From assembly GCF_000092405.1 (NCBI RefSeq), contig NC_014220.1:310001-374000 (forward strand): a stretch of 64,000 nt of DNA, written 5' to 3'. The stretch is from Syntrophothermus lipocalidus DSM 12680 (GTDB lineage Bacteria; Bacillota; Syntrophomonadia; Syntrophomonadales; Syntrophothermaceae). The translations under genes and the position numbers were made by a program. Below are positions 1-64,000 of the stretch, one piece after another; positions within the stretch are counted from its first letter, which is position 1, and each line of letters opens with the position of its first letter. The notes beneath the pieces were generated by a model. That model was not told the origin of the DNA, searched no databases, and saw only the letters and a list, made by a program, of their open reading frames with translations.

Positions 1-565
1 CGATCTGGGCGGCTCCTTCCGGGGCGAAGAGGGCGATGGTGCCGGAAGCCAGCTGGGTGAAAGCCCAAAAACCCAGGTAGACTACAGCCGGTATCTCAAC
101 CAGGTAAAAGAAGAAAAATACCGGGATCAATGTAAGGACTCGAGCTTTGGGGAACATGAGGAAATAAGCGCCCATGACCCCGGCGAGGGCCCCGGAAGCG
201 CCTACCGTAGGGACCGTGGACTGAGGGTAGATGTAGCAGTGGGTGGCTCCGGCGATAACCCCGCAGGCCAGGTAAAACAAGATAAAACGAACCGGGCCCA
301 TCTTATCTTCTACATTGTTGCCGAACAGGAACAAGGCCCACATGTTGCCGATGATGTGCATCCAGCTTCCATGGAGAAAAGTGCAGGTGATGAAAGAGGA
401 AAGCGAATGATTAGCCGGGACCAAACCATAGGTGTAAAAAAGCTTTTGCAGTTCTTCTGAGGGTAAAGACAGTTCATAGAAAAAAACCAAAAAGTTGAGG
501 GCGATGATAAGCCACATGCTGAAAGGGAATTTTTCCCCAGGCACGTTGTCACGCAGAGGTATCAT
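1..565 (-). CDS. Rhomboid family intramembrane serine protease (3' end outside window)
   Basis: Reading the minus strand from ATG at 565 gives an open frame of 188 codons that runs off the window start, so the C-terminus is missing. After a short cytoplasmic start there is a transmembrane helix (FPFSMWLIIALNFLVFFYE). The rhomboid L1-loop/TM2 signature HGSWMHIIGNMWALFLFG follows, and further on the catalytic-serine motif GASGALAGVMGAYF. The catalytic His of the last core helix would lie outside the window. Rhomboids cut membrane proteins within the bilayer; the substrate here is unknown. No operon partner is visible. The family call is firm. Confidence 0.88.
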   Translation of the reverse strand, partial: MIPLRDNVPGEKFPFSMWLIIALNFLVFFYELSLPSEELQKLFYTYGLVPANHSLSSFITCTFLHGSWMHIIGNMWALFLFGNNVEDKMGPVRFILFYLACGVIAGATHCYIYPQSTVPTVGASGALAGVMGAYFLMFPKARVLTLIPVFFFFYLVEIPAVVYLGFWAFTQLASGTIALFAPEGAAQI

Positions 566-641
566 GGTGTGGGCCTGCCTTTCGCGATTTTAATTACTTA
601 ATTATGCCTATGTAGTCAATTCAACCGGGTTGCGGGGCTAA

Positions 642-1091
642 TCAAACCGTGCCTTGAGGATAAACATTGACCAAGTTGGTTCCGGGAACACGGTTGTAGA
701 CCACCAGTTCATCCAGAATCGAAAAAACGGTTTCTACATACTCTTCATACTTTTCATCGGAGGAATCCACATTCAGAGCGACTTCGAACACGTACACCGG
801 TATCTCCAGCCAGTTCATGTACTTGAGTTCGTCAAGCCCTTCTTGCTCCAGAAACCTCAGCTCTTCTACCGGAACCGAAAACGGGCCGTTGCCTTCTTTT
901 TCCCGGGTCATGTGTCTCTTCAGCTTATCCAGAAACGTGTTCAGCAAGCGTTCCTTTTCCTCGTCTACTAGATACTGGTAAAGAACATCGTGTATCTCTT
1001 TCACGAGCACGAGCGAGGTAATGGTGGGCAAAGCGAGGTGGTTCTCTTGCCGTACGAGCTTGAGTGTGAACAGGTTATCTTTGGTTAACAC
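642..1091 (-). CDS. Hypothetical protein, 149 aa
   Basis: An ATG-started frame of 149 codons, preceded on its own strand by the SD-like stretch aaaaggagttg. The product is acidic, soluble and probably helical, with many Glu/Lys and Leu heptad-like stretches in the middle (about residues 30-75). No signal peptide, membrane helix or recognised motif was seen. It lies between the rhomboid gene and a 380-bp intergenic region and is transcribed in the same direction as the rhomboid gene. I do not recognise the family. Confidence 0.6.
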   Translation of the reverse strand: MLTKDNLFTLKLVRQENHLALPTITSLVLVKEIHDVLYQYLVDEEKERLLNTFLDKLKRHMTREKEGNGPFSVPVEELRFLEQEGLDELKYMNWLEIPVYVFEVALNVDSSDEKYEEYVETVFSILDELVVYNRVPGTNLVNVYPQGTV

Positions 1092-1469
1092 TCAAAATCA
1101 ACTCCTTTTGCTTTTTCAATGATAGTATCGGTGAAACCCTTCTCAATTATAGCAGATGAGTTCCGCCGAATAGATACCTATTGGCAGGGCTAAGCGCAAA
1201 AGTGGCAATACAAAACGAGAAACGTCCCAACTTTGCGGGCTAACAAGTCTATACCGTACAGGACTTTGGTAGACAGGGCAAATGACCGTCAGATACAGGA
1301 GGAGAAGCAGGCGGACATTTTTGATCTTACAACTGAGAATATCATGGATTTCATAACAATCATAACAAGAAGAAGATTATGATTGACATTTAGAACATAT
1401 AACCTATAATACATATCAGCTTAATAGGACATAGCTCCAATACTTGAGGTTGATTGGAGGTCAAGAGTA
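1092..1469. other. Intergenic region upstream of fdhD
   Basis: 378 bp between divergent genes. It holds the fdhD promoter at 1383-1410. A protein-like stretch at about 1269-1380 (DRQIQEEKQADIFDL...) has no start or SD and could be debris of an older gene. Nothing else was recognised. Confidence 0.4.
1383..1410 (+). promoter_or_regulatory. Sigma-A type promoter for fdhD
   Basis: A perfect -35 box TTGACA (1383-1388) and a perfect -10 box TATAAT (1405-1410) are separated by 16 bp, about 60 bp upstream of the fdhD start. This is one of the strongest promoter matches in the window. Confidence 0.7.
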
Positions 1470-2255
1470 ATGGCCGAAGTATTCGATAGTCGCAGGATCC
1501 TGGTGTATTCTGATCATCAAGTTGTTGAAACCGAAGATCCAGTTGTGAATGAGGTTCCGCTCACCATAATGCTGAATGACTCTGAATTGGCAACGCTATT
1601 ATGCTCTCCGTATGCTTTGGAAGAATTGGTGGTAGGATTCCTTCTCAGTGAAGGCCTTGTAAATGGACCTGACGAGGTATTTAGCCTGCAGTTTCGCATG
1701 GAACAGGGCGTAGCTTGGGTCGATACCGTAAATCCGGTATCAAGGGTTGACAGCTTTCTTCGCAGGAATTTCGCCAGTTGCTGTGGCAAGGGGCGGCCGG
1801 CTCTTTATTTTGTCAATGATCGGGATCAGCTCAAGACTGTAGAGACTGATGCTTGTTTTAAGGCCCAACACCTCCTTAATCTGATGGCTGAACTCGATCG
1901 GCAATCGGAGAATTTTCACCTCACGGGAGGCGTACATGGTGCGGCGTTAGCTGACAACAATGGCATTGTGGTGAGATATGAGGATATTGGCCGACATAAT
2001 GCTCTTGACCGGATACTGGGCTACGTTTACCTCCATAGTATTTATCCCACGGACAAGATAGTACTGCTTAGTGGACGCATTGCTTCAGAAATGCTGATTA
2101 AAACTGTTCGTATGCGAGTACCTGTAGTCGTATCGCGTTCTGCGCCTACCGGACTAGCTGTTGATCTAGCAGAGGAACTAGGCGTCACGATAGTTGGTTT
2201 TGCACGGGGGGAGCGCATGTCTATCTACAGCCATCCTGAACGTATAGATTTCTGA
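1470..2255 (+). CDS. fdhD: Formate dehydrogenase accessory sulfurtransferase FdhD
   Basis: FdhD carries sulfur from IscS/NifS to the molybdenum or tungsten bis-MGD cofactor of formate dehydrogenase, in the cytoplasm. The 261-aa product has normal family length and shows the expected blocks: ELVVGFLLSEGL (about 52-63), the cysteine loop FASCCGKGRP (101-110), TGGVHGAAL (152-160) and YEDIGRHNALD (170-180). The start ATG follows the SD ggaggtcaagag. In E. coli the loop is CGVC with two functional cysteines. Here it is C-C-G-K-G, so the second cysteine of the CxxC pair is absent. No formate dehydrogenase gene is in the window. A hydE fragment abuts the 3' end directly. Confidence 0.93.
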   Translation: MAEVFDSRRILVYSDHQVVETEDPVVNEVPLTIMLNDSELATLLCSPYALEELVVGFLLSEGLVNGPDEVFSLQFRMEQGVAWVDTVNPVSRVDSFLRRNFASCCGKGRPALYFVNDRDQLKTVETDACFKAQHLLNLMAELDRQSENFHLTGGVHGAALADNNGIVVRYEDIGRHNALDRILGYVYLHSIYPTDKIVLLSGRIASEMLIKTVRMRVPVVVSRSAPTGLAVDLAEELGVTIVGFARGERMSIYSHPERIDF

Positions 2256-2257
2256 AC

Positions 2258-2620
2258 CTGACGTTCGAGGACCTGGCCATGGATATATTGAAATTCAAAG
2301 AGCTGGATCTGGATATGGTAGGGGTGGGTCCGTATATCTGCCACGAGGATACTCCCCTGGCCGGGAACGCGAATGGCACTGTGGAGATGACCTTCAAGGT
2401 TATAGCCATCACCAGAATCGTAATCCGTGATGCTCATATTCCCGCTACTACCGCTCTTGCTACTCTAAGGCCTGCTGATGGGCGAGAAAAGGCCCTGCAG
2501 CTGGGGGCAAATGTTGTAATGCCCAATGTTACTCCGGTAAAGTATCGAGCTATGTATGAATTATATCCTGCCAAGGTCTGCATTGGGGAAGAAGACCAGA
2601 CACGGGTGAACGGTACTTGA
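2258..2620 (+). pseudogene. hydE: Fragment of HydE, [FeFe]-hydrogenase maturase (central/C-terminal part only)
   Basis: The frame from about 2258 reads LTFEDLAMD and then ELDLDMVGVGPYICHEDTPL, IPATTALATLRPADGR and GANVVMPNVTPVKYR, which are hallmark HydE segments from the second half of the radical-SAM barrel. HydE is normally about 350 aa. Here the N-terminal half with the CxxxCxxC cluster motif is missing, and the tail breaks off after YPAKVCIGEE. The first in-frame ATG is 2279, but homology begins upstream of it, just after the fdhD stop at 2255. The copy cannot be a radical-SAM enzyme. It is best read as a deletion remnant fused to the end of fdhD. Confidence 0.82.
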
Positions 2621-2699
2621 GCATCGAGTTATTTCAATTGCTGTAAATATAGAGCAGGTTTAACCCGGGCGAGGCAGCATTTGGAAAGGAGTGGTTTGA

Positions 2700-3835
<1,136 letters not shown>

Positions 3836-3845
<10 letters not shown>

Positions 3846-4114
3846 TTATGGCGATTCGCCTTAGCGTAACCAACTACGGCCAGGTTGTCGGCTTCTGTCC
3901 CGCCACTGGTAAAAATTACTTCATCCGGCAATGCGTTTAGCAGAGATGCCACTTGCTCTCGAGCCTTCTCTACTGCCTGACGGGCAGTTTGACCTGCCGA
4001 GTAAAAAATGCTGGAAGGATTACCAAACCTATCGGTTAAGTAGGGTATCATGCATCCAAACACCTCTTGGTCAATTGGAGTCGTTGCGCTGTGATCCATA
4101 TAAATCTGTCTCAT
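3836..4114 (-). pseudogene. nifS: Cysteine desulfurase (NifS/IscS) N-terminal fragment
   Basis: Starting at ATG 4114, behind a good SD (gaggagg), the minus strand reads MRQIYMDHSATTPIDQEV and then [18 protein letters not shown], the standard NifS N-terminus. Homology stops around residue 93 (NRHKGG). The frame then runs about 15 residues through antisense metY sequence to a stop at 3791. The PLP lysine and catalytic cysteine of the roughly 390-aa enzyme are absent. It is co-directional with and 30 bp downstream of the Rrf2 regulator, the usual rrf2-nifS order, so this was probably an operon cut by a deletion or rearrangement. Confidence 0.85.
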
Positions 4115-4144
4115 GTCAAAACCTCCTCACTAAATCTAAGATAT

Positions 4145-4579
4145 TTAGCGGCTCCGCACGGAAATCTTTCTTGATTCTTGAATCAGATCCTCCAATGAAA
4201 GAGAATCCAGCACTTCGGCAATTGAGTCTCTCATCTTGGACCATATCAGACGTGTCACACAAAACTCAGCACGCTCGCATTCTTCGGGAGTCTGCTCACT
4301 AACGCAGTCGACGGGAGCAATTGGTCCCTCCAGGGCCCTGATTATTTCGCCCACGGTGATGTCTCGTGGTTTTTTAGTCAAAACATACCCCCCCTGAGGC
4401 CCGCGGACGCTCTTAACTAAACCCGCTTTTTTCAGAGGCACCATCAATTGTTCTAAATATCTCTCCGATAAGCCCTGACGCTCTGCGACAATGTGTACGG
4501 CCATCGGACCTTCGTTTTGATGTAGGGCCATGTCAAGCATTGCTCTCAGCCCATATCTTCCTTTTGTAGAGACTTTCAC
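4145..4579 (-). CDS. Rrf2/IscR family transcriptional regulator
   Basis: The 144-aa product has the typical Rrf2 start KVSTKGRYGLRAMLDMA, a winged helix-turn-helix (VAERQGLSERYLEQLMVPLKKAGL, in two parts) and the wing SVRGPQGGYVL. Three cysteines near the C-terminus (about residues 92, 101 and 107, in DCVSEQTPEECERAEFC) match the Fe-S ligand positions of IscR-like members. It probably senses Fe-S or cysteine status and controls nearby sulfur genes. It lies directly upstream of the truncated nifS and downstream of nadA on the same strand, so it may have lost its normal operon partner. Confidence 0.88.
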   Translation of the reverse strand: MKVSTKGRYGLRAMLDMALHQNEGPMAVHIVAERQGLSERYLEQLMVPLKKAGLVKSVRGPQGGYVLTKKPRDITVGEIIRALEGPIAPVDCVSEQTPEECERAEFCVTRLIWSKMRDSIAEVLDSLSLEDLIQESRKISVRSR

Positions 4580-4674
4580 CTCGTTTTCACCTCAATCCTT
4601 TCCTTAATTCTCAGGCCATTCCATGGTTCAGAACCAGCAAAAAACGAACTGGCAAATGCAGTTATTGCATATCC

Positions 4675-5598
4675 TCAAGATGCGTACTCTATCATTCTTT
4701 CCAGAGCAATGGCAGCTTTAGCTCTAATTTCCTCGGGGACAACTACTCTGGTCTGCAAATATTGCAAAGAATAAAAAACTTTATCAAGAGTGATACTCTT
4801 CATATTTGGGCAAATCAACTCTTCCGAAGCAAGGATGAATGTTTTGTCAGGGTTATTGTTTCCCAGGGAATATAGGATACCGCACTCCGTCCCAATGATA
4901 AAAATCTTACTCTCCGATTGTGTGGCATAATCAAGAATTCCTTTGGTGCTGCCCACGTAGTCGGCCAGGGCCACAATCTCCGGGTAGCATTCTGGGTGTA
5001 CGAGCACCTTTGCGTCCGGAAACTGCTCTTTTAGTTGGAGCAAATGTTCCTCGCTAATACTGGCATGGGTCGGGCAGCTGGCTGAAAAGACATCAATGTG
5101 CCTACCCAGTTTCCCGGCTAGGTAAGAACCCAGGTACTGGTCAGGTATAAAGAATACCTTAGCGTTATCTGGCAGCTTTTGTAATATCTTTGCCGCATTG
5201 GACGAGGTACAACAGATGTCACTGACGGCCTTTACCTCCGCCGGGGTGTTAACATAGCACACCACAATACTCTCTGGGTATTTTTTCTTGTAACACAATA
5301 CATCGTTAACACTTATATTACTGGCCATGGGACAAGTCGCTTCCGGTTCCGGTGTTAAGACTATCTTATCAGGACATAACACTGCCGCCGTCTCAGCCAT
5401 AAAATCTACACCGGCAACCAGAATAATATCATGCGGGCTGTTTTTGGCGGCGATAGCCATTGCATAAGAATCCCCGACAAAATCGGCCAAAGCTTGTATC
5501 TCTTCCCGCTGGTAATAGTGAGCAATAATGTAAACAGATTTGTCTCTCTTCAGACGCAGAATATCTTGTATCAAAAGTTCATCTCGGAGACCACCCAC
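4675..5598 (-). CDS. nadA: Quinolinate synthase NadA
   Basis: NadA condenses iminoaspartate with dihydroxyacetone phosphate to quinolinate in NAD synthesis, using a [4Fe-4S] cluster. The 307-aa length is normal. Motifs are YIIAHYYQREEIQALADFVG near the N-terminus and VDFMAETAAVL. The three cluster cysteines are C89 (EPEATCPMA), C175 (FSASCPTHAS) and C263 (EELICPNMK), with spacing matching the known ligands. The start is GTG 5598. nadB and nadC are not adjacent. The gene has its own promoter and an upstream palindrome, and is transcribed toward rrf2. Confidence 0.95.
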   Translation of the reverse strand: MGGLRDELLIQDILRLKRDKSVYIIAHYYQREEIQALADFVGDSYAMAIAAKNSPHDIILVAGVDFMAETAAVLCPDKIVLTPEPEATCPMASNISVNDVLCYKKKYPESIVVCYVNTPAEVKAVSDICCTSSNAAKILQKLPDNAKVFFIPDQYLGSYLAGKLGRHIDVFSASCPTHASISEEHLLQLKEQFPDAKVLVHPECYPEIVALADYVGSTKGILDYATQSESKIFIIGTECGILYSLGNNNPDKTFILASEELICPNMKSITLDKVFYSLQYLQTRVVVPEEIRAKAAIALERMIEYAS

Positions 5599-5664
5599 AC
5601 TCTCGCCTTCTCTCTATTTCAAAAATCTGAGAATCGTGCTGATAGGACAGCCAGTTGAACGACG

Positions 5665-5681
5665 CCTCAGTTAAACTGAGG
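5665..5681. promoter_or_regulatory. Palindrome in the nadA leader (possible operator)
   Basis: CCTCAGTT A AACTGAGG is a perfect 8-bp inverted repeat with a one-base centre, between the nadA promoter and start. One-base spacing is more like a protein-binding operator than an RNA hairpin. The cognate regulator is unknown; a NAD-responsive repressor is a reasonable guess only. Confidence 0.4.
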
Positions 5682-5740
5682 ACACCTCTATATTCCTGGT
5701 TTTCGTTTATCATTTTCCGATGACACTCTTCTTATGTTAG

Positions 5741-5771
5741 AGTATAACATTATTCCTAGCGTTTTTGTCAA
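5741..5771 (-). promoter_or_regulatory. Probable nadA promoter
   Basis: On the minus strand TTGACA (5771-5766) is followed after 19 bp by TATACT (5746-5741). The spacing is longer than ideal, but both boxes are good and the site lies upstream of nadA in an AT-rich stretch. Confidence 0.5.
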
Positions 5772-5863
5772 CTTCATAGTCCGTCTTTATTTATGAATTT
5801 ATGAGCTTGACGATCCAGCGGGCGTTGTCCTAATATATAGTTGGCGATGATGTGGATACAGAC

Positions 5864-5938
5864 GCGGAAGTGGCTCAGTGGTAGAGCATCGCCTTGCCAA
5901 GGCGAGGGCCGCGGGTTCGAATCCCGTCTTCCGCTCCA
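5864..5938 (+). tRNA. tRNA-Gly (anticodon GCC)
   Basis: A complete cloverleaf is visible. The acceptor stem GCGGAAG pairs with CTTCCGC. The D arm is GCTC...GAGC, the anticodon arm TCGCC-TTGCCAA-GGCGA carries anticodon GCC, and the T arm is GCGGG-TTCGAAT-CCCGT. The discriminator base T is followed by an encoded CCA. The gene stands alone and is followed by a terminator. Confidence 0.97.
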
Positions 5939-5949
5939 TTGAAACGTAG

Positions 5950-5980
5950 CCTCGGCTAGTGCCGAGGTGTTGTGTTTTTG
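5950..5980 (+). terminator. Intrinsic terminator of tRNA-Gly
   Basis: The hairpin CCTCGGC-TAGT-GCCGAGG (5950-5967) is followed by the T-rich tract tgttgtgttttt, just after the tRNA 3' end. Confidence 0.75.
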
Positions 5981-6153
5981 TGTCAAATTAGCTTAAAAGG
6001 CAGGACATCGGTTGCGGGGCGTAGAAGTAATTAGTGTACGGGTTATGAGGGAGGGTTAGAAAACAGGATGATGCTTTCCGGGCACGGGCTGCTTTAAGGA
6101 GTTTAAGATTCTCTGTACGTGTGAAACCATTCATCAGGACAGGAGGAGCATAA

Positions 6154-7482
6154 ATGGGATCTAAGCTGGAAAGAATAGAGAAGAATGAAGTGGCTCTGGA
6201 AATAGAGGTTCCAGGTGACAAGGTTAGCGAGGCTTTGAACAAAGCGTACCGGCGCGTGGTCAAGGATGTCTCTGTACCAGGGTTTAGGAAGGGCCGCGTT
6301 CCAAGACCGGTTCTGGAATCATATTTCGGGAAAGAGATCCTGTATGAGGAAGCTTTGAACGAACTGCTTCCTGTTGCCTACGAAGAGGCAGTGAAGGAGA
6401 ATGATCTTACCCCGGTAACCGAGCCCCAGATCGATGTTGTGCAGATGGAAGAAGGCAAGCCTCTTGTTTTTAAAGCCAGAGTAGTGGTCAAGCCCGAAGT
6501 GGTTTTGGGGCAGGTAGAGGGTATAGAGGTGACCACTTCACCAATTACGGTTACGGAAGAAGACGTAGATAAGCGGTTGGAGGCTATGCGCGAACGTTAT
6601 GCCCGTTTGGTCAAGGTCCAAGACGATGTTACTGCCCAGGAAGGCGACGTGCTGAGGATCGATTTTGAGGGGTTCATCGACGGCGAACCTTTCCCTGGGG
6701 GAAAAGGGGAGGACTACTCTTTGGAATTGGGGTCTAGGACTTTTATTCCAGGATTCGAAGAGCAGTTGGTGGGAACCAAGACCGGCGAAGAAAAAGAGAT
6801 CAAGGTACAGTTTCCTGAAGACTATCACAGCCAAGACCTCGCCGGGAAAGAAGCAATGTTTAAGGTTAATGTCCATGAAATCAAGCGCCGGGAGTTAAGT
6901 CCCTTGAACGACGAGTTTGCCCAAGAGGTCAGTGAGTTCGAAACTCTTGAGGAGTTGCGGGAAGAGATACGCAAGAATTTAACCAAGATGGCTGAAGAGA
7001 GGACCAAACAGCTGAGGCGAGACGAAGTGGTGGCTAAGGCTGTGGAATCAGCTGAGGTAGATATTCATCCTGCTATGATAGAAGAACAAATAGATTCGAT
7101 GTTGGAAAGCTTCCAACAACGGCTAGCGCAGCAGGGCCTGACCTTGGAGGACTATACAAACGTGACCGGGACTTCTCTAGAGACTATCAGAGAAGATTAC
7201 GCTCAGGAAGCTGAGAAGACGCTGCGGGCTAACCTGGTCTTAGAAAAGGTCGCGCGGGAAAAGGGTCTTGAACCGACGGAAGAGGACTTCCAGCAGCACC
7301 TGCAAAGGGTGGCTGGCGACTTCGGCATGGATGCTGACCAGCTCAGAGAGCGCGTGGCCGCCTCTCGGGGAAGGATCGAGTACGGTATAATGCTTGATAA
7401 GGCGGTTGATTATCTCCTGGAGAACGCGGTTACCGTTCAACCTTCGGGCGGGGAAGAGGAAAGCAGAACGGATACTGAATAA
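6154..7482 (+). CDS. tig: Trigger factor (ribosome-associated chaperone, PPIase)
   Basis: Trigger factor binds the ribosome exit tunnel and shields nascent chains. The 442-aa product has normal length. The N-terminal ribosome-binding domain carries the signature GFRKGRVP (43-50). A central FKBP-like PPIase domain includes GDVLRIDFEGFIDGEPF and FPEDYHSQDLAGKEAMFKV. A long helical C-terminal chaperone domain follows. The start ATG has the SD aggaggag. It is the first gene of tig-clpP-clpX, a classical order in Firmicutes. Confidence 0.97.
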   Translation: MGSKLERIEKNEVALEIEVPGDKVSEALNKAYRRVVKDVSVPGFRKGRVPRPVLESYFGKEILYEEALNELLPVAYEEAVKENDLTPVTEPQIDVVQMEEGKPLVFKARVVVKPEVVLGQVEGIEVTTSPITVTEEDVDKRLEAMRERYARLVKVQDDVTAQEGDVLRIDFEGFIDGEPFPGGKGEDYSLELGSRTFIPGFEEQLVGTKTGEEKEIKVQFPEDYHSQDLAGKEAMFKVNVHEIKRRELSPLNDEFAQEVSEFETLEELREEIRKNLTKMAEERTKQLRRDEVVAKAVESAEVDIHPAMIEEQIDSMLESFQQRLAQQGLTLEDYTNVTGTSLETIREDYAQEAEKTLRANLVLEKVAREKGLEPTEEDFQQHLQRVAGDFGMDADQLRERVAASRGRIEYGIMLDKAVDYLLENAVTVQPSGGEEESRTDTE

Positions 7483-7527
7483 ACTGTATAGTAAAGGCGT
7501 AATTTGTGACTTTGTGAGGTGAAGAAC

Positions 7528-8139
7528 GTGAACAAGTTATCCTACCTGGTACCGATTGTGGTGGAACAGACGAGCCGCGGGGAACGGGCTTATGACATCT
7601 ACTCGCGGTTACTGAAAGACCGTATCGTTTTTTTAGGTAGCCCTATAGACGACCAGGTTGCGAACTTAATCATAGCCCAATTCCTTTTCTTAGAAGCAGA
7701 GGACCCGGACAAGGATATCCATTTCTACATCAATAGTCCGGGAGGCTCAATATCGGCAGGCATGGCTATTTTTGATACCATGCAGTACCTGCGCCCCGAC
7801 GTATCGACCATATGTGTAGGCATGGCCGCTAGCATGGGAGCTTTTCTACTGGCAGCTGGGGCCAAGGGCAAGAGGTTTGCTTTGCCCAACAGCGAGATAA
7901 TGATTCACCAGCCTATCGGTGGGACCCAGGGACAGGCCACCGATATCGAGATACATGCCCGGAGGATAGTCAATCTGAAAAAGCGGTTGAACCAGATACT
8001 GGCAGAAAGGACCGGGCAAAAACTGGAAGTGATCGAACGGGACGTGGAAAGGGACTTTTTTATGACTGCGGAGGAGGCAAAAGCGTACGGGATTATCGAT
8101 GACATTTTCTATGAATCCAAGCGTAAGGGTAAGAAGTAG
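7528..8139 (+). CDS. clpP: ATP-dependent Clp protease proteolytic subunit ClpP
   Basis: ClpP is the serine peptidase core that works with ClpX. I chose GTG 7528 because the SD gaggtga lies 7-12 bases upstream; GTG 7519 is in frame but has no SD. The protein is then 203 aa, starting [14 protein letters not shown]. The catalytic triad is visible: Ser102 in GMAASMGAF, His127 in EIMIHQP and Asp176 in [11 protein letters not shown]. It lies between tig and clpX and is likely cotranscribed with both. Confidence 0.97.
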
Positions 8140-8169
8140 TGCTTATTGTAATGTGAGCGAGGTGAGGTT

Positions 8170-9423
8170 ATGCAGCGGTTTGGCAGCGACGAGAGAGGGC
8201 AGTTAAAGTGCTCTTTCTGCGGCAAGACCCAGGATCAAGTGAGAAAGCTGGTAGCTGGCCCCGGAGTCTACATTTGTGATGAGTGTATAGAACTGTGCAA
8301 TGAAATAATAGAAGAAGAACTGGCCGAGGATTTTGGGTTTGAAATGGGAGATATCCCTAAGCCCCAAGAGATAAAAGATATCTTGGACCAATACGTTATC
8401 GGGCAGGAGAAAGCGAAGAAAATACTGGCAGTAGCGGTCTACAACCATTACAAAAGGATAAACCTCGGGACCAAGCTGGACGATGTTGAGCTGCAGAAGA
8501 GCAACATCCTGATGCTGGGGCCAACCGGTAGCGGGAAGACGCTTCTGGCTCAGACACTGGCCAAGATATTGAACGTGCCCTTTGCCATTGCCGATGCGAC
8601 TTCACTGACTGAGGCCGGGTATGTAGGCGAAGACGTTGAAAACATCCTGTTGAAGCTTATCCAGGCGGCTGATTACGACATCGAGAAGGCAGAAAAAGGG
8701 ATAGTTTACATCGACGAGATTGACAAAATAGCCCGCAAAACTGACAATCCATCAATCACTCGCGATGTATCCGGAGAAGGCGTGCAGCAGGCTCTCTTAA
8801 AGATACTGGAAGGGACTATTGCTAGCGTACCTCCCCAAGGTGGACGCAAGCACCCTCACCAGGAGTTCATTCAGATTGATACCAGTAATATACTTTTTAT
8901 CTGTGGCGGTGCCTTTGAAGGAATAGACAAGATAATTCAGAACCGCGTGGGCCAGAAGTCGATGGGATTCGGAGCTGACATCAAGACCAAGAAAGAGAAG
9001 AAAATAGGGGAGATACTGGAACAGATATTGCCCCAGGACCTTCTAAAATTTGGACTGATTCCAGAGTTTGTAGGGCGAGTGCCTATCATCGTAACTTTGG
9101 ACGCCTTAGACGAGTCTGCTCTGGTCAGGATTTTGACTGAGCCTAAAAACGCTCTGGTGCGGCAATACCAAAAGCTGTTCGACATGGACGGCGTAAACCT
9201 TGAGTTTACTGACGATGCCTTAAAAGCGATAGCTGAGGAGGCTATGCGGCGCAGTACCGGTGCTAGAGGTCTAAGGGCCATAGTGGAAGACGTTATGTTG
9301 GACGTTATGTACGAGATACCATCTCGGGCGGACGTCACCAAATGTGTGGTGACAAAGGATGTGATACAGAAAAAGGAAAAACCTCTCTTGGTTACCGTAG
9401 AGCCAAAAAGGAGGGTAAACTGA
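8170..9423 (+). CDS. clpX: ATP-dependent Clp protease ATP-binding subunit ClpX
   Basis: ClpX unfolds substrates and feeds them to ClpP. The 417-aa product has the N-terminal C4 zinc-binding domain (C14, C17, C36, C39), Walker A GPTGSGKT (117-124), Walker [11 protein letters not shown] and the pore loop AGYVGED. An IGF-type ClpP-docking loop (MGFGADI) and the sensor-2 region [12 protein letters not shown] are also present. All functional motifs are intact. A strong terminator directly after the stop separates it from lonB. Confidence 0.98.
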
Positions 9424-9425
9424 TA

Positions 9426-9450
9426 AAGGCAGCGAAAGCTGCCTTTTTTT
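9426..9450 (+). terminator. Intrinsic terminator after clpX
   Basis: AAGGCAGC-GAAA-GCTGCCTT followed by a run of seven or more T, starting three bases after the clpX stop. A GNRA-type tetraloop adds stability. Confidence 0.9.
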
Positions 9451-9539
9451 ACTCCGGCTCCATCCTGATGAAAGCTTAGGTGGTGGAGATAATATGTAGT
9501 AGCATAACCACCAAAGCGTAGGGATGAGGGTGATACCGC

Positions 9540-11210
9540 TTGAGTGAGTTAGGGGGATTTTTCTACCTGATTCAAGTTTTCTTCGGCATAGTTATTGGAT
9601 TGTATTTCTGGCATCTGTTGCGCAGGGAAAGGGGAACCAAGGCGGCCGTATTTCGAGACTCGGAAAAGGAACGGGAAAAACTTAGAAGGCTCCGTGGAAT
9701 ATCCTTGACCGAGCCCTTATCGAGTAAGACCCGTCCCAGCCGTTTCGAAGAAATAGTAGGGCAGGAAGAAGGGATCGAGGCTCTGAAAGCGGCTCTCTGC
9801 GGGCCCAATCCTCAGCACGTCATCATTTACGGCCCTCCGGGAGTCGGGAAAACCGCGGCTGCAAGGCTGGTCTTGGAGTACGCGAAAGCCGATCCCCTTT
9901 CTCCTTTCGGCGGTCAAGCACGGTTTGTGGAAATCGATGCTACCATCACCCGGTTTGACGAGCGAAATATAGCGGATCCTCTCATAGGTTCAGTTCATGA
10001 CCCGATCTATCAAGGGGCGGGGTCCCTCGGATTGGCAGGGATCCCGCAACCCAAGCCGGGCGCTGTCACCAAGGCTCACGGCGGCATTCTTTTTATCGAC
10101 GAGATTGGTGAATTGCACCCAACCCACCTGAACAAGCTCCTGAAGGTTTTGGAAGAGAGAAAAGTCTACTTGGAAAGCGCCTATTACAGTCAGGAGGACA
10201 AGAACATCCCGTCCTATATTCACGATATTTTTCAGAACGGGCTTCCCGCCGACTTCCGCTTGGTGGGAGCTACGACTAAGTCTCCGGAAGAACTTCCCGC
10301 TGCTCTCAGATCTCGTTGCATGGAAATATTCTTCCGGCCGCTCGAAAGGGACGAGATCCAGCTCATAGCCCGGAGGGCAGCGGAAAAGATCGGTTGTGCC
10401 ATCGACGAAGACGCTTTGGCCGAGGTTGCGCGTTACGCTACCAATGGCAGGGAGGCGGTGAACATTATCCAGTTGGCAGCGGGGATCGCAACCGTGAAAG
10501 GGGCCTCAAGGATAGATCGGGAAATACTCGCCAGAGTAGTTAATCACGGCAGATTCAACCCGCGCTATGAGGTCCGACCGAGCCCTACTCCCCGGGTAGG
10601 AGTGGTAAATGCTTTGGCTGTTCACGGCGCTAACCAGGGACGCTTGATCGAGGTTGAAGTCTGCGCGATGAAGGCCAGGCCAGGGCAAGGACGGTGGAAG
10701 GTGACCGGGGTGATAGAAGAAGAAGAGTTCGGCGATTCTGGCCATGCTTTTAGGCGCAAGAGTATGGCCAAAGGTGCGGTTGAGAACGTAATGACCGCTC
10801 TCCGCTGGGTATATGGGCTCAAGACTGGGGATTATGACATTCACATCAATTTCCCGGGTGGGATGGCTGTAGATGGACCATCAGCCGGGGTGGCTATGGC
10901 GGTTGCGGTCTTTTCAGCCCTAAAACAATGGCCAGTCAGGGCTTATGTCGCGATGACTGGGGAGATATCAGTGGCTGGGAATGTGAAACCGGTAGGCGGG
11001 GTAATTCCCAAGATTGAGGCGGCTCGCCGCGCAGGCGTTAAACAGGTTTTCATACCCCAGGAAAACTGGCTCGAGATTTTTGAACACTGGGAGGACATAG
11101 AGGTAGTCCCAGTGGAGAGCATTGCCCAGGTAATCGAGAACGCTGTCTTGGTTGATGTTTCGCGGGACTCTATTGTATCAGGATACCCACGTACTTTGGT
11201 TAACTGTTAA
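9540..11210 (+). CDS. lonB: ATP-dependent protease LonB (membrane-anchored Lon paralogue)
   Basis: The 556-aa product has an N-terminal membrane segment (FFYLIQVFFGIVIGLYFW), an AAA+ domain with Walker A GPPGVGKT (98-105) and Walker B ILFIDEIGELH, and a Lon-type S16 protease domain. The dyad is Ser448 (DGPSAGVAMA) and Lys491 (GGVIPKIEAA), at the usual 43-residue distance. It lacks the long N-terminal domain of LonA. In Bacillus, LonB is a forespore-associated protease next to lonA, so the arrangement hints at a spore-forming lineage. The start is TTG 9540 with SD gagggtga. Confidence 0.93.
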   Translation: MSELGGFFYLIQVFFGIVIGLYFWHLLRRERGTKAAVFRDSEKEREKLRRLRGISLTEPLSSKTRPSRFEEIVGQEEGIEALKAALCGPNPQHVIIYGPPGVGKTAAARLVLEYAKADPLSPFGGQARFVEIDATITRFDERNIADPLIGSVHDPIYQGAGSLGLAGIPQPKPGAVTKAHGGILFIDEIGELHPTHLNKLLKVLEERKVYLESAYYSQEDKNIPSYIHDIFQNGLPADFRLVGATTKSPEELPAALRSRCMEIFFRPLERDEIQLIARRAAEKIGCAIDEDALAEVARYATNGREAVNIIQLAAGIATVKGASRIDREILARVVNHGRFNPRYEVRPSPTPRVGVVNALAVHGANQGRLIEVEVCAMKARPGQGRWKVTGVIEEEEFGDSGHAFRRKSMAKGAVENVMTALRWVYGLKTGDYDIHINFPGGMAVDGPSAGVAMAVAVFSALKQWPVRAYVAMTGEISVAGNVKPVGGVIPKIEAARRAGVKQVFIPQENWLEIFEHWEDIEVVPVESIAQVIENAVLVDVSRDSIVSGYPRTLVNC

Positions 11211-11256
11211 GACTGAAAACATACTTTCACCGGCTCAACCGAGGGGCATTTTTGGC

Positions 11257-11293
11257 AAAAAGCCTTCATTTTTTACTCATTAAAAGGCTTTTT
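11257..11293 (+). terminator. Intrinsic terminator between lonB and lon
   Basis: AAAAAGCCTT ... AAGGCTTTTT forms a 10-bp stem with a 17-base loop. Both arms carry A/T runs, so it could act in both directions. Confidence 0.7.
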
Positions 11294-11474
11294 AAGCAGT
11301 TGACCCATAATTTTAAACATGACCGCTGGATAGGTTTCTGGTACAATAAAACAGCTAAAAATCTAATGAGACGGGTATTTTCCGGTTGTCCGGCGTTGAT
11401 GCCCTCTTACATTCGTTTTTTTCATATAGTAGAATATACTTGCGGTTTGGCCGTAATAGGAGGTGTAATTTGGG

Positions 11475-13871
11475 GTGTACGAGGGGAAGGAGTACTACTA
11501 TCGCGAAATCCCACTGCTGCCGCTAAGAGGTGTTTTGGTATTTCCCCACATGGTTATACATTTGGATGTAGGCCGGGAAAAATCCATCAACGCCATTGAG
11601 GAGGCTATGCTTGAGGACAAGAAGATTTTCTTGGCCACTCAGAAGGAAGCCCAGACCGATGATCCGGGGGAAGATGACATCTATCAGATAGGCACCATTG
11701 CTGAGATTAAGCAGATACTTAAGATGCCCGGAGGTACCATGCGGGTACTGGTGGAAGGGCTGAACAGGGCCGAGATTCAGGGATACATCTTTTTTGAGCC
11801 TTTTATTAAGGTTGGCATCAAAGAGTTCAAAGAGTACCCTGACAGAAAAGCCCCTGAGATAGAAGCTTTGATGAGGACTCTTATTTACCAGTTCGAGCAA
11901 TACGTTAAAATGAGCAAGAAGATACCGCCGGAGACTGTGGTCTCGGTGGTGGCCATCGAGGAACCGGGGAGGTTAGCCGACGTTGTCGCTTCTCACCTGT
12001 CTTTGCGGGTACATGAGAAACAGGCGATACTGGAATCACTTGATGTCAAGAAACGGCTGGAGATACTGTGTGAAATCTTGGCCAAAGAGATGGAAGTCTT
12101 GGAGCTCGAAAGAAAGATAAACATCCGGGTCAGGAAGCAGATGGAGAAGACCCAGAAAGAATACTACCTGCGCGAGCAGATGAAGGCCATCCAAAAAGAG
12201 CTGGGAGAAAAGGATGAAAGGGTAGCTGAAGGAGAGGAACTGAGGGAAAAGATAGCCCAGGCCAAGCTGCCGCCGGAAATCGAAGAGAAGGCCTTAAAAG
12301 AAGTAGAGCGGCTGGAAAAGATGCCTCCCATGGTAGCGGAAGCGGTGGTAGTACGTAACTACCTGGATTGGCTGCTTTCCATGCCGTGGTCGCAGGAAAC
12401 CAGAGACCGTTTGGATCTTGACGTTGCCCAGAAGATACTGGACGAGGACCACTATGGTTTGACCAAGCCCAAAGAACGGATACTCGAGTACCTGGCTATA
12501 AGGAAGCTGGCTCGAAAAATGAAGGGGCCCATTTTGTGTTTCATCGGGCCTCCGGGAGTGGGTAAGACCTCGCTCGGAAAGTCTATTGCCAGGGCCTTGG
12601 GGAGAAAGTTCGTGCGCATGTCTCTGGGCGGGATCAGGGATGAAGCGGAAATTAGAGGACACCGCCGCACCTATGTAGGTTCTTTGCCTGGGCGTATTAT
12701 CCAGGGAATGAAGCAGGCAGGAACTAAGAATCCTGTTTTCTTGCTGGACGAGGTGGACAAGATGAGCTCCGACTTTCGGGGAGATCCCGCTTCGGCTTTA
12801 TTGGAAGTGCTGGATCCTGAACAGAACCACATGTTCAGCGACCACTACCTGGAAGTGCCGTTTGACCTGTCCAAAGTGATGTTTATAACGACTGCCAATT
12901 CTCCCTACAGCATCCCGCGTCCTCTGTTGGACCGGATGGAGGTCATTTACATCTCCGGGTACACTGAAGAGGAGAAAACCAGGATCGCGCTGGACTATTT
13001 GGTCCCGAAACAGATCAAAGAACACGGACTGAAAAAGAAGAATATCGGCTTCTCTGAAGGCGCTATCCGCAAGATAATCAGGCAGTACACGCGGGAAGCC
13101 GGGGTGCGTAACTTGGAACGGGAGATTGCTACCATCTGCCGTAAGGTGGCTCGGGAAGTGGTGGCTGATAAAAACAAGTCGGTTAGGGTAACCAGCAATT
13201 CGGTACCGACTTTCCTGGGAGCAGAAAAATACCGGTACGGTACGGCAGAAAAAGAAAATCAAGTCGGGGTTGCTACCGGCATGGCCTGGACCGAGACCGG
13301 TGGTGACACCCTATCGGTGGAGGTCGCTTTGCTTCCCGGAACCGGTAAATTGACGATGACGGGACACCTGGGCGATATCATGAAAGAGTCGGCCCAGGCC
13401 AGCCTTTCCTATGTGAGGAGCAAAGCGGGGGAGCTGGGGATCACCGAGTCCGATTTTCACGAGAAATACGATGTGCATCTACACGTGCCAGAGGGGGCTA
13501 TCCCCAAAGACGGCCCATCCGCTGGTATTGCTTTGGCGACCGCCCTCGCTTCGGCTTTCTCCAAACGGCCGGTCCGGAGCGATGTAGCCATGACCGGAGA
13601 GATTACTTTAAGGGGAAGGGTTCTCCCTGTAGGCGGGATCAAGGAGAAAGTGCTGGCTGCTCACCGGGCGGGCATTACCACAGTCATTCTGCCTGCCGAA
13701 AATAAGAAGGACCTCGAAGAAGTACCCGCTAATGTCAAGAAAAAAATGGACTTCGTCCTGGTAGACCATATGGATCAGGTTTTGGAAAAGGCCCTGGTTA
13801 GAGGAATGCCTGAGGCTAAAGAAAGCCTGGGAGAAGTCATAGGACCTGTTGCCGAGCAAACCCTTCAATGA
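11475..13871 (+). CDS. lon: ATP-dependent protease La (Lon)
   Basis: Cytosolic AAA+ protease that degrades misfolded and regulatory proteins. The 798-aa product starts at GTG 11475, eight bases after the SD aggaggtg. The N-terminal LAN domain begins [18 protein letters not shown] coiled-coil follows around residues 200-260. Walker A GPPGVGKT is at 358-365 and Walker B at FLLDEVDKM. The protease dyad is Ser682 ([10 protein letters not shown]) and Lys725 ([11 protein letters not shown]). Its stop overlaps the ysxC start, so the two are translationally coupled. Confidence 0.98.
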
Positions 13872-14464
13872 AGAACATGAGAGTGAAGAAAGCTGAATTC
13901 AAGGGCTCTTACGTAGATATAGAATCTTTGCCTGCATCGGGGCTGCCGGAAATAGCTTTGGCCGGAAGGTCTAATGTAGGCAAATCTTCTTTGATCAACT
14001 GCCTCGCCAACCGGCGGAACCTGGCTCTGACCAGCTCTACCCCTGGCAAGACCAGGACTATAAACTACTACCTTTTCGATGATGCCTGGTTTTTGGTGGA
14101 CCTGCCGGGCTACGGGTATGCCAAAGTCTCGCAGGCAGAGCGCAAGCGGTGGAGCCTTTTGATAGAAAAGTACCTCAAGGAGAGGCGCCAGCTGAAGGGC
14201 GTTGTTCAGGTCGTAGACATACGGCATCATCCAACTGAAACGGACAAACTCATGAGCGAGTGGCTAGGTTATCACCAGATTCCCCGCACAGTAGTAGCTA
14301 CCAAGGCCGACAAGATAGCCCGCGGAAAATGGAAAACGCAACTGGCGGCTATCCAGCGGGAGCTCCGTTTATCAGATCCACCGCTATGTTTTTCCAGCCT
14401 CACCGGTGAGGGAAGGGATGAGCTAGTACGGGCTATTGGTGAAATGGTAGGAATTAAGAATTAG
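13868..14464 (+). CDS. ysxC: Ribosome biogenesis GTP-binding protein YsxC/EngB
   Basis: Essential TrmE-Era-like GTPase for late 50S subunit assembly. The 198-aa product shows G1 GRSNVGKS (33-40), a G2 Thr-rich switch ([10 protein letters not shown]), G3 DLPGYG (78-83) and G4 TKAD (145-148). It overlaps the lon stop by four bases. The last codons and the stop (ATT AAG AAT TAG) are built from the first unit of an 8-bp tandem repeat that follows. Confidence 0.96.
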
Positions 14465-14536
14465 GAATTAAGAATTAAGAATTAAGAATTAAGAATTAAG
14501 AATTAAGAATTAAGAATTAAGAATTAAGAATTAAGA
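14451..14536 (+). repeat. 8-bp tandem repeat (ATTAAGAA)n at the 3' end of ysxC
   Basis: About 10.5 head-to-tail copies of the octamer ATTAAGAA fill 86 bp, with one variant copy (ttaggaat) that supplies the ysxC stop codon. The array is almost pure and therefore prone to slippage. The same octamer builds the hairpin upstream of mnmA at 48492-48565. Confidence 0.9.
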
Positions 14537-14639
14537 GTGCGCTCTTTAGTACGGTATGGTACTAAATAACAAAAATGGTTGCCAGGTGTTGAGAAGATGT
14601 GGTATTAATGTTAGTGTAAGATACCGTCGACAACTGAAT

Positions 14640-14963
14640 CATTGAGGTCTCGGGTGACCTGCCTGGTAGCAGGATCAGGCGGGTTAAAAGGGAACCAGGT
14701 GAGAATCCTGGACGGTCGCGCCACTGTGAGCGGGGAGCGACATTCCAAGTAGGCCACTGTCCGAACATGTAGCCGGTTGTGAGAAAACCGGGTGCGTGCC
14801 GGATGGGAAGGCGGGAATGGAGCGAAGATCCGCGAGTCAGGAGACCTGCCGGAGGCTGAGCATCTTCGTCCTTCCGCGCAAGAAGGGGAGTGCACGCGAA
14901 CTGTCCGAACGGGCATTTTACGGACAGCGGCCCCACTTTCTTTGACGGGAAGTGGGGTTTTTT
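14640..14963 (+). promoter_or_regulatory. Cobalamin riboswitch 1 with terminator
   Basis: The conserved B12-element core is clear: GGGAACCAGGTGAGAATCC (from about 14690), GCGCCACTGT, the GGATGGGAAGG segment and the B12 box GAGTCAGGAGACCTGCC (14834-14850). An expression platform follows with the hairpin CTGTCCG...CGGACAG (14901-14927). The terminator is CCCCACTTTC/GGGAAGTGGGG-T6 (14931-14963). AdoCbl or another cobalamin should switch off read-through. No gene follows for 600 bp; the first candidate target is the PsuG/corrinoid cluster at 15.57 kb, which also appears to have its own promoter. Confidence 0.95.
14931..14963 (+). terminator. Riboswitch-1 intrinsic terminator
   Basis: CCCCACTT...AAGTGGGG stem followed by six T. 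It closes the cobalamin riboswitch expression platform. Confidence 0.88.
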
Positions 14964-14997
14964 GATGTAACACTTGTCAGACGCGGCACTGTGACCT

Positions 14998-15242
14998 CAT
15001 TTGCGCCAAGGCAAATGTCGACTCCCTCGCCCCTGCGTGCGCCTGTCGGTTGGAAGAGGGGATTATAGAGAAAGGTATACTCCGGGCAAGATTGCCCGTT
15101 AGCCTGCAAAGTTGGGTACCTTCTCTGTGTCCCTTTGCCATGAGCGCTGGGCGACAATTCGGCACCGTACTGCCTGGAACCGATATTTTGTCGCCTGAAA
15201 GCAAGCTAAAATACCCTGACAGGCGCACAGCGGGATTTTTTT
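14998..15242 (+). ncRNA. Candidate structured non-coding RNA with its own terminator
   Basis: The hairpin CATTTGC-GCCAAG-GCAAATG (14998-15017) precedes a three-way fold. The closing stem is GTGCGCCTGTC (15037-15047) with GACAGGCGCAC (15218-15228). Arm A is built from AGAGAAAGGTA (15067-15077) with TACCTTCTCT (15117-15126), capped by CGGGCAA/TTGCCCG (15083-15098). Arm B is GGCGACAA (15150-15157) with TTGTCGCC (15188-15195), with an inner TTCGG/CCGA(A) helix. Seven T at 15236-15242 follow the closing stem. I do not recognise the RNA family. The nested perfect stems make chance unlikely. Confidence 0.55.
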
Positions 15243-15439
15243 ACCATAGCTGGACTTAGGGACTCAGGTCTAAAAGTGGCCAGTATCAGTTGAGAAGCAG
15301 AGCTCGTGCGTTTGCTCTTCCCGCATAGCCAAGGTGCTTCAGGTTATTTGTCCTCTGTCAGGGCTCTCCGTTCGGGCTGTTTTCCCTTCTGCCCATTTCA
15401 AAGTCCCATATAGTTAAAGCTACAAAAAAGACAAAGTGG

Positions 15440-15469
15440 TTGGCTGCGACGTTGATATTAGTTTATAAT
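15440..15469 (+). promoter_or_regulatory. Probable promoter of the PsuG/corrinoid cluster
   Basis: TTGGCT (15440-15445), 18 bp, TATAAT (15464-15469), about 100 bp upstream of the first gene. The -10 box is perfect and the -35 box fair. If used, the cluster is not solely dependent on read-through from riboswitch 1. Confidence 0.45.
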
Positions 15470-15567
15470 TCAGTAGTGGATACGTCCAATTAATTATATA
15501 GAACATAACAATAAGTTATGATAATTCCCGTTAGCTTAAGTACCCGAAAAGGTGGGGGTCGAGGGTG

Positions 15568-16452
15568 ATGGTTGAGAATAGGGCAGCCCAGAACCCCGGC
15601 ATACCGATAGTTATCGAAACCGCTTTGCTGGGGTGCGGTCTACCTTCTATCCCTAACGAAGTCATTGAGCAGGAGCTGGCTCGGCACCAGGGTTTAATCC
15701 TGGTCTGGGTGGAGCAAGGTCGTGTCGTTTGCGGCGGTGTTGAACAATTTTTGCACCATAGGCCCGCGGACGGGTGGAAGCGCTTGGACGGGAGGCGGGT
15801 AAAAGATGCTCTCGATAAGAAAAACAGCGGCTATCTCACGGTATCGGGCGTGATGAGCTTGTTTACATCCAGCCCTGTGATCGTGGTAACTGCCGGCATG
15901 GGAGGCATACGGGAAGGTATGGTTTCGCAGGACTTGATCTGCTTGTCCCGGACCGAGGCGTGTCTGATAGCGACAGCTCCCAAAGACAGTGTAGACCTTG
16001 AGGGTACGCTGGGATATTTACGAGCGCAAAAGGTTCGGACTGTGGGAGTTGGACAAGCTCTGTGCGATGGGTTCCTCTTTCGGTGCGGTCCGGTATCGTT
16101 GGACGGAAGCTGGGATGTGGGAGAGCCGCCTGCCCGTTCCTGGGGGAGCGGCTGGGTAATTTTCAATCCCCTGCCAGCCGAGCTGAGGCTGAAAGATGAC
16201 ATTGTGCTAGCCGAGGCTTTAGCGAGTGCCGGTCGAGCTTGTGCTAACGGCGAGGACTTTCATCCCGCATTTAACCGGGTCCTGGATGAAATGACCGCTG
16301 GGCAGGCTTCATATCTCCAGTTAGCGGCTCTGGTGAGGAACGTAGAATTGGCTCTGAAAATAGGGGGTGCGGATCCAGGAGAAGGGCGCTTATTTGCGGT
16401 TGATGAAGGGACACCGGAGACTACAGCGAGGAATGATTCTGAATGCCCGTAA
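15568..16452 (+). CDS. Divergent pseudouridine-5'-phosphate glycosidase (PsuG/IndA family)
   Basis: PsuG enzymes cleave the C-glycosidic bond of pseudouridine 5'-phosphate to uracil and ribose 5-phosphate. The roughly 294-aa product follows the family layout. Glu18 in IETALLGCG matches the general-acid Glu. VTAGMGGIREG matches the ATGGIGGVHRG block. Asp123 (SQDLI) sits at the metal-binding Asp, and Lys140 (TAPKDSVDL) at the Schiff-base Lys. FNPLP and the tail RVLDEMTAGQAS..LQLAALVRN match the C-terminal block. Flanking loops differ from typical PsuG, so the substrate may not be pseudouridine-P. The PfkB kinase and sugar importer downstream support a ribosyl substrate. Start ATG 15568; GTG 15565 is also possible. 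Confidence 0.78.
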   Translation: MVENRAAQNPGIPIVIETALLGCGLPSIPNEVIEQELARHQGLILVWVEQGRVVCGGVEQFLHHRPADGWKRLDGRRVKDALDKKNSGYLTVSGVMSLFTSSPVIVVTAGMGGIREGMVSQDLICLSRTEACLIATAPKDSVDLEGTLGYLRAQKVRTVGVGQALCDGFLFRCGPVSLDGSWDVGEPPARSWGSGWVIFNPLPAELRLKDDIVLAEALASAGRACANGEDFHPAFNRVLDEMTAGQASYLQLAALVRNVELALKIGGADPGEGRLFAVDEGTPETTARNDSECP

Positions 16453-17531
16453 AGTGCATTGTTATGGAAACCATAACACCCAGGGAGCGCATGGAAGCCC
16501 TGGCGGAAGGAAAAAAAGTGGACAGGATACCGGTTTGTCCTATCCTCGGAGAGTATCCTTCGGTGGTTGTGGGGGTACCAGTAGATCGCTACTTGCATTC
16601 GCCGGGGTTGATGGCCGAGGCCCAAGTTCGGGCTTTTGAAGTGTTTGGATACGATTCCGTAGGCGTGGGACCGGACTATTTAGGCATGGCTGAGGCTATG
16701 GGCTGCAGGCTTAGATACGCTCCTGACCAGCGTCCCCAGATGGCTACGGCTGTCGTCGAGGATGAAAGATCGCTGTCGCGGCTGAAGCCGGTTGAGGCGG
16801 AAAGGGACGGCCGGCTGCCTATGTACTTGGAAGCCCTGAAAACCATCAAAGATCGAGTCGGCGATCGGGTCAAAGTAGGAAGCGGCGTAGGAGGTCCTTT
16901 TACCTTGGCAGCCTGCTTGCGGGGGACAGAGGAGTTTCTGAAAGACCTTATAAGGAAGCCGGCGTTTGCCTACCAGATATTAGAAATAAGCACGCAAAGC
17001 ATCATGAACTATATGCAAGCCTGTTTTAGGCTGGGAGTATCTTGTAGTTTGGGAGAGCCGCTGGCATCGTGCAGCGTCATCAGCCCTCGTCATTTCCGCC
17101 AGTTCGCGAAACCCTACTTGTTGACCATCTGCGAGTGGCACAGGTCTTGTTTCGGGCGGTCTTTATCGCTCCACATCTGCGGAACGACCAAACCTATTTG
17201 GGAGGACGTAGCTGCACTCGGGGTCAGCCAGTTCAGCTTTGACGAAAAGGAGGATGTAGAAGAAGCCAAGCGTTTTATGGGGGCGCGGTTGGTCATAAAA
17301 GGTAACGTTCCGCCGGTTTCCGTTCTCGCCAGGGGATCGTACGAAGAAGTAATGGCAGCTGCGACCCAGTGTCTCAGCAAAGGTTTTGATTCTCCCAAGG
17401 GCTATGTTTTGAGCTCGGGATGCACGGTACCCCTGGAGACTCCGCCCGAGAATATTCACGCGTTAATCGAGGCTAGCCGGAGGTTTTCCATGGAGCAGGC
17501 GGATCTCGGGCCAGTTGTACCTTGCAAATAG
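16443..17531 (+). CDS. Uroporphyrinogen decarboxylase-fold methyltransferase (MtaA/CmuA-like)
   Basis: A 362-aa TIM-barrel protein of the UroD superfamily. The zinc-binding signature of the methyltransferase branch is present: His244 and Cys246 (SLHICGTT) and Cys327 (SSGCTVPLETP). True UroD lacks this H-x-C...C set, so methyl transfer to or from a corrinoid protein is the likely role. The start overlaps the PsuG-like gene end by 10 bp. A corrinoid protein in the same cluster is the natural partner. The methyl acceptor or donor is unknown; coenzyme M would be unexpected in this type of organism. Confidence 0.85.
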   Translation: MPVKCIVMETITPRERMEALAEGKKVDRIPVCPILGEYPSVVVGVPVDRYLHSPGLMAEAQVRAFEVFGYDSVGVGPDYLGMAEAMGCRLRYAPDQRPQMATAVVEDERSLSRLKPVEAERDGRLPMYLEALKTIKDRVGDRVKVGSGVGGPFTLAACLRGTEEFLKDLIRKPAFAYQILEISTQSIMNYMQACFRLGVSCSLGEPLASCSVISPRHFRQFAKPYLLTICEWHRSCFGRSLSLHICGTTKPIWEDVAALGVSQFSFDEKEDVEEAKRFMGARLVIKGNVPPVSVLARGSYEEVMAAATQCLSKGFDSPKGYVLSSGCTVPLETPPENIHALIEASRRFSMEQADLGPVVPCK

Positions 17532-17565
17532 CTCGCACATTAGAACAGTTCAGGGGAGTGGGTTT

Positions 17566-18711
17566 ATGGGTACAGGAGTGTTGGAATCTTTCGACTCGAT
17601 TCGAGATCGCAATCTCATGATACTGAAAGAAGCCAAGGAAAAAGGGGTAAAAGTTGTAGGCATATACTGTTCCTACGGACCTCGAGAGTTGGTGTTGGCA
17701 GCAGGGGCTATACCGGTAGGCCTTTGCGGGACCAGGCAGGAACCGATAGCCGCGGCAGAAACCAGACTCCCGGCCAATTTGTGTCCGCTCATCAAATCAT
17801 CATACGGGTTCGCCCTGAGCGACACCTGCCCTTACTTTCACTTTTCCGACCTAGTGATAGGCGAGACCACCTGTGACGGCAAGAAGAAAATGTTTGAACT
17901 CCTGCAGGAACTGAAGCCCGTCCACGTTATGCACCTGCCCCAGTTTCCGACCGGGGAATATGTTTTCGAGCTCTGGTACCGGGAAATGGTGCGACTGAAA
18001 GGCAAGTTGGAAGAGGTTTTGGACGTGGAAATAACAGATACAGCCCTGCGGGAGGCAATTCACGTAGTGAACGAGTGCAACCGGGCTCTTAAGAGGCTTT
18101 TTGATCTCAACCGCAGGAAGCCGCCTGTTATCTCGGGGACGGACTTGGTCAAGGTTGCCTGGCAGATAGGATTCCATTCTGACAGGTGGGAAAGGGTGCA
18201 CATGCTGGAACAGTTGGTATCAGAACTGGAAGAAGGGGAGTACGGGGAACTGAATGCCCCGAGAATACTGGTCACGGGCACCCCGATCGGCGTCGGCAGC
18301 GAAAAAGTGGTCAGCCTGGTCGAGGAATGCGGGGGAGCAGTTGTGGCTATGGAGAACTGCAGCGGGTACAAAACCGTGGGTTTGATAATCGACGAAGAGG
18401 ACACCCGAGACCCTCTAATGCTTTTGGCCGAAAAGTACCTCAGAATACCGTGTTCGGTAATGACCCCCAACCACGAGCGCATCCGGCTCATAAAGGACAT
18501 GGCTCGAGATTTCCAGGTGGACGGGGTGATCGATTTGACCTGGCAGGCATGTCACACCTATAACATCGAGGCTTACCAAGTTGCCCAGGCTGTGAAGGAA
18601 GATTTAGGTCTGCCGTACCTCCATCTCGAAACCGATTACTCGGAGTCAGACCGGGAATCGCTCCGGGTGAGGATTGATGCTTTCTTAGAAATCGTGGGAA
18701 ACAGGAAATGA
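17566..18711 (+). CDS. Double-cubane cluster protein-like (2-hydroxyacyl-CoA dehydratase D family, YjiM/HgdB-like)
   Basis: The 381-aa product, from ATG 17566 after the SD aggggag, belongs to the BcrC/BadD/HgdB superfamily. It has the YjiM/DCCP-type cysteine pattern: C35 (GIYCSYGPREL), C73 (NLCPLIKSSYGF), C88 (SDTCPYFHFSD) and C103 (ETTCDGKKKM), plus later Cys in MENCSGYKT and TWQACHTYN. Family members hold [4Fe-4S] or double-cubane [8Fe-9S] clusters and receive electrons from an ATP-driven activator. No activator ATPase (HgdC/YjiL type) is in the cluster. A low-potential electron-transfer role for the corrinoid system is an inference only. Confidence 0.82.
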   Translation: MGTGVLESFDSIRDRNLMILKEAKEKGVKVVGIYCSYGPRELVLAAGAIPVGLCGTRQEPIAAAETRLPANLCPLIKSSYGFALSDTCPYFHFSDLVIGETTCDGKKKMFELLQELKPVHVMHLPQFPTGEYVFELWYREMVRLKGKLEEVLDVEITDTALREAIHVVNECNRALKRLFDLNRRKPPVISGTDLVKVAWQIGFHSDRWERVHMLEQLVSELEEGEYGELNAPRILVTGTPIGVGSEKVVSLVEECGGAVVAMENCSGYKTVGLIIDEEDTRDPLMLLAEKYLRIPCSVMTPNHERIRLIKDMARDFQVDGVIDLTWQACHTYNIEAYQVAQAVKEDLGLPYLHLETDYSESDRESLRVRIDAFLEIVGNRK

Positions 18712-18804
18712 GGGTAAGGACAGCCCACAATGGCGGCTGTACAGACGGGCCGCCCGGCGACTCGAGGTCTCTAAAAGTAGAACTGAGAGCCGAACGAGGA
18801 GGGA

Positions 18805-19362
18805 GTGGCAAGGAAAATGGTCACACCTGACAGCGTTTTCCGGGACACCCGAGCCGTGATGCAGGAGTTGTTAGCTGCTGGTCCTTATATTCCGGGGGCT
18901 ATCTTGGTTGTGTCCTGCAGTATCAGTCGGGTCGAAGGCCGAAGGGAGGACACGGTTGGGGATCCCGTTCTAGCCCACGCTGTGGCTAAGGCCCTGTGGC
19001 AACACAAGCCCGAAGACTTACAAATTGCCGTGCAGTGCTGTGAGCACCTCAACCGAGCCCTTATCGTCGAAAAAAGTCTGATGTTGGACAAGGACCTGGT
19101 GGAGGTAAACGTGCTGCCGATCCCGGAAGCAGGAGGGACTTTCGCCGCTATCAGTTGGGGTTACTTCCGGGATCCGGTGGTGGTGGAGTCTATTTCCGCT
19201 AACCTGGGGATAGACATCGGACTAACCATGATCGGCATGCACCTCAGGCCCGTGGCAAAGCCTATAAATCTTACCACTGAGTACGTGGGTAAAGCCAGGG
19301 TCGTAGCAGCCAGAACTAGGCCCAGGCTGATAGGAGGTGAGCGGGCTAGGTACAGACGGTAA
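18805..19362 (+). CDS. UPF0340 (DUF436, YwlG-like) family protein
   Basis: The 185-aa product matches the UPF0340 family throughout: GAILVVSCSISRVEGRR, then IAVQCCEHLNRALIVE, VNVLPIPEAGGTFA, IDIGLTMIGMHLRPVAKP and ARTRPRLIGGERARY. Length is normal. The family's biochemical function is unknown. In other Firmicutes the gene often lies next to glyA; here it sits between the double-cubane-like protein and the PfkB kinase. GTG 18805 sits too close to the SD gaggaggg, so ATG 18817 may be the true start. Confidence 0.88.
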   Translation: MARKMVTPDSVFRDTRAVMQELLAAGPYIPGAILVVSCSISRVEGRREDTVGDPVLAHAVAKALWQHKPEDLQIAVQCCEHLNRALIVEKSLMLDKDLVEVNVLPIPEAGGTFAAISWGYFRDPVVVESISANLGIDIGLTMIGMHLRPVAKPINLTTEYVGKARVVAARTRPRLIGGERARYRR

Positions 19363-19418
19363 AAAGTTAGGTGGATTAGGTGAGGACCCAAAGTCTCTAG
19401 GGGAGGAAGATAGCGAGA

Positions 19419-20360
19419 ATGTCGTCAAAGGTTGTAGGGTTAGGTACAGCCGCCATGGATGTGGTTTTGCGTTGTAATACGCTGCCCAAATCTGATGGGT
19501 TCGCTTTTGTTCATGAAGAATGTTTGACTCCCGGGGGGAGTTGTGCCAACGTTCTCACTGCTCTGTCTTTTCTCGGCGTGCATACGGCTTTGGTAGCCAA
19601 GATAGGGGATGACTCCTACGGCAGGCTCTTCCTCGAGGACCTCAAAAAGTGTGGGGTAGGTGCCGACCACGTTAAGGTAGTTGCAGGGGGAATTACTCTT
19701 CATACCTTCATCGCTGTATCCCCCGACGGGTCCAGGATAGTGTTGGCTAACCTCGGCAATACCTTGCTTTCGCTGGCAGCAGACGAAGTCGGTCCTCACA
19801 TGCTGGAAGATGCCCGCGTTTTCTACACCGATATGTTTCCCGGCAAACCGGCCTTGTCCTTAGCTCAAAGGTGTAGAGACCTGGGAATTCCTATGGTTTT
19901 CAACCTGCAGTGTCCCCCGTCCTTCATGGCTTTGTGCGGGGTGCCAAAAAGAGAGTTGGCACAAATGGTGACCCTCAGTACCCTGGTGATCAGCAACGCC
20001 GAAAACCTGCGGGAGCTGACCGGTATCGATGACATTTTCCGGGCCCTGGAGGAGGTGAAACGGTGGGGACAGCCGCCTGAGGGGGTCATATGTACTCTGG
20101 GCTCCGAGGGGGCTGCCTGGCTGTACGAAAAACAAGTGCTGAAGAAGGACGCCTTTCCGGTAAAAGCCGTCGACACTACCGGGGCTGGGGACGCATTTGC
20201 TGCCGGGCTGATATTCGCTCTTTTCTACAAGGGGCAAAGCGCTGACGAGGCCCTCGCATTTGCCAATGCCTGTGCAGCGATAAAGTGCACTCAATCCGGA
20301 CCCAGGTTGAGGGTAACGGAAAGGGATGTTCTCGAGTTCCTAAAAGGTTTCCAGTATTAA
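19419..20360 (+). CDS. PfkB family carbohydrate/nucleoside kinase
   Basis: The 313-aa ribokinase-fold product has an N-terminal PfkB signature around GGSCANVLTALSFLG (sugar binding). The C-terminal anion-hole/catalytic motif is VDTTGAGDAFAAGLIFAL, with the catalytic Asp in GAGD. In psu operons a PfkB kinase (PsuK) phosphorylates pseudouridine before PsuG acts. The presence here of a PsuG homologue and a ribose-type importer makes a nucleoside or C-nucleoside kinase the best guess. The start ATG follows the SD ggggaggaa. Confidence 0.88.
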   Translation: MSSKVVGLGTAAMDVVLRCNTLPKSDGFAFVHEECLTPGGSCANVLTALSFLGVHTALVAKIGDDSYGRLFLEDLKKCGVGADHVKVVAGGITLHTFIAVSPDGSRIVLANLGNTLLSLAADEVGPHMLEDARVFYTDMFPGKPALSLAQRCRDLGIPMVFNLQCPPSFMALCGVPKRELAQMVTLSTLVISNAENLRELTGIDDIFRALEEVKRWGQPPEGVICTLGSEGAAWLYEKQVLKKDAFPVKAVDTTGAGDAFAAGLIFALFYKGQSADEALAFANACAAIKCTQSGPRLRVTERDVLEFLKGFQY

Positions 20361-20387
20361 TAGCGCGCAGCGAGGAGGATGAAATGG

Positions 20388-21482
20388 ATGAAAATACGGG
20401 TTTTAACCGCAGTTATGCTGGTGATTGCGATGATGTTTACCTTGTGTGCAGCAGGTTGTGCGGGTAAGACGGAAACAAAAGTGGAAAAACAGACCGAGTC
20501 CAAATCACAAGTCGAAAATAAGGCCCCTGCTAAGTCTAACGCGGCATTCCAGGAAGCCGAGGCTAAACTGCTGGATTCTCTTAAACCTCTGCCCGAAAAA
20601 GGCAAGAGATACAAGTTAGCGGCTTTAGAGATTACCCTGGCTAACCCGTTCTGGGTTACTATGAAGCAGGGTTACGAAGAAGCGGCCAAAGAATACGGAG
20701 TCGACATCGACGTGCTGGCAGCCCCTAAAGAGGACGACATCAACTCCCAGCTGGACACGCTCAAAGCTTTGGTTGTCAAGGGGTACGATGCAATCGCCAT
20801 TTCTGCCATCACCCCGTTCAACCTCATTTCCGGGGTGGCGGAGGCCAACAAAAAAGGGATTCCGGTTGTCGCCGTGGGCACCAGTATAGACGAGAAAGCG
20901 GCGGCCGAGCAGGGAGCTAAAGTCGAAGCTTTCATAACCTCTGACTTTGCAGAGCAGGGACGTCTCGGAGCTCGTTTTATCGTGGAGAAGGTGAAGTCGG
21001 GTAAGGTGGCGATAATCGAAGGTTTGGCCGGAGCAGCCCAGGGAGAAGCCCGCAAGAACGGGGCCAAAGAAGTGTTTGAGAGCAGCCCCGGGATTCAACT
21101 GGTCAGCGTTCAGCCGGGTGATTGGGACCGCCAAAAGGCGTACGATTTAACGGTTAACCTGCTGCAGGCCCATCCCGACCTCAAGGGAATATTCTGTGCT
21201 AACGACGTCATGGCCCTGGGAGCGGTTGAAGCCCTAAAGGCCAAGGGCAAGAAACAGCAGGTGACGGTAGTGGGGGTAGATTTCATCGACGAAGCCAGGG
21301 AATCCATAGCTAAAGGCGAACTGGACGGTACTGTAGCCATGTCGCCATACCTTTTCGGAAAAGGTGGTGTAATCCTCATGCTCAAGGTTTTGCAGGGACA
21401 CCAGATTACAGAAGACATATACTGGACCCCCCTGGCCCTGGTCAACAAGAGCAACGTTCACACCTTTGAGGGCTGGCACTAG
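20388..21482 (+). CDS. Sugar ABC transporter substrate-binding lipoprotein (RbsB-like, periplasmic-binding family 4)
   Basis: The N-terminus has a hydrophobic signal and a lipobox-like Cys (TLCAAGCAGK), then a charged linker rich in Lys/Glu/Ser. The mature domain follows RbsB-type binding proteins: LAALEITLANPFWVTM, DGYDAIAISAIT-like (KGYDAIAISAITPFN), CANDVMALGAVEAL and VTVVGVDFIDEA. It should capture a sugar or nucleoside outside the membrane for the ATPase and permease downstream. ATG 20379 is an alternative start with an SD too close; 20388 gives better spacing to gaggagg. Confidence 0.9.
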   Translation: MKIRVLTAVMLVIAMMFTLCAAGCAGKTETKVEKQTESKSQVENKAPAKSNAAFQEAEAKLLDSLKPLPEKGKRYKLAALEITLANPFWVTMKQGYEEAAKEYGVDIDVLAAPKEDDINSQLDTLKALVVKGYDAIAISAITPFNLISGVAEANKKGIPVVAVGTSIDEKAAAEQGAKVEAFITSDFAEQGRLGARFIVEKVKSGKVAIIEGLAGAAQGEARKNGAKEVFESSPGIQLVSVQPGDWDRQKAYDLTVNLLQAHPDLKGIFCANDVMALGAVEALKAKGKKQQVTVVGVDFIDEARESIAKGELDGTVAMSPYLFGKGGVILMLKVLQGHQITEDIYWTPLALVNKSNVHTFEGWH

Positions 21483-21512
21483 GAGGCAGGGTGTAAAACG
21501 GCTGCAAGGGTC

Positions 21513-21543
21513 AAGGCCGGTTCGAGGCAACTCGGACCGGCTT
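21513..21543 (+). other. Strong intercistronic hairpin after the binding-protein gene
   Basis: AAGGCCGGT-t-CGAG-GCAA-CTCG-g-ACCGGCTT forms a long G/C-rich stem capped by a GNRA loop (GCAA), with no T run. Such hairpins often stabilise the mRNA of an abundant binding protein and lower expression of downstream genes. Confidence 0.6.
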
Positions 21544-21565
21544 GAATTCGTCGTGAGGAGCTGGT

Positions 21566-21661
21566 TTGTGGGATTTTACAGGGGTGAGCGGCGACTTTAT
21601 GCTTGACTACGCCGAGAAGTTGGGTCTTGGGACCAGGAATTACGGACTCCTGAGTGTTTGA
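21566..21661 (+). CDS. Possible 31-aa peptide between binding protein and corrinoid protein
   Basis: TTG 21566 lies five bases after the SD gaggag and opens a frame of 31 codons: MWDFTGVSGDFMLDYAEKLG then LGTRNYGLLSV. The composition looks protein-like and not repetitive. No family was recognised. It could be a leader peptide, a small subunit or the remnant of a methyltransferase tail. Confidence 0.3.
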   Translation: MWDFTGVSGDFMLDYAEKLGLGTRNYGLLSV

Positions 21662-21713
21662 AGTCTGAGAGCAGTAGCGGCGCAGCTAGGTTGCCAGCAG
21701 GGAGGGGAGTATA

Positions 21714-22376
21714 TTGAACAGCGGGAGGAAAAGTTTTGCCGAACTGATTGCCGAGGTGGTTCTCGGTATGGATATCGAAAGAACCGCGGCTCTCTGTGAG
21801 TCTTATGCTTGTTCAGGCGGGGAGGTCAGACATATTATAGATGACGGTTTGCGGCGGGGCTTGTACAGAGCGGGTTGTCTCTTTGAAAAAGGACAGTATT
21901 TCATACCCGAACTCCTGCTGTGCTGCGACGCGTTCTATGCCGGATTGGAGGTTCTAAAGCCCTACCTGCCTCAAAAGCCTTCGGAATTGAGGACGCGAAT
22001 AGTAATCGGCGTCGTCGAGCACGATGTGCACGATATAGGAAAGAATCTGGTAAAAACCATGCTGGAATGTGCGGGCCATGAAGTCATCGACCTGGGGCGG
22101 GATGTTCCCGCTCGGGCTTTTGTGAAAAAGGCCGGTGAGGTCGAGGCGGATGTAATAGCCCTTTCTACTCTGATGACTTCGACTATGTCCGGGATGAAAG
22201 AAGTCATCGATTTGCTGTGCAGAGAGGGCGCAAGGGATCGGTTCAAGGTTATAGTGGGCGGGAGCCCGGTTACGGAAAGCTATGCCAGGCAAATTGGGGC
22301 CGATGGATACGCCCCCGACGCTATGGGTGCCGTCCGGGAGGTGTCGCGTTGGGCAAAAAGACGAACCCAGGTGTGA
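21714..22376 (+). CDS. Corrinoid (B12-binding) methyl-carrier protein, MtbC/MtaC-like
   Basis: The 220-aa product has an N-terminal helical cap domain (about 1-90) and a Rossmann-like B12 domain. The DxHxxG-type cobalt-ligand motif is EHDVHDIGKN (102-111), with His106 as the lower ligand. ALSTLMTSTMSGMKEV and VIVGGSPVTESYAR are the usual later B12-domain segments. It should shuttle a methyl group to or from the UroD-fold methyltransferase of the cluster. The TTG start has the SD ggagggga. No corrinoid reductive activator (RamA/RACo) is present in the window. Confidence 0.93.
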   Translation: MNSGRKSFAELIAEVVLGMDIERTAALCESYACSGGEVRHIIDDGLRRGLYRAGCLFEKGQYFIPELLLCCDAFYAGLEVLKPYLPQKPSELRTRIVIGVVEHDVHDIGKNLVKTMLECAGHEVIDLGRDVPARAFVKKAGEVEADVIALSTLMTSTMSGMKEVIDLLCREGARDRFKVIVGGSPVTESYARQIGADGYAPDAMGAVREVSRWAKRRTQV

Positions 22377-22395
22377 TGTCGGCGAGGTGAAGAGA

Positions 22396-23130
22396 TTGAG
22401 CGGAATCCGCTTGAAAGTGAAAAACCTGCATAAGAGTTTCGGTAGCGTGAAAGCATTGGCCGGAGTTGACCTCACGGTGGAACCGGGTGAGGTTACCGCT
22501 GTTGTCGGCGACAACGGGGCTGGGAAGTCTACGTTTGTTAAGATCATATCAGGAATACTGGTTCCCGATGAAGGACGCATTATTATCGACGACCGGGTGT
22601 ATACGCATTTGACCCCTGCCCTGGCTATTCAAGAGGGAATCGCTACTGTTTACCAGGATTTAGCCTTAGTAAACTGCGGCGATGTAGCTACTAACGTATT
22701 TCTCGGCAGGGAGTTAACTAGGGGCATATTTCTAGACAGGAAAAGGATGTACAGCCGAGCGCGAAAGGTTTTGGAAGAAATGGGAATAAACCTACCAGCA
22801 GTGGACATGCTAGTCGGGCTTTTGTCCGGAGGCCAGCGGCAGGCGGTGGCCATGGCCAGAGCCGTTAACATGGGGGGCAGGCTCTTCGTTCTCGACGAGC
22901 CGACGGCAGCTTTGGGCTATAAGGAGACCTGTCTTGTGCTGGATTTGATTAGGAGGTTGCGGGACCAGGGGTATTCGGTAATTATCATAAGCCATAACCT
23001 TCACCAAGTCTTTTCTATCGCGGACAGCATCTGCGTATTCAGGCACGGGAGGGTTGTTAGTTGTACCAGCGTCAAGCACACCGACCCAGAGACGGTCGTG
23101 AAACTGATAACGGGAACGGAAACGGCGTAG
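22396..23130 (+). CDS. ABC transporter ATP-binding protein (sugar type, single domain)
   Basis: From TTG 22396, seven bases after SD gaggtga, the product is 244 aa. Walker A is GDNGAGKST, the signature LLSGGQRQAVAMARA, Walker B RLFVLDEPTAALG and the H-loop IIISHNLHQV. Unlike RbsA, which has two fused nucleotide-binding domains, it has one and would act as a homodimer. It sits between the corrinoid protein and the permease of the same importer. The longer frame upstream overlaps the corrinoid gene and is unlikely. Confidence 0.92.
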   Translation: MSGIRLKVKNLHKSFGSVKALAGVDLTVEPGEVTAVVGDNGAGKSTFVKIISGILVPDEGRIIIDDRVYTHLTPALAIQEGIATVYQDLALVNCGDVATNVFLGRELTRGIFLDRKRMYSRARKVLEEMGINLPAVDMLVGLLSGGQRQAVAMARAVNMGGRLFVLDEPTAALGYKETCLVLDLIRRLRDQGYSVIIISHNLHQVFSIADSICVFRHGRVVSCTSVKHTDPETVVKLITGTETA

Positions 23131-23141
23131 AAACCAGTAGT

Positions 23142-24104
23142 GTGGCAGTGTTGTGGCAGCGGGCCAAGGCAAATATCTCTGTGGGTACGGGAAAGTACTT
23201 CAACCAGGTGCTCTTGGTGACGGCCTTGGCGGTTCTGGCTGCTGTCCTCTCGTTAGTTTCCCCGCATTTTTGGCAGTGGGATAACGCCAAGAATATACTC
23301 GAGCAAACAGCCGTGCTTATCGTGATGTCAGTGGCTATGACTATCGTGATAGCGAGCGGGGGCATTGATCTTTCGGTAGGTGGGGTAGTGGCTCTGAGCG
23401 GGATTGTCGCCGGGCTCTGCCTTAAAGCCGGGGCAACGGTAGCGGCAGCGGTAACTTGCGCTCTGGGTTTAGGTTCCCTAGTAGGACTGCTGAACGGGAG
23501 TTTGATCTCCCTGCTCGATATTAACCCTTTTATAGTTACCCTGGGTTGCGGGTCGATTGCGCGGGGATTGGCTCTCATTTTGACCCAGGGGATCCCTATA
23601 TACGGGTTCGGATCCGGTTTTGCTTGTTTAGGGAAGGGAAACATTATGGGACTCACCGTTCCGGTTTGGCTTGCTTTGGCAGTAGCTTTGCTGGGATGGG
23701 TAGCAGCCACCCGAACGAAATTAGGGCTGTACGCTTCCGCTATGGGAGAAAACGAAGAAGCCCTGCTCCGAACTGGGGTTCCGGTGGGCTGGTACAAAAC
23801 CGGACTCTATGCCATCTGCGGAACAGCAGCGGCGCTAGTGGGTTTGGTTTTAGCATCCCGTCTTAACACTGCTGACCCTACAGTCGGCCTCGGGTATGAA
23901 CTTCAAGCGATTGCAGCCACCGTGCTCGGCGGTACCAGCATGAAAGGGGGGGCGAGCAGTATACCGGGGACCGTTATTGCTTGCCTTTTGCTAGGGGTGC
24001 TGGCGAACGGCCTAACCATCGTGAGCGTCCAGCCTTATTACCAGCAGCTTCTAATAGGTATAATTATCATAGCGGCGGTTATCGTGTCTGAGCGTAAGAA
24101 ATAG
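23142..24104 (+). CDS. Sugar ABC transporter permease (RbsC/BPD_transp_2 family)
   Basis: A hydrophobic protein with about eight to ten membrane helices and the RbsC-type cytoplasmic signature: TIVIASGGIDLSVGGVVALS near the N-terminus, GLLNGSLISLLDINPFIVTL, and AIAATVLGGTSMKGG with an EAA-like loop. It forms the membrane channel for the binding protein and ATPase of the cluster. The start is uncertain. GTG 23142 gives a typical 320 aa without overlap; TTG 23061 has an SD but would overlap the ATPase by 70 bp. Confidence 0.9.
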   Translation: MAVLWQRAKANISVGTGKYFNQVLLVTALAVLAAVLSLVSPHFWQWDNAKNILEQTAVLIVMSVAMTIVIASGGIDLSVGGVVALSGIVAGLCLKAGATVAAAVTCALGLGSLVGLLNGSLISLLDINPFIVTLGCGSIARGLALILTQGIPIYGFGSGFACLGKGNIMGLTVPVWLALAVALLGWVAATRTKLGLYASAMGENEEALLRTGVPVGWYKTGLYAICGTAAALVGLVLASRLNTADPTVGLGYELQAIAATVLGGTSMKGGASSIPGTVIACLLLGVLANGLTIVSVQPYYQQLLIGIIIIAAVIVSERKK

Positions 24105-24138
24105 TGGTGGTTCGCGGGTCGGGGGCCAAAGAGAAAGA

Positions 24139-24171
24139 AGGGCTCGGTTTCCCAGTAGTCGGAGGAGCCCT
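24139..24171 (+). other. Hairpin after the importer operon
   Basis: AGGGCTC (24139-24145) pairs with GAGCCCT (24165-24171) across a 19-base loop, 35 bp after the permease stop. There is no T run, so termination is uncertain. Confidence 0.35.
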
Positions 24172-24238
24172 CAAGAACGGTCTTAACGGTTCGCTTTAAC
24201 GCGGCATGGAATTAAATAACAAAAATGGTTTGGGATAC

Positions 24239-24267
24239 TTGATATGGCACTTTAAAAGTGCTACATT
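24239..24267 (+). promoter_or_regulatory. Promoter of riboswitch-2 transcript
   Basis: TTGATA (24239-24244), 17 bp, TACATT (24262-24267), located 80-90 bp upstream of the cobalamin aptamer core. At the equivalent place before riboswitch 1, TTGAGA (14589-14594) is followed after 17 bp by a weaker TAGTGT. Confidence 0.5.
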
Positions 24268-24299
24268 AAATCGTAGTAAGAGTAAGGAGTTGGAGGCAA

Positions 24300-24635
24300 C
24301 TAAATACAAAATACAAAGGCATCGGGTATCTTCGTTTCGGCTAGCAAGACGAAGCGAGGTTAAAAGGGAACCAGGTGAGAATCCTGGACGGTCGCGCCAC
24401 TGTGAGCGGGGAGCGACATTCCCAGTAAGCCACTGTCCGAACATGTAGCCGGTTGTGACGGAACCGGGTGCGTGCCGGATGGGAAGGCGGGAATGGAGCG
24501 AGGATCCGCGAGTCAGGAAACCTGCCCGAGGCGGTGCGTCGTCAACCTTCCGCGTGAGAGGGGGAGTGCGCTATGAGTGCATATCAGGCCTTGTGAGTTT
24601 TAACCTCACTTCTTTCAGTGGAAGTGGGGTTTTTT
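24300..24635 (+). promoter_or_regulatory. Cobalamin riboswitch 2 with terminator
   Basis: All B12-element parts are present: GGGAACCAGGTGAGAATCC, GCGCCACTGT, GGATGGGAAGG and the B12 box GAGTCAGGAAACCTGCC (24510-24526). The peripheral hairpin CTTCGT...ACGAAG precedes the core. A terminator CCTCACTTC/GGAAGTGGGG-T6 (24604-24635) closes the expression platform. From 24358 to 24526 it matches riboswitch 1 with 7 substitutions in 169 bp and no gaps. It lies 110 bp upstream of the SLH/DUF4430/ECF cluster and should shut that cluster off when cobalamin is plentiful. Confidence 0.96.
24604..24635 (+). terminator. Riboswitch-2 intrinsic terminator
   Basis: CCTCACTTC-tttcagt-GGAAGTGGGG followed by six T. 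Confidence 0.87.
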
Positions 24636-24748
24636 AATTGGTGTTTGGTTTGGTAGGGTAGCTACGGATCAACGCTCGATGATTGATTTTCAGAGATGGG
24701 CGTTGATGCCATTGTAGTAAAGAAATGGTTGAGGGAGGGTTAGAATTC

Positions 24749-27535
24749 ATGCATAAGAACGGTGGACGGAAGCGCCTGGTAACGCTGGTCTGCTTGCTGG
24801 CCGTACTGTTAACAACGGTTATTCTGCCAGGAACCGCAGAAGCCCAGGCGAGTCTTAATGACCTTGCTGCCAGGGCGGTGCAGAATAATTATGTCTTGCT
24901 TCAAACTGGGACTCCAGTAGATGACGGTTGGACGAGTTTTGGCGCTTACGATGCATATGTGCTTGATAAGGCCGGAGTCGATTTGAGCAGCTGGGTTTAT
25001 GAGAGCCAGAGTTTTAAGGATAAGGTTCTGGCGAAAACATACCAGATACTGTCCAATCTTAGCGGTACTTATTCATCTAAACTCCTGGCCCAGCATCTGC
25101 TGGCAGCGCAGGCTTTCGGGGATAATGAGAAAGCCAACCAACTGCTCCAGATACTAAACGATCGTCAGACGTGCACGGGGAACGGGTCTTTTGACAACAA
25201 TGCTTTCGGTGATCTCGCGGCTTTTGAGCTTTTGGGAAGGGCAGGGGTAATAGGCCAGGTTTACGACAAAAATGCGGCGATTGAGTATATTTTGAGCCAA
25301 AGGGATACGAGCACCGGGGCTTGGACCAGTTCCTGGAACGATACTGTGGCGACCTGCCAGGCAATCCGAGCTTTGGATTATCTAAAGCACTATGCGTCAG
25401 GGGACCAGACAGATGCTGTGACACAGGCCATAGAGGCGGGCCTCGAATGGCTGAAAGCACTACAGAAAGAGAATGGCAGTTTTCAAGATGACGCTGGTTG
25501 GGAGGACCCCGCGATAGACACGGCTGAAGTCATATATACTTTGAAACTTTTGGAAATAGATCCCCAAACTTGGAAGAGCAGCGCGGAAAACAGTCCGGTA
25601 GACTACTTACTGACCGGAGTACAGAACGAAGATGGTACTTTCGGCAGCAGCAAGAACATAATGGATAACACCTGGGTTCTGGATGCCTGCCTGATGCTGG
25701 GCGCAACCCTGAGCAACGATCAGCCCGTTGGTGTATTTATCAGGCCTGCACAAGCAAGTGTTAGGGTAGGAGACCAGCAGGATCTCACTGCGAAACTCCT
25801 CCGCCTAGACGGAACCGAGACCGATGTGACAACGCAAGCAGTATGGGAAGTAAGTGATGACAGTGTCGCCAGTATAGATACTGGAGGCGTGCTTAGTGCC
25901 CTTGCTCCAGGTACCACCCTGGTGAGGGCGAGTTACGGGAGTCTGACCGGAACGGCAACGGTAACAGTAGCTGCCGCGAATTCTGGGTCAGGCACGACCT
26001 CGGGATACCAGACAGTAACGGTGAACATAGCTGTGGTGGGAAAGGGTGGAAACCTTCTGTACGGCCCAGGATCAGTGGAACTTTCTCCAAACGATAGATT
26101 CGGGCTGACAGCGATGGGGGCTTTGGACAAAACGGGTTTGAGCTGGGAGTTTTCGAGCCAGTGGCCCGGGCTGGTGGTTGCTATAGAAGGCGAACGAAAC
26201 GAGGGAATGAACGGCTGGTGCTACAGCGTGAACGGCAGCATGCCGAGTGTTTTACCCGGCGACTGCTCAGTACGCCAAAATGACAAGATCATCTTTTGGT
26301 ACAGCACCAACGCCATGTCCGGCGGTCCCAAGTGGGAAGATCTCGTCAGCGGTAAATACCTGCAAGAGGCTCAGACAACAGCGATAAGCCCGGAGATTGT
26401 GCAAGCGGTAAAGGAAGCCGTCAGCCAATACCAGAACGAACTCGGGCAGGTGTTGACCGGGATCAAGATCCTCAACCAAGATCACATCATGTCAAAATCC
26501 GAGGTCGAAGCTTTGAAAAAGGAGTTGGCGGAAAACCGGGTATCCGTAACCGTGAAGGTGGGAACGGAAGAAGCCGTGCTGGCAGATACCAAACAGGAGG
26601 TGTCGTTGCTCATACCCGCCAAGGCCTTGAACGAGACGGTAGAAATATCGCTCAAGGAATTGAATTCGTCCCAAGTTGACGTGCAGGTCCCGGGCAAAAT
26701 CGCTTCATCCCTTTACGAGCTTGAGCCCAGTGGTACCAAGTTCGCTTCGCCCGTAACCGTTATTATTAAGCTTCCGATAGATGAGGGTCTAAAGCTCGAA
26801 CTCCTGACCCCGGCTTGGTACGACGAGAAGGATAAACAATGGGTGCCCATTCCCGGACTGATAGATGCCAAGAAGGGGCTGGCCATATTCAAAACCGACC
26901 ATTTCACCAAGTTTGCGGTGGTCGAGTTGCCGCCGACGAACCAGGTGGTCGTGACAAAACAACCGGAGAAGACCATTTCCTTCCCCGATGTCGGTGAGAA
27001 GTTCGCTTGGGCCAAAGAAGCTATAGAGTACCTGGCGGCCAAGGGTGTTGTCCGCGGAACCGGCAAGGGCTTCGAACCGGCTCGCCCGGTGATCAGGGCG
27101 GAATTCGCGGCCATGTTGGCAAACGCCTTAGGCTTGACTCCGGACAAGGTCAGGGGTACCGGCTTCCGGGATGTAAAGTATGAAGACTGGTTTGCAGGTG
27201 TTGTCGGGGCGGTAGCCAACCAGGGCTTAGCCGGTGGTTACCCTGACGGAACTTTTGGTCCCGGCCGAACCATAACCCGCTTCGAGATGGCCTCGATCCT
27301 AGCCCGGATGCCCGCAGTGCCAGCACCCGGACAGCTAAGCCAAACAGTTCTAAGAGATAAAGAATCTACCCCTGCTTGGGCTCGGAAAAGCGTGGAGTAC
27401 GTTGTAGAACGCGGCCTCATGAGAGGATGTGAAGGATCGACTTTCCAGGGTCAAAGGAGCACCACCCGGGCAGAAGCGGCGGTGGTCGTCTACAGGTATT
27501 TGAAATCGCAGGCCGCAGAACCAGGGTCAAAATAG
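24749..27535 (+). CDS. S-layer-anchored transcobalamin-like protein (alpha/alpha toroid + Big-2-like + DUF4430 + 3 SLH)
   Basis: A roughly 928-aa secreted protein; ATG 24749 follows the SD gagggaggg. In order: a signal peptide ending near GTAEAQA; prenyltransferase/squalene-cyclase-type repeats at about 30-320 (EYILSQRDTSTGAWTSSW, LKALQKENGSFQDDAGWED, LLTGVQNEDGTFGSS); a bacterial Ig-like domain (QDLTAKLLRLDGTETDVT). Next comes a DUF4430 domain with GWCYSVNGSMPSVLPGDCSV, then a ZU5-like segment, then three SLH repeats starting near FPDVGEKFAWAKEAIEYL. The barrel plus DUF4430 pairing is that of intrinsic factor/transcobalamin. With the cobalamin riboswitch upstream and ECF genes downstream, surface corrinoid capture is the best hypothesis. 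Binding itself is not shown. Confidence 0.85.
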   Translation: MHKNGGRKRLVTLVCLLAVLLTTVILPGTAEAQASLNDLAARAVQNNYVLLQTGTPVDDGWTSFGAYDAYVLDKAGVDLSSWVYESQSFKDKVLAKTYQILSNLSGTYSSKLLAQHLLAAQAFGDNEKANQLLQILNDRQTCTGNGSFDNNAFGDLAAFELLGRAGVIGQVYDKNAAIEYILSQRDTSTGAWTSSWNDTVATCQAIRALDYLKHYASGDQTDAVTQAIEAGLEWLKALQKENGSFQDDAGWEDPAIDTAEVIYTLKLLEIDPQTWKSSAENSPVDYLLTGVQNEDGTFGSSKNIMDNTWVLDACLMLGATLSNDQPVGVFIRPAQASVRVGDQQDLTAKLLRLDGTETDVTTQAVWEVSDDSVASIDTGGVLSALAPGTTLVRASYGSLTGTATVTVAAANSGSGTTSGYQTVTVNIAVVGKGGNLLYGPGSVELSPNDRFGLTAMGALDKTGLSWEFSSQWPGLVVAIEGERNEGMNGWCYSVNGSMPSVLPGDCSVRQNDKIIFWYSTNAMSGGPKWEDLVSGKYLQEAQTTAISPEIVQAVKEAVSQYQNELGQVLTGIKILNQDHIMSKSEVEALKKELAENRVSVTVKVGTEEAVLADTKQEVSLLIPAKALNETVEISLKELNSSQVDVQVPGKIASSLYELEPSGTKFASPVTVIIKLPIDEGLKLELLTPAWYDEKDKQWVPIPGLIDAKKGLAIFKTDHFTKFAVVELPPTNQVVVTKQPEKTISFPDVGEKFAWAKEAIEYLAAKGVVRGTGKGFEPARPVIRAEFAAMLANALGLTPDKVRGTGFRDVKYEDWFAGVVGAVANQGLAGGYPDGTFGPGRTITRFEMASILARMPAVPAPGQLSQTVLRDKESTPAWARKSVEYVVERGLMRGCEGSTFQGQRSTTRAEAAVVVYRYLKSQAAEPGSK

Positions 27536-27599
27536 GGTGCAAGGCGCAGGGAGTTGAAGGGCCCCGTTTAAGCAGGGACTTTGGGGGAGGAATGATGTT

Positions 27600-28793
27600 T
27601 TGTTAAAACGCCGACTGGGTTTTTGTTTGGCAGTCCTGATGGTTATTTTTCTGGCGGTGGCGGTCGCCGGTTGCGGCGGCCGGGCGGCCAATGATATTAC
27701 CGGCCATAAAACAAAGGAAGCAGCTGTTCAGAGCGCAGGCCCAGACAAAGATGCGGATCGAATCCAGGTTTCGAAAGCGGCCAAAGACGGTGCGGCAAAA
27801 AACGATACCGTTCAGGAGAAAACGCTTGGGAAAACGGCGGACACTAAGGAGCCTACCGGGACAAAAGCAAGTCCCGGTACCGATTCTGACCAGGATGCTT
27901 TTCTCGAAAAAGGTGAGGGAAAAACCGGACAAACCGCTGCTACGGTGCACCTCGTGGTAACGAAAGACTTCGGAAGCTCGAAACTTCTGGACAAGAAGGT
28001 TCGCATGGAACCCGGCTGGACAGTGTTCGATGTTCTCCAAGCTAACTGTCAGGTGAAAACGGGGTACAGCGGCGGCTTGATTACCGGGATCAACGGGGTA
28101 GAGTCGCAGAGTGGGGGGTTCTCAGGCCCACGGGAAGACTGGTTTTTCTTTGTCAACGGTATCTGCTCGGACGTAGGGGCAGGCGATTACGAGCTGAGGG
28201 CTGGCGATTCGGTGTGGTGGGACTACCATTCATGGGATACTTTTGGATTGGTTAACTCGGCAGTGATAGGCTGCTACCCGGAGCCGTTCCTCCATGGCTA
28301 CCGCGGGAAAACAAGGCGAACTACCGTTTTGTGCGCTCCAGGGAGCTTGGACCTTGGAGAGACCCTGAAAGAGGCCCTAAAAGCCAGCGGAGTTTCTTCG
28401 GTTGGGGTTCGAATTCTGAACGAGAGCCTGCTTTCATCGAGATCGGGACCAACCATCGTGGTAGGCGAGTGGAGACATCTAAAAGACAGCCCTTACCTAG
28501 ACAAGCTGAACCAAGGATACCGGCGGAACGGGACGTTTGTCCACTTCACCGAGGATGGAGTCGAACTGCTCGATTGTAGGGGAGAACCCGCGCGGGTGTA
28601 TGCTACTAACGCTGCGGTCATAGCGGCTACCGGCGAGGGACTGGGAGATGGCAGTCCTCTGTGGCTGGTAATAGGTATCGACCGCGAGGGGCTGGAGCAA
28701 GCGGTCGAGGCCCTGGCCGGGCGGCCGGAGAAAATATCCGGGCTGTACAGTGCAGCTGTCGTGGAAGGTAAAGTAATGAGGTTACCGTTCTAA
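27600..28793 (+). CDS. DUF4430 domain lipoprotein
   Basis: The 397-aa product starts at TTG 27600, 12 bases after SD ggagg. A lipoprotein signal ends at AVAVAGCGGR, followed by a roughly 90-residue Lys/Thr/Asp-rich linker. The DUF4430 (transcobalamin C-terminal-like) domain runs from about 115 to 215, with VRMEPGWTVFDVLQ, EDWFFFVNGICSDVGAGDYE and GDSVWWDYHSWD. A further 180-residue domain of unknown type follows. Membrane-tethered, it could relay ligand from the SLH-anchored protein upstream to the ECF transporter downstream. Confidence 0.85.
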   Translation: MLKRRLGFCLAVLMVIFLAVAVAGCGGRAANDITGHKTKEAAVQSAGPDKDADRIQVSKAAKDGAAKNDTVQEKTLGKTADTKEPTGTKASPGTDSDQDAFLEKGEGKTGQTAATVHLVVTKDFGSSKLLDKKVRMEPGWTVFDVLQANCQVKTGYSGGLITGINGVESQSGGFSGPREDWFFFVNGICSDVGAGDYELRAGDSVWWDYHSWDTFGLVNSAVIGCYPEPFLHGYRGKTRRTTVLCAPGSLDLGETLKEALKASGVSSVGVRILNESLLSSRSGPTIVVGEWRHLKDSPYLDKLNQGYRRNGTFVHFTEDGVELLDCRGEPARVYATNAAVIAATGEGLGDGSPLWLVIGIDREGLEQAVEALAGRPEKISGLYSAAVVEGKVMRLPF

Positions 28794-28813
28794 GGGAAGG
28801 CAGGAAAGTAGCG

Positions 28814-29728
28814 ATGCTGGCTTACCGGAAAAAAGGCAACTTGATTCATACGCTCCATCCGGTTACTATGCTGGTATTTATCCTGTCGGTATTCCTGCTG
28901 TCCCTGGTGTTTTCTCATCCTGCTTACCTCTTGGGCCTGTTCGTGGCAGTTGGAGCGGTCATTATCGCCTCTGATACTGCTCGGGAATGGCGGTCGTACA
29001 TGAAGCTGACACTGGCTATGATTCTCTTAATCGTTCTAATTAACGCTGTGGTGGGGCAGGCTGGTTCAACCCCGCTGTTCTCCGGGGCCAGGGTGCCTCT
29101 TTTGCGTCATTTGAGGGTAACCGTGGAAGGCCTGGCTTACGGAGCAGGCATGGGGCTGAGGCTCTTGGTTGTAATAAGCGTTTTTTGCCTGTACACCTAT
29201 GCGGTGCACCCCGACAAGATATTGAGCCTGCTCAGCCGCTGGATGACGAGGGCCACTCTTGTCATAACCCTTGCTACCCGCCTTTTTCCTTTGATGATAG
29301 GTGATTTTTACCGGATAACCGAGGTCCAGCGCTGCCGGGGCGTTAAGTTCGAAGTCGGCAGGTGGTGGGAGCGTGCGGGCAATCTGGTTCCGGTAGCCAG
29401 CGTCCTGTTACTTTCTTCGCTTGAGCGTTCGTTGCTCCTGGCCGAGTCCATGCACGCTAGGGGCTTCGGGAGTGGGCCTCGGAGCTATTACCGGAGGGAG
29501 CTGTGGCGACCGCGGGACTGGTTGGTAATGGCAGGCGTGATGATCGGAGCAATTACCGCGTTAGTAGCCGTGGGGCGGGGCTGGTCCGATTATATGTACT
29601 ACCCTCGCCTGGCAGCTATTACTGGTAGGGAAGTCGGCCTGGCCTCGGTCATGACTGCTATGTTTTCAGTACCTGCTGTTCTCGCTTGGGGGTGGAAAAG
29701 TTGGCCTTGGTTAAGATCGAAAATCTGA
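28814..29728 (+). CDS. ecfT: ECF transporter transmembrane component EcfT
   Basis: The 304-aa protein has five to seven hydrophobic helices. The two EcfT coupling motifs, small-Arg-Gly triplets in the cytoplasmic helices, are EVQRCRGVKF (about 173-182) and SMHARGFGSG (about 217-226). They contact the ATPase pair. It follows the DUF4430 lipoprotein by 20 bp and overlaps the ATPase gene. EcfT couples ATP hydrolysis to toppling of the substrate-binding S component. Confidence 0.92.
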   Translation: MLAYRKKGNLIHTLHPVTMLVFILSVFLLSLVFSHPAYLLGLFVAVGAVIIASDTAREWRSYMKLTLAMILLIVLINAVVGQAGSTPLFSGARVPLLRHLRVTVEGLAYGAGMGLRLLVVISVFCLYTYAVHPDKILSLLSRWMTRATLVITLATRLFPLMIGDFYRITEVQRCRGVKFEVGRWWERAGNLVPVASVLLLSSLERSLLLAESMHARGFGSGPRSYYRRELWRPRDWLVMAGVMIGAITALVAVGRGWSDYMYYPRLAAITGREVGLASVMTAMFSVPAVLAWGWKSWPWLRSKI

Positions 29729-31404
29729 CCTATTACTATCCCGGCACGGAAAAGCCAGCTTTAGACAGGATCAACTTGTCTATCCCTGAGGGACAGTTCG
29801 TTCTGGTAATCGGGGGTTCGGGAAGCGGAAAGTCCAGTCTGCTCCGGGTTATAGCCGGTTTGATCCCCGGTTTTTACGGGGGCAAATACGGCGGCAGGGT
29901 TTATCTCGACGGTACCGAATTGCGGGAACTCGACAAAAGAAGCCTGGTACAGAAGGTGGGTATAGTCTTTCAGGATCCCGAGGCGCAGATGGTTATGACC
30001 GGGGTGGAGCAGGAAATCGCTTTTGGCCTTGAAAACCTCGGGCTGCCTCCCAAGCTTATGAGACGCCGGGTGATGGAGGTCACGGAAGCTCTCTCGTTAA
30101 CAGGCTCTCTTTCCCGATTTATTCCAGAGCTGTCGGGCGGGGAAAAACAAAAGGTGGCCTTGGCTTCGGTCCTGGCAATGCAGCCAGAGGTGTTGTTGCT
30201 AGACGAACCCACATCGCAGCTCGATCCCGTGGCGGGAGAGGAAATACTCACCATGGTGAGGAGGCTGAACGAGGAAAACGGTATCACGGTGGTCCTGATC
30301 GAGCAACGCCTGGAGAGGTGTTTTCACCTGGCCGACCGGGTGCTGGTGATGGACGAGGGGAGGATTGTTTATGACCACCACGCTCCCGAGGCCATGGCTG
30401 AATGGGCTGTGAGGGGCGGGACGCCGTTTGTCCCTCCTCTGCCCAAGTTGTTTGCCAGCGTGGGGAGCTGGAGCATTCCGGTTACGGTCAAAGAAGGACG
30501 AAGGCTTCTCAGGAACTGGATTTCGAACTGCGGTTTTCCAGCTTCGACATGTGCTGAGGACAGGCTACGCGTAGTCAAGGCTGACTCCCAGAAACCTGTG
30601 CTAGAGGTCCAAAAACTCTGGTTCATTTATCCTAGTGGAACCGAAGTGCTGAAATCAGTCGACTTAGACATTCAACCGGGCAAATTCGTGGTCATAATGG
30701 GAGAGAACGGGGCAGGAAAGACTACTCTTCTCAAAAACATAAACGGCTTGCTCAGACCGTCTCGTGGACGGGTTATCATTGTGGGGCGGGATACCGGAAT
30801 GCTGCCCGTTGAAGAGCTGGCAAAGACGGTCGGATACCTATCGCAGAACCCTAACGATTATTTGTTTATGCCTACGGTAAGGCAGGAGATAGAGTTTACT
30901 CAGAAAAACCTGGGACTTGAGAACGATGCAACCGGGAAGCAGATTCTAAATAGGCTGGGCCTGGAAACGATTGCTGACCGTAATCCCCGCGATTTGAGTA
31001 CCGGGGAACGCCAGCGGGTGGCACTGGCTTCGGTTCTGGCAGCCAGGCCCGAGCTGCTGCTTTTGGACGAGCCCACCCGGGGTCTCGATTATAGATTAAA
31101 AGAAGAATTGGGCGGCCTCTTGCTGGAGCTCAAAGCCGGGGGAGCTACTGTGGCCGTAGTAACGCACGATGTCGAGTTTGCTGCTGAATACGCTGATGAG
31201 ATAGTGTTGATGGCGGCAGGAGAGGTTATGGAACAAGGAAGCAAGTACGATGTGCTTACAGGTTCGACCTTTTATTCACCGCAGTTGAACAAACTGTTCC
31301 ACAACATTATTCCTGGCATAGTTACCTTTGACCAGGCTAGGGAAGCCTTAGCCAGCTTGATGAACTGCGTTGAGCACGAGGGCGGGGCTTCCTTCCGGGG
31401 GTAA
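29692..31404 (+). CDS. ecfA: ECF transporter ATPase, two fused nucleotide-binding domains
   Basis: About 570 aa with two complete ABC ATPase domains. Domain 1 has Walker A GGSGSGKSS, Q-loop VFQDPEAQMV, signature ELSGGEKQKVALA and Walker B EVLLLDEPTSQLD. Domain 2 has Walker A GENGAGKTT, signature DLSTGERQRVALA and Walker B ELLLLDEPTRGLD. EcfA1 and EcfA2 are often separate genes; here they are one chain. The start is uncertain: GTG 29692 or TTG 29701, both inside the end of ecfT. Confidence 0.94.
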   Translation: MEKLALVKIENLTYYYPGTEKPALDRINLSIPEGQFVLVIGGSGSGKSSLLRVIAGLIPGFYGGKYGGRVYLDGTELRELDKRSLVQKVGIVFQDPEAQMVMTGVEQEIAFGLENLGLPPKLMRRRVMEVTEALSLTGSLSRFIPELSGGEKQKVALASVLAMQPEVLLLDEPTSQLDPVAGEEILTMVRRLNEENGITVVLIEQRLERCFHLADRVLVMDEGRIVYDHHAPEAMAEWAVRGGTPFVPPLPKLFASVGSWSIPVTVKEGRRLLRNWISNCGFPASTCAEDRLRVVKADSQKPVLEVQKLWFIYPSGTEVLKSVDLDIQPGKFVVIMGENGAGKTTLLKNINGLLRPSRGRVIIVGRDTGMLPVEELAKTVGYLSQNPNDYLFMPTVRQEIEFTQKNLGLENDATGKQILNRLGLETIADRNPRDLSTGERQRVALASVLAARPELLLLDEPTRGLDYRLKEELGGLLLELKAGGATVAVVTHDVEFAAEYADEIVLMAAGEVMEQGSKYDVLTGSTFYSPQLNKLFHNIIPGIVTFDQAREALASLMNCVEHEGGASFRG

Positions 31405-31451
31405 TTTCGAGGCGAAACGGCAAACAGTAAAAAGCGGGGGAGTGCATAAGC

Positions 31452-32993
31452 GTGAAAAAGAAAGTTTTCGCAATAGGGCTTAGTTTAGCGCTGTTTTTAG
31501 TTTTAGTGAGCTCGCAGGCAGCTTTGGCCGGTTACCCAGTGACGGGTTCAGAGGCGGCATCCAGCCTGGCAAGAGCTGTTCAATACCTGCACCGTGTCCA
31601 GAACCGCGACGGTGGTTTTCCGGCGAAGCCAGGAGGCGAGAGCAGCCAGGCGGTCACTTGCTGGGTCATCATGGCTTTAGAGGCAGCGGGAGAAGATGTC
31701 GCGGGCACGGCGTGGGCGCCGTCTGGTAAGAGCCCTTTGGATTACCTAGAAACTTGTAAGGACCATATACAAGAGACTTGTGATTATGCTCGTTTGTTAC
31801 TGGCTCTTAGTGCAGCCGCAAAAGATCCTAAGTACAAAGAGCTGGACTTGACGGAAAAGATAAGTTCTTTTCAACAGAGCGATGGGGCGTTCTTCCAGCC
31901 CGGTCGAGGAGAAAAAGGGATGATAAACGCCCACATGTGGTCGGTACTGGCTCTGGCCTCTGCCGGAAAAAAGATTCCAAACCAAGATAAGGCCCGGGAG
32001 TGGCTGTTAGCCCGGCAGAACGGGGACGGGGGCTTTAGCTGGTTAGAGGGGTACCAGAGTGATGCGGATGATACGGGAGTAGCCCTTCAGGTCTTGGTGC
32101 TTTTAGGAGAAAACCCCAATAATTCGACTGCGGTAAAAAACGCGCTGGCTTACATCAAGAGGTGCCAGGAGGACAACGGGGGATTCAACTGTGGTGATGC
32201 GTGGATGGCCAGCGGTGCCAATGCCGCTTCCGATGCCTGGGTCATACAGGGGTTAATAGCTGCGGGGGAAGACCCTCAAGGCCTCAAGTGGTCGAAAAAC
32301 GGAAAGAACGCCGTGACTCACCTTCTAAGCTTACAAAACAGCGATGGTTCCTTCAACTGGAAGGAAGGACTGGCCTCTTCGCCCGTCACGATGACCGCCT
32401 ATGCGGTGACGGCTTTGGCCGGAAAGCCGTTTCCGGTAAATGTTAACTACTGGAAACAATCGAAAAGTGAATCGAAAAGCGTTTTTTCCGACCTTACTCC
32501 GGAATACTGGGCTTATGACTCCATAATGAAGCTGGTACAGGTCAAGGCTCTGGGCGGGTACCCGGACGGGAGTTTTAGGCCGGAAAACCGGGTAACGAGA
32601 GCAGAGTTAGCGGTGTTCTTGTATAGAGGGCTGGGTTTGGAAGAGGCAGAGAGCAAAGCCAGCAATGGATTCGCCGATGTTCCTAAGAATTACTGGGCTG
32701 GTCAGGCTATCGCGGCCGTGGTAAGCAAAGGTTATATGAAGGGCAAGCCTGGCGGTTTATTTGACCCTAACGGTAAGATCACCGGAGCCGAACTGGCGAG
32801 TATACTGGCGAGGGCCTTGCCCCCTGATAAAGCCGGTTCCGTAACCGCTGGCCCATACTGGTATTCAGCGTCTGTAGAAGCAGCCCGGAAAAACGGGTTG
32901 TTGTATCCTGATTTCCAAGCCGCGCTTCCTGCCACCAGGGCCCAGTGTGCTTACAGCATCGCGCAATTAAGGAATGTATTAGGAATGAAATGA
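31452..32993 (+). CDS. S-layer-anchored alpha/alpha-toroid repeat protein
   Basis: The 513-aa product has a clear signal peptide ending at AALAGYP. About five prenyltransferase/squalene-cyclase-type repeats follow (VQNRDGGFPAKPGG, FQQSDGAFFQPGRG, ARQNGDGGFSWLEG, CQEDNGGFNCG, LQNSDGSFNWKEG), then about three SLH repeats from FSDLTPEYWAYDSIMKL. It is related to the 928-aa protein but lacks Ig-like and DUF4430 domains. Within this ECF operon it is probably a second ligand-binding barrel. GTG start with SD gggggag. Confidence 0.85.
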   Translation: MKKKVFAIGLSLALFLVLVSSQAALAGYPVTGSEAASSLARAVQYLHRVQNRDGGFPAKPGGESSQAVTCWVIMALEAAGEDVAGTAWAPSGKSPLDYLETCKDHIQETCDYARLLLALSAAAKDPKYKELDLTEKISSFQQSDGAFFQPGRGEKGMINAHMWSVLALASAGKKIPNQDKAREWLLARQNGDGGFSWLEGYQSDADDTGVALQVLVLLGENPNNSTAVKNALAYIKRCQEDNGGFNCGDAWMASGANAASDAWVIQGLIAAGEDPQGLKWSKNGKNAVTHLLSLQNSDGSFNWKEGLASSPVTMTAYAVTALAGKPFPVNVNYWKQSKSESKSVFSDLTPEYWAYDSIMKLVQVKALGGYPDGSFRPENRVTRAELAVFLYRGLGLEEAESKASNGFADVPKNYWAGQAIAAVVSKGYMKGKPGGLFDPNGKITGAELASILARALPPDKAGSVTAGPYWYSASVEAARKNGLLYPDFQAALPATRAQCAYSIAQLRNVLGMK

Positions 32994-33029
32994 GGGAGAA
33001 ACGATTATTGAAGGATGCGGCAATGAAAC

Positions 33030-33728
33030 ATGAACCGAAAAGCTCTTAAATTAACCTTTACGGTTGTGGTCCTGTCGTTAATATCGGGTTTGTTTGCGAA
33101 GCTGTGGTTCAGCAGGGAAGTGAACTGGGCTTTACTGTTAACCGTGGGTATCGCTTTGGTTATCGGGGTTGTATTGTGGCGGTTCGAATGGGGTAGGGTC
33201 AACTCCAGGCAGATGGCGGTTGTCGCTACTATGTCGGCATTGGCTGCCATATCTCGGGTACCGTTTGCGGCGATCATGGGGCTCCAGCCCACGACTTTTG
33301 TGGTCATGATAACCGGGTATGTTTTTGGGCCGCAAATGGGGTTTGTGGTCGGTGCGGTTGCCGCCTTGGTTTCGAATTTCTTTCTGGGACAGGGGCCGTG
33401 GACTCCCTGGCAGATGTTCTGCTGGGGCGTGTGCGGGGTGATTGCAGGGGCGTTGGCCAGGTACCAGAAAGGATTTAATTCTGCTATTTTCGCGGTTGTG
33501 GGCGGGGTGTGCGGGTATCTTTTCGGCTGGGTGATGGACTTTTGGTACTGGGTAGGCTTTGTTTACCCGTTGACGTGGAAGACCTTTGTGGCCGCTTATG
33601 CGGCCAGCCTGCCGGCAGATACTTTACACGCCATCGGTAATGTGGTTTTTGCCATGGTATTTGGCAAGCCGTTTTATTCGATTTTGTATCGGTTCAAGAC
33701 AAGGTTTTCGGTCGATTACATCGAATAG
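33030..33728 (+). CDS. ECF transporter S component (probable cobalamin/corrinoid specificity)
   Basis: The 232-aa membrane protein has about six to seven helices. The ECF S-component pattern is present: an N-terminal alanine-rich helix (ATMSALAAISRVPFAA), VFGPQMGFVVGAVAALVSN and the conserved loop FFLGQGPWTPWQMFCWG. The last motif is, from memory, typical of the CbrT-like group predicted for cobalamin. It closes the riboswitch-2 cluster, so corrinoid uptake is the natural assignment. Specificity cannot be proved from sequence alone. Confidence 0.82.
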   Translation: MNRKALKLTFTVVVLSLISGLFAKLWFSREVNWALLLTVGIALVIGVVLWRFEWGRVNSRQMAVVATMSALAAISRVPFAAIMGLQPTTFVVMITGYVFGPQMGFVVGAVAALVSNFFLGQGPWTPWQMFCWGVCGVIAGALARYQKGFNSAIFAVVGGVCGYLFGWVMDFWYWVGFVYPLTWKTFVAAYAASLPADTLHAIGNVVFAMVFGKPFYSILYRFKTRFSVDYIE

Positions 33729-33817
33729 CTTTATTGAGGTCATAACTGGTGAGGGCATTACTTTTTGTATTGCAAATTAGGTCAGGCGCACATGCCTAGA
33801 GATGGAGGGAGTTGCGA

Positions 33818-34651
33818 TTGCCCGGCTCAGGATTTCAATTGGGTATTTTTTCTTGGTTCGGGTTTGTACTCCCGCTGAGCGAGAGGCTCAGGATGATTAA
33901 AGAGGCCGGGTTTGGTGCTACTTCTGTCTGGTGGGAGGACGAACAGGGATATCCGGGAATTAAAAAGGAGAACATGCCGCGTATGGTACGGGAATCCGGT
34001 TTGCTCTTGGAGAACATACACGTTCCATATGACGGGTGCAACGCGTTGTGGAACGAAAACCGGTCGGTCAGAGAGGCCGAAGTGAAGAAACACATGGCTT
34101 GGGTTGAGGATTGTATCAGGTACGATATTCCGGTGATGGTGATGCACATAGCAGATGGACCTGCCCCGCCGGGTGTATTGAAATACGGCGTGGAAAGCAT
34201 CGGCCGCATCCTGAGAGTCGCGGAGCAAGGGGGCATAATTCTGGCTCTGGAAAACACTGACCACACCTCTTATCTTCGCCTTGTTCTTTCTGAAATCGAA
34301 TCCCCTTGCTTGGGGCTGTGTTATGATAGCTCGCACGACCTGCTTTACAACCCTGACAGTCCTCAATTGCTCTCGGAACTGGGCGGGCGCTTGGTTGCCA
34401 CGCATTTTTCCGACACCGACGGGATGCGGGACCGGCACTGGCTGCCGGGCGAAGGAGTTATCGACTGGGAACAAATCGGCAGGGTTTTTCCGCAGGCCAC
34501 TTACCGGGGTTTCCTGAGTTTGGAGGTGTGCGCCGATGGTGGTTGGAGCAGGGGGGATCCGGAGGCATTTATAAAAAAAGCTTATGCACAAGCTCTGCGC
34601 ATTGGCGGTCTGCTGACACGTTCACGACCTTCTGACGTTTGGGTTAGTTGA
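33818..34651 (+). CDS. Sugar phosphate isomerase/epimerase-like TIM barrel (AP endonuclease 2 superfamily)
   Basis: About 277 aa with the xylose-isomerase-like barrel pattern. Metal-binding residues are visible in IILALENTDH (Glu), LCYDSSHDLL (Asp/His), ATHFSDTDGMRDRHWLPGEG and FLSLEVCADGG (Glu). TTG 33818 lies seven bases after SD ggaggga; TTG 33812 is too close. It follows the S-component gene by 90 bp. Whether it belongs to the corrinoid operon is unclear. No substrate can be named. Confidence 0.8.
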   Translation: MPGSGFQLGIFSWFGFVLPLSERLRMIKEAGFGATSVWWEDEQGYPGIKKENMPRMVRESGLLLENIHVPYDGCNALWNENRSVREAEVKKHMAWVEDCIRYDIPVMVMHIADGPAPPGVLKYGVESIGRILRVAEQGGIILALENTDHTSYLRLVLSEIESPCLGLCYDSSHDLLYNPDSPQLLSELGGRLVATHFSDTDGMRDRHWLPGEGVIDWEQIGRVFPQATYRGFLSLEVCADGGWSRGDPEAFIKKAYAQALRIGGLLTRSRPSDVWVS

Positions 34652-34684
34652 ATTGAGGTTGAGTATTTATTTGGCATAATATGG

Positions 34685-35344
34685 ATGGTTATTGACTATG
34701 ACTGGATGGCAGGTGTGATGGATATGAAACTGGTGGCGGTTACTTCTATTAGGGAAGGGGCAGGGAAGACTACTCTGGCAGTGAACCTGGCTTGTGGTTT
34801 GGCCCGCGGCGGGTACCCTGTAGCTATCGTGGACATGGGGCGAGATTCGGCGGCTCGGCGGTGGTTGGAAAAGTTGTCCGGGTTGCCCTCAGGCTTGGCG
34901 CTCGCCTCCTGGGAGGAACTGAGGCAAGGAATAGATGAAAGAGCGGGTGTTGCGGTGGTTGACCTGGAGCTTACCGACCCGCCAGGGGCTGAAGTGTTAG
35001 CTCGGGCTGATGTGGTCATGGCTGTTATCGGGTTCGCAGGCGACATGCCGGACAGGGATGAATTGGATCGGATAGAGAGAAAGGTACAATCGATAAGGCA
35101 AAAAGAAACCGGGATTGACCTCGTCGTTCCTAACCGGGTCAACCCGCGGGAATGGAAAGAAAATGAGAACAAGCTGATGACCCTGATCGAGGTCTGGGGG
35201 GAGGAGCGGATAGCCAATCCCGTGCCCGGCTGAACCCGCATCGAAGATCTTCCCGGGGCCGGGAAGACGGTATGGGAGCTTTCTGTAGAGAACCTCAAGG
35301 AGCCGTTTGATTATCTTGTGAGCTTTGTGGTGGAGTGTGGTTAG
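34685..35344 (+). pseudogene. ParA/MinD-like ATPase interrupted by an in-frame TGA
   Basis: The frame has a P-loop SIREGAGKTTLAVNLACGLA of the ParA/Mrp group, with Arg-Glu in place of the usual Lys-Gly at the start of the deviant Walker A motif, and a Walker B-like VAVVDLELTD. It stops at TGA 35231-35233 after IANPVPG. The same frame continues for 36 codons with TRIEDLPGAGKTVWELS to TAG 35342, which matches the C-terminal helix of such ATPases. A CGA-to-TGA nonsense change is likely. The 182-aa short form could still fold. ATG 34685 or ATG 34724 may be the start. Confidence 0.72.
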
Positions 35345-35817
35345 TCGCTTCAGATAAGTCTTTGGAAATAATCCTGTCCGAAGCCGAGAAAGAGGATTCA
35401 ATCGATGGCGGGGAAGTCTTATTGCTAATAACTTTTGTCAGTAAAGCCGTTCCTGCCGGGTATAGAATTCCCCGGACCAACTGGCGGGTTACCTTTGCCG
35501 TTCCTTTCTTAACCAGCCTTCGAACAGCCCAACGAAAAATTAATCCTTTCACTGCTTTCCCACCTTTCCTAGCTTTCAGGCGCCTAACAGACTGATGTGG
35601 GCCTTTAACCGGCGACGTTTCTGGTGCCAGTGCCAGATAGAGAGAAGGGTTACCTTTCTGAGGCCGCCAACTTGTTGCGGTGAATCGGTTATCGGGGTCG
35701 GCCATAATGGGCAGAATATTCTTATATTGACATATGTTCAGAATCATTTTATCATGTAATTTGAACTTATGCTCAGTACGTGCGGACGATTTTAAACAGC
35801 AGGGAGTGAAACGAGCA
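35345..35817. other. Gene-free region before the DUF134 gene
   Basis: About 470 bp. A minus-strand open frame covers most of it but has no SD, an odd composition and no family resemblance, so I do not call it. The last 100 bp contain the promoter and box pair described separately (35727-35775). Confidence 0.4.
35727..35775 (+). promoter_or_regulatory. Promoter and putative operator of the DUF134/NifX cluster
   Basis: TTGACA (35727-35732), 17 bp, TATCAT (35750-35755). The -35 is embedded in TTGACATATGTTCA with a palindromic ACATATGT core. A related box TTGAACTTATGCTCA lies at 35761-35775. The same 14-mer and spacing occur at the other end of the cluster (39776). Confidence 0.6.
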
Positions 35818-36229
35818 TTGCCTAGACACAGAAAACGGAGAAGGGTCGGGCACGTACCCATGTGTTCGCTTGTGTTCGCTGTTCAAACCGGCAGGGATTC
35901 CCGCTTACGACCTTGAAGAGGTTGTTCTGAGGATCGAGGAGATGGAAGCTATCAGGCTCAAAGATCTGGTGGGGTTAGACCAGGAGGCCTGTGCCGAAAG
36001 GATGGGTGTTTCTCGACCGACTTTCCAGCGCATCCTGGTGGAAGCCAGGCGGAAAGTGGCAGAGGTTTTGATCGAAGGCAAGGCGTTGCGCATCGAAGGA
36101 GGGGCTTATCATCTCGATCCGGAGCATTTGCAGTGCCCGCGCTGCCAGTACAGCCTGATTGAAAAAGGAAGTGTTAAGTGTCCCAAATGCGAGCAGGTGC
36201 TGGGACATTACGAGGACAATGGATTGTAG
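35818..36229 (+). pseudogene. DUF134 (COG1342) DNA-binding protein with zinc ribbon, frameshifted by a 10-bp tandem duplication
   Basis: TTG 35818, after SD agggagtga, reads MPRHRKRRRVGHVPMCSL, the classic DUF134 N-terminus. The 10-mer TGTGTTCGCT is present twice in tandem (35861-35870 and 35871-35880). Removing one copy restores CSLFKPAGIPAYDLEEV in frame. The rest is intact: helix-turn-helix VGLDQEACAERMGVSRPTFQ and a C-terminal zinc ribbon CPRC...CPKC. A shortened protein starting at TTG 35870 (119 aa) is possible but has no SD. It heads the NifX/ParA-ferredoxin cluster. Confidence 0.85.
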
Positions 36230-36364
36230 AGGGTGATGTTCCCAACTTTAGCATATCGTGGCAAGTATTTGCGCCACTCTGTACCGAAGATAGAATCTAT
36301 TTTCCACGTCCTACTGACGCTTTTACGTGTCATGATGGTCTGCATCGACCAATGTCCAAACAAG

Positions 36365-36440
36365 ATGCTAATACTAAAAACAATTATGTCTGTGCAAATC
36401 CGCGATAAATCTGTGTGTATCTGTGGTTATAACCAAAAAT
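36365..36440 (+). repeat. Partial copy of a dispersed CACAGAT/ATCTGTG repeat arm
   Basis: The stretch ending atctgtgtgtatctgtggtta resembles the right arm of the elements at 46.8 and 59.0 kb. It fills most of the intergenic gap between DUF134 and the first NifX gene. Confidence 0.5.
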
Positions 36441-36453
36441 AGGAGGTGAAGAC

Positions 36454-36795
36454 ATGAAAGTAGCTATGAGCGTGGAACAAGATTCTGACAACGCGAGAGT
36501 AGACGAGCGTTTCGGGCGTTGCCGCTACTTTGCAGTTGTTGACACTGATACGAAAAGCGTGACTTTCGTGGCCAACGATGCGTCCGAAAGTAGCGGGGCT
36601 GGGGTCAAGGCTGCCCGTGCGTTGCTGAAACAGGGAATCGATGCGGTGATTGTGGGCAACATAGGGCCAAAGGCCTTTGAGGTTTTAGCCAGGGCTGGCA
36701 TTCCGGTTTATGGAGGATTGACCGGCACCATCCAGGAAAGCCTGGAACTATTCATCCAAGGCAAATTGGGGAAAATGGACATGCCTAATAATTAA
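36454..36795 (+). CDS. NifX/NifB-C family protein (dinitrogenase iron-molybdenum cofactor-type domain) 1
   Basis: A 113-aa single-domain protein of the NifX/NafY fold: DERFGRCRYFAVVDTD, GIDAVIVGNIGPKAFEVL and GIPVYGGLTGTIQESLELF. The family binds Fe-S or FeMo-co-type clusters in nitrogen fixers; small stand-alone members occur widely in anaerobes without nitrogenase. ATG has SD aggaggtg. No nif structural genes are in the window. Confidence 0.9.
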   Translation: MKVAMSVEQDSDNARVDERFGRCRYFAVVDTDTKSVTFVANDASESSGAGVKAARALLKQGIDAVIVGNIGPKAFEVLARAGIPVYGGLTGTIQESLELFIQGKLGKMDMPNN

Positions 36796-36812
36796 ACTAG
36801 GGGGTTATAAAG

Positions 36813-37169
36813 ATGAGGATTGCGGTGGCAAGAGAAGGGGATATGGTGTCCGAACATTTTGGACACTGTGAACAGTTCGTCCTGTTCGATGTCGAGGGGA
36901 CAAATGTCACCAACATGACGACAGTAGATAATCCAGGGCACCAGCCCGGGTTTCTGCCGGGGTTTCTAAAGGATAAGGGAGTGGACGTGGTGATAGCCGG
37001 CGGTATGGGACCTAAGGCGGTGGAGCTGTTTCAGAGTTTGGGCATAAAAACCATAACCGGTGTACGTGGATCCATCCGCGGTGCTGTTGAAGCATACGTG
37101 GCCGGAGAACTTAAAGGGACAGGTGAGGTGTGTGACCATCACGGAGGGCACGACTGCGAGCACCGGTGA
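36813..37169 (+). CDS. NifX/NifB-C family protein 2, with His-rich tail
   Basis: The 118-aa product is a second copy of the fold: SEHFGHCEQFVLFDVEG, GVDVVIAGGMGPKAVELF and GIKTITGVRGSIRGAVEAY. The tail CDHHGGHDCEHR is rich in His and Cys and could bind metal. It lies 17 bp after the first NifX-like gene and 12 bp before the ParA-ferredoxin pair, so all are probably one operon. Confidence 0.9.
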   Translation: MRIAVAREGDMVSEHFGHCEQFVLFDVEGTNVTNMTTVDNPGHQPGFLPGFLKDKGVDVVIAGGMGPKAVELFQSLGIKTITGVRGSIRGAVEAYVAGELKGTGEVCDHHGGHDCEHR

Positions 37170-37181
37170 GGGGGCAAAACC

Positions 37182-38027
37182 GTGGTTATCGTAGTTGCCA
37201 GCGGGAAAGGCGGTACCGGCAAAACTACAGTGGCTACAAACCTAGCAGCCAGTTCAGCCGAGCATCAGCCGGTGCAGTTTTTGGACCTGGACGTGGAAGA
37301 GCCTAATGCCCACGTGTTCCTGAAGCCGGAGATTAGCGAGCGAACCGAGGTTTACACCCAAGTGCCCTCTGTAGATTACGGGCTTTGCAATCTATGTGGT
37401 TTGTGCGGGGATGTCTGTGCTTTCAATGCTCTGGTACCTTTGACGGAAGAGATACTGTTTTTCCCGGAGCTCTGCCACTCATGCGGGGTTTGTTCGTATT
37501 TTTGCCCGACGAAGGCCATTTCGGAGGTGGAACGGGAGGTCGGGGTAATCGAGGGAGCTGAAATAGATAATATCGTCTTTGCTCAGGGGAAGCTCCATAT
37601 AGGGGAAGTAGCGGCTCCAACTGTTATCCAGGCACTGAAGCACAGGATAATGAAAAACCGGTTGGTTATAATGGATGCTCCTCCGGGCACGTCGTGCTCG
37701 GTGGTAGAAGCGGTTAGAGGTGCGGATTTTTGCCTGCTTGTAACTGAGCCTACCCCTTTTGGCCTGAGCGACTTGAAGTTGATGGTGGACCTTGTGGGTC
37801 AGCTCGAGATCCCGGCAGGCATCATAATCAACCGGTATCGAGAAGGATGGGACAGAATCGATTGCTACGCTGAAGAAAGGGGCATTCCCGTACTGATGCG
37901 CATCCCTTTTGATCGCGAGATAGCCTTCTGTTATGCGGAGGGGAGGCTTTTTACCAGAAGCTTACCGCGGTATGCGGGCATGTTTGCCGGGCTCGTTGGC
38001 AAGATAGAGGGACTGGTGATAAGATGA
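37182..38027 (+). CDS. MinD/ParA-superfamily ATPase with inserted 2[4Fe-4S] ferredoxin domain, copy 1
   Basis: The 281-aa product opens with the deviant Walker A SGKGGTGKTTVATNLA. At about 63-110 it carries an inserted ferredoxin with two CxxCxxCxxxC motifs (CNLCGLCGDVC and CHSCGVCSYFC). A later ATPase switch reads IMDAPPGTSCSVVEAV. The family (COG1149) is thought to act in cluster transfer or electron transfer coupled to ATP, but its function is not established. It overlaps copy 2 by four bases, so the proteins are probably made in equal amounts and may form a heterodimer. Confidence 0.92.
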   Translation: MVIVVASGKGGTGKTTVATNLAASSAEHQPVQFLDLDVEEPNAHVFLKPEISERTEVYTQVPSVDYGLCNLCGLCGDVCAFNALVPLTEEILFFPELCHSCGVCSYFCPTKAISEVEREVGVIEGAEIDNIVFAQGKLHIGEVAAPTVIQALKHRIMKNRLVIMDAPPGTSCSVVEAVRGADFCLLVTEPTPFGLSDLKLMVDLVGQLEIPAGIIINRYREGWDRIDCYAEERGIPVLMRIPFDREIAFCYAEGRLFTRSLPRYAGMFAGLVGKIEGLVIR

Positions 38028-38881
38028 AAGAGTTGGTGATAATCAGTGGTAAAGGGGGGACCGGCAAAACCTGTTTATCCTCATCTTTAGCGGTGCTGGC
38101 AGGTAGTTCTGTGATTTGCGACTGCGACGTGGAGGCACCCAACCTTCATATCCTTTTGCAGCCTCAACCGAGGGAGTCGGAGGCTTTTTCAGCCTCGCGG
38201 CGAGCGTGGTTGGATCCGGAGAAGTGCGTAAAGTGCGAATTGTGTATGGAAATCTGCCGTTTCGGCGCCATTAGTGATTACCAGGTTTCGGACCTAGACT
38301 GCGAAGGCTGCGGTTTTTGCTCCCGTATCTGCCCGGTAGAAGCGATCCGCATGGAAGACCGCGTTTCCGGAGAATGGTACCGGTCGGAGACGGTTTACGG
38401 GCCCATGTTTCACGCGCGGCTGCGGGCGGGGCAGCCGAACTCCGGTAAACTGGTAGCTCTTCTAAGGCGTAAAGCGAAAGAAGCGGCGAAGACCAATGGG
38501 AGGCGTTACATCATAACCGACGGACCTCCTGGTACCGGATGCCCGGCCATAGCGGCTATTACAGGATGTAGCCTGGCGGCTATCGTTACGGAACCGACGC
38601 TTTCTGCTATCCACGACATGCAGAGAGTCATAGAACTCTGCGAGCATTTCAAGGTAAGGTTCGGGGTAGTAATCAACAAGTGCGATCTCAGTCCCATCAA
38701 AACCCAAGAAATAAAGGAGTTTTGCAGGGATAAAGGGATTGCGGTTTGGGGATCTGTCCCTTACCGCGAAGACTTTTTGCACGCGATTGATTGCTGCTTA
38801 CCCCCTGTGAGTTATTCTAAAGATATAGCCGAAATCGTGAAACCTATTTGGAAAGAAATGGAGGTATGTTTGAGTGAGTAA
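38024..38881 (+). CDS. MinD/ParA-superfamily ATPase with inserted ferredoxin domain, copy 2
   Basis: The 285-aa paralogue of the preceding gene. Walker A is SGKGGTGKTCLSSSLA. The ferredoxin insert has CVKCELCMEIC and CEGCGFCSRIC. The switch-2 region is ITDGPPGTGCPAIAAI. It overlaps its neighbours on both sides by a few bases, showing tight coupling in the operon. Confidence 0.92.
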   Translation: MKELVIISGKGGTGKTCLSSSLAVLAGSSVICDCDVEAPNLHILLQPQPRESEAFSASRRAWLDPEKCVKCELCMEICRFGAISDYQVSDLDCEGCGFCSRICPVEAIRMEDRVSGEWYRSETVYGPMFHARLRAGQPNSGKLVALLRRKAKEAAKTNGRRYIITDGPPGTGCPAIAAITGCSLAAIVTEPTLSAIHDMQRVIELCEHFKVRFGVVINKCDLSPIKTQEIKEFCRDKGIAVWGSVPYREDFLHAIDCCLPPVSYSKDIAEIVKPIWKEMEVCLSE

Positions 38882-39737
38882 CGGTGAGAGTTGCAAAACC
38901 TGTCCCTCAAGCCAAGATGGGAGCTGCAGTCAAGCTCAGTCCATCGAGGAAAAGTCTCTGGTAGGTTGCTTTAACCACGTCAAGAACATGATCGCGGTGA
39001 TGAGCGGGAAAGGCGGGGTAGGCAAGTCTACGGTCAGCAGTCTTCTCGCTCTCAGCCTGAGACAGAAAGGCTACGAGGTCGGGATACTGGATGCGGACAT
39101 CACAGGTCCTAGTATTCCAAAAGCGTTCGGCATTGCGAGGAGCCCGGGCGTGACCCCGTTCGGCATACAGCCGCCGGAAACCCGGACCGGTATCAAGCTC
39201 ATGTCCATCAACCTGCTCTTGCCCAACGAGGATGATCCCATAATCTGGAGAGGTCCGCTTCTCGCCGGGGGGGTAAAGCAGTTTTGGGAGGAAACGGACT
39301 GGCGCGAACTGGATTTCATGATCGTGGACCTTCCACCCGGCACCGGGGATGTGCCTCTAACGGTCTTGCAGAGCCTGCCGGTTACCGGAGTAGTGATAGT
39401 CACATCCCCGCAGGACCTGGTATCGATGGTGGTCAAAAAATCGATAAAAATGACACAAAAGCTGGACAAGCCTATTTTGGGACTGATTGAAAACATGAGC
39501 GGTGTGGTATGCCCGTGCTGCGGAACCTTCCTGGAAGTCTTCGGGCGCAACCGCGGCCAAAAAGTCGCGGAGGAAATGAACATTCCTTATTTAGGGAGCT
39601 TGAAGTGGGATCCTGAGTTAATCGAGATGGCTGACGAAGGTACTATTGAAGACTACAAGTCGGAAGCAGTAGAAGAGATAACGGTAAGGTTGCTCGAAGA
39701 GGTGAAAGGGAAAAACCCTGCGCCTGAAGAGGCTTAG
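38874..39737 (+). CDS. Mrp/NBP35 family Fe-S cluster carrier ATPase
   Basis: The 287-aa product has an N-terminal Cys cluster (CKTCPSSQDGSCSQ), Walker A SGKGGVGKSTVSSLLA, ADITGPSIPKAFG, VDLPPGTGDVPLTV and the cluster-binding CPCC motif in ENMSGVVCPCCG. Mrp proteins carry [4Fe-4S] clusters to target apoproteins. It starts inside the end of the second ParA-ferredoxin gene with SD ggagg. The cofactor-related neighbours fit an Fe-S or metal role. Confidence 0.94.
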   Translation: MSNGESCKTCPSSQDGSCSQAQSIEEKSLVGCFNHVKNMIAVMSGKGGVGKSTVSSLLALSLRQKGYEVGILDADITGPSIPKAFGIARSPGVTPFGIQPPETRTGIKLMSINLLLPNEDDPIIWRGPLLAGGVKQFWEETDWRELDFMIVDLPPGTGDVPLTVLQSLPVTGVVIVTSPQDLVSMVVKKSIKMTQKLDKPILGLIENMSGVVCPCCGTFLEVFGRNRGQKVAEEMNIPYLGSLKWDPELIEMADEGTIEDYKSEAVEEITVRLLEEVKGKNPAPEEA

Positions 39738-39765
39738 TTCTGAGTTGAATTTTTATAATTTAATA

Positions 39766-39856
39766 CCCGAGATAATTGACATATGTTCAAAATGGGGTTA
39801 GAATTAAATCGAGCATATGACCAAATTGATATGTTCTTTTGGATAATTATCTCGGG
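39766..39856 (+). promoter_or_regulatory. Promoter, box array and 12-bp inverted repeat upstream of the DUF5320 gene
   Basis: TTGACA (39776-39781), 17 bp, TAGAAT (39799-39804). The -35 lies in TTGACATATGTTCA, identical to the box before DUF134. Related boxes GAGCATATG (39811-39819) and TTGATATGTTC (39826-39836) follow. The whole is bracketed by CCCGAGATAATT (39766-39777) and AATTATCTCGGG (39845-39856), whose right arm runs into the SD. Confidence 0.65.
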
Positions 39857-39867
39857 AGGTGAACAGA

Positions 39868-40146
39868 ATGCCTGGATTTAACGGAACCGGACCGTTGGGA
39901 TATGGACCGGGGACCGGAAGGGGTTTTGGACCCTGCGGAGCTGGCCGGCGTATGGGAAGAGGCTTGGGCCGGGGATTTTTCGGCTTGGGCGGCAGAGGAT
40001 TTGGAAGAGGTTTCGGCCGCGGTTTCTGGGGCTTTTTCGGAGGCTTCCCCGGCCAGAATCAGGAGGCTTTGAAAAATTACCGCCGGTACCTGGAACAAGA
40101 GCTAAAAGCGGTAGACAGTTACCTGGAAGACGCTAAGGAAGATTAA
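39868..40146 (+). CDS. Gly/Arg/Phe-rich DUF5320-type small protein
   Basis: From ATG 39868, with SD gggaggtga, the 92-aa product begins MPGFNGTGPLGYGPGTGRG, typical of DUF5320 proteins. A long Gly-Arg-Phe repeat zone and a short helical tail with coiled-coil character follow (NYRRYLEQELKAVDSYLED). DUF5320 genes regularly accompany NifX/Mrp clusters in anaerobes; the function is unknown. It has its own promoter but shares the box motif with the start of the cluster. Confidence 0.88.
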   Translation: MPGFNGTGPLGYGPGTGRGFGPCGAGRRMGRGLGRGFFGLGGRGFGRGFGRGFWGFFGGFPGQNQEALKNYRRYLEQELKAVDSYLEDAKED

Positions 40147-40203
40147 CATTTCGATTATGAGGCACCCTCCACAACGGCCTCTAGGCCGCACACAATATGA
40201 ATT

Positions 40204-40232
40204 GAGCCGTCGCTTTTGACGGCTCGATTTTT
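40204..40232 (+). terminator. Terminator of the NifX/Mrp/DUF5320 cluster
   Basis: GAGCCGTC-gctttt-GACGGCTC followed by gaTTTTT, 60 bp after the DUF5320 stop. Confidence 0.85.
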
Positions 40233-40451
40233 CGATGCTTGAACTCACACTGCCCTTCAACACCATTTACCACACCCAAGAAATGGAGCCTGGCAACGTT
40301 GATCAGCGTCCTATTTCGGGGGCAGACTCCCATGACACTTGAAAGTGCCACCACTGGAGAAAATGAAACCCTTGTTCTAGGTAGTGATGGAGATATTTTA
40401 GAGGTAAAAGGGATATCTGTGTCCATCTGTGGCGGTTTTTGGGAGCAAGTG

Positions 40452-41360
40452 TCAGGTGTTGATTTTTAGCTTCTGACCGGCCCTAGCTAGGTCATCCTGC
40501 AGAGGCTTGATTACCTGTTCTACTGCTTCCTCCTTGGTAGCGAACAGTCCCATGTGGACCAGCCAGGCTCTGCGGCTGCCCTTGCGCCACGGCGAAACAA
40601 AGATCTCGTAAACTTTGGGTTCGGGTTGAACTACCAGATCGGTTATGGTCCATATTTCGGAGAATGGATAATCGAAGGGCAAGGTACAATAACCCCCCAA
40701 CTCTCCCCAGTCTTTTCCCCACGAATTCAGGGCTAACCACCGGTTATCTTTGGTCCAGCCCACCAGAACCAGGGCGTGAAACCCGTACATATTCTCTTTG
40801 ATGGGGTCGGGTCTGGGCAGGTGGCCTCCCTGGTAAAAGCTGTCATAAACTGGAATCACTGCCATCACCGGACCCAGATCCATTAAGGCGGATTTGATTT
40901 CCTCAACCCGATAAGCCGCGGCGTAAGCCTTGATTCTTTGCGGGTAGGCGTCATGGTGCATGGCCTCGGTTATCATAGTAGCTGCTACCGGGTATGGGTA
41001 AATCCCCGGAAGCAATTGCTCCCGGCATACTCCGCGTTTGAGCAGGATTTCTAAGGCCTCACGCGGTATCATCCCTTCACCCCGATAGTGTTTTTGCTCT
41101 CGGGCTCCGTAGATGTAAGCAGCGGAGTAACGAGTGTACGTATTCCTTTCTTTTTGTTCTTGAATTTCTTTGATTGCTTTCAGAGAATAGGCTACGCAGG
41201 CTCCTACATCATCTTGATCGTAAGGCTCTGGTATCAGAGGCGCTACCTTGAATTCAACCGGGAAAGACCTCTCGACTTGCACAAAACGGGCAACGTGAAA
41301 ATCGCGGTGATCTTTGGGGCTGGGAATAGCCCCGAGTTTGCGGTGACGGTAGTCGGACAT
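40452..41360 (-). CDS. Papain-like (C1A family) cysteine peptidase
   Basis: The 302-aa product shows the C1A catalytic set: Gln/Cys55 in YDQDDVGACVAYSL, His in MYGFHALVLVGW and Asn in ALNSWGKDWGELGG. No signal peptide was seen, so it is cytoplasmic or exported by another route. The last 60 residues (AWLVHMGLFATKEEAVEQ) resemble a small SPOR-like add-on. Single-gene unit on the minus strand, with a good SD (gagagg) before ATG 41360. Confidence 0.88.
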   Translation of the reverse strand: MSDYRHRKLGAIPSPKDHRDFHVARFVQVERSFPVEFKVAPLIPEPYDQDDVGACVAYSLKAIKEIQEQKERNTYTRYSAAYIYGAREQKHYRGEGMIPREALEILLKRGVCREQLLPGIYPYPVAATMITEAMHHDAYPQRIKAYAAAYRVEEIKSALMDLGPVMAVIPVYDSFYQGGHLPRPDPIKENMYGFHALVLVGWTKDNRWLALNSWGKDWGELGGYCTLPFDYPFSEIWTITDLVVQPEPKVYEIFVSPWRKGSRRAWLVHMGLFATKEEAVEQVIKPLQDDLARAGQKLKINT

Positions 41361-41689
41361 GAAGTCCCTCCTCTCCCTGATTAGCTCTTTAATTAGGACC
41401 TAGGCAGTAAATAGTTGGTGAAACCAGCAGGAACTAAGACAGGGCTGTCGAATAACACAATATTTGGAACAAATGACATTAACCTTGGTCAATACATAAT
41501 ACGGGTCTCTCCCACGTTTTGCTCCGCCAAGGTACATAGGCGTGCACTGACTCAGTGTTCAGAACATCTTAAAATGCCTGTAGTTACAAAGCCAGCCGAC
41601 CATTGTGTACCGAGATAGCTCGATCATTTATGGTGCTGAGCACGCGGTTAGCGGCTATTTTTGAATCAGACTGCAAAGTTGATTAGCTG
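41361..41689. other. Intergenic region between the peptidase and the TPR membrane protein
   Basis: About 330 bp between divergent genes. It is moderately AT-rich. I see no gene, RNA fold or strong promoter pair in it. Confidence 0.35.
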
Positions 41690-42913
41690 TTGCACCTGGA
41701 GGTGAAAGAAGGAAAAAGACGGACCTTGTCGAAGAAAAAACTGGGGAGGTTTGCATCTGTGTTGGAATACCTGGCCGTGGCCTTGGTGATTTTTGTGCCG
41801 GTGGCAGTGGTGGGCTCTAAGTGGCTTCAAAAACGGGGACTGAGCCCCAGAGCGATTGGGCTTTTATTGATGGTTGCTTTGGTGCTGGTTGGATTGTTCC
41901 CCGTCCTGGCGTCGAATTTGAACCCGTTTGCTTTTGCCGGGCTGCATGTGGTAATTTTTGCAGGAGCAGGTCTGTTGATTTGGACCTGGGGGAAGCCTCA
42001 GCTAGCCGCGTCGGATCAAGCAGGGCAAAGCTCCTATTTGGAGTCTTGCGAAGCAATGAGCGAAGAGCTTGTTCTTGTTGAAGAAGGCACTCCCAACGAT
42101 GGTCGGGCGACGAGTGAGATAGAATCGGAGGAGCACGCAATCGTTATAGAAACAGAACCGGAAGAAGAAAGCCCGCCGGTACTGGTTGGTCCAGATTCAG
42201 CCGCAGGTACCAGGAACGTAATAGAAGAGTTGGGAATTTTGGCCTCTGAAGTTGAACCGGCAACAGAAGGCGAAGCAGGTGCGAGTGGTGGAACCGAAAT
42301 ATCGGCTCCGGATAAAGAAGCAGAGCTCTTGGGTGGTGAGGGGCCAGAATTGACGCAACACCTTGCGGTACCGCTTGAGGGTCCGGAGAGACAAACAGCG
42401 GGCGAAGTCGGGTTCATAGGAGAGGGTGTTCTCGATTCGATCGAACTGCCCGGGCCTGTGGGTACTGGAGCGGAAGATGAAGCCCCGCAACCCGATACTC
42501 CGGCTGTTGAAGAACCGCCGGCAGAAACGGGAGCCGCCATTGAAAACTTGATAGACAGGGGATTTAGAGCCAAGTCCGAGGGAGACTATGGTGAAGCTGC
42601 GAGCAGCTTCTTTGCAGCTTGGAAGGTATCTACCCAGCCTGAACTTCACTTTATGTTAGGCATGGAACTGGTTACCCTTTACCGCGAGACAGGAGACTAC
42701 AGTAAAGCCTTAGAAGTATTGGATGCTCTGGCTCAAAACGGGGCAATCGGTGAGGCGAGAAGCGAAACGGCGTTCCGGGAGAAAAAGTTGCTTGAAATCA
42801 CGAAAAGGCTTTTGCAGGAGATCGGTATGCCCGATTTACCAGCTTCACAAATTCCGAGGTTGATAAGGCGCAGGGCTTGGGAAGAGTTTATTTCTGCGTA
42901 TCATAATAAATAA
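41690..42913 (+). CDS. Membrane protein with acidic linker and C-terminal TPR-like domain
   Basis: The 407-aa product has a basic N-terminus and three hydrophobic helices (about 28-45, 58-75 and 80-100). A 180-residue Glu/Pro/Gly/Ala-rich low-complexity linker and a helical C-terminal part with TPR character follow (RGFRAKSEGDYGEAASSFFA, YRETGDYSKALEVLDALA). I do not recognise a named family. TTG 41690 lies before the SD-like ggaggtgaaag, so a later start such as GTG 41702 or TTG 41726 is possible. It precedes a PRC-barrel and a VanW gene in the same direction. Confidence 0.65.
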   Translation: MHLEVKEGKRRTLSKKKLGRFASVLEYLAVALVIFVPVAVVGSKWLQKRGLSPRAIGLLLMVALVLVGLFPVLASNLNPFAFAGLHVVIFAGAGLLIWTWGKPQLAASDQAGQSSYLESCEAMSEELVLVEEGTPNDGRATSEIESEEHAIVIETEPEEESPPVLVGPDSAAGTRNVIEELGILASEVEPATEGEAGASGGTEISAPDKEAELLGGEGPELTQHLAVPLEGPERQTAGEVGFIGEGVLDSIELPGPVGTGAEDEAPQPDTPAVEEPPAETGAAIENLIDRGFRAKSEGDYGEAASSFFAAWKVSTQPELHFMLGMELVTLYRETGDYSKALEVLDALAQNGAIGEARSETAFREKKLLEITKRLLQEIGMPDLPASQIPRLIRRRAWEEFISAYHNK

Positions 42914-42937
42914 TCAAACGGGAAGGGAGTTAGGTCC

Positions 42938-43696
42938 ATGAAAAAAACCCAGGAGATCATTGGGCTGCCGGTTTTTTCTATAGTCGATGGGAAGGAGGTT
43001 GGGCAGGTAAAGGACTTGGTGATCAATCCGGAAGAGGGTTCGATTGAATACCTTTTGGTGAACGGGGGCAACTGGTACGTGGGGGCCAAGGTTCTTCCCT
43101 ACCGTGCTGTCATGGGGATCGGGGCCCATGCGGTCACGACTGAGAGTGAGAACCTTTTGACCAATTTGAACGAGTCGACCAATGCCAGCGTCCTTCTCCA
43201 GCGAAACATCAAAGTGAAGGGGACAAAGGTCTTGACCAAGAAAGGTAACCTGCTGGGTGTGGTCAGCGAGTATGAGGTGGATGAAAACACCGGTAAGATA
43301 ACCAGTTTGGAGTTTAAATCCCTGGATGGAGAAGGCGAAACCACGGTGATCAGGGCTAATCAGGTTCTTACCTTTGGTAAGGACGTACTGGTAGTGGAAG
43401 AGAAACTGGGCGAGGTTGGGCCTACCCGCCGCCCGTCGACAACCGGGGAAGTAGCGGCATCCGGGAACGAAGGCCAAAGCGTTTCGGGAGAGGAGTCAGG
43501 ACGAGAATCCGCGGCAACCAAGCTGTTTGTGGAAAGGCAGAGACAGTTCCTCATGGGCAAGAGGGTTATTCAGGAGATTAGAGACGATGCCGGCAATGTA
43601 ATCATACCCGAAGGTGCTCTTATAGACGAAGCTGTTTTGGATATCGCCGAGGCCCACGGTAGGCTTATCGAACTATCACAGAATATCAAACCGTAA
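42938..43696 (+). CDS. PRC-barrel domain protein 1
   Basis: The 252-aa product has two PRC-barrel-like segments: IGLPVFSIVDGKEVGQVKDL (residues about 7-26) and a second at about 95 (LTKKGNLLGVVSEYEVDE). A charged linker and a short C-terminal domain follow (GNVIIPEGALIDEAVLDIAE). PRC-barrels are small beta domains found in ribosome maturation and photosystem proteins and in many uncharacterised Firmicute proteins. SD gggaaggga. It lies 14 bp upstream of the VanW-family gene. Confidence 0.82.
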   Translation: MKKTQEIIGLPVFSIVDGKEVGQVKDLVINPEEGSIEYLLVNGGNWYVGAKVLPYRAVMGIGAHAVTTESENLLTNLNESTNASVLLQRNIKVKGTKVLTKKGNLLGVVSEYEVDENTGKITSLEFKSLDGEGETTVIRANQVLTFGKDVLVVEEKLGEVGPTRRPSTTGEVAASGNEGQSVSGEESGRESAATKLFVERQRQFLMGKRVIQEIRDDAGNVIIPEGALIDEAVLDIAEAHGRLIELSQNIKP

Positions 43697-43709
43697 GTAG
43701 GAGAAGCTT

Positions 43710-45065
43710 ATGTTGCCTGACAGGAAACAGCTGTGGTGGGGATTGACCGGTGCGGTCATAGTGTACATCATCACGGTTTTGGGCACGTCTCTGGTTTTGA
43801 CTGCAAAGGATAACGGGAGAATCCCGCCTAACACCTTCATTGCAGGTATCCCGGTAGGAGGATTGCCCTACGAAAAAGCCAAAGAGAAACTTTTGGCCGG
43901 TATCTCCGAACGGATTGATAATGGAGTAGTGTTTTCATCAAAGGATAAGAACGTGAGTGTAGCTCGACAGGATTGCCATATAGGGATTGATATAGAGCAA
44001 AGCCTAGCCCGTTGTCAGGATGAGGGATGGGCTGGTTGGCAGGGAATGGTAATTCATAGTTTGAGCCGAGCCAAACGTCGAGACTTACTCATAGTTTTTA
44101 CTTGGAATCGTGGGAATCTAGAACAAGTAATTAGAAAGCTGAGCTCCGAATTTGATGTTCCCGCTAAGGACGCGCGGATAATATGGCGGGACGATTCTCT
44201 GGAATACATACCTCATGAAAACGGGCGAAAGGTTGACCAAGAGACAACCCTTCGACGCTTAGAACAGAGTCTAGCTGCAGGTAAACTGGGGCCTGTGTCC
44301 ATCGCTTTTAAAACCGTTTACCCCCGGGTAAAGCTGGATGATATCAAAACAGTCAAAGATACTCTAGGTGTATACGTGACCACCTTTGACCCGAACCAGA
44401 AGGCTCGTACCAATAACCTTAAGCTTGCGGCCGCTTCTATCGACGGAACCATAATCATGCCGGATCAAGTCTTCTCGCTAAACGAGGCTCTAGGGCCTAG
44501 AAGCGAGAAGGATGGTTATCAAAAAGCCCCTGTTTTTGCTAATAACCGGGTAGTACAGGATGTTGGCGGGGGAATATGCCAGGTGGCTACCACTCTGTAC
44601 AACGCGGTGTTGCAGGCAGGTTTGGAAATAATCGAGCGCCGGCCTCACTCCCGTCCTATCAGCTATGCTCCTTTAGGTCTAGATGCTACTATATCGTCGA
44701 CTGCAGGAACGGACATGAAGTTCAGGAACAACACGGATTTCCCTGTTATGATTTCAATATCGGTCAAAGATGACAAACTGATTGCCAGGATTTTCGGGTG
44801 CCAGACGTATGCCGGCCGGAAAATAAGGGTGGAGACTGAAAAAAAAGAGATCCAGCCCCGAGTGGTTGTTAAAAGCGATCCGGCGCTGCCGGAGGGAAGT
44901 CGCGTGGTAAAACAGGCAGGGAAGAAGGGGTATCTGGTCAAGATATACCGCGTGGTTTCCGAAAATGGCCGCGATGTAGAAAAGACTCTCTTGTCCGAAG
45001 ATTATTACCGGCCAACGGATATGATTATACTGGTGGGGCCCAACGGTTCAGGCGAGATGAAGTGA
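43710..45065 (+). CDS. VanW family protein (YoaR-like) 1
   Basis: The 451-aa product has an N-terminal membrane anchor (TGAVIVYIITVLGTSLVL), then peptidoglycan-binding-4-type repeats around residues 35-200 (FIAGIPVGGLPYEKAKEKL). The VanW domain follows, with NLKLAAASIDGTIIMPDQVF, VQDVGGGICQVATTLYNAVL and PHSRPISYAPLGLDATIS, and a G5-like tail. It is probably exported and anchored at the cell wall. The biochemical role of VanW is unknown. A second, similar protein is at 56465. Confidence 0.9.
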   Translation: MLPDRKQLWWGLTGAVIVYIITVLGTSLVLTAKDNGRIPPNTFIAGIPVGGLPYEKAKEKLLAGISERIDNGVVFSSKDKNVSVARQDCHIGIDIEQSLARCQDEGWAGWQGMVIHSLSRAKRRDLLIVFTWNRGNLEQVIRKLSSEFDVPAKDARIIWRDDSLEYIPHENGRKVDQETTLRRLEQSLAAGKLGPVSIAFKTVYPRVKLDDIKTVKDTLGVYVTTFDPNQKARTNNLKLAAASIDGTIIMPDQVFSLNEALGPRSEKDGYQKAPVFANNRVVQDVGGGICQVATTLYNAVLQAGLEIIERRPHSRPISYAPLGLDATISSTAGTDMKFRNNTDFPVMISISVKDDKLIARIFGCQTYAGRKIRVETEKKEIQPRVVVKSDPALPEGSRVVKQAGKKGYLVKIYRVVSENGRDVEKTLLSEDYYRPTDMIILVGPNGSGEMK

Positions 45066-45105
45066 GGGCCGGGGGAGGATATTGAGAATGCCGTCTTTAT
45101 AAGGA

Positions 45106-45133
45106 GAAGAAGCCGCATTATAGCGGCTTCTTC
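45106..45133. terminator. Hairpin between convergent genes
   Basis: GAAGAAGCCGC-attata-GCGGCTTCTTC, an 11-bp perfect stem 40 bp after the VanW gene and just beyond the end of the small minus-strand gene. It has no long T run but could stop transcription from both sides. Confidence 0.6.
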
Positions 45134-45136
45134 GTA

Positions 45137-45232
45137 TTAGTATGAGCCCCAGCCGTCAAAGCAAAACAGCAGGATTATTAGGAGTAGGATTAACAAAAAG
45201 CCGTTGTCGCGTCCGCAACCATCCATTTTCAT
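45137..45232 (-). CDS. 31-aa hydrophobic small protein (YjcZ/sporulation-type)
   Basis: On the minus strand, SD aaaggagg is followed at good spacing by ATG 45232 and 31 codons: MKMDGCGRDNGFLLILLLII then LLFCFDGWGSY, stop at 45137. A polar, Gly-containing head, a single membrane helix and a short tail match the small YjcZ-type proteins common in Firmicutes and often tied to sporulation. Too short for routine gene calling, but the SD is near-perfect. Confidence 0.7.
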   Translation of the reverse strand: MKMDGCGRDNGFLLILLLIILLFCFDGWGSY

Positions 45233-45493
45233 CTACTGGCCTCCTTTCATGTCGAGGTGGCTAGCCCGTCGAAGAGGGGGATAAGGCCTGGTCGATCTAC
45301 CCCTCCTTCGCAGCAGTTAACCCACCGGACTAGTGGTCAAAGACATTCGAGCAGGTCATATCCTGGGGTTAATACATGTTATGAAACGCGCATTAACATG
45401 GTTACTGTGCTCCTGTTATTCCTCGCGGGAAAGGGGTAGACTTGTAATGGTTAACTAGCCTCGACATGGGCTGGAGGCAGAGGATGGTATTAA

Positions 45494-45868
45494 TCAGTCG
45501 CTTACCGCTGGTGCTTCGAGGTTTTCTTCATTTTTTTTCTTGTTAAGGTTGGCCAGCAGGTTCAGAAGGAGCATCAAGGTTTGGGGGTTCAAATTCTGAG
45601 TATTAGTGGTTTCTCCCGAACTTAATTTTAAGGAACTGAGCAGACCGGCTAAGAGGTCTCGGGTTTCCGCGGCCGAATTCTCCACCATAGGGGCGGGTTG
45701 CACCTGGGAATGAGTCGAAATGTAGTTGATTATCCCTAGAAGGTTGACGAGCGAGAGCAGGCCGACTAAACTGGGAATATCGAGGTGCCCGTTTTTGCCC
45801 GGGACAGTGACCTCGTACACGATAGTTGACAGCAGTTTGACAAGGTCTTGTTTGTCCATGGTTTTCAC
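45494..45868 (-). CDS. Hypothetical protein, 124 aa
   Basis: Starts inside the stop of the YbaB-like gene upstream (ATGA overlap), so the two are coupled. It has a hydrophobic stretch (IPSLVGLLSLVNLLGIINYI), an Asn/Gln/Leu-rich region (NPQTLMLLLNLLANLN) and a charged C-terminus. No known family was recognised. The coupling suggests the two products act together. Confidence 0.65.
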   Translation of the reverse strand: MKTMDKQDLVKLLSTIVYEVTVPGKNGHLDIPSLVGLLSLVNLLGIINYISTHSQVQPAPMVENSAAETRDLLAGLLSSLKLSSGETTNTQNLNPQTLMLLLNLLANLNKKKNEENLEAPAVSD

Positions 45869-46176
45869 TCCTTTATGTGAAGCAGGTTAATGGCTTTGGC
45901 GGTTTCCTCTATCATCTTATCGCGGGCCATTTTAATAGCTCGGTTGATGGTTTCGACCACACTGGACTTGAGGATACCGGCCTTACTGGGAGAGAGAAGG
46001 CTCGTATCGATGAAAATATCTAGGACCTCCTGTTGGTAATTCATGGAAATAGAGACTAGGTTGTTCTGGGAGTTGACCGTGAATACTCCTTTTTTGAGGG
46101 ATTTATCGATGTCAACCAAGCGCTGGCGAAGTTGTTCGGCGCTATTCAACATGCGGGAGAGGTCTTCGGTTTCCAC
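45865..46176 (-). CDS. YbaB/EbfC-like small protein
   Basis: The 103-aa product has an N-terminal helix (LNSAEQLRQRLVDIDKSLKK), a beta strand pair (LVSISMNYQQEVLDIFIDTS) and a long C-terminal helix (VVETINRAIKMARDKMIEET). This is the order of the YbaB/EbfC nucleoid-associated fold. Similarity is in pattern more than in sequence, so DNA binding is not certain. ATG 46176 follows SD ggaggtga. First gene of a two-gene minus-strand operon. Confidence 0.62.
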   Translation of the reverse strand: METEDLSRMLNSAEQLRQRLVDIDKSLKKGVFTVNSQNNLVSISMNYQQEVLDIFIDTSLLSPSKAGILKSSVVETINRAIKMARDKMIEETAKAINLLHIKE

Positions 46177-46267
46177 TTTATCACCTCCGGTCTGGCATGG
46201 GAGTTCTATAAAATTATATTCAAGGCTGGTTTTTTTAGCTTAGGTAAAAAAAGGAGGCAAACACAAA

Positions 46268-46372
46268 ATGGAGGAATTAAGACAAGTTGTCAAAAGGGAA
46301 TTCTTGCGTACCCTGTTTTGGGCGGTGATATCATTGGCCTTGGCGGTTACTATTGGTCACTTGGTGTTATAA
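46268..46372 (+). CDS. 34-aa single-helix membrane peptide
   Basis: SD aaggagg lies 11 bases upstream of ATG 46268, which opens 34 codons: MEELRQVVKREFLRTLFWAV then ISLALAVTIGHLVL. An amphipathic, charged head is followed by one membrane helix. No family known. It lies between the divergent YbaB-like gene and trxA. The near-perfect SD and sensible protein make it a likely real gene. Confidence 0.65.
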   Translation: MEELRQVVKREFLRTLFWAVISLALAVTIGHLVL

Positions 46373-46467
46373 TTTAAGAAAAAGGATTTTTGGCTCGAGA
46401 AGTTGGGTGTTTGGTCAGGGTTTCCACGGGCCAGTGTTTACCGCGGAAATGAAAGGAGGAAGTTGTT

Positions 46468-46794
46468 ATGTCAGCGGTGCAACAATTCGGGGTGAATGAC
46501 TTTGATGCTGAGGTATTAAAATCCGATATTCCAGTCCTGGTAGACTTTTGGGCGGCATGGTGCGGTCCTTGTAGGATGGTGGGACCGGTGGTGGAAGAGA
46601 TTGCCCAGGACTTCGCTGGCCGTTTAAAAGTGGGCAAGGTAAATGTAGACGAGAACCGGACACTGGCTGCAAAATACGGGATCATGAGTATACCAACCCT
46701 GATTATTTTCAAAAATGGGCAGGAAGAAGAACGGTTGATCGGCTACCAGAGCAAAGGCGAGCTGGCAGCTGCTATCGAGAAGGTTTTAGGGTAG
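46468..46794 (+). CDS. trxA: Thioredoxin
   Basis: The 108-aa product has the active site WCGPC (31-35) in [17 protein letters not shown], the cis-Pro loop [13 protein letters not shown] and the normal thioredoxin length. A general disulfide reductase in the cytoplasm. ATG follows SD aaaggaggaag. Stands alone; the thioredoxin reductase is not in the window. Confidence 0.97.
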
Positions 46795-46797
46795 GAC

Positions 46798-47143
46798 GAT
46801 CCACAGATGAACACGGATTAGCACAGATTCACACTGATATTTCAAATAATTCAGACGCAGACTGACGCAGATTTTGACTCCTGTATTCTAGTAATACTAA
46901 TGGTTTTGCTGCGGAATCCTTTTCAACGCCTTGATAAACGTATGATTATAAAATAAACATTGGTTTCAACCCCAAATAATCGCCTAGTGCAGCGTGTATG
47001 AATAACAACGCGTGTATAAATATAATATGCTTAGGTAAAATCAGTAAATAACAATAATAGACTATAGTGTGTGGCAAATCTGCGTTAATCAGCGTCTAAA
47101 ATATCAGTGTCAATCAGTGCCGTATCTGTGTGTATCTGTGGCT
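46798..47143. repeat. Dispersed inverted-repeat element A (CACAGAT/ACGCAGATT arms)
   Basis: The left arm 46798-46874 and the right arm 47070-47143 are imperfect inverted copies about 75 bp long. The outer 42-bp parts match by roughly 80 percent (ccacagatgaacacggat on the left; atctgtgtgtatctgtgg on the right). The AT-rich centre has no open frame. The element fills the whole gap between trxA and rarA, and its right end supplies the rarA stop codon. Confidence 0.7.
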
Positions 47144-48431
47144 AGCTTTTAACTTGTTTTTCGCGGCCGTTGCCGGAAGGGTGGTAAAATCGTTTACCTT
47201 CGAGTTCCGGCGGGAGGTATTGTTGGTCAACGTAGCCCCCGAAGTCGTGGGGGTATTTGTAACCGACTCCCCGACCCAGGATTGCGGCCTTGGGATGAGA
47301 AGCGTCGGCGATATGAAGGGGAACCTTAATCAAAGGAAGATCCCGGACTGCTTCTAGGGCTTCGTCGATGCCTACCTTACTGGAATTGCTCTTGGGGGCC
47401 AGGGCCAGATACAGCGAGGCCTCGGCCAAGGGGATGCGGGCTTCTGGGAGCCCCACCAGTTCTACGGCTTGCGCGGCAGCGGTAGCGATCAGCAAAGCTT
47501 GAGGATCTGCTAGCCCGATGTCTTCGGCCGCGTGTATCACCAGCCTGCGGGCTATAAACCTGGGGTCTTCGCCTCCCTCGAGCATTACTGCTAACCAAAA
47601 GAGCGTAGCATCTGGATCCGAGCCGCGGATGCTTTTAATGAAGGCGGAAATGGTGTCGTAATGATGATCCGCCTTTTTGTCGTAATTGATTACCGTTTTC
47701 CTGTGCACCTCCGCGACTTCCTGGGGAGTAATGAGCAGCCGTTCCCCTTCCCGGTACTTTGCCAGAAAGAGGTTTTCTACCAGGTTGAGGGCGGTGCGGG
47801 CGTCCCCTTTTGCTGCGATGACGACGCTTTTTAGGGCTTCCTCCGTTATTTCGATCCCGTACTTGCCCAAGCCTCGCTCTTTATCGTTCAAGGCCCGAAG
47901 GAGGATGCGTTCGATTGCCTGTTCATCCAGGGGTTCCAGTACATATATATGGGTCCTGGATAGCAGGGCCGAATTTATCTCGTAGAGCGGGTTCTCGGTA
48001 GTCGCGCCTATTAGAATGAAGATGCCTTCTTCGACCATGGGGAGGAGGGCATCTTGCTGAGCCTTGTTGAAACGGTGGATCTCATCCAGAAACAAGATGG
48101 TTCGCTGTCCGTAGAATTTCAAACGCTGTCCTGCCTCACCCGCCAGTTGGCGGATGTCCGCCGTGGTAGTGCTGACTGCCTTCAAGTACTCGAAGTGGGA
48201 ACGTGTCTTCTTGGCTATGATGTTCCCCAGGGTAGTCTTCCCGGTCCCAGGAGGGCCATAGAGTATCATGGAATGCAATTGGTCTCTTTCTATCATGCGG
48301 CGAAGAGGTGCCCCCGGACCGACCAGGTGTGCCTGCCCTTCGATTTCGTCAAGATCCTTTGGCCGCATCCTAAACGCCAAAGGGGACCAAGCCTGAGGTT
48401 GGTTTTGGCTTTGATAAGAGAAAAGATCCAT
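47142..48431 (-). CDS. rarA: Replication-associated recombination protein A (RarA/MgsA) AAA ATPase
   Basis: The 429-aa product carries Walker A GPPGTGKTTLGNIIA, Walker B ILFLDEIHRFNKAQQD and sensor 1 LIGATTENP. The C-terminal MgsA tetramerisation region includes DPDATLFWLAVMLEGGEDPR and GYKYPHDFGGYV. RarA acts at stalled forks with SSB and clamp-loader-like activity. Divergent from mnmA; in many Clostridia rrf2, nifS and mnmA follow this gene. Confidence 0.95.
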   Translation of the reverse strand: MDLFSYQSQNQPQAWSPLAFRMRPKDLDEIEGQAHLVGPGAPLRRMIERDQLHSMILYGPPGTGKTTLGNIIAKKTRSHFEYLKAVSTTTADIRQLAGEAGQRLKFYGQRTILFLDEIHRFNKAQQDALLPMVEEGIFILIGATTENPLYEINSALLSRTHIYVLEPLDEQAIERILLRALNDKERGLGKYGIEITEEALKSVVIAAKGDARTALNLVENLFLAKYREGERLLITPQEVAEVHRKTVINYDKKADHHYDTISAFIKSIRGSDPDATLFWLAVMLEGGEDPRFIARRLVIHAAEDIGLADPQALLIATAAAQAVELVGLPEARIPLAEASLYLALAPKSNSSKVGIDEALEAVRDLPLIKVPLHIADASHPKAAILGRGVGYKYPHDFGGYVDQQYLPPELEGKRFYHPSGNGREKQVKS

Positions 48432-48491
48432 AAAAAACTCCCTTCAAAGTGACCTAACGCTCGTTTGCGTATAATTTAGAACTGGAATGAA

Positions 48492-48565
48492 GAGTTAAGA
48501 ATTAAGAATTAAGAATGGACAATGGAAACGGCAATTCTGCATTCTTAATTCTCAATTCTTAATTC
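48492..48565. repeat. 25-bp inverted repeat (TTAAGAAT units) upstream of mnmA
   Basis: Left arm 48492-48516 (gagttaagaattaagaattaagaat) and right arm 48541-48565 pair with two mismatches across a 24-base loop. The arms are made of the octamer seen in tandem at 14451-14536. As RNA it would be a long AU hairpin 22 bases before the mnmA start. Confidence 0.8.
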
Positions 48566-48587
48566 AATTATAGCTTACGGAGGAAGT

Positions 48588-49610
48588 ATGAGCGAAAGGG
48601 TTGCAGTGCTTATGAGCGGGGGAGTAGACAGCGGCGTTGCCGCCCTGCTTCTCAAGGAACAAGGCTACGATGTTATCGGGTTGACCATGCTGAACTGGTC
48701 GGCCGAAGTTTGCCAAAAGGCAGCAGAAGTTGCTCGTTTCCTGGGGATTAGCCACCACGTAGTAGACCTGCGTGCTGAGTTTAAACGCCAGGTCATCGAC
48801 TACTTTTGCCGAACGTACGAGGAAGGATTGACTCCCAATCCTTGCGTTGTGTGCAACGAGTTTGTCAAGTTTGGACTGATGCTCGAGCAGGCCTGGGACG
48901 TAGGATGCCGGTGGGTGGCTACCGGGCATTACGCGCGGGTGGAACTTGACGAGACCACCGGGAGACATCTACTCAAAAAAGGGGTCGACCCCAAAAAGGA
49001 CCAATCGTATTTTCTCTATCGGCTTAAGCAGAACCAGCTATGCCGTTTATTGTTCCCATTGGGTAACATGACCAAACAGGAGACGAAATCAATCGCCGCA
49101 AAATATGGGCTGCCCGTGGCCAAGGCAGAGGAAAGCCAGGAAGTTTGTTTCATAGAAGGGGATTACCGCCAATTTCTGGCGGCCAAAGGGGTAAAAGGGG
49201 TTCCGGGGCCAATACGGGACCAAGAAGGGAATGTGCTGGGGACTCACCAGGGCTTGATCTCATATACGGTTGGACAAAGGCGTGGCCTGGGCCTTAGGGC
49301 CGGTCGGCCTTTCTACGTGATTGACCTGGACACCAGAAACAACACGCTGGTGGTGGGGGAAGAAAAGGAGCTTTACCGCCAGGAACTTTTGGCTACAGAC
49401 AATAATTTTATCCCCTTCGAATCCCTGACGGAGCCGCTAATGGTTGAAGCAAAAATACGATATACGGCCCCGTTGGCACAGGCTCGCCTTACTCCCGTGT
49501 CTGGAGGGATAAAGGTCGAATTCGTTCATCCCCAGAGAGCCGTTACCCGTGGCCAATCGGTCGTGTACTACCAGGGGGATGTAGTGGTGGGTGGCGGGAT
49601 AATAGCTTAG
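48588..49610 (+). CDS. mnmA: tRNA-specific 2-thiouridylase MnmA
   Basis: MnmA thiolates U34 of tRNA Lys, Glu and Gln using sulfur from a cysteine desulfurase. The 340-aa product has the PP-loop MSGGVDSGVAALLL (9-22), the first catalytic Cys region LTPNPCVVCNEFVKF, the second in AEESQEVCFIEGDYR, and the C-terminal beta domains (YTVGQRRGLGL). SD cggaggaag. The desulfurase partner nifS, normally just upstream, is found only as a fragment at 4 kb. Confidence 0.96.
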   Translation: MSERVAVLMSGGVDSGVAALLLKEQGYDVIGLTMLNWSAEVCQKAAEVARFLGISHHVVDLRAEFKRQVIDYFCRTYEEGLTPNPCVVCNEFVKFGLMLEQAWDVGCRWVATGHYARVELDETTGRHLLKKGVDPKKDQSYFLYRLKQNQLCRLLFPLGNMTKQETKSIAAKYGLPVAKAEESQEVCFIEGDYRQFLAAKGVKGVPGPIRDQEGNVLGTHQGLISYTVGQRRGLGLRAGRPFYVIDLDTRNNTLVVGEEKELYRQELLATDNNFIPFESLTEPLMVEAKIRYTAPLAQARLTPVSGGIKVEFVHPQRAVTRGQSVVYYQGDVVVGGGIIA

Positions 49611-49675
49611 AACCGGAATGAATCTGTCCCCAGGGGAAATAATATAAACGTCTCTGGTCGAAGGGAGAGAAGACG

Positions 49676-50143
49676 TTGAAGGCTAGGAGCCTCCTGGGCA
49701 TGCCTACAGTGGTCCCGGCAAGAGGAGAGATAGTGGGCAGGGTGTGTGACCTGGTAATCGAAGAGTTTGACCTGAAAGGATTGCTGGTCGAGGAAGAAAA
49801 CGGTAAGGTTGGATTTATCGAACAGGAAGGCTTTAGTATAGGGGAAGATGCTGTTTTATTGAATGAAGGTGCAGGTTTAAAACCGTATCAAGGAAGGGGA
49901 AAATCATCATATAAGGATAAAATGGGTGAAACCATTTTCGATAGCGATGGACGCGAGATCGGCAGGGTTAGTGACCTGGTCATCGACGAAGAGACGAAGG
50001 GGACGATCGCGGTTGAGATCTCGGGTGGGGTTATTCAAGATTTTCTGGCAGGCAGGCGGGAGGAAATACCTATGAACTCCATCCGGGTTGACGGGTCGGA
50101 CATGGTTGTTGTGGAATCCGAAGAAAGGAGTGGAAATGGTTGA
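49676..50143 (+). CDS. PRC-barrel domain protein 2
   Basis: The 155-aa product has two PRC-barrel repeats: LLGMPTVVPARGEIVGRVCD (4-23) and ETIFDSDGREIGRVSDLVID (about 84-103). TTG start after SD gggagagaag. It lies between mnmA and a short zinc-ribbon gene, an order kept in several Clostridia. Function unknown. Confidence 0.82.
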   Translation: MKARSLLGMPTVVPARGEIVGRVCDLVIEEFDLKGLLVEEENGKVGFIEQEGFSIGEDAVLLNEGAGLKPYQGRGKSSYKDKMGETIFDSDGREIGRVSDLVIDEETKGTIAVEISGGVIQDFLAGRREEIPMNSIRVDGSDMVVVESEERSGNG

Positions 50144-50313
50144 ATTGTCCAGTATGTGGCGGAGTGCAGGTGGGCAAGGTAGGGAACGACCAGTACTACT
50201 GCTGGAACTGTTTTGTCGAGTTCAATACTAGTAGAGGCAAGATTAGCCTGTATGAGGTGGCCGAGGACGGTAGCCTGGTATCCTTGAACGATTCTTTTGA
50301 TATCGGGCGGTAA
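50140..50313 (+). CDS. 57-aa zinc-ribbon protein
   Basis: TTG 50140 overlaps the stop of the PRC-barrel gene (TTGA), with SD aaaggag nine bases upstream. The product reads NCPVCGGVQVGKVGNDQYYC then WNCFVEFNTSRGKISLYEVA, a CxxC...CxxC zinc ribbon and a short acidic tail. It is coupled to the PRC-barrel gene. No specific function known. Confidence 0.75.
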   Translation: MNCPVCGGVQVGKVGNDQYYCWNCFVEFNTSRGKISLYEVAEDGSLVSLNDSFDIGR

Positions 50314-50393
50314 AAAGCCGCGCCTCGAGGTTGGGAAATGATACCTGGACGAGGAGGGTTGAACGTTTATTGAATTTCAGGAGGGGATGAAGC

Positions 50394-51419
50394 GTGTCGT
50401 CCCTTTTTCCTTCCCGGCGTTTACGGTATACGGTGATGATCCTGGTGGTCTTGGCCACCAGTTATTTTTTGTACCTGGTTCGACAGGTAATGACTCCTTT
50501 TGCGGTTGCTGTGGTGCTGGCATACCTGGTGTTTCCTGTTGTTCACAGGATTGAAAGAATAGGAATCGGTCGCAGTTACGCCATACTCTTAGTATATCTG
50601 GGCGCGGCAGCCGTGGCCGGAGCCGTCTTTTATTATGCGGTGCCGGCGATGGTGAGAGAAGTGGGGGCTGTAGGTGCTCTTATTCCTCATTATGTAGGCC
50701 AGGCAGAACAGATGGCCCATCGGGTGGAAAACATGGCTTTCAATGCAGACTCAATCGATCAAATGGTTGACGAAGCCGTCGAGAGGGGGCGAAGCTATTT
50801 ATACGGTTTGTTTCGCCGGTTTTTGGAGGCTATTTTTAACTTCGCCCACAGCATACTCTCGATAATATTTGCACCCATTTTAGCCTTTTACTTGACAAAA
50901 GATTGGGAAAAGATCAGAGACGGCTTTCTCGATATCCTGCCGGTCAGTGCCCGGCAGGACACCATTAAGCTGGGGCGAGATATTGACGGGGTGCTGAAGG
51001 AGTTTATTAAAGGACATCTGTTGGTAGCTGTCCTGGTAGGCTCGATGACCGGCCTCGGGGCTGCCCTCCTCAAAGTGAAATTTGCGCTGTTGATAGGGAT
51101 GATTTGCGCGGTAGCCGAGCTGTTTCCCTATTTCGGTCCAATTCTAGGAGCGATTCCGTCAGTGGGGCTTGCCTATGCGCAGTCTCCGCGCCTGGCTGCC
51201 TACGTTGCTTTTATTATTCTAGTAGTACAACAGGTAGAAGCTAGTATACTCTCGCCCCGCATCCTGGGAGGAAAAGTGGGCCTGCATCCCCTCGTTGTTG
51301 TATTTGCTCTTTTGGCTGGAGGTGAACTTTACGGTATTTGGGGTATGTTACTGGCAGTTCCTGTAGCCGCGGTTATTAAAATCCTGGGGAGTTTTTTCTT
51401 TTACAAAGTGGTGGAATAA
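50394..51419 (+). CDS. AI-2E family transporter (PerM/YtvI-like membrane protein)
   Basis: The 341-aa membrane protein has about seven to eight helices and the family pattern: RQVMTPFAVAVVLAYLVFPV, IIFAPILAFYLTKDWEKIRD, EFIKGHLLVAVLVGSMTGLG and FPYFGPILGAIPSV. Despite the name, most members export unknown small molecules or ions. GTG start with SD aggagggga. It lies between mnmA-linked genes and alaS, a common position. Confidence 0.9.
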   Translation: MSSLFPSRRLRYTVMILVVLATSYFLYLVRQVMTPFAVAVVLAYLVFPVVHRIERIGIGRSYAILLVYLGAAAVAGAVFYYAVPAMVREVGAVGALIPHYVGQAEQMAHRVENMAFNADSIDQMVDEAVERGRSYLYGLFRRFLEAIFNFAHSILSIIFAPILAFYLTKDWEKIRDGFLDILPVSARQDTIKLGRDIDGVLKEFIKGHLLVAVLVGSMTGLGAALLKVKFALLIGMICAVAELFPYFGPILGAIPSVGLAYAQSPRLAAYVAFIILVVQQVEASILSPRILGGKVGLHPLVVVFALLAGGELYGIWGMLLAVPVAAVIKILGSFFFYKVVE

Positions 51420-51451
51420 TTGACATGTCCCAACTTATAGAAGAAAATTAG

Positions 51452-54112
<2,661 letters not shown>

Positions 54113-54319
54113 GTTTAGGAATAAGACGCAGATTAACGCTGATTGACTTTGGTTGATTTTGCGGATTGGAGCGAGTTACGTCAATCTTCCTCAACAGTGA
54201 CGCCGAAAGGTGTCATAGGGTTTGCGGTTCGTCGTAAAGGGGGACAACAACAATTCGAGATGGGGAAAAAGAGGAAAGAATTGCTCGCATGTTGAAATAT
54301 CTCTTCAGGGGGTGATATT
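54113..54319. repeat. Intergenic gap with a single arm of the dispersed ACGCAGATT repeat
   Basis: About 54118-54170 reads ataagacgcagattaacgct and continues with a similar unit, like one inner arm of the elements at 46.8 and 59.0 kb, without a clear partner arm. The rest of the 200-bp gap shows no feature. Confidence 0.5.
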
Positions 54320-54574
54320 ATGCCCGAAGGGCCTGAAGGGACAGTCAGTTTTCAGCGGCCCAAGGATGGACAGGAAGCGGTGAGAGCCATTCTGGAGGCT
54401 GTATATAATGCGCTCAAGGAGAAAGGCTACAACCCTATCAACCAATTGGTCGGTTATATGATTTCCGGGGATCCGGCTTACATCACAAGTTATAAAGATG
54501 CTAGAAATCTTATCTGCAAAGTGGAAAGAGACGAAATACTGGAAGTATTGTTTGCCAACTATCTTGAGAAGTAG
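54320..54574 (+). CDS. ireB: IreB family regulatory phosphoprotein (UPF0297)
   Basis: The 84-aa product has the family features: an N-terminal TVSFQ segment (the phospho-Thr region), [20 protein letters not shown] and [20 protein letters not shown]. In enterococci IreB is phosphorylated by the PASTA kinase IreK and modulates cell-wall stress resistance. SD aggggggtga-like upstream. The alaS-ireB-ruvX order is conserved in Firmicutes, here with an extra reductase gene inserted. Confidence 0.93.
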
Positions 54575-54583
54575 AAAGGGTAC

Positions 54584-54608
54584 AGCCCATGCCTGGCATG
54601 GGCTTTTT
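54584..54608 (+). terminator. Intrinsic terminator after ireB
   Basis: AGCCCATG-cctgg-CATGGGCT followed by TTTT(T), ten bases after the ireB stop. It separates ireB from the aldo/keto reductase gene. Confidence 0.85.
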
Positions 54609-54622
54609 GCTGGTGGTTGTCT

Positions 54623-55588
54623 ATGAGTTCGGAATCTGACCGTCTACAGTACGTACGGCTGGGAAGAACTGGGGTGGTTATTTCCCGGCTCTGCTTTGGG
54701 GTACTCACCGTCGGGCCGTTACAGGCAAACCTGCCCTTGGAGGAAGGGGCGGAGGTCATAGCCTATGCGTTGAACCGAGGTATAAATTTTTTAGACACGG
54801 CTGAAGCTTATCAGACCTATCCTTACATACGGCGGGCTTTAGAACTCGCCCGGGTGCAGCCGGTGATCGCTACCAAGTCTTATGCTTACACTCGCCAGGG
54901 GATGAAGGAAAGCCTGGACCGGGCTCGAGATGAAATGGGCATTAAAACTGTAGACATTTTCTTACTCCATGAACAGGAGAACGAGCTGACCTTAGCCGGG
55001 CACAGGGAGGCGTTGGAGTTTCTTTTCGAGGCTCGAAGAAAAGGGTGGGTGCGAGCGGTAGGGATTTCTACACATTCGGTGCGCGGTGTTGTTGCAGGGA
55101 CTAAAAACGAGGGGATCGAAGTCATACATCCTATTATTAACCTGACTGGGCTCGGCATTATGGACGGGTCACGGGAGCAAATGCTGGCAGCTGTGGCGTT
55201 GGCCCGTGAGAAAGGTAAGGGATTGTATGCGATGAAGGCTTTGGGGGGCGGGAACCTGGGCCAACAGGCACACCGAGCCTTGAGTTTTGTGAATTCCATC
55301 CCGTACATAGATGCGATTGCCGTCGGGATGAAGTCAAAAGCAGAAGTAGACCTTAACTTGACTTGGATACAGGGACGGCGCGACCAGGTGTTAGAAGAAA
55401 TTGTAGGGGCGCAGGGCCGGAATCTCCTTATCGAATCGTGGTGCCGGGGCTGTGGATCCTGCTTGGAGGCGTGTCGCTACCAGGCTTTGGAGTTACAGGA
55501 GGGGCGGGTGGAGGTTAAAAAAGAGAAATGTATCCTTTGCGGGTACTGCAGTCGGTACTGCCCGGATTTTTGCATCAAGATTGTATGA
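54623..55588 (+). CDS. Aldo/keto reductase with C-terminal 2[4Fe-4S] ferredoxin domain
   Basis: The 321-aa product has an AKR barrel (LGRTGVVISRLCFGVLTVG, INFLDTAEAYQTY with the catalytic Asp/Tyr, and TKSYAYTRQGMKESLDR). The C-terminal ferredoxin has CRGCGSCLEACRYQAL and CILCGYCSRYCPDFC. Such fused proteins are common in anaerobes; the substrate is unknown. ATG 54623 preferred. The gene interrupts the usual ireB-ruvX adjacency and has a terminator in front of it. Confidence 0.92.
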   Translation: MSSESDRLQYVRLGRTGVVISRLCFGVLTVGPLQANLPLEEGAEVIAYALNRGINFLDTAEAYQTYPYIRRALELARVQPVIATKSYAYTRQGMKESLDRARDEMGIKTVDIFLLHEQENELTLAGHREALEFLFEARRKGWVRAVGISTHSVRGVVAGTKNEGIEVIHPIINLTGLGIMDGSREQMLAAVALAREKGKGLYAMKALGGGNLGQQAHRALSFVNSIPYIDAIAVGMKSKAEVDLNLTWIQGRRDQVLEEIVGAQGRNLLIESWCRGCGSCLEACRYQALELQEGRVEVKKEKCILCGYCSRYCPDFCIKIV

Positions 55589-55600
55589 GGGAGCATGCTT

Positions 55601-56035
55601 ATGAGAATACTAGGACTTGATCCCGGGGAAAAAAGGATAGGAGTGGCAATAAGCGATGCTTTGGGAATTACCGCTCAACCTCTGACCTCAATCCAGCGTT
55701 CTAGCCTAAAAGCTGACATCGAAGCCATCAGGCAGATTTGCGAGACCTACCAGGTGGAGCACATCGTTTTGGGTCTGCCATTGAACCTGAACGGGAGCAG
55801 GGGGGAAAAGGCTGCCCAGTCGGCTAAACTGGCGCAAGAACTAAAGGAACATCTGAGCTTAGAGGTAACGCTATGGGACGAGAGGTTGAGTACAAAGGCA
55901 GTTCAAGGGGTGTTGTTGGAGGCGGACACTTCGAGACGCAAGCGGAAACGGGTGGTGGACAAGCTGGCGGCAGCTTATATCTTACAGGGATATCTTGACC
56001 GGATAGGCGGAAGTGGAACAAACAGGAGTGTTTGA
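55601..56035 (+). CDS. ruvX: Holliday junction resolvase-like nuclease RuvX (YqgF)
   Basis: About 144 aa of the YqgF/RNase H-like family: MRILGLDPGEKRIGVAISDA with the first catalytic Asp, EHIVLGLPLNLNGSRGEKA, LWDERLSTKAVQGVLLEAD with Glu, and the final Asp in VDKLAAAYILQGYLD. Probably acts in 16S rRNA 5' processing or DNA repair. ATG 55601 has a better SD distance (gggag) than ATG 55595. Confidence 0.94.
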   Translation: MRILGLDPGEKRIGVAISDALGITAQPLTSIQRSSLKADIEAIRQICETYQVEHIVLGLPLNLNGSRGEKAAQSAKLAQELKEHLSLEVTLWDERLSTKAVQGVLLEADTSRRKRKRVVDKLAAAYILQGYLDRIGGSGTNRSV

Positions 56036-56081
56036 CAGTTGCAGGGGGATAGTATTAAAATGTCAATAGTCTTGAGAAGGG

Positions 56082-56399
56082 GTGAAGCGTTTGTCAGAAG
56101 AATACTTTGAAGATGAGATCGAGACCGTGTTGTTGACGGATGAAGAAGGGAACGAATACCTGTTTGAACTAATCGCCGAGCTGGAGCTAGAAGGAGAAAA
56201 CTACAAGGTGCTGGTACCACTGGATGAAGAAGGGGAAGAAGGAGAAGAAGAAGAGGAGACTGAGGTAGAAATCCGGATTATGAAGACGGTCCGGGATGAA
56301 GACGGCAACGAGTTTCTATGCGATATCGAAGACGATGAGGAGTGGGAAAAGGTAGCGGATGCCTGGCAAGAACTAGTAGAAGACGAAGAATTGTTTTAG
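56082..56399 (+). CDS. DUF1292 family acidic protein (YrzB-like)
   Basis: The 105-aa, strongly acidic product shows the DUF1292 pattern: VLLTDEEGNEYLFELIAELE, NYKVLVPLDEE, a Glu-rich run and DEDGNEFLCDIEDDEEWEKV. Function unknown. It regularly follows ruvX in Firmicutes. The start is GTG 56082 or TTG 56091 behind SD gaagggg. Confidence 0.9.
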   Translation: MKRLSEEYFEDEIETVLLTDEEGNEYLFELIAELELEGENYKVLVPLDEEGEEGEEEEETEVEIRIMKTVRDEDGNEFLCDIEDDEEWEKVADAWQELVEDEELF

Positions 56400-56423
56400 G
56401 CGGGTTGGTTTACCCGCCTTCTT
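56399..56423 (+). terminator. Intrinsic terminator after the DUF1292 gene
   Basis: GGCGGGT-tggttt-ACCCGCC followed by TTCTTC, overlapping the stop codon of the DUF1292 gene. Confidence 0.7.
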
Positions 56424-56464
56424 CAATTGCCTAAATAGACGAGGGTTGGTGGAGGGAACAGGGG

Positions 56465-57931
56465 TTGTTACCTGAGAAGAAGGTTTGGCTGATAATCTCG
56501 ACCGTGATTGCTGGGTTACTGGCAGGGTTAGGGCTTTACGGGTTTCAGGCAGTTTACGGAAGTGACCTTTTCCCGCCCGGAGTATACATAGGCGGGGCAT
56601 CTGTGGGGGGGATGGATCGGGACGGTGCGGCGCAGGCCTTGGATGAATGGCTGAGGAGCATAGAACCTATTCCCGTAACTTTTATTTGTGGAGACTTTGT
56701 CTATCGTACCAACTTGGGGGAAATAGGCGGGCGGGTGGAGACCCAGAAAGTAGTTGATGAGGTGAGCTACTCAGTAGGTGAAGATTCCCCCTGGTGGAAT
56801 AGGATATGGTCTCAGCGGACTCAGCAAGGCAATAGAACTTACCCGGTACCCATTACATATGACCGGGCAAAGGTCACCCGTGTGCTAGAATCCCTGCGGC
56901 CACAGGTTGAGATTCAGCCGGAGAACTGCCAAGTAAAGGTAAACAGTAACGGTACATTGAATATAGTCAAAGAAAAGGAAGGCAAGAAGCTGGATATACA
57001 GGCTACTTTGGAGAAGCTCCCAACCTCGCTCAATACTGCCGGTTTTGAGGTCCCTTTGGTTTGTAAGGCGGTGACTCCCGAGATACGGGCGGAAGATTTC
57101 CAAGACGTGCTTGAACTGGCCAGCTATAGTACCTTTTATGATTCGAGCAACGTGGACCGTTCTTACAACCTGACCACCGCGGCTCGGGCCTTGAACGGAG
57201 CTATGGTTCCGGCGGGACAGGAGTTTTCTTTCAACCGGAGGGTTGGGCCGAGAGAGCTGAAGACCGGGTATCGAGAAGCCCTGGTGATCCTCGGGGATCA
57301 GTTTGCGCCCGGGGTCGGAGGGGGCGTGTGCCAGGTGGTATCGACTCTATATAACGCTTGTTTGCTAGCCGGGTTGGAGATTGTCGAGCGTCACAATCAC
57401 AGCGTGGCTGTTAGCTACGTGCCGGTTGGGCTCGATGCCACCGTTAACTATGGTAGCAAGGATTTTCGTTTTCACAACAACACCGGAGGGCCGGTTTACC
57501 TGGCGGCCCGGGCCGGGGGCGGCAAGATGACCGTGAAGATCTACGGACAGGCTTATTTCAAGCAGCGGATTAGATTGGAACGAGTGATTGATCAAACCGT
57601 TCCTTTTACGGTTACTGAGGTTCCCGACAAAGGACTGGCGCCTGGAGAAAAAAAAGTAAAGCAAGCCGGGGTGAGGGGCTATGCGGTGCGTTCGTTCCGT
57701 ATTTTTTACGACGAGGCCGGGAACGTGGTACGCCGCGAAGCTTTGGGTCGGGACGTATACAAGCCCTTAAGTCAGATAACGCTGGTTGGGCCAGCGCTTC
57801 CGGTTTCTCCTCAGCCGGAGGTAACGGAACCTGAAGAGGAAGACCAAAAGCCGGTATCCCCACCGGCAGGGGAACAAGCGCAGCCAAATTCGGCCGAAGT
57901 CCCTAGTGAGCCGAGTGAAGCAGCGCAATGA
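56465..57931 (+). CDS. VanW family protein (YoaR-like) 2
   Basis: The 488-aa product has a membrane anchor (WLIISTVIAGLLAGLGLYGF) and peptidoglycan-binding-4-type segments (VYIGGASVGGMDRDGAAQAL). The VanW core follows (TTAARALNGAMVPAGQEFSF, GVGGGVCQVVSTLYNACLLA, NHSVAVSYVPVGLDATVNYG), then a G5-like part and a Pro/Glu-rich tail. It shares layout with the protein at 43710 and is probably a cell-wall-facing protein. It lies directly upstream of mltG, which fits an envelope role. Confidence 0.9.
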   Translation: MLPEKKVWLIISTVIAGLLAGLGLYGFQAVYGSDLFPPGVYIGGASVGGMDRDGAAQALDEWLRSIEPIPVTFICGDFVYRTNLGEIGGRVETQKVVDEVSYSVGEDSPWWNRIWSQRTQQGNRTYPVPITYDRAKVTRVLESLRPQVEIQPENCQVKVNSNGTLNIVKEKEGKKLDIQATLEKLPTSLNTAGFEVPLVCKAVTPEIRAEDFQDVLELASYSTFYDSSNVDRSYNLTTAARALNGAMVPAGQEFSFNRRVGPRELKTGYREALVILGDQFAPGVGGGVCQVVSTLYNACLLAGLEIVERHNHSVAVSYVPVGLDATVNYGSKDFRFHNNTGGPVYLAARAGGGKMTVKIYGQAYFKQRIRLERVIDQTVPFTVTEVPDKGLAPGEKKVKQAGVRGYAVRSFRIFYDEAGNVVRREALGRDVYKPLSQITLVGPALPVSPQPEVTEPEEEDQKPVSPPAGEQAQPNSAEVPSEPSEAAQ

Positions 57932-57968
57932 AGCTACAATCATTTTTAGCGAGTGTCAGGATGGCGAA

Positions 57969-58991
57969 ATGAGTGAAGTGCGAGTGGTCGGCGAAAAGAG
58001 AATAATAGCAGTGGTGCTGGTGCTCGCGGTTTTTATCCTAGCCGGGTTGGGCTGGCAACAGTTGCAGTGGTCGCTGGAGGCGGTTGATCGGCAAGACAAG
58101 GAACCGATAGAAGTCGTGATTCCGCCTGCTGCCAGTACCTCCGATGTAGCCGAGATACTGAAGGGCCATGATTTGATTCGGGACAAGTCGGTTTTTGTTA
58201 TATACTGCCGGCTGCGCGGGGTTGACCAGAAACTTAAAGCCGGGACCTACGGGTTTAGCAAAAGTCAAAGCGTGCAGGATTTAGTGGATGACCTGGTCAA
58301 GGGACGAGTAATTACTCAGGTTTTTACAGTCCCTGAGGGTTACGACCTTGCCCAGATCGGACAACTGCTGGCGGAGAAAGGCATATGCGGTTATGACGAG
58401 TACAAACAGGCCTTGACCGGCGAGTATAATTATTCTTTTATGAAGGACATCCCGGCTCGCGATAACCGGCTGGAGGGTTTCTTGTTTCCTGACACCTATC
58501 AGGTGCCCCGGGGTATAACCGCCCGAGAGGTCGTGGACATGATGCTGGCCCGGTTTGACCAGGTCTGGAAAACCAGGTTTGAAAGCTCAGCCCGGCAGCA
58601 GGGACGGACGGTGTACGAGGTGGTGACTTTGGCTTCCTTGGTGGAAAAGGAAGCCAAGATCGACGAAGAGCGGCCTATAATCGCGGGGGTCTTGGAGAAC
58701 CGCTTGCGCAAGGGCATGTTGTTACAGGTGGACGCGACTGTTCTTTATGGTTTGGGACAGCACAAGCAGCAAGTGACCTATGAGGATCTTAAGGTGGACT
58801 CCCCTTACAACACATACCGTTACCCGGGGCTGCCCCCAGGGCCCATTGCATCGCCTGGAGCTGCGTCTATTGAAGCAGTGCTCAATCCTGCCCGGCATGA
58901 TTATTACTACTACGTGTATGTGGGGGATGGCCGCCACTACTTCTCCAGAACCTACGAGGAGCACTTGCAGGCGAAGAACAGCCACACATGA
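57969..58991 (+). CDS. mltG: Endolytic murein transglycosylase MltG (YceG-like)
   Basis: From ATG 57969, with the SD-like aggatgg, the 340-aa protein has one N-terminal membrane helix (IAVVLVLAVFILAGLGW), a LysM-like subdomain and the YceG catalytic region. The catalytic Glu is in ASLVEKEAKIDEERP; further conserved blocks are DATVLYGLG and PYNTYRYPGLPPGPIASPG. MltG cuts nascent glycan strands. An upstream GTG 57906 would overlap the VanW gene. The last codons (NSHT, stop) lie in the edge of a repeat element. Confidence 0.94.
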   Translation: MSEVRVVGEKRIIAVVLVLAVFILAGLGWQQLQWSLEAVDRQDKEPIEVVIPPAASTSDVAEILKGHDLIRDKSVFVIYCRLRGVDQKLKAGTYGFSKSQSVQDLVDDLVKGRVITQVFTVPEGYDLAQIGQLLAEKGICGYDEYKQALTGEYNYSFMKDIPARDNRLEGFLFPDTYQVPRGITAREVVDMMLARFDQVWKTRFESSARQQGRTVYEVVTLASLVEKEAKIDEERPIIAGVLENRLRKGMLLQVDATVLYGLGQHKQQVTYEDLKVDSPYNTYRYPGLPPGPIASPGAASIEAVLNPARHDYYYYVYVGDGRHYFSRTYEEHLQAKNSHT

Positions 58992-59340
58992 ACACAGATG
59001 GTCACAGATATTATTTATTAGACGCTGAGTGACGCAGATTTTATATCTTAATATACAGAATTATTAATATGTTACATAAATAGTATAATTGCATAATATG
59101 CTTTACTATTCTTGACAGCATATACCTTGCTTAGCATTATATATGTTATATTTTCAGCACATGCTCATTTTAATTTTTTGTTCTGCGTTAGTCTGCGTCT
59201 AATTATAAACATCTGTGTAAATCAGCCCGGCACTCAGTTGGTTTAATTTGCGGGGCAGCAGCGCTTGGCACTCAAAAATGGCAGTCACTAAGAATTTAGA
59301 ACTTGAACTGAGTGCCGGGTCTGTGTGTATCTGTGGCTGA
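58980..59340. repeat. Dispersed inverted-repeat element B with nested 94-bp palindromic hairpin
   Basis: The left arm 58980-59042 (cacatgaacacagatggtcacagat, then gacgctgagtgacgcag) pairs with right-arm parts 59180-59223 and 59320-59340. The centre is very AT-rich. Inside the right arm, CCCGGCACTCAGTT (59226-59239) and AACTGAGTGCCGGG (59306-59319) form a perfect 14-bp inverted repeat bounding 94 bp. The element fills the gap between mltG and the U32 gene. No protein gene is seen. Confidence 0.7.
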
Positions 59341-59357
59341 TTTTCAGGGGGATTGGC

Positions 59358-60584
59358 ATGTCAATTAAGAAACCGGAGCTGGTGGCCCCTGCCGGAGATA
59401 AGGAAAAGGCGGAGGCTGCTTTTCTCTATGGGGCTGATGCCGTTTACGTCGGGGGTAGGGAATTCAGCCTCAGAGCCCAGGCTGGTAACTTCTCAGATGA
59501 AGAGATGGAAAAACTCGTGGCCATGGCCCGGGCTAAGGGAAAAAGGGTTTACGTGGCAGTCAATATACTGGCCCACAACCGGGATCTGGGCCGCTTAGCA
59601 ATCTACCTGGCTTTTCTTCGAGAATTGAAGGTCGACGGGATAATATTGTCGGACCCCGGGGTGCTCGAACTGGCTAGAAGGTACGCGCCGGAAATCCCGG
59701 TTACCATCAGTACCCAGGCCAGCGTAGCCAATGTGCTGGCCGCCCGTTTCTATGAATCCCTGGGAGTAAAGCGAATAGTACTGGCTCGGGAACTGACTTT
59801 GGAAGAATTGAAAGAGATCCGGGAAAAGGTGAAGCTGGAGCTGGAGGTGTTCGTACACGGGGCCATGTGCGTTGCTTATTCCGGTCGATGCCTGTTGTCC
59901 AGCTTCATGACCGGTCGCAGCGGTAACCGGGGAGAGTGCGCTCATCCCTGCCGTTATCAATACTATTTGAGGGAGGAAAAAAGGCCAGGAGAATACTTTC
60001 CGATTGAAGAAGATGACCGCGGAACCTACATCCTCAACTCCAAAGACCTGTGTCTTATCGAGTATATCCCGCAGCTGATAGACATCGGGATCGATGCTTT
60101 CAAGATCGAAGGCAGGATGAAAAGCCCGCACTACGTAGCAACCACGGTTCAAGTTTACCGGGAAGCCATCGAGGCGGTTATGGAAGGCAGCCCCGGACGT
60201 GACTTAGACAAATGGTGGGAGGAGCTGAATAAAATCGCCAACCGGCCGTATACTACCGGGTTCTTGCTGGGGCCGCCCGTGGCCGGGCAGGATGTGCTGA
60301 AACTATCGAAACCCGCAGCCGTGGCCTTCTGCGGGATAGTCAGGGATTACTGGCCGGAAAAAGGGCTGGCCTTGGTGGAACAGAGAGCTCCTTTTGGTGT
60401 GGGTGATGTTATCGAGATCCTGCGCCCAGGGCTCGAGTCCTTGCGGATGAAACTAGAGGAGATACTGGATATGGACCTGGTTCCCCTGGAGCGGGCCCGT
60501 CACGCCCAGCAAAGGGTGTGGATACCCGTTAAAGAGCCGGTCCAATATTTCAACATACTGCGAAGGGTGGATGACCGTGGTTGA
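59358..60584 (+). CDS. U32 family peptidase (YrrO/PrtC-like)
   Basis: The 408-aa product matches U32 enzymes: PELVAPAGDKEKAEAAFLYG, DAVYVGGREFSLRAQAGNFS, ISTQASVANVLAARFYESLG and the signature EVFVHGAMCVAYSGRC with later Cys in GNRGECAHPCRYQY. Related proteins act in tRNA hydroxylation (TrhP) or collagenase-like roles. ATG 59358 is preferred. It follows mltG, the usual Firmicute order, and overlaps the DUF4911 gene. Confidence 0.93.
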   Translation: MSIKKPELVAPAGDKEKAEAAFLYGADAVYVGGREFSLRAQAGNFSDEEMEKLVAMARAKGKRVYVAVNILAHNRDLGRLAIYLAFLRELKVDGIILSDPGVLELARRYAPEIPVTISTQASVANVLAARFYESLGVKRIVLARELTLEELKEIREKVKLELEVFVHGAMCVAYSGRCLLSSFMTGRSGNRGECAHPCRYQYYLREEKRPGEYFPIEEDDRGTYILNSKDLCLIEYIPQLIDIGIDAFKIEGRMKSPHYVATTVQVYREAIEAVMEGSPGRDLDKWWEELNKIANRPYTTGFLLGPPVAGQDVLKLSKPAAVAFCGIVRDYWPEKGLALVEQRAPFGVGDVIEILRPGLESLRMKLEEILDMDLVPLERARHAQQRVWIPVKEPVQYFNILRRVDDRG

Positions 60585-60795
60585 CCCCGGTGATCAAGTT
60601 TTTTTACGCGTTGAAACCCAAAACATCGATTTTCTGAATCGCATCGTGGAAGGTTGGGATGGTCTCGGTATCGTATCAACTCTTGACCGTGACCAGGGCC
60701 TGGTCGTGATCCGGGTAACCCCTGACACTAAACCGGAGTTGTTAAACGTTGTTAGGTTTCTTCCTTTTCCGGCAGAGGTGCTGGAACAGAAGTAA
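60571..60795 (+). CDS. DUF4911 family small protein
   Basis: The 74-aa product overlaps the U32 gene end by 14 bp, so the two are coupled. It reads VFLRVETQNIDFLNRIVEGW and ITPDTKPE-like VRVTPDTKPELLNVVRFLP, a small alpha/beta domain matching DUF4911, which commonly accompanies U32 peptidases in Clostridia. Function unknown. Confidence 0.82.
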   Translation: MTVVDPGDQVFLRVETQNIDFLNRIVEGWDGLGIVSTLDRDQGLVVIRVTPDTKPELLNVVRFLPFPAEVLEQK

Positions 60796-61248
60796 AGTAT
60801 CCTAGATTCTTGAGTTCCATGTACTTACGCAGAAAGGGAAATAATGTTCAGACTTGTCCAGCGAGAACGTTTAGGGTGAAATAAAAGTACAAGTTCCTTT
60901 TTTGATAACGCTTGCATTGTTGTTACAGGTTTGTTAAGGTAATGTCTGCCCCGAAAATGAGTTCGCCCGGCTAACACTTCTGGAAATGCTCTGCACAAGG
61001 CCGCATTTTTATTTTCTAGTGGTGGCATCGATAGATGTGATGAGGGTCTGCTAAAATTATCCTTTATACGGTTCGATGAAGACATACCGCCGGCAGACTG
61101 AGATCACCTGTCTTGGCCGGCGGTTTTTTTACTTGTTTTTAACCGAAATTGTACCTGCATTAACATTGGCATAATGTCAACTTGACTTTGCCTTGATACT
61201 GTAGAACCAGAAAGAACAGTTTACAAATTGAGAGGAGGCTGGTGGATC
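60796..61248. other. Intergenic region upstream of pstS
   Basis: About 450 bp. It contains a strong terminator at 61086-61130 and an AT-rich leader before pstS with TTGACT (61183-61188) but no well-spaced -10. The first 280 bp show nothing I can support; a minus-strand frame of 86 codons lacks an SD and a family. No clear Pho-box repeat was recognised. Confidence 0.4.
61086..61130 (+). terminator. Intrinsic terminator upstream of pstS
   Basis: ACCGCCGGC (61086-61094) pairs with GCCGGCGGT (61116-61124) across a 21-base loop, followed by seven T. It lies 290 bp after the DUF4911 gene, so it may end an untranslated RNA or a long 3' UTR. Confidence 0.8.
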
Positions 61249-62091
61249 ATGAGGAGAATCGTCTCAACGTTGGTTGCGGTGTTTTTGTTCTCGGTGCTCA
61301 TATCTGGATGTGGCGGGAAAGCGGGAGCACCGAAAGATGGGGCAGGAAAAACCGAGGAGGGTTTGAAAGGTACCATTACGGTGGCGGGATCAACCTCGGT
61401 TCAGCCTTTTTCCGAGGTCTTGGCGGAAGCATTCATGGCCGAGAATCCTAAGGCCAGGGTTAACGTGCAAGGAGGAGGGTCGAGCCAGGGGATAGAGGCA
61501 GCCCGAAGCGGCGCAGCTGAGATCGGGGCCTCTTCGCGAGACCTGAAGCCGGAAGAAAAGGAAGGGATGCGGGAGTTTGTGATTGCCAAGGACGGTATTG
61601 TCGTAGTGGTAAACCCGGCGAACAAGGTTAACGAGCTGTCGGTGGCACAGGTGCGGGATATCTTTCTCGGCAAGATAACCAACTGGAAGCAGGTAGGAGG
61701 AGAGGATGCCCCGATTACCCTCGTCACCCGGGAAGCCGGTTCGGGGACCAGGGACGGTTTCGAGAACCTGGTCATGAACAAAGAGCCGATCAGCGACAAG
61801 GCCCTGGTGGCAAATTCTACGGGAGCAGTTAGAACCACGGTAGCCGGAGATAGGAACGCCATCGGGTACATGTCGATGGCAAGCATCGACTCTGGGGTTA
61901 AAGCCCTGGCGGTTGACGGGGTTAAGCCAGATAGAGAAACCGTAAAGTCGGGGCAGTACAAGATTTCGCGGCCGTTTATATACGTGACTAAAGGCGAGCC
62001 AACCGGTTTGGCCGAGGCTTTTATCGAGTTTGTGTTGAGCGAAGAAGGCCAGAAAATTATCGAGCGTGAAGGAGCTGTCGCCGTAAAGTGA
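61249..62091 (+). CDS. pstS: Phosphate ABC transporter substrate-binding lipoprotein PstS
   Basis: From ATG 61249, 11 bases after SD gaggagg, the 280-aa product has a lipoprotein signal (FLFSVLISGCGGK). The PstS fold follows: ITVAGSTSVQPFSEVLAEAF, VNVQGGGSSQGIEAARSGAA, TREAGSGTRDGFENLV (phosphate-binding SGTR loop) and NAIGYMSMAS. It delivers phosphate to PstCAB, but pstC, pstA and pstB are not next to it in the window. Confidence 0.94.
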   Translation: MRRIVSTLVAVFLFSVLISGCGGKAGAPKDGAGKTEEGLKGTITVAGSTSVQPFSEVLAEAFMAENPKARVNVQGGGSSQGIEAARSGAAEIGASSRDLKPEEKEGMREFVIAKDGIVVVVNPANKVNELSVAQVRDIFLGKITNWKQVGGEDAPITLVTREAGSGTRDGFENLVMNKEPISDKALVANSTGAVRTTVAGDRNAIGYMSMASIDSGVKALAVDGVKPDRETVKSGQYKISRPFIYVTKGEPTGLAEAFIEFVLSEEGQKIIEREGAVAVK

Positions 62092-62119
62092 CGTGAAGGA
62101 ATAGTGCTGGGAATAACAG

Positions 62120-62170
62120 CCTCCGGACGAGCCTAACCTAAGAAAAAGGCCTTCCGGAGGTATTGTTTTT
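62120..62170 (+). promoter_or_regulatory. Hairpin overlapping the penicillin-binding protein ribosome binding site
   Basis: CCTCCGGA (62120-62127) pairs perfectly with TCCGGAGG (62153-62160). The 3' arm contains the SD ggagg for ATG 62172, and tattgttttt follows it. It can act as the pstS terminator, as an RBS-masking hairpin, or both. Confidence 0.6.
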
Positions 62171-62171
62171 C

Positions 62172-63893
62172 ATGGACAAAAACAGGTGCTTGCAGTTGAT
62201 GTGTTCATTCCTAGGGGTGTACCTCGGGCTGGGTGGCGTCCTGTTCTACTACCAGGTTTTACAGGCCTCACATACCGCAGGCCAAACGGCGGAAATGCAC
62301 AGCCGAACGGTGGGGCTGCGGGACATACCACGGGGCGATATCCTGGACCGCAACGGTGTGCCTTTAACCGGCAAGTACACGGTATGGGGGCTATACGGCT
62401 GGCCGCAACTGGTAAAAGACCCTCGACACACGACAGAGGAACTGGCCGCGAGATTGGGTTGGGATGATAAAGAAGTGGCGGCGGTCGAGAACCGTTTCAT
62501 CCGGGGCCAAAAAGAGGGGCAGGCCCTGGTGTTGCTCAAACTGCCGGTAGCCAGGTATGAGCTTGACATTCTTGAACGGAGCCCGGTTGACGGGGTGAAC
62601 CTGCTGCCCGTACAAAGGCGATACGGCGATGACGGGTTTGCCTGTCATCTCCTGGGCGAGGTGAAATTGAAAGAGGACTTGCTCGGCGCGCCTCATGCAG
62701 AGGAGTGGTCCGGAGTTTCCGGTGTCGAAAAGAGATACGACGAGGTTCTGCGCCGCGTTCCCCCTGGACCCGTGAACGAGGTGGCAGTAATGGTCGATGC
62801 CAGAGGTAATCCCATTCCCGGTATTCCTCCAAAAGTGCGGAAAAGAGAAGATTCCGGTCAGGGGAACAACGTTGTATTGACGGTCGATCAGAGGTTGCAG
62901 GAAGCAGTGGAAAAAGTAATGGACCGCAGGGTTCAAAAAGGGGCGGTAGTGGTGATGGATGTGGCCAGCCGGGATATACTGGCCATGGCCAGCCGGCCCA
63001 AATTTAGATACGACGGGGAGACCGAAGCCGTAAAGGAGGAAAAAGACAGCCCTTTTTTGAACAGGGCTTTAGCCTTGTACCACCCGGGGTCAGTTTTCAA
63101 GCTGGTGGTCGCGGCTGCAGCCCTCGAGGCTGGAGTGGTGTCTGTAAACGATACCTGGAACTGTACAGGAAGTTACGCCTTTGATAACGGGGTGTCCATC
63201 GGCTGCTGGAAAAAAGAGGGGCACGGTTGGCTGAACCTGGCTGAAGGCTTGGCTAATTCTTGCAACTCGGTGTTGATCCAGGTGGGCCTCAAGCTAGGTC
63301 GAGAAAAACTGCTGGATTACGTGCAGCGGCTTCGCGTGACAGATACGGAAATAATCGGTTATCCAGGGGTTGAGCCCGAGGGGTATGTGAGAGTGGAACC
63401 AGGTTCAGTGGCTATGGGCAATGCCAGCATCGGACAGGAAGGCGTCATGCTGAGCCCGGTGCAGGTGGCATCCCTGGTGGCTACGATTGCTGATGATGGC
63501 AGGTGGACTGCTCCCCGCCTGGTGAAAGGCATACGCCGGGCTGACGGGAGATGGGAAGGCAGGTTTGATACCCTGCCTAAGGAACGGGTAATCAGTTCCA
63601 AGACAGCCCGACAACTGAAAGCTATGCTGGAACTGGCGGTCAAAAGTGGGACGGGCAAACAGGGACAACTAAAATGGACCGGTTCAGCAGGGAAAACCGC
63701 ATCCAGCCAAACCGGAAGATTTGACCAGTCAGGAAAAGAAATACTCGATACCTGGTTTGCCGGTTACCTGCCGACAGAGAACCCTCGTTGGGTTATCGTA
63801 GTGCTGGTGGAAAACGGGATCAGTGGTGGCCAGACCGCGGCTCCCGTTTTCAGGGAAATAGGAGAGGCATTGTGCGGTTTAAGCGGCATATGA
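62172..63893 (+). CDS. Penicillin-binding protein transpeptidase (class B, FtsI/SpoVD-like)
   Basis: The 573-aa product has an N-terminal membrane helix (FLGVYLGLGGVLFYYQVL), a dimerisation/linker part beginning RDIPRGDILDRNG, and a transpeptidase domain. Active-site motifs are S307-x-x-K (PGSVFKLVV) and S363-C-N (LANSCNSVLI). The third, normally KTG, is K508-T-A (SAGKTASSQTG). It lacks PASTA domains. It probably cross-links peptidoglycan, perhaps during sporulation. ATG 62172 chosen for SD spacing. It lies downstream of pstS. Confidence 0.9.
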   Translation: MDKNRCLQLMCSFLGVYLGLGGVLFYYQVLQASHTAGQTAEMHSRTVGLRDIPRGDILDRNGVPLTGKYTVWGLYGWPQLVKDPRHTTEELAARLGWDDKEVAAVENRFIRGQKEGQALVLLKLPVARYELDILERSPVDGVNLLPVQRRYGDDGFACHLLGEVKLKEDLLGAPHAEEWSGVSGVEKRYDEVLRRVPPGPVNEVAVMVDARGNPIPGIPPKVRKREDSGQGNNVVLTVDQRLQEAVEKVMDRRVQKGAVVVMDVASRDILAMASRPKFRYDGETEAVKEEKDSPFLNRALALYHPGSVFKLVVAAAALEAGVVSVNDTWNCTGSYAFDNGVSIGCWKKEGHGWLNLAEGLANSCNSVLIQVGLKLGREKLLDYVQRLRVTDTEIIGYPGVEPEGYVRVEPGSVAMGNASIGQEGVMLSPVQVASLVATIADDGRWTAPRLVKGIRRADGRWEGRFDTLPKERVISSKTARQLKAMLELAVKSGTGKQGQLKWTGSAGKTASSQTGRFDQSGKEILDTWFAGYLPTENPRWVIVVLVENGISGGQTAAPVFREIGEALCGLSGI

Positions 63894-64000
63894 TTGTTAA
63901 AACCGTGGAGAAAGGTATTCAGGTGGAGCTGGGAGCGTTAACATAGAAGAAGAAGCCGGCCGTTGTTTTAGCATTACAGGTTGGGGGCTGATAGAGTGAA

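Follow-up and report, generated by a model that had tools for sequence, protein, structure and literature searches.

A cobalamin riboswitch-associated operon of Syntrophothermus lipocalidus encoding putative surface corrinoid carriers and a dedicated ECF transporter

We analysed a window of 64,000 nucleotides from Syntrophothermus lipocalidus DSM 12680 (NC_014220.1, positions 310,001 to 374,000); the coordinates below are those of this whole stretch. Between positions 24307 and 33728, all on the plus strand, lie a riboswitch with its own terminator and the genes for a surface protein (A), a lipoprotein (B), the coupling subunit EcfT, an ATPase that fuses two EcfA units, another surface protein (C) and the S component of an ECF transporter. 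The first-pass annotation had proposed a cobalamin riboswitch ahead of this operon, followed in one direction by an SLH-anchored toroid/DUF4430 protein, a DUF4430 lipoprotein, ECF T, a fused ATPase, a second SLH-anchored toroid protein and an S component. Indeed, the aptamer matches Rfam RF00174 at 24307..24543 (+) with 112.3 bits (E 2.5e-27), which clears the gathering score of 31.5 bits for this covariance model, and Pfam and TIGR matches on the one strand confirm the gene set. A promoter-like site, TTGATA-17-TACATT, TG-extended and recognized by consensus match only, lies 5′ of the riboswitch (24239..24267, +). An intrinsic terminator with a 12-bp stem and a U tract (24602..24631, +; MFE -20.3 kcal/mol, z -3.07) is the probable expression platform, and an alternative hairpin at 24593-24609 has its left arm in common with this terminator. 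Same-class operons that we fetched had a cobalamin riboswitch 112-293 nt 5′ of the first gene in 20 of 20 cases, and the gene order is kept in many genera, far above chance.

Protein A (24749..27535, +) consists of a signal peptide, an alpha6/alpha6 toroid, a Big_2 domain, DUF4430, a ZU5-like region and three SLH repeats, as judged by profiles, an AF2 model and Foldseek. The longest open reading frame begins at 24725. We prefer the alternative start at 24749, because AGGGAGGG stands about 10 nt upstream of it and none stands before 24725. In profile searches, the three SLH repeats scored 109 bits and DUF4430 (PF14478) 38.8 bits, above its cut-off of 23.8. The Prenyltrans toroid scored 22.6 on the whole protein, below the Pfam cut-off of 26.5, and barely reached it, at 26.6, when the domain was trimmed.

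The AF2 model of A (pLDDT 91, pTM 0.72) has a barrel of 12 helices, and when it was compared with the PDB by Foldseek, the best matches across both domains were haptocorrin 4KKI (1.5e-9), transcobalamin (8IXT, 7QBE and 2BB5) and intrinsic factor (3KQ4 and 2PMV); the five top matches are haptocorrin and transcobalamin. A aligns to 5NO0 with a TMt of 0.71, and its DUF4430 domain adopts the beta-grasp fold seen in the beta domain of transcobalamin. The earlier claim was that A has the domain order of animal intrinsic factor and transcobalamin. At the level of fold, this is right for both the barrel and the beta domain of the 24749 product. The claim omitted the Big_2 Ig-like domain that intervenes between the two, and in the apo model they are placed unlike those of transcobalamin (TM 0.33-0.48, whole-length rmsd 18-20 Å). 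Since the Ig-like domain parts the barrel from the beta domain, any transcobalamin-style sandwiching of the ligand is hypothetical. PF01122, the family of animal cobalamin carriers, gave no match with the barrels at E<=10 or with the whole proteins at E<=0.1, and a sequence-level search of the PDB with A and B found no transcobalamin or other cobalamin carrier. The link of A and B to cobalamin carriers therefore needs fold comparison or Pfam.

Protein B (27600..28793, +) is a lipoprotein with a DUF4430 domain (72 bits, cut-off 23.8) and a conserved C-terminal alpha/beta domain that has no Pfam match; the Gly-Cys of its lipobox is invariant among 16 B proteins. Foldseek matched its AF2 model (pLDDT 92) to the transcobalamin beta domain 7QBG (E 1.5e-4, rmsd 2.9 Å over 110 columns), to 2PMV and 4KKI, and also to a BcsB/GH115-type domain. 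Protein C (31452..32993, +) has a signal peptide, an alpha/alpha toroid (PF00432, 60 bits) and SLH repeats (88 bits); the profile search found no DUF4430 in it. Hydrophobic N-termini, the export signals, are visible in the sequences of A and C, and the genome encodes SLH machinery, with a CsaB pyruvyltransferase at 291 bits against a cut-off of 213.

Could A and C have another role at the surface? They might be storage or structural proteins of the wall, or bind wall or lipid ligands via cyclase-like barrels, leaving only B and the S component to handle an imported corrinoid. In sequence, the barrels do resemble squalene-hopene cyclases and prenyltransferases more than they resemble transcobalamin, but by fold A is matched best by cobalamin carriers, and across both domains. 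One relative (L042) has no A, and its riboswitch sits immediately 5′ of B, which, like the lack of DUF4430 in C, would suit such a role; against this, many genera carry toroid and DUF4430 in one protein or side by side, behind B12 riboswitches. Relatives L034, L037, L049, L074 and L116 carry them as separate neighbouring genes. We consider these other roles of A and C unlikely.

The transporter genes comprise EcfT, a transmembrane coupling subunit of the CbiQ family (28814..29728, +; PF02361, 62.7 bits), a fused EcfA-EcfA′ ATPase (29686..31404, +) with two ABC_tran domains and TIGR04520/04521 above cut-off, and the S component (33030..33728, +; PF12822), which a profile comparison with the PDB places in the CbrT (vitamin B12) family. 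Encoded together, T, two ATPase domains and the S component make up a dedicated (group I) ECF transporter. The S component matches CbrT (6FNP_A) at E 2.6e-23, and the next match is at 0.034. Its closest characterised relative is thus a B12 importer and not the importer of another vitamin, the outcome that the first-pass annotation had named as fatal to its proposal. It is very unlikely that the substrate is cobalt ions, alpha-ribazole (the lower-ligand nucleoside) or some other vitamin instead of complete corrinoids. EcfT does belong to the CbiQ family, the S component is also matched by general Pfam S-component models (riboflavin and general ECF types), and an ECF-type S component reportedly imports alpha-ribazole in Listeria. 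However, the distance between CbrT and the next match argues against these substrates, and ions or nucleosides do not require surface proteins of the transcobalamin fold. Cobalt import we rejected because CbiM, the cobalt S component, is a different gene elsewhere in the genome, where it sits with its own CbiQ and CbiO in a separate biosynthetic operon of the host. ECF-CbrT itself carries cobalamin and cobinamide (PMC5997447).

DUF4430 and the S component occur together in 40 of the 43 genomes with DUF4430 (Fisher p 1e-8), and homologous operons are found in Bacillus, Paenibacillus and Clostridium. These genera are not obligate syntrophs, which bears on the idea that the surface DUF4430 proteins are a sensor, or an adhesin to corrinoid-rich partner cells such as methanogens, with import being secondary. 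The host, a heat-loving anaerobe, is syntrophic with methanogens (PMC3035303), and A carries Ig-like and other surface modules; the close packing of the genes into one operon that has its own ECF motor and S component, and the predicted control by a B12 riboswitch, speak against it, and we regard this idea as extremely improbable.

B12 auxotrophy of the host is not supported, as CbiD, CbiK, CbiL, CbiG, CbiH, CobB, CobD, CobT and CobS are all in the genome. These anaerobic corrin synthesis genes and a riboswitch-linked BtuFCD-type importer count against the capture reading, since the host may not need such an operon. A B12-dependent mutase family enzyme is also encoded. Across the class, the trend toward absence of CbiD is weak: CbiD is present in 9/43 DUF4430 genomes versus 9/20 others (p 0.07).

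The gene 3′ of the operon (33812..34651, +) encodes an AP-endonuclease-2 superfamily protein (PF01261, 92.7 bits), remotely CbiR-like and a candidate cobamide remodelling phosphodiesterase. We rejected membership in CbiR proper, since NF041277 scored 38.1 bits against an equivalog cut-off of 105. The gene is confined to genomes with the S component (10/44 versus 0/19) and is linked to the operon in several relatives, and this linkage suggests cobamide remodelling. With CbiR (PMC7733943) the product shares the superfamily and adjoining transport genes, and CbiR is its best functional model, whereas the low score (38 versus 105 bits) points either to a clade apart from CbiR or to another function.

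These data suggest that the operon is a B12-repressed system for corrinoid capture and import, a reading to which we assign a probability of roughly 85%; ligand binding, the order of hand-off, the pairing of B with C and remodelling are the parts that we infer. From its architecture, the riboswitch would allow read-through of the terminator when intracellular cobalamin is low. A and C would be exported and retained in the wall or S-layer via their SLH repeats. The alpha6/alpha6 barrel and DUF4430 domain of A may bind the corrinoid in the manner of intrinsic factor and transcobalamin, and A may then hand it to the membrane-tethered B, which possibly pairs with the barrel of C to make a split two-domain carrier. 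From B, the corrinoid would pass to the CbrT-like S component, and the dedicated EcfT/EcfAA motor (group I ECF type) would drive its import. In the cytoplasm, the CbiR-like enzyme may cleave an unsuitable lower ligand, and CobT and CobS could then rebuild the corrinoid. To our knowledge, ECF transporters otherwise bind substrate through the membrane S component only. A multi-step extracellular relay for an ECF transporter, from A to B plus the second barrel as a split carrier and finally the S component, in which a novel clade of CbiR-like enzymes remodels the imported cobamide although the host has corrin synthesis genes of its own, is a tentative proposal, and we somewhat doubt that it will hold as a whole.

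ECF transporters are taught as importers that work without soluble binding proteins. If our reading is true, an ECF system that is widespread, under riboswitch control and equipped with surface carriers of its own would alter this teaching and name a main corrinoid uptake route for many Gram-positive anaerobes and bacilli. It would also offer a living bacterial counterpart for the idea that animal intrinsic factor and transcobalamin came from bacteria. A literature search that covered mainly freely accessible papers turned up no experiments on DUF4430 proteins from bacteria and no report that puts the function of this operon to the test. The first-pass annotation knew of no characterised system of this kind and overstated the novelty: Burroughs et al. 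2007 (PMC1796856) had already predicted surface toroid+SLBB proteins with CbiO/CbiQ operons as B12 scavengers, and that animal transcobalamin stems from such bacterial proteins. The operon described here is a widespread member of the predicted kind, and its presence and conservation are real. Because the SLH-anchored form occurs in an organism that is in culture, the prediction of 2007 can be tested directly.

The systems of Burroughs et al. share with this operon a secreted N-terminal toroid plus SLBB/DUF4430, a second SLBB paralogue in the operon, a CbiO-like ATPase and a CbiQ-like membrane protein. The main text of that study does not mention a riboswitch or S-layer anchoring, and it is earlier than the CbrT assignment and CbiR; it linked the proteins to hosts without B12 synthesis, whereas the host here has the synthesis genes. 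ECF-CbrT of Lactobacillus delbrueckii (PDB 6FNP; PMC5997447) is likewise an ECF importer, with a homologous S component, but it shares a group II motor and works without an extracellular protein, while here a dedicated motor and putative surface binding proteins are encoded alongside; the S component here is also longer than CbrT at the N terminus, by some 50 residues. In animal intrinsic factor, transcobalamin and haptocorrin, as in A, a beta-grasp domain comes after the barrel, and its fold is the same. A differs from them in having no PF01122 match, in its Ig-like insert and SLH anchor, and in the predicted destination of the cofactor, which is an ECF transporter in place of a receptor. BtuBFCD, BtuG and BtuH of diderms resemble the system proposed here in high-affinity extracellular capture that feeds an ABC importer under riboswitch control, but their capture folds and importer type are unrelated and they work at the outer membrane.

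The operon lies on one strand at 24307-33728, in a host genome that is a single contig of 2,405,559 bases. It opens with a cobalamin aptamer at 24307-24543 (Rfam), just 5′ of which is a promoter-like site. A strong intrinsic terminator (24602-24631) lies 3′ of the aptamer, and one of its arms is common to an alternative hairpin. B12-OFF riboswitches that act on transcription usually have this arrangement of aptamer, terminator and arm-sharing alternative hairpin. Downstream, on the + strand, are six genes: A (24749-27535; toroid, Big_2, DUF4430 and SLH domains), B (27600-28793; a DUF4430 lipoprotein), EcfT, a fused EcfAA, C (31452-32993; toroid and SLH), and last the S component (33030-33728). 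As the start of A, 24749 has a Shine-Dalgarno-like AGGGAGGG, whereas 24725 has none. The Rfam and domain matches bear out the first-pass annotation, which had described a cobalamin riboswitch followed by six same-direction genes with these domains other than Big_2.

Among proteins of solved structure, a profile of 13 S orthologues had a single strong match, 6FNP chain A (E 2.6e-23; the next was at 0.034). 6FNP is ECF-CbrT, a transporter of cobalamin and cobinamide whose affinity is in the nanomolar range (PMC5997447). As the B12 capture reading had proposed, the closest characterised homologue of the S component is thus a B12 importer, not an importer of another vitamin. We rejected a cobalt system as the role of the operon's ECF motor, because a CbiM/CbiQ/CbiO cobalt system is encoded elsewhere in the genome.

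AlphaFold2 models of A and B, using input sequences only from the window and fetched related loci, were confident: pLDDT was 91 and pTM 0.72 for A from barrel to beta domain, and 92 and 0.90 for B. The best Foldseek matches of the A model were haptocorrin and transcobalamin, with intrinsic factor close behind; both domains matched, and terpene cyclases ranked lower. The claimed resemblance of A to transcobalamin and intrinsic factor therefore holds at the fold level. The predicted DUF4430 part of B superposes on the transcobalamin beta domain at an rmsd of 2.6-2.9 Å. Whole-length superposition of the A model is poor (rmsd 18-20 Å), as expected if the Ig-like Big_2 domain acts in the model as a spacer between the ligand-binding domains, and a closed, ligand-sandwiching form is for this reason only possible. 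The C-terminal domain of B (28251-28790, about 180 residues), kept in most B proteins, matches nothing in Pfam, even at E 10; its predicted fold resembles a domain of BcsB and the accessory domain of GH115/GH67 glucuronidases.

Barrel and DUF4430, fused in A, are separate adjoining genes in Thermosyntropha (locus L074) and other relatives. Such a fusion is a classical sign that barrel and DUF4430 would act together, and on the same argument B and C could make up a second carrier, split over two proteins. Elsewhere, DUF4430 occurs in 2-6 copies per protein (loci L084, L087, L121, L125), with six copies in a 2063-aa protein of Calidifontibacillus (L125), as if corrinoid-binding domains had been multiplied.

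Within the class, DUF4430 is present in 43 of 63 genomes, the S component in 44, and both in 40 (Fisher p 1e-8). All 20 fetched same-class operons have a cobalamin riboswitch (Rfam), ending 112-293 bases 5′ of the first gene. At least 570 relatives turned up when the S profile was run against species genomes, and the best 80 of them are from Moorella, Desulfotomaculum-like bacteria, Clostridium, Paenibacillus, Bacillus, lactobacilli, Actinomycetota and archaea. Among these 80, chosen by S similarity, a B12-box-like motif (a motif match with ≤2 mismatches, not a model score) precedes the first gene in 36 of 48 loci with a complete upstream region. Of the 71 that have a toroid or DUF4430 gene, 30 also encode SLH repeats, Moorella and Paenibacillus included, and S-layer anchoring is therefore one of several forms. 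Clusters of ECF T-AA-S and DUF4430 lie on plasmids of lactobacilli, such as Lactiplantibacillus plantarum pMF1298-5 (L143), where S and DUF4430 are separated by a gene whose annotation is fucose-binding lectin II; S homologues are also on Enterococcus plasmids. In a same-family relative (G060; L033, 15834-16562) the S gene is two adjoining ORFs with one stop codon between them, which may reflect sequencing error or decay. Another relative's locus has three tandem molybdenum/tungsten cofactor riboswitches (L040, 4065-4682).

Directly after the operon is a CbiR-like gene of the AP-endonuclease-2 superfamily (33812-34651, +), which scores 38, below the CbiR equivalog cut-off of 105. Of the 44 genomes with the S component, 10 carry a relative of this gene, against none of the 19 that lack S (p 0.025); in several (G030, G038, G011, G014) the relative adjoins the operon. 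The phosphodiesterase CbiR acts in cobamide remodelling, and transport genes adjoin 25% of its homologues (PMC7733943). It is a reasonable proposal that imported corrinoid would then be remodelled by the CbiR-like enzyme.

The host genome has five cobalamin riboswitches: before CobT, before the operon studied here, before a CobB-CobD-CbiMQO-CbiK-CbiL-CbiD-CbiG-CbiH operon, before a DUF2284-BtuFCD-type operon, and before a methyltransferase/sugar-type ABC operon. Given these riboswitch-linked synthesis and uptake operons and the presence of CobS, corrinoid synthesis in the host is probable, alongside two salvage routes. One reason for corrinoid demand is an enzyme of the methylmalonyl/isobutyryl-CoA mutase family. 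In the BtuFCD-type operon (L141, G000:C1:1511500-1520000), DUF2284, a predicted metal-binding protein, comes first. The methyltransferase operon (14635-24104, +) lies directly 5′ of ours, and its riboswitch (115 bits) has its own terminator at 14929-14959. It encodes an Indigoidine_A-fold (pseudouridine-glycosidase-like) protein, an MtaA/CmuA-like methyltransferase, an HgdB-like protein, DUF436, a PfkB kinase, a sugar-type substrate-binding protein, an MtbC-like corrinoid protein, and a CUT2-type ATPase and permease. For a corrinoid-using methyltransferase and nucleoside/sugar-like uptake, control by a B12-OFF switch would be unusual; one idea is that this operon may take up and use a lower-ligand nucleoside.

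That surface toroid and SLBB proteins of Gram-positive bacteria scavenge B12 was proposed in 2007, together with operons that also encode another SLBB protein and CbiO/CbiQ, and with transfer of toroid-SLBB proteins to animals (Burroughs et al., PMC1796856). The first-pass annotation knew of no characterised system of this kind; we likewise found no experimental characterisation in the literature searched, but the concept itself is not new. The operon thus belongs to a kind already known, but only as a prediction. Bacteria with toroid-SLBB proteins were described as usually lacking B12 synthesis (Burroughs et al. 2007, PMC1796856), and across the class we see only a weak trend this way, CbiD being present in 9 of 43 genomes with DUF4430 vs 9 of 20 without (p 0.07). 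To the 2007 proposal we add the CbrT identity of S, the riboswitch before 20/20 fetched class operons, SLH anchoring, confirmation at the fold level, the C-terminal domain of B, the CbiR-like partner, and occurrence in a host that has corrin synthesis genes.
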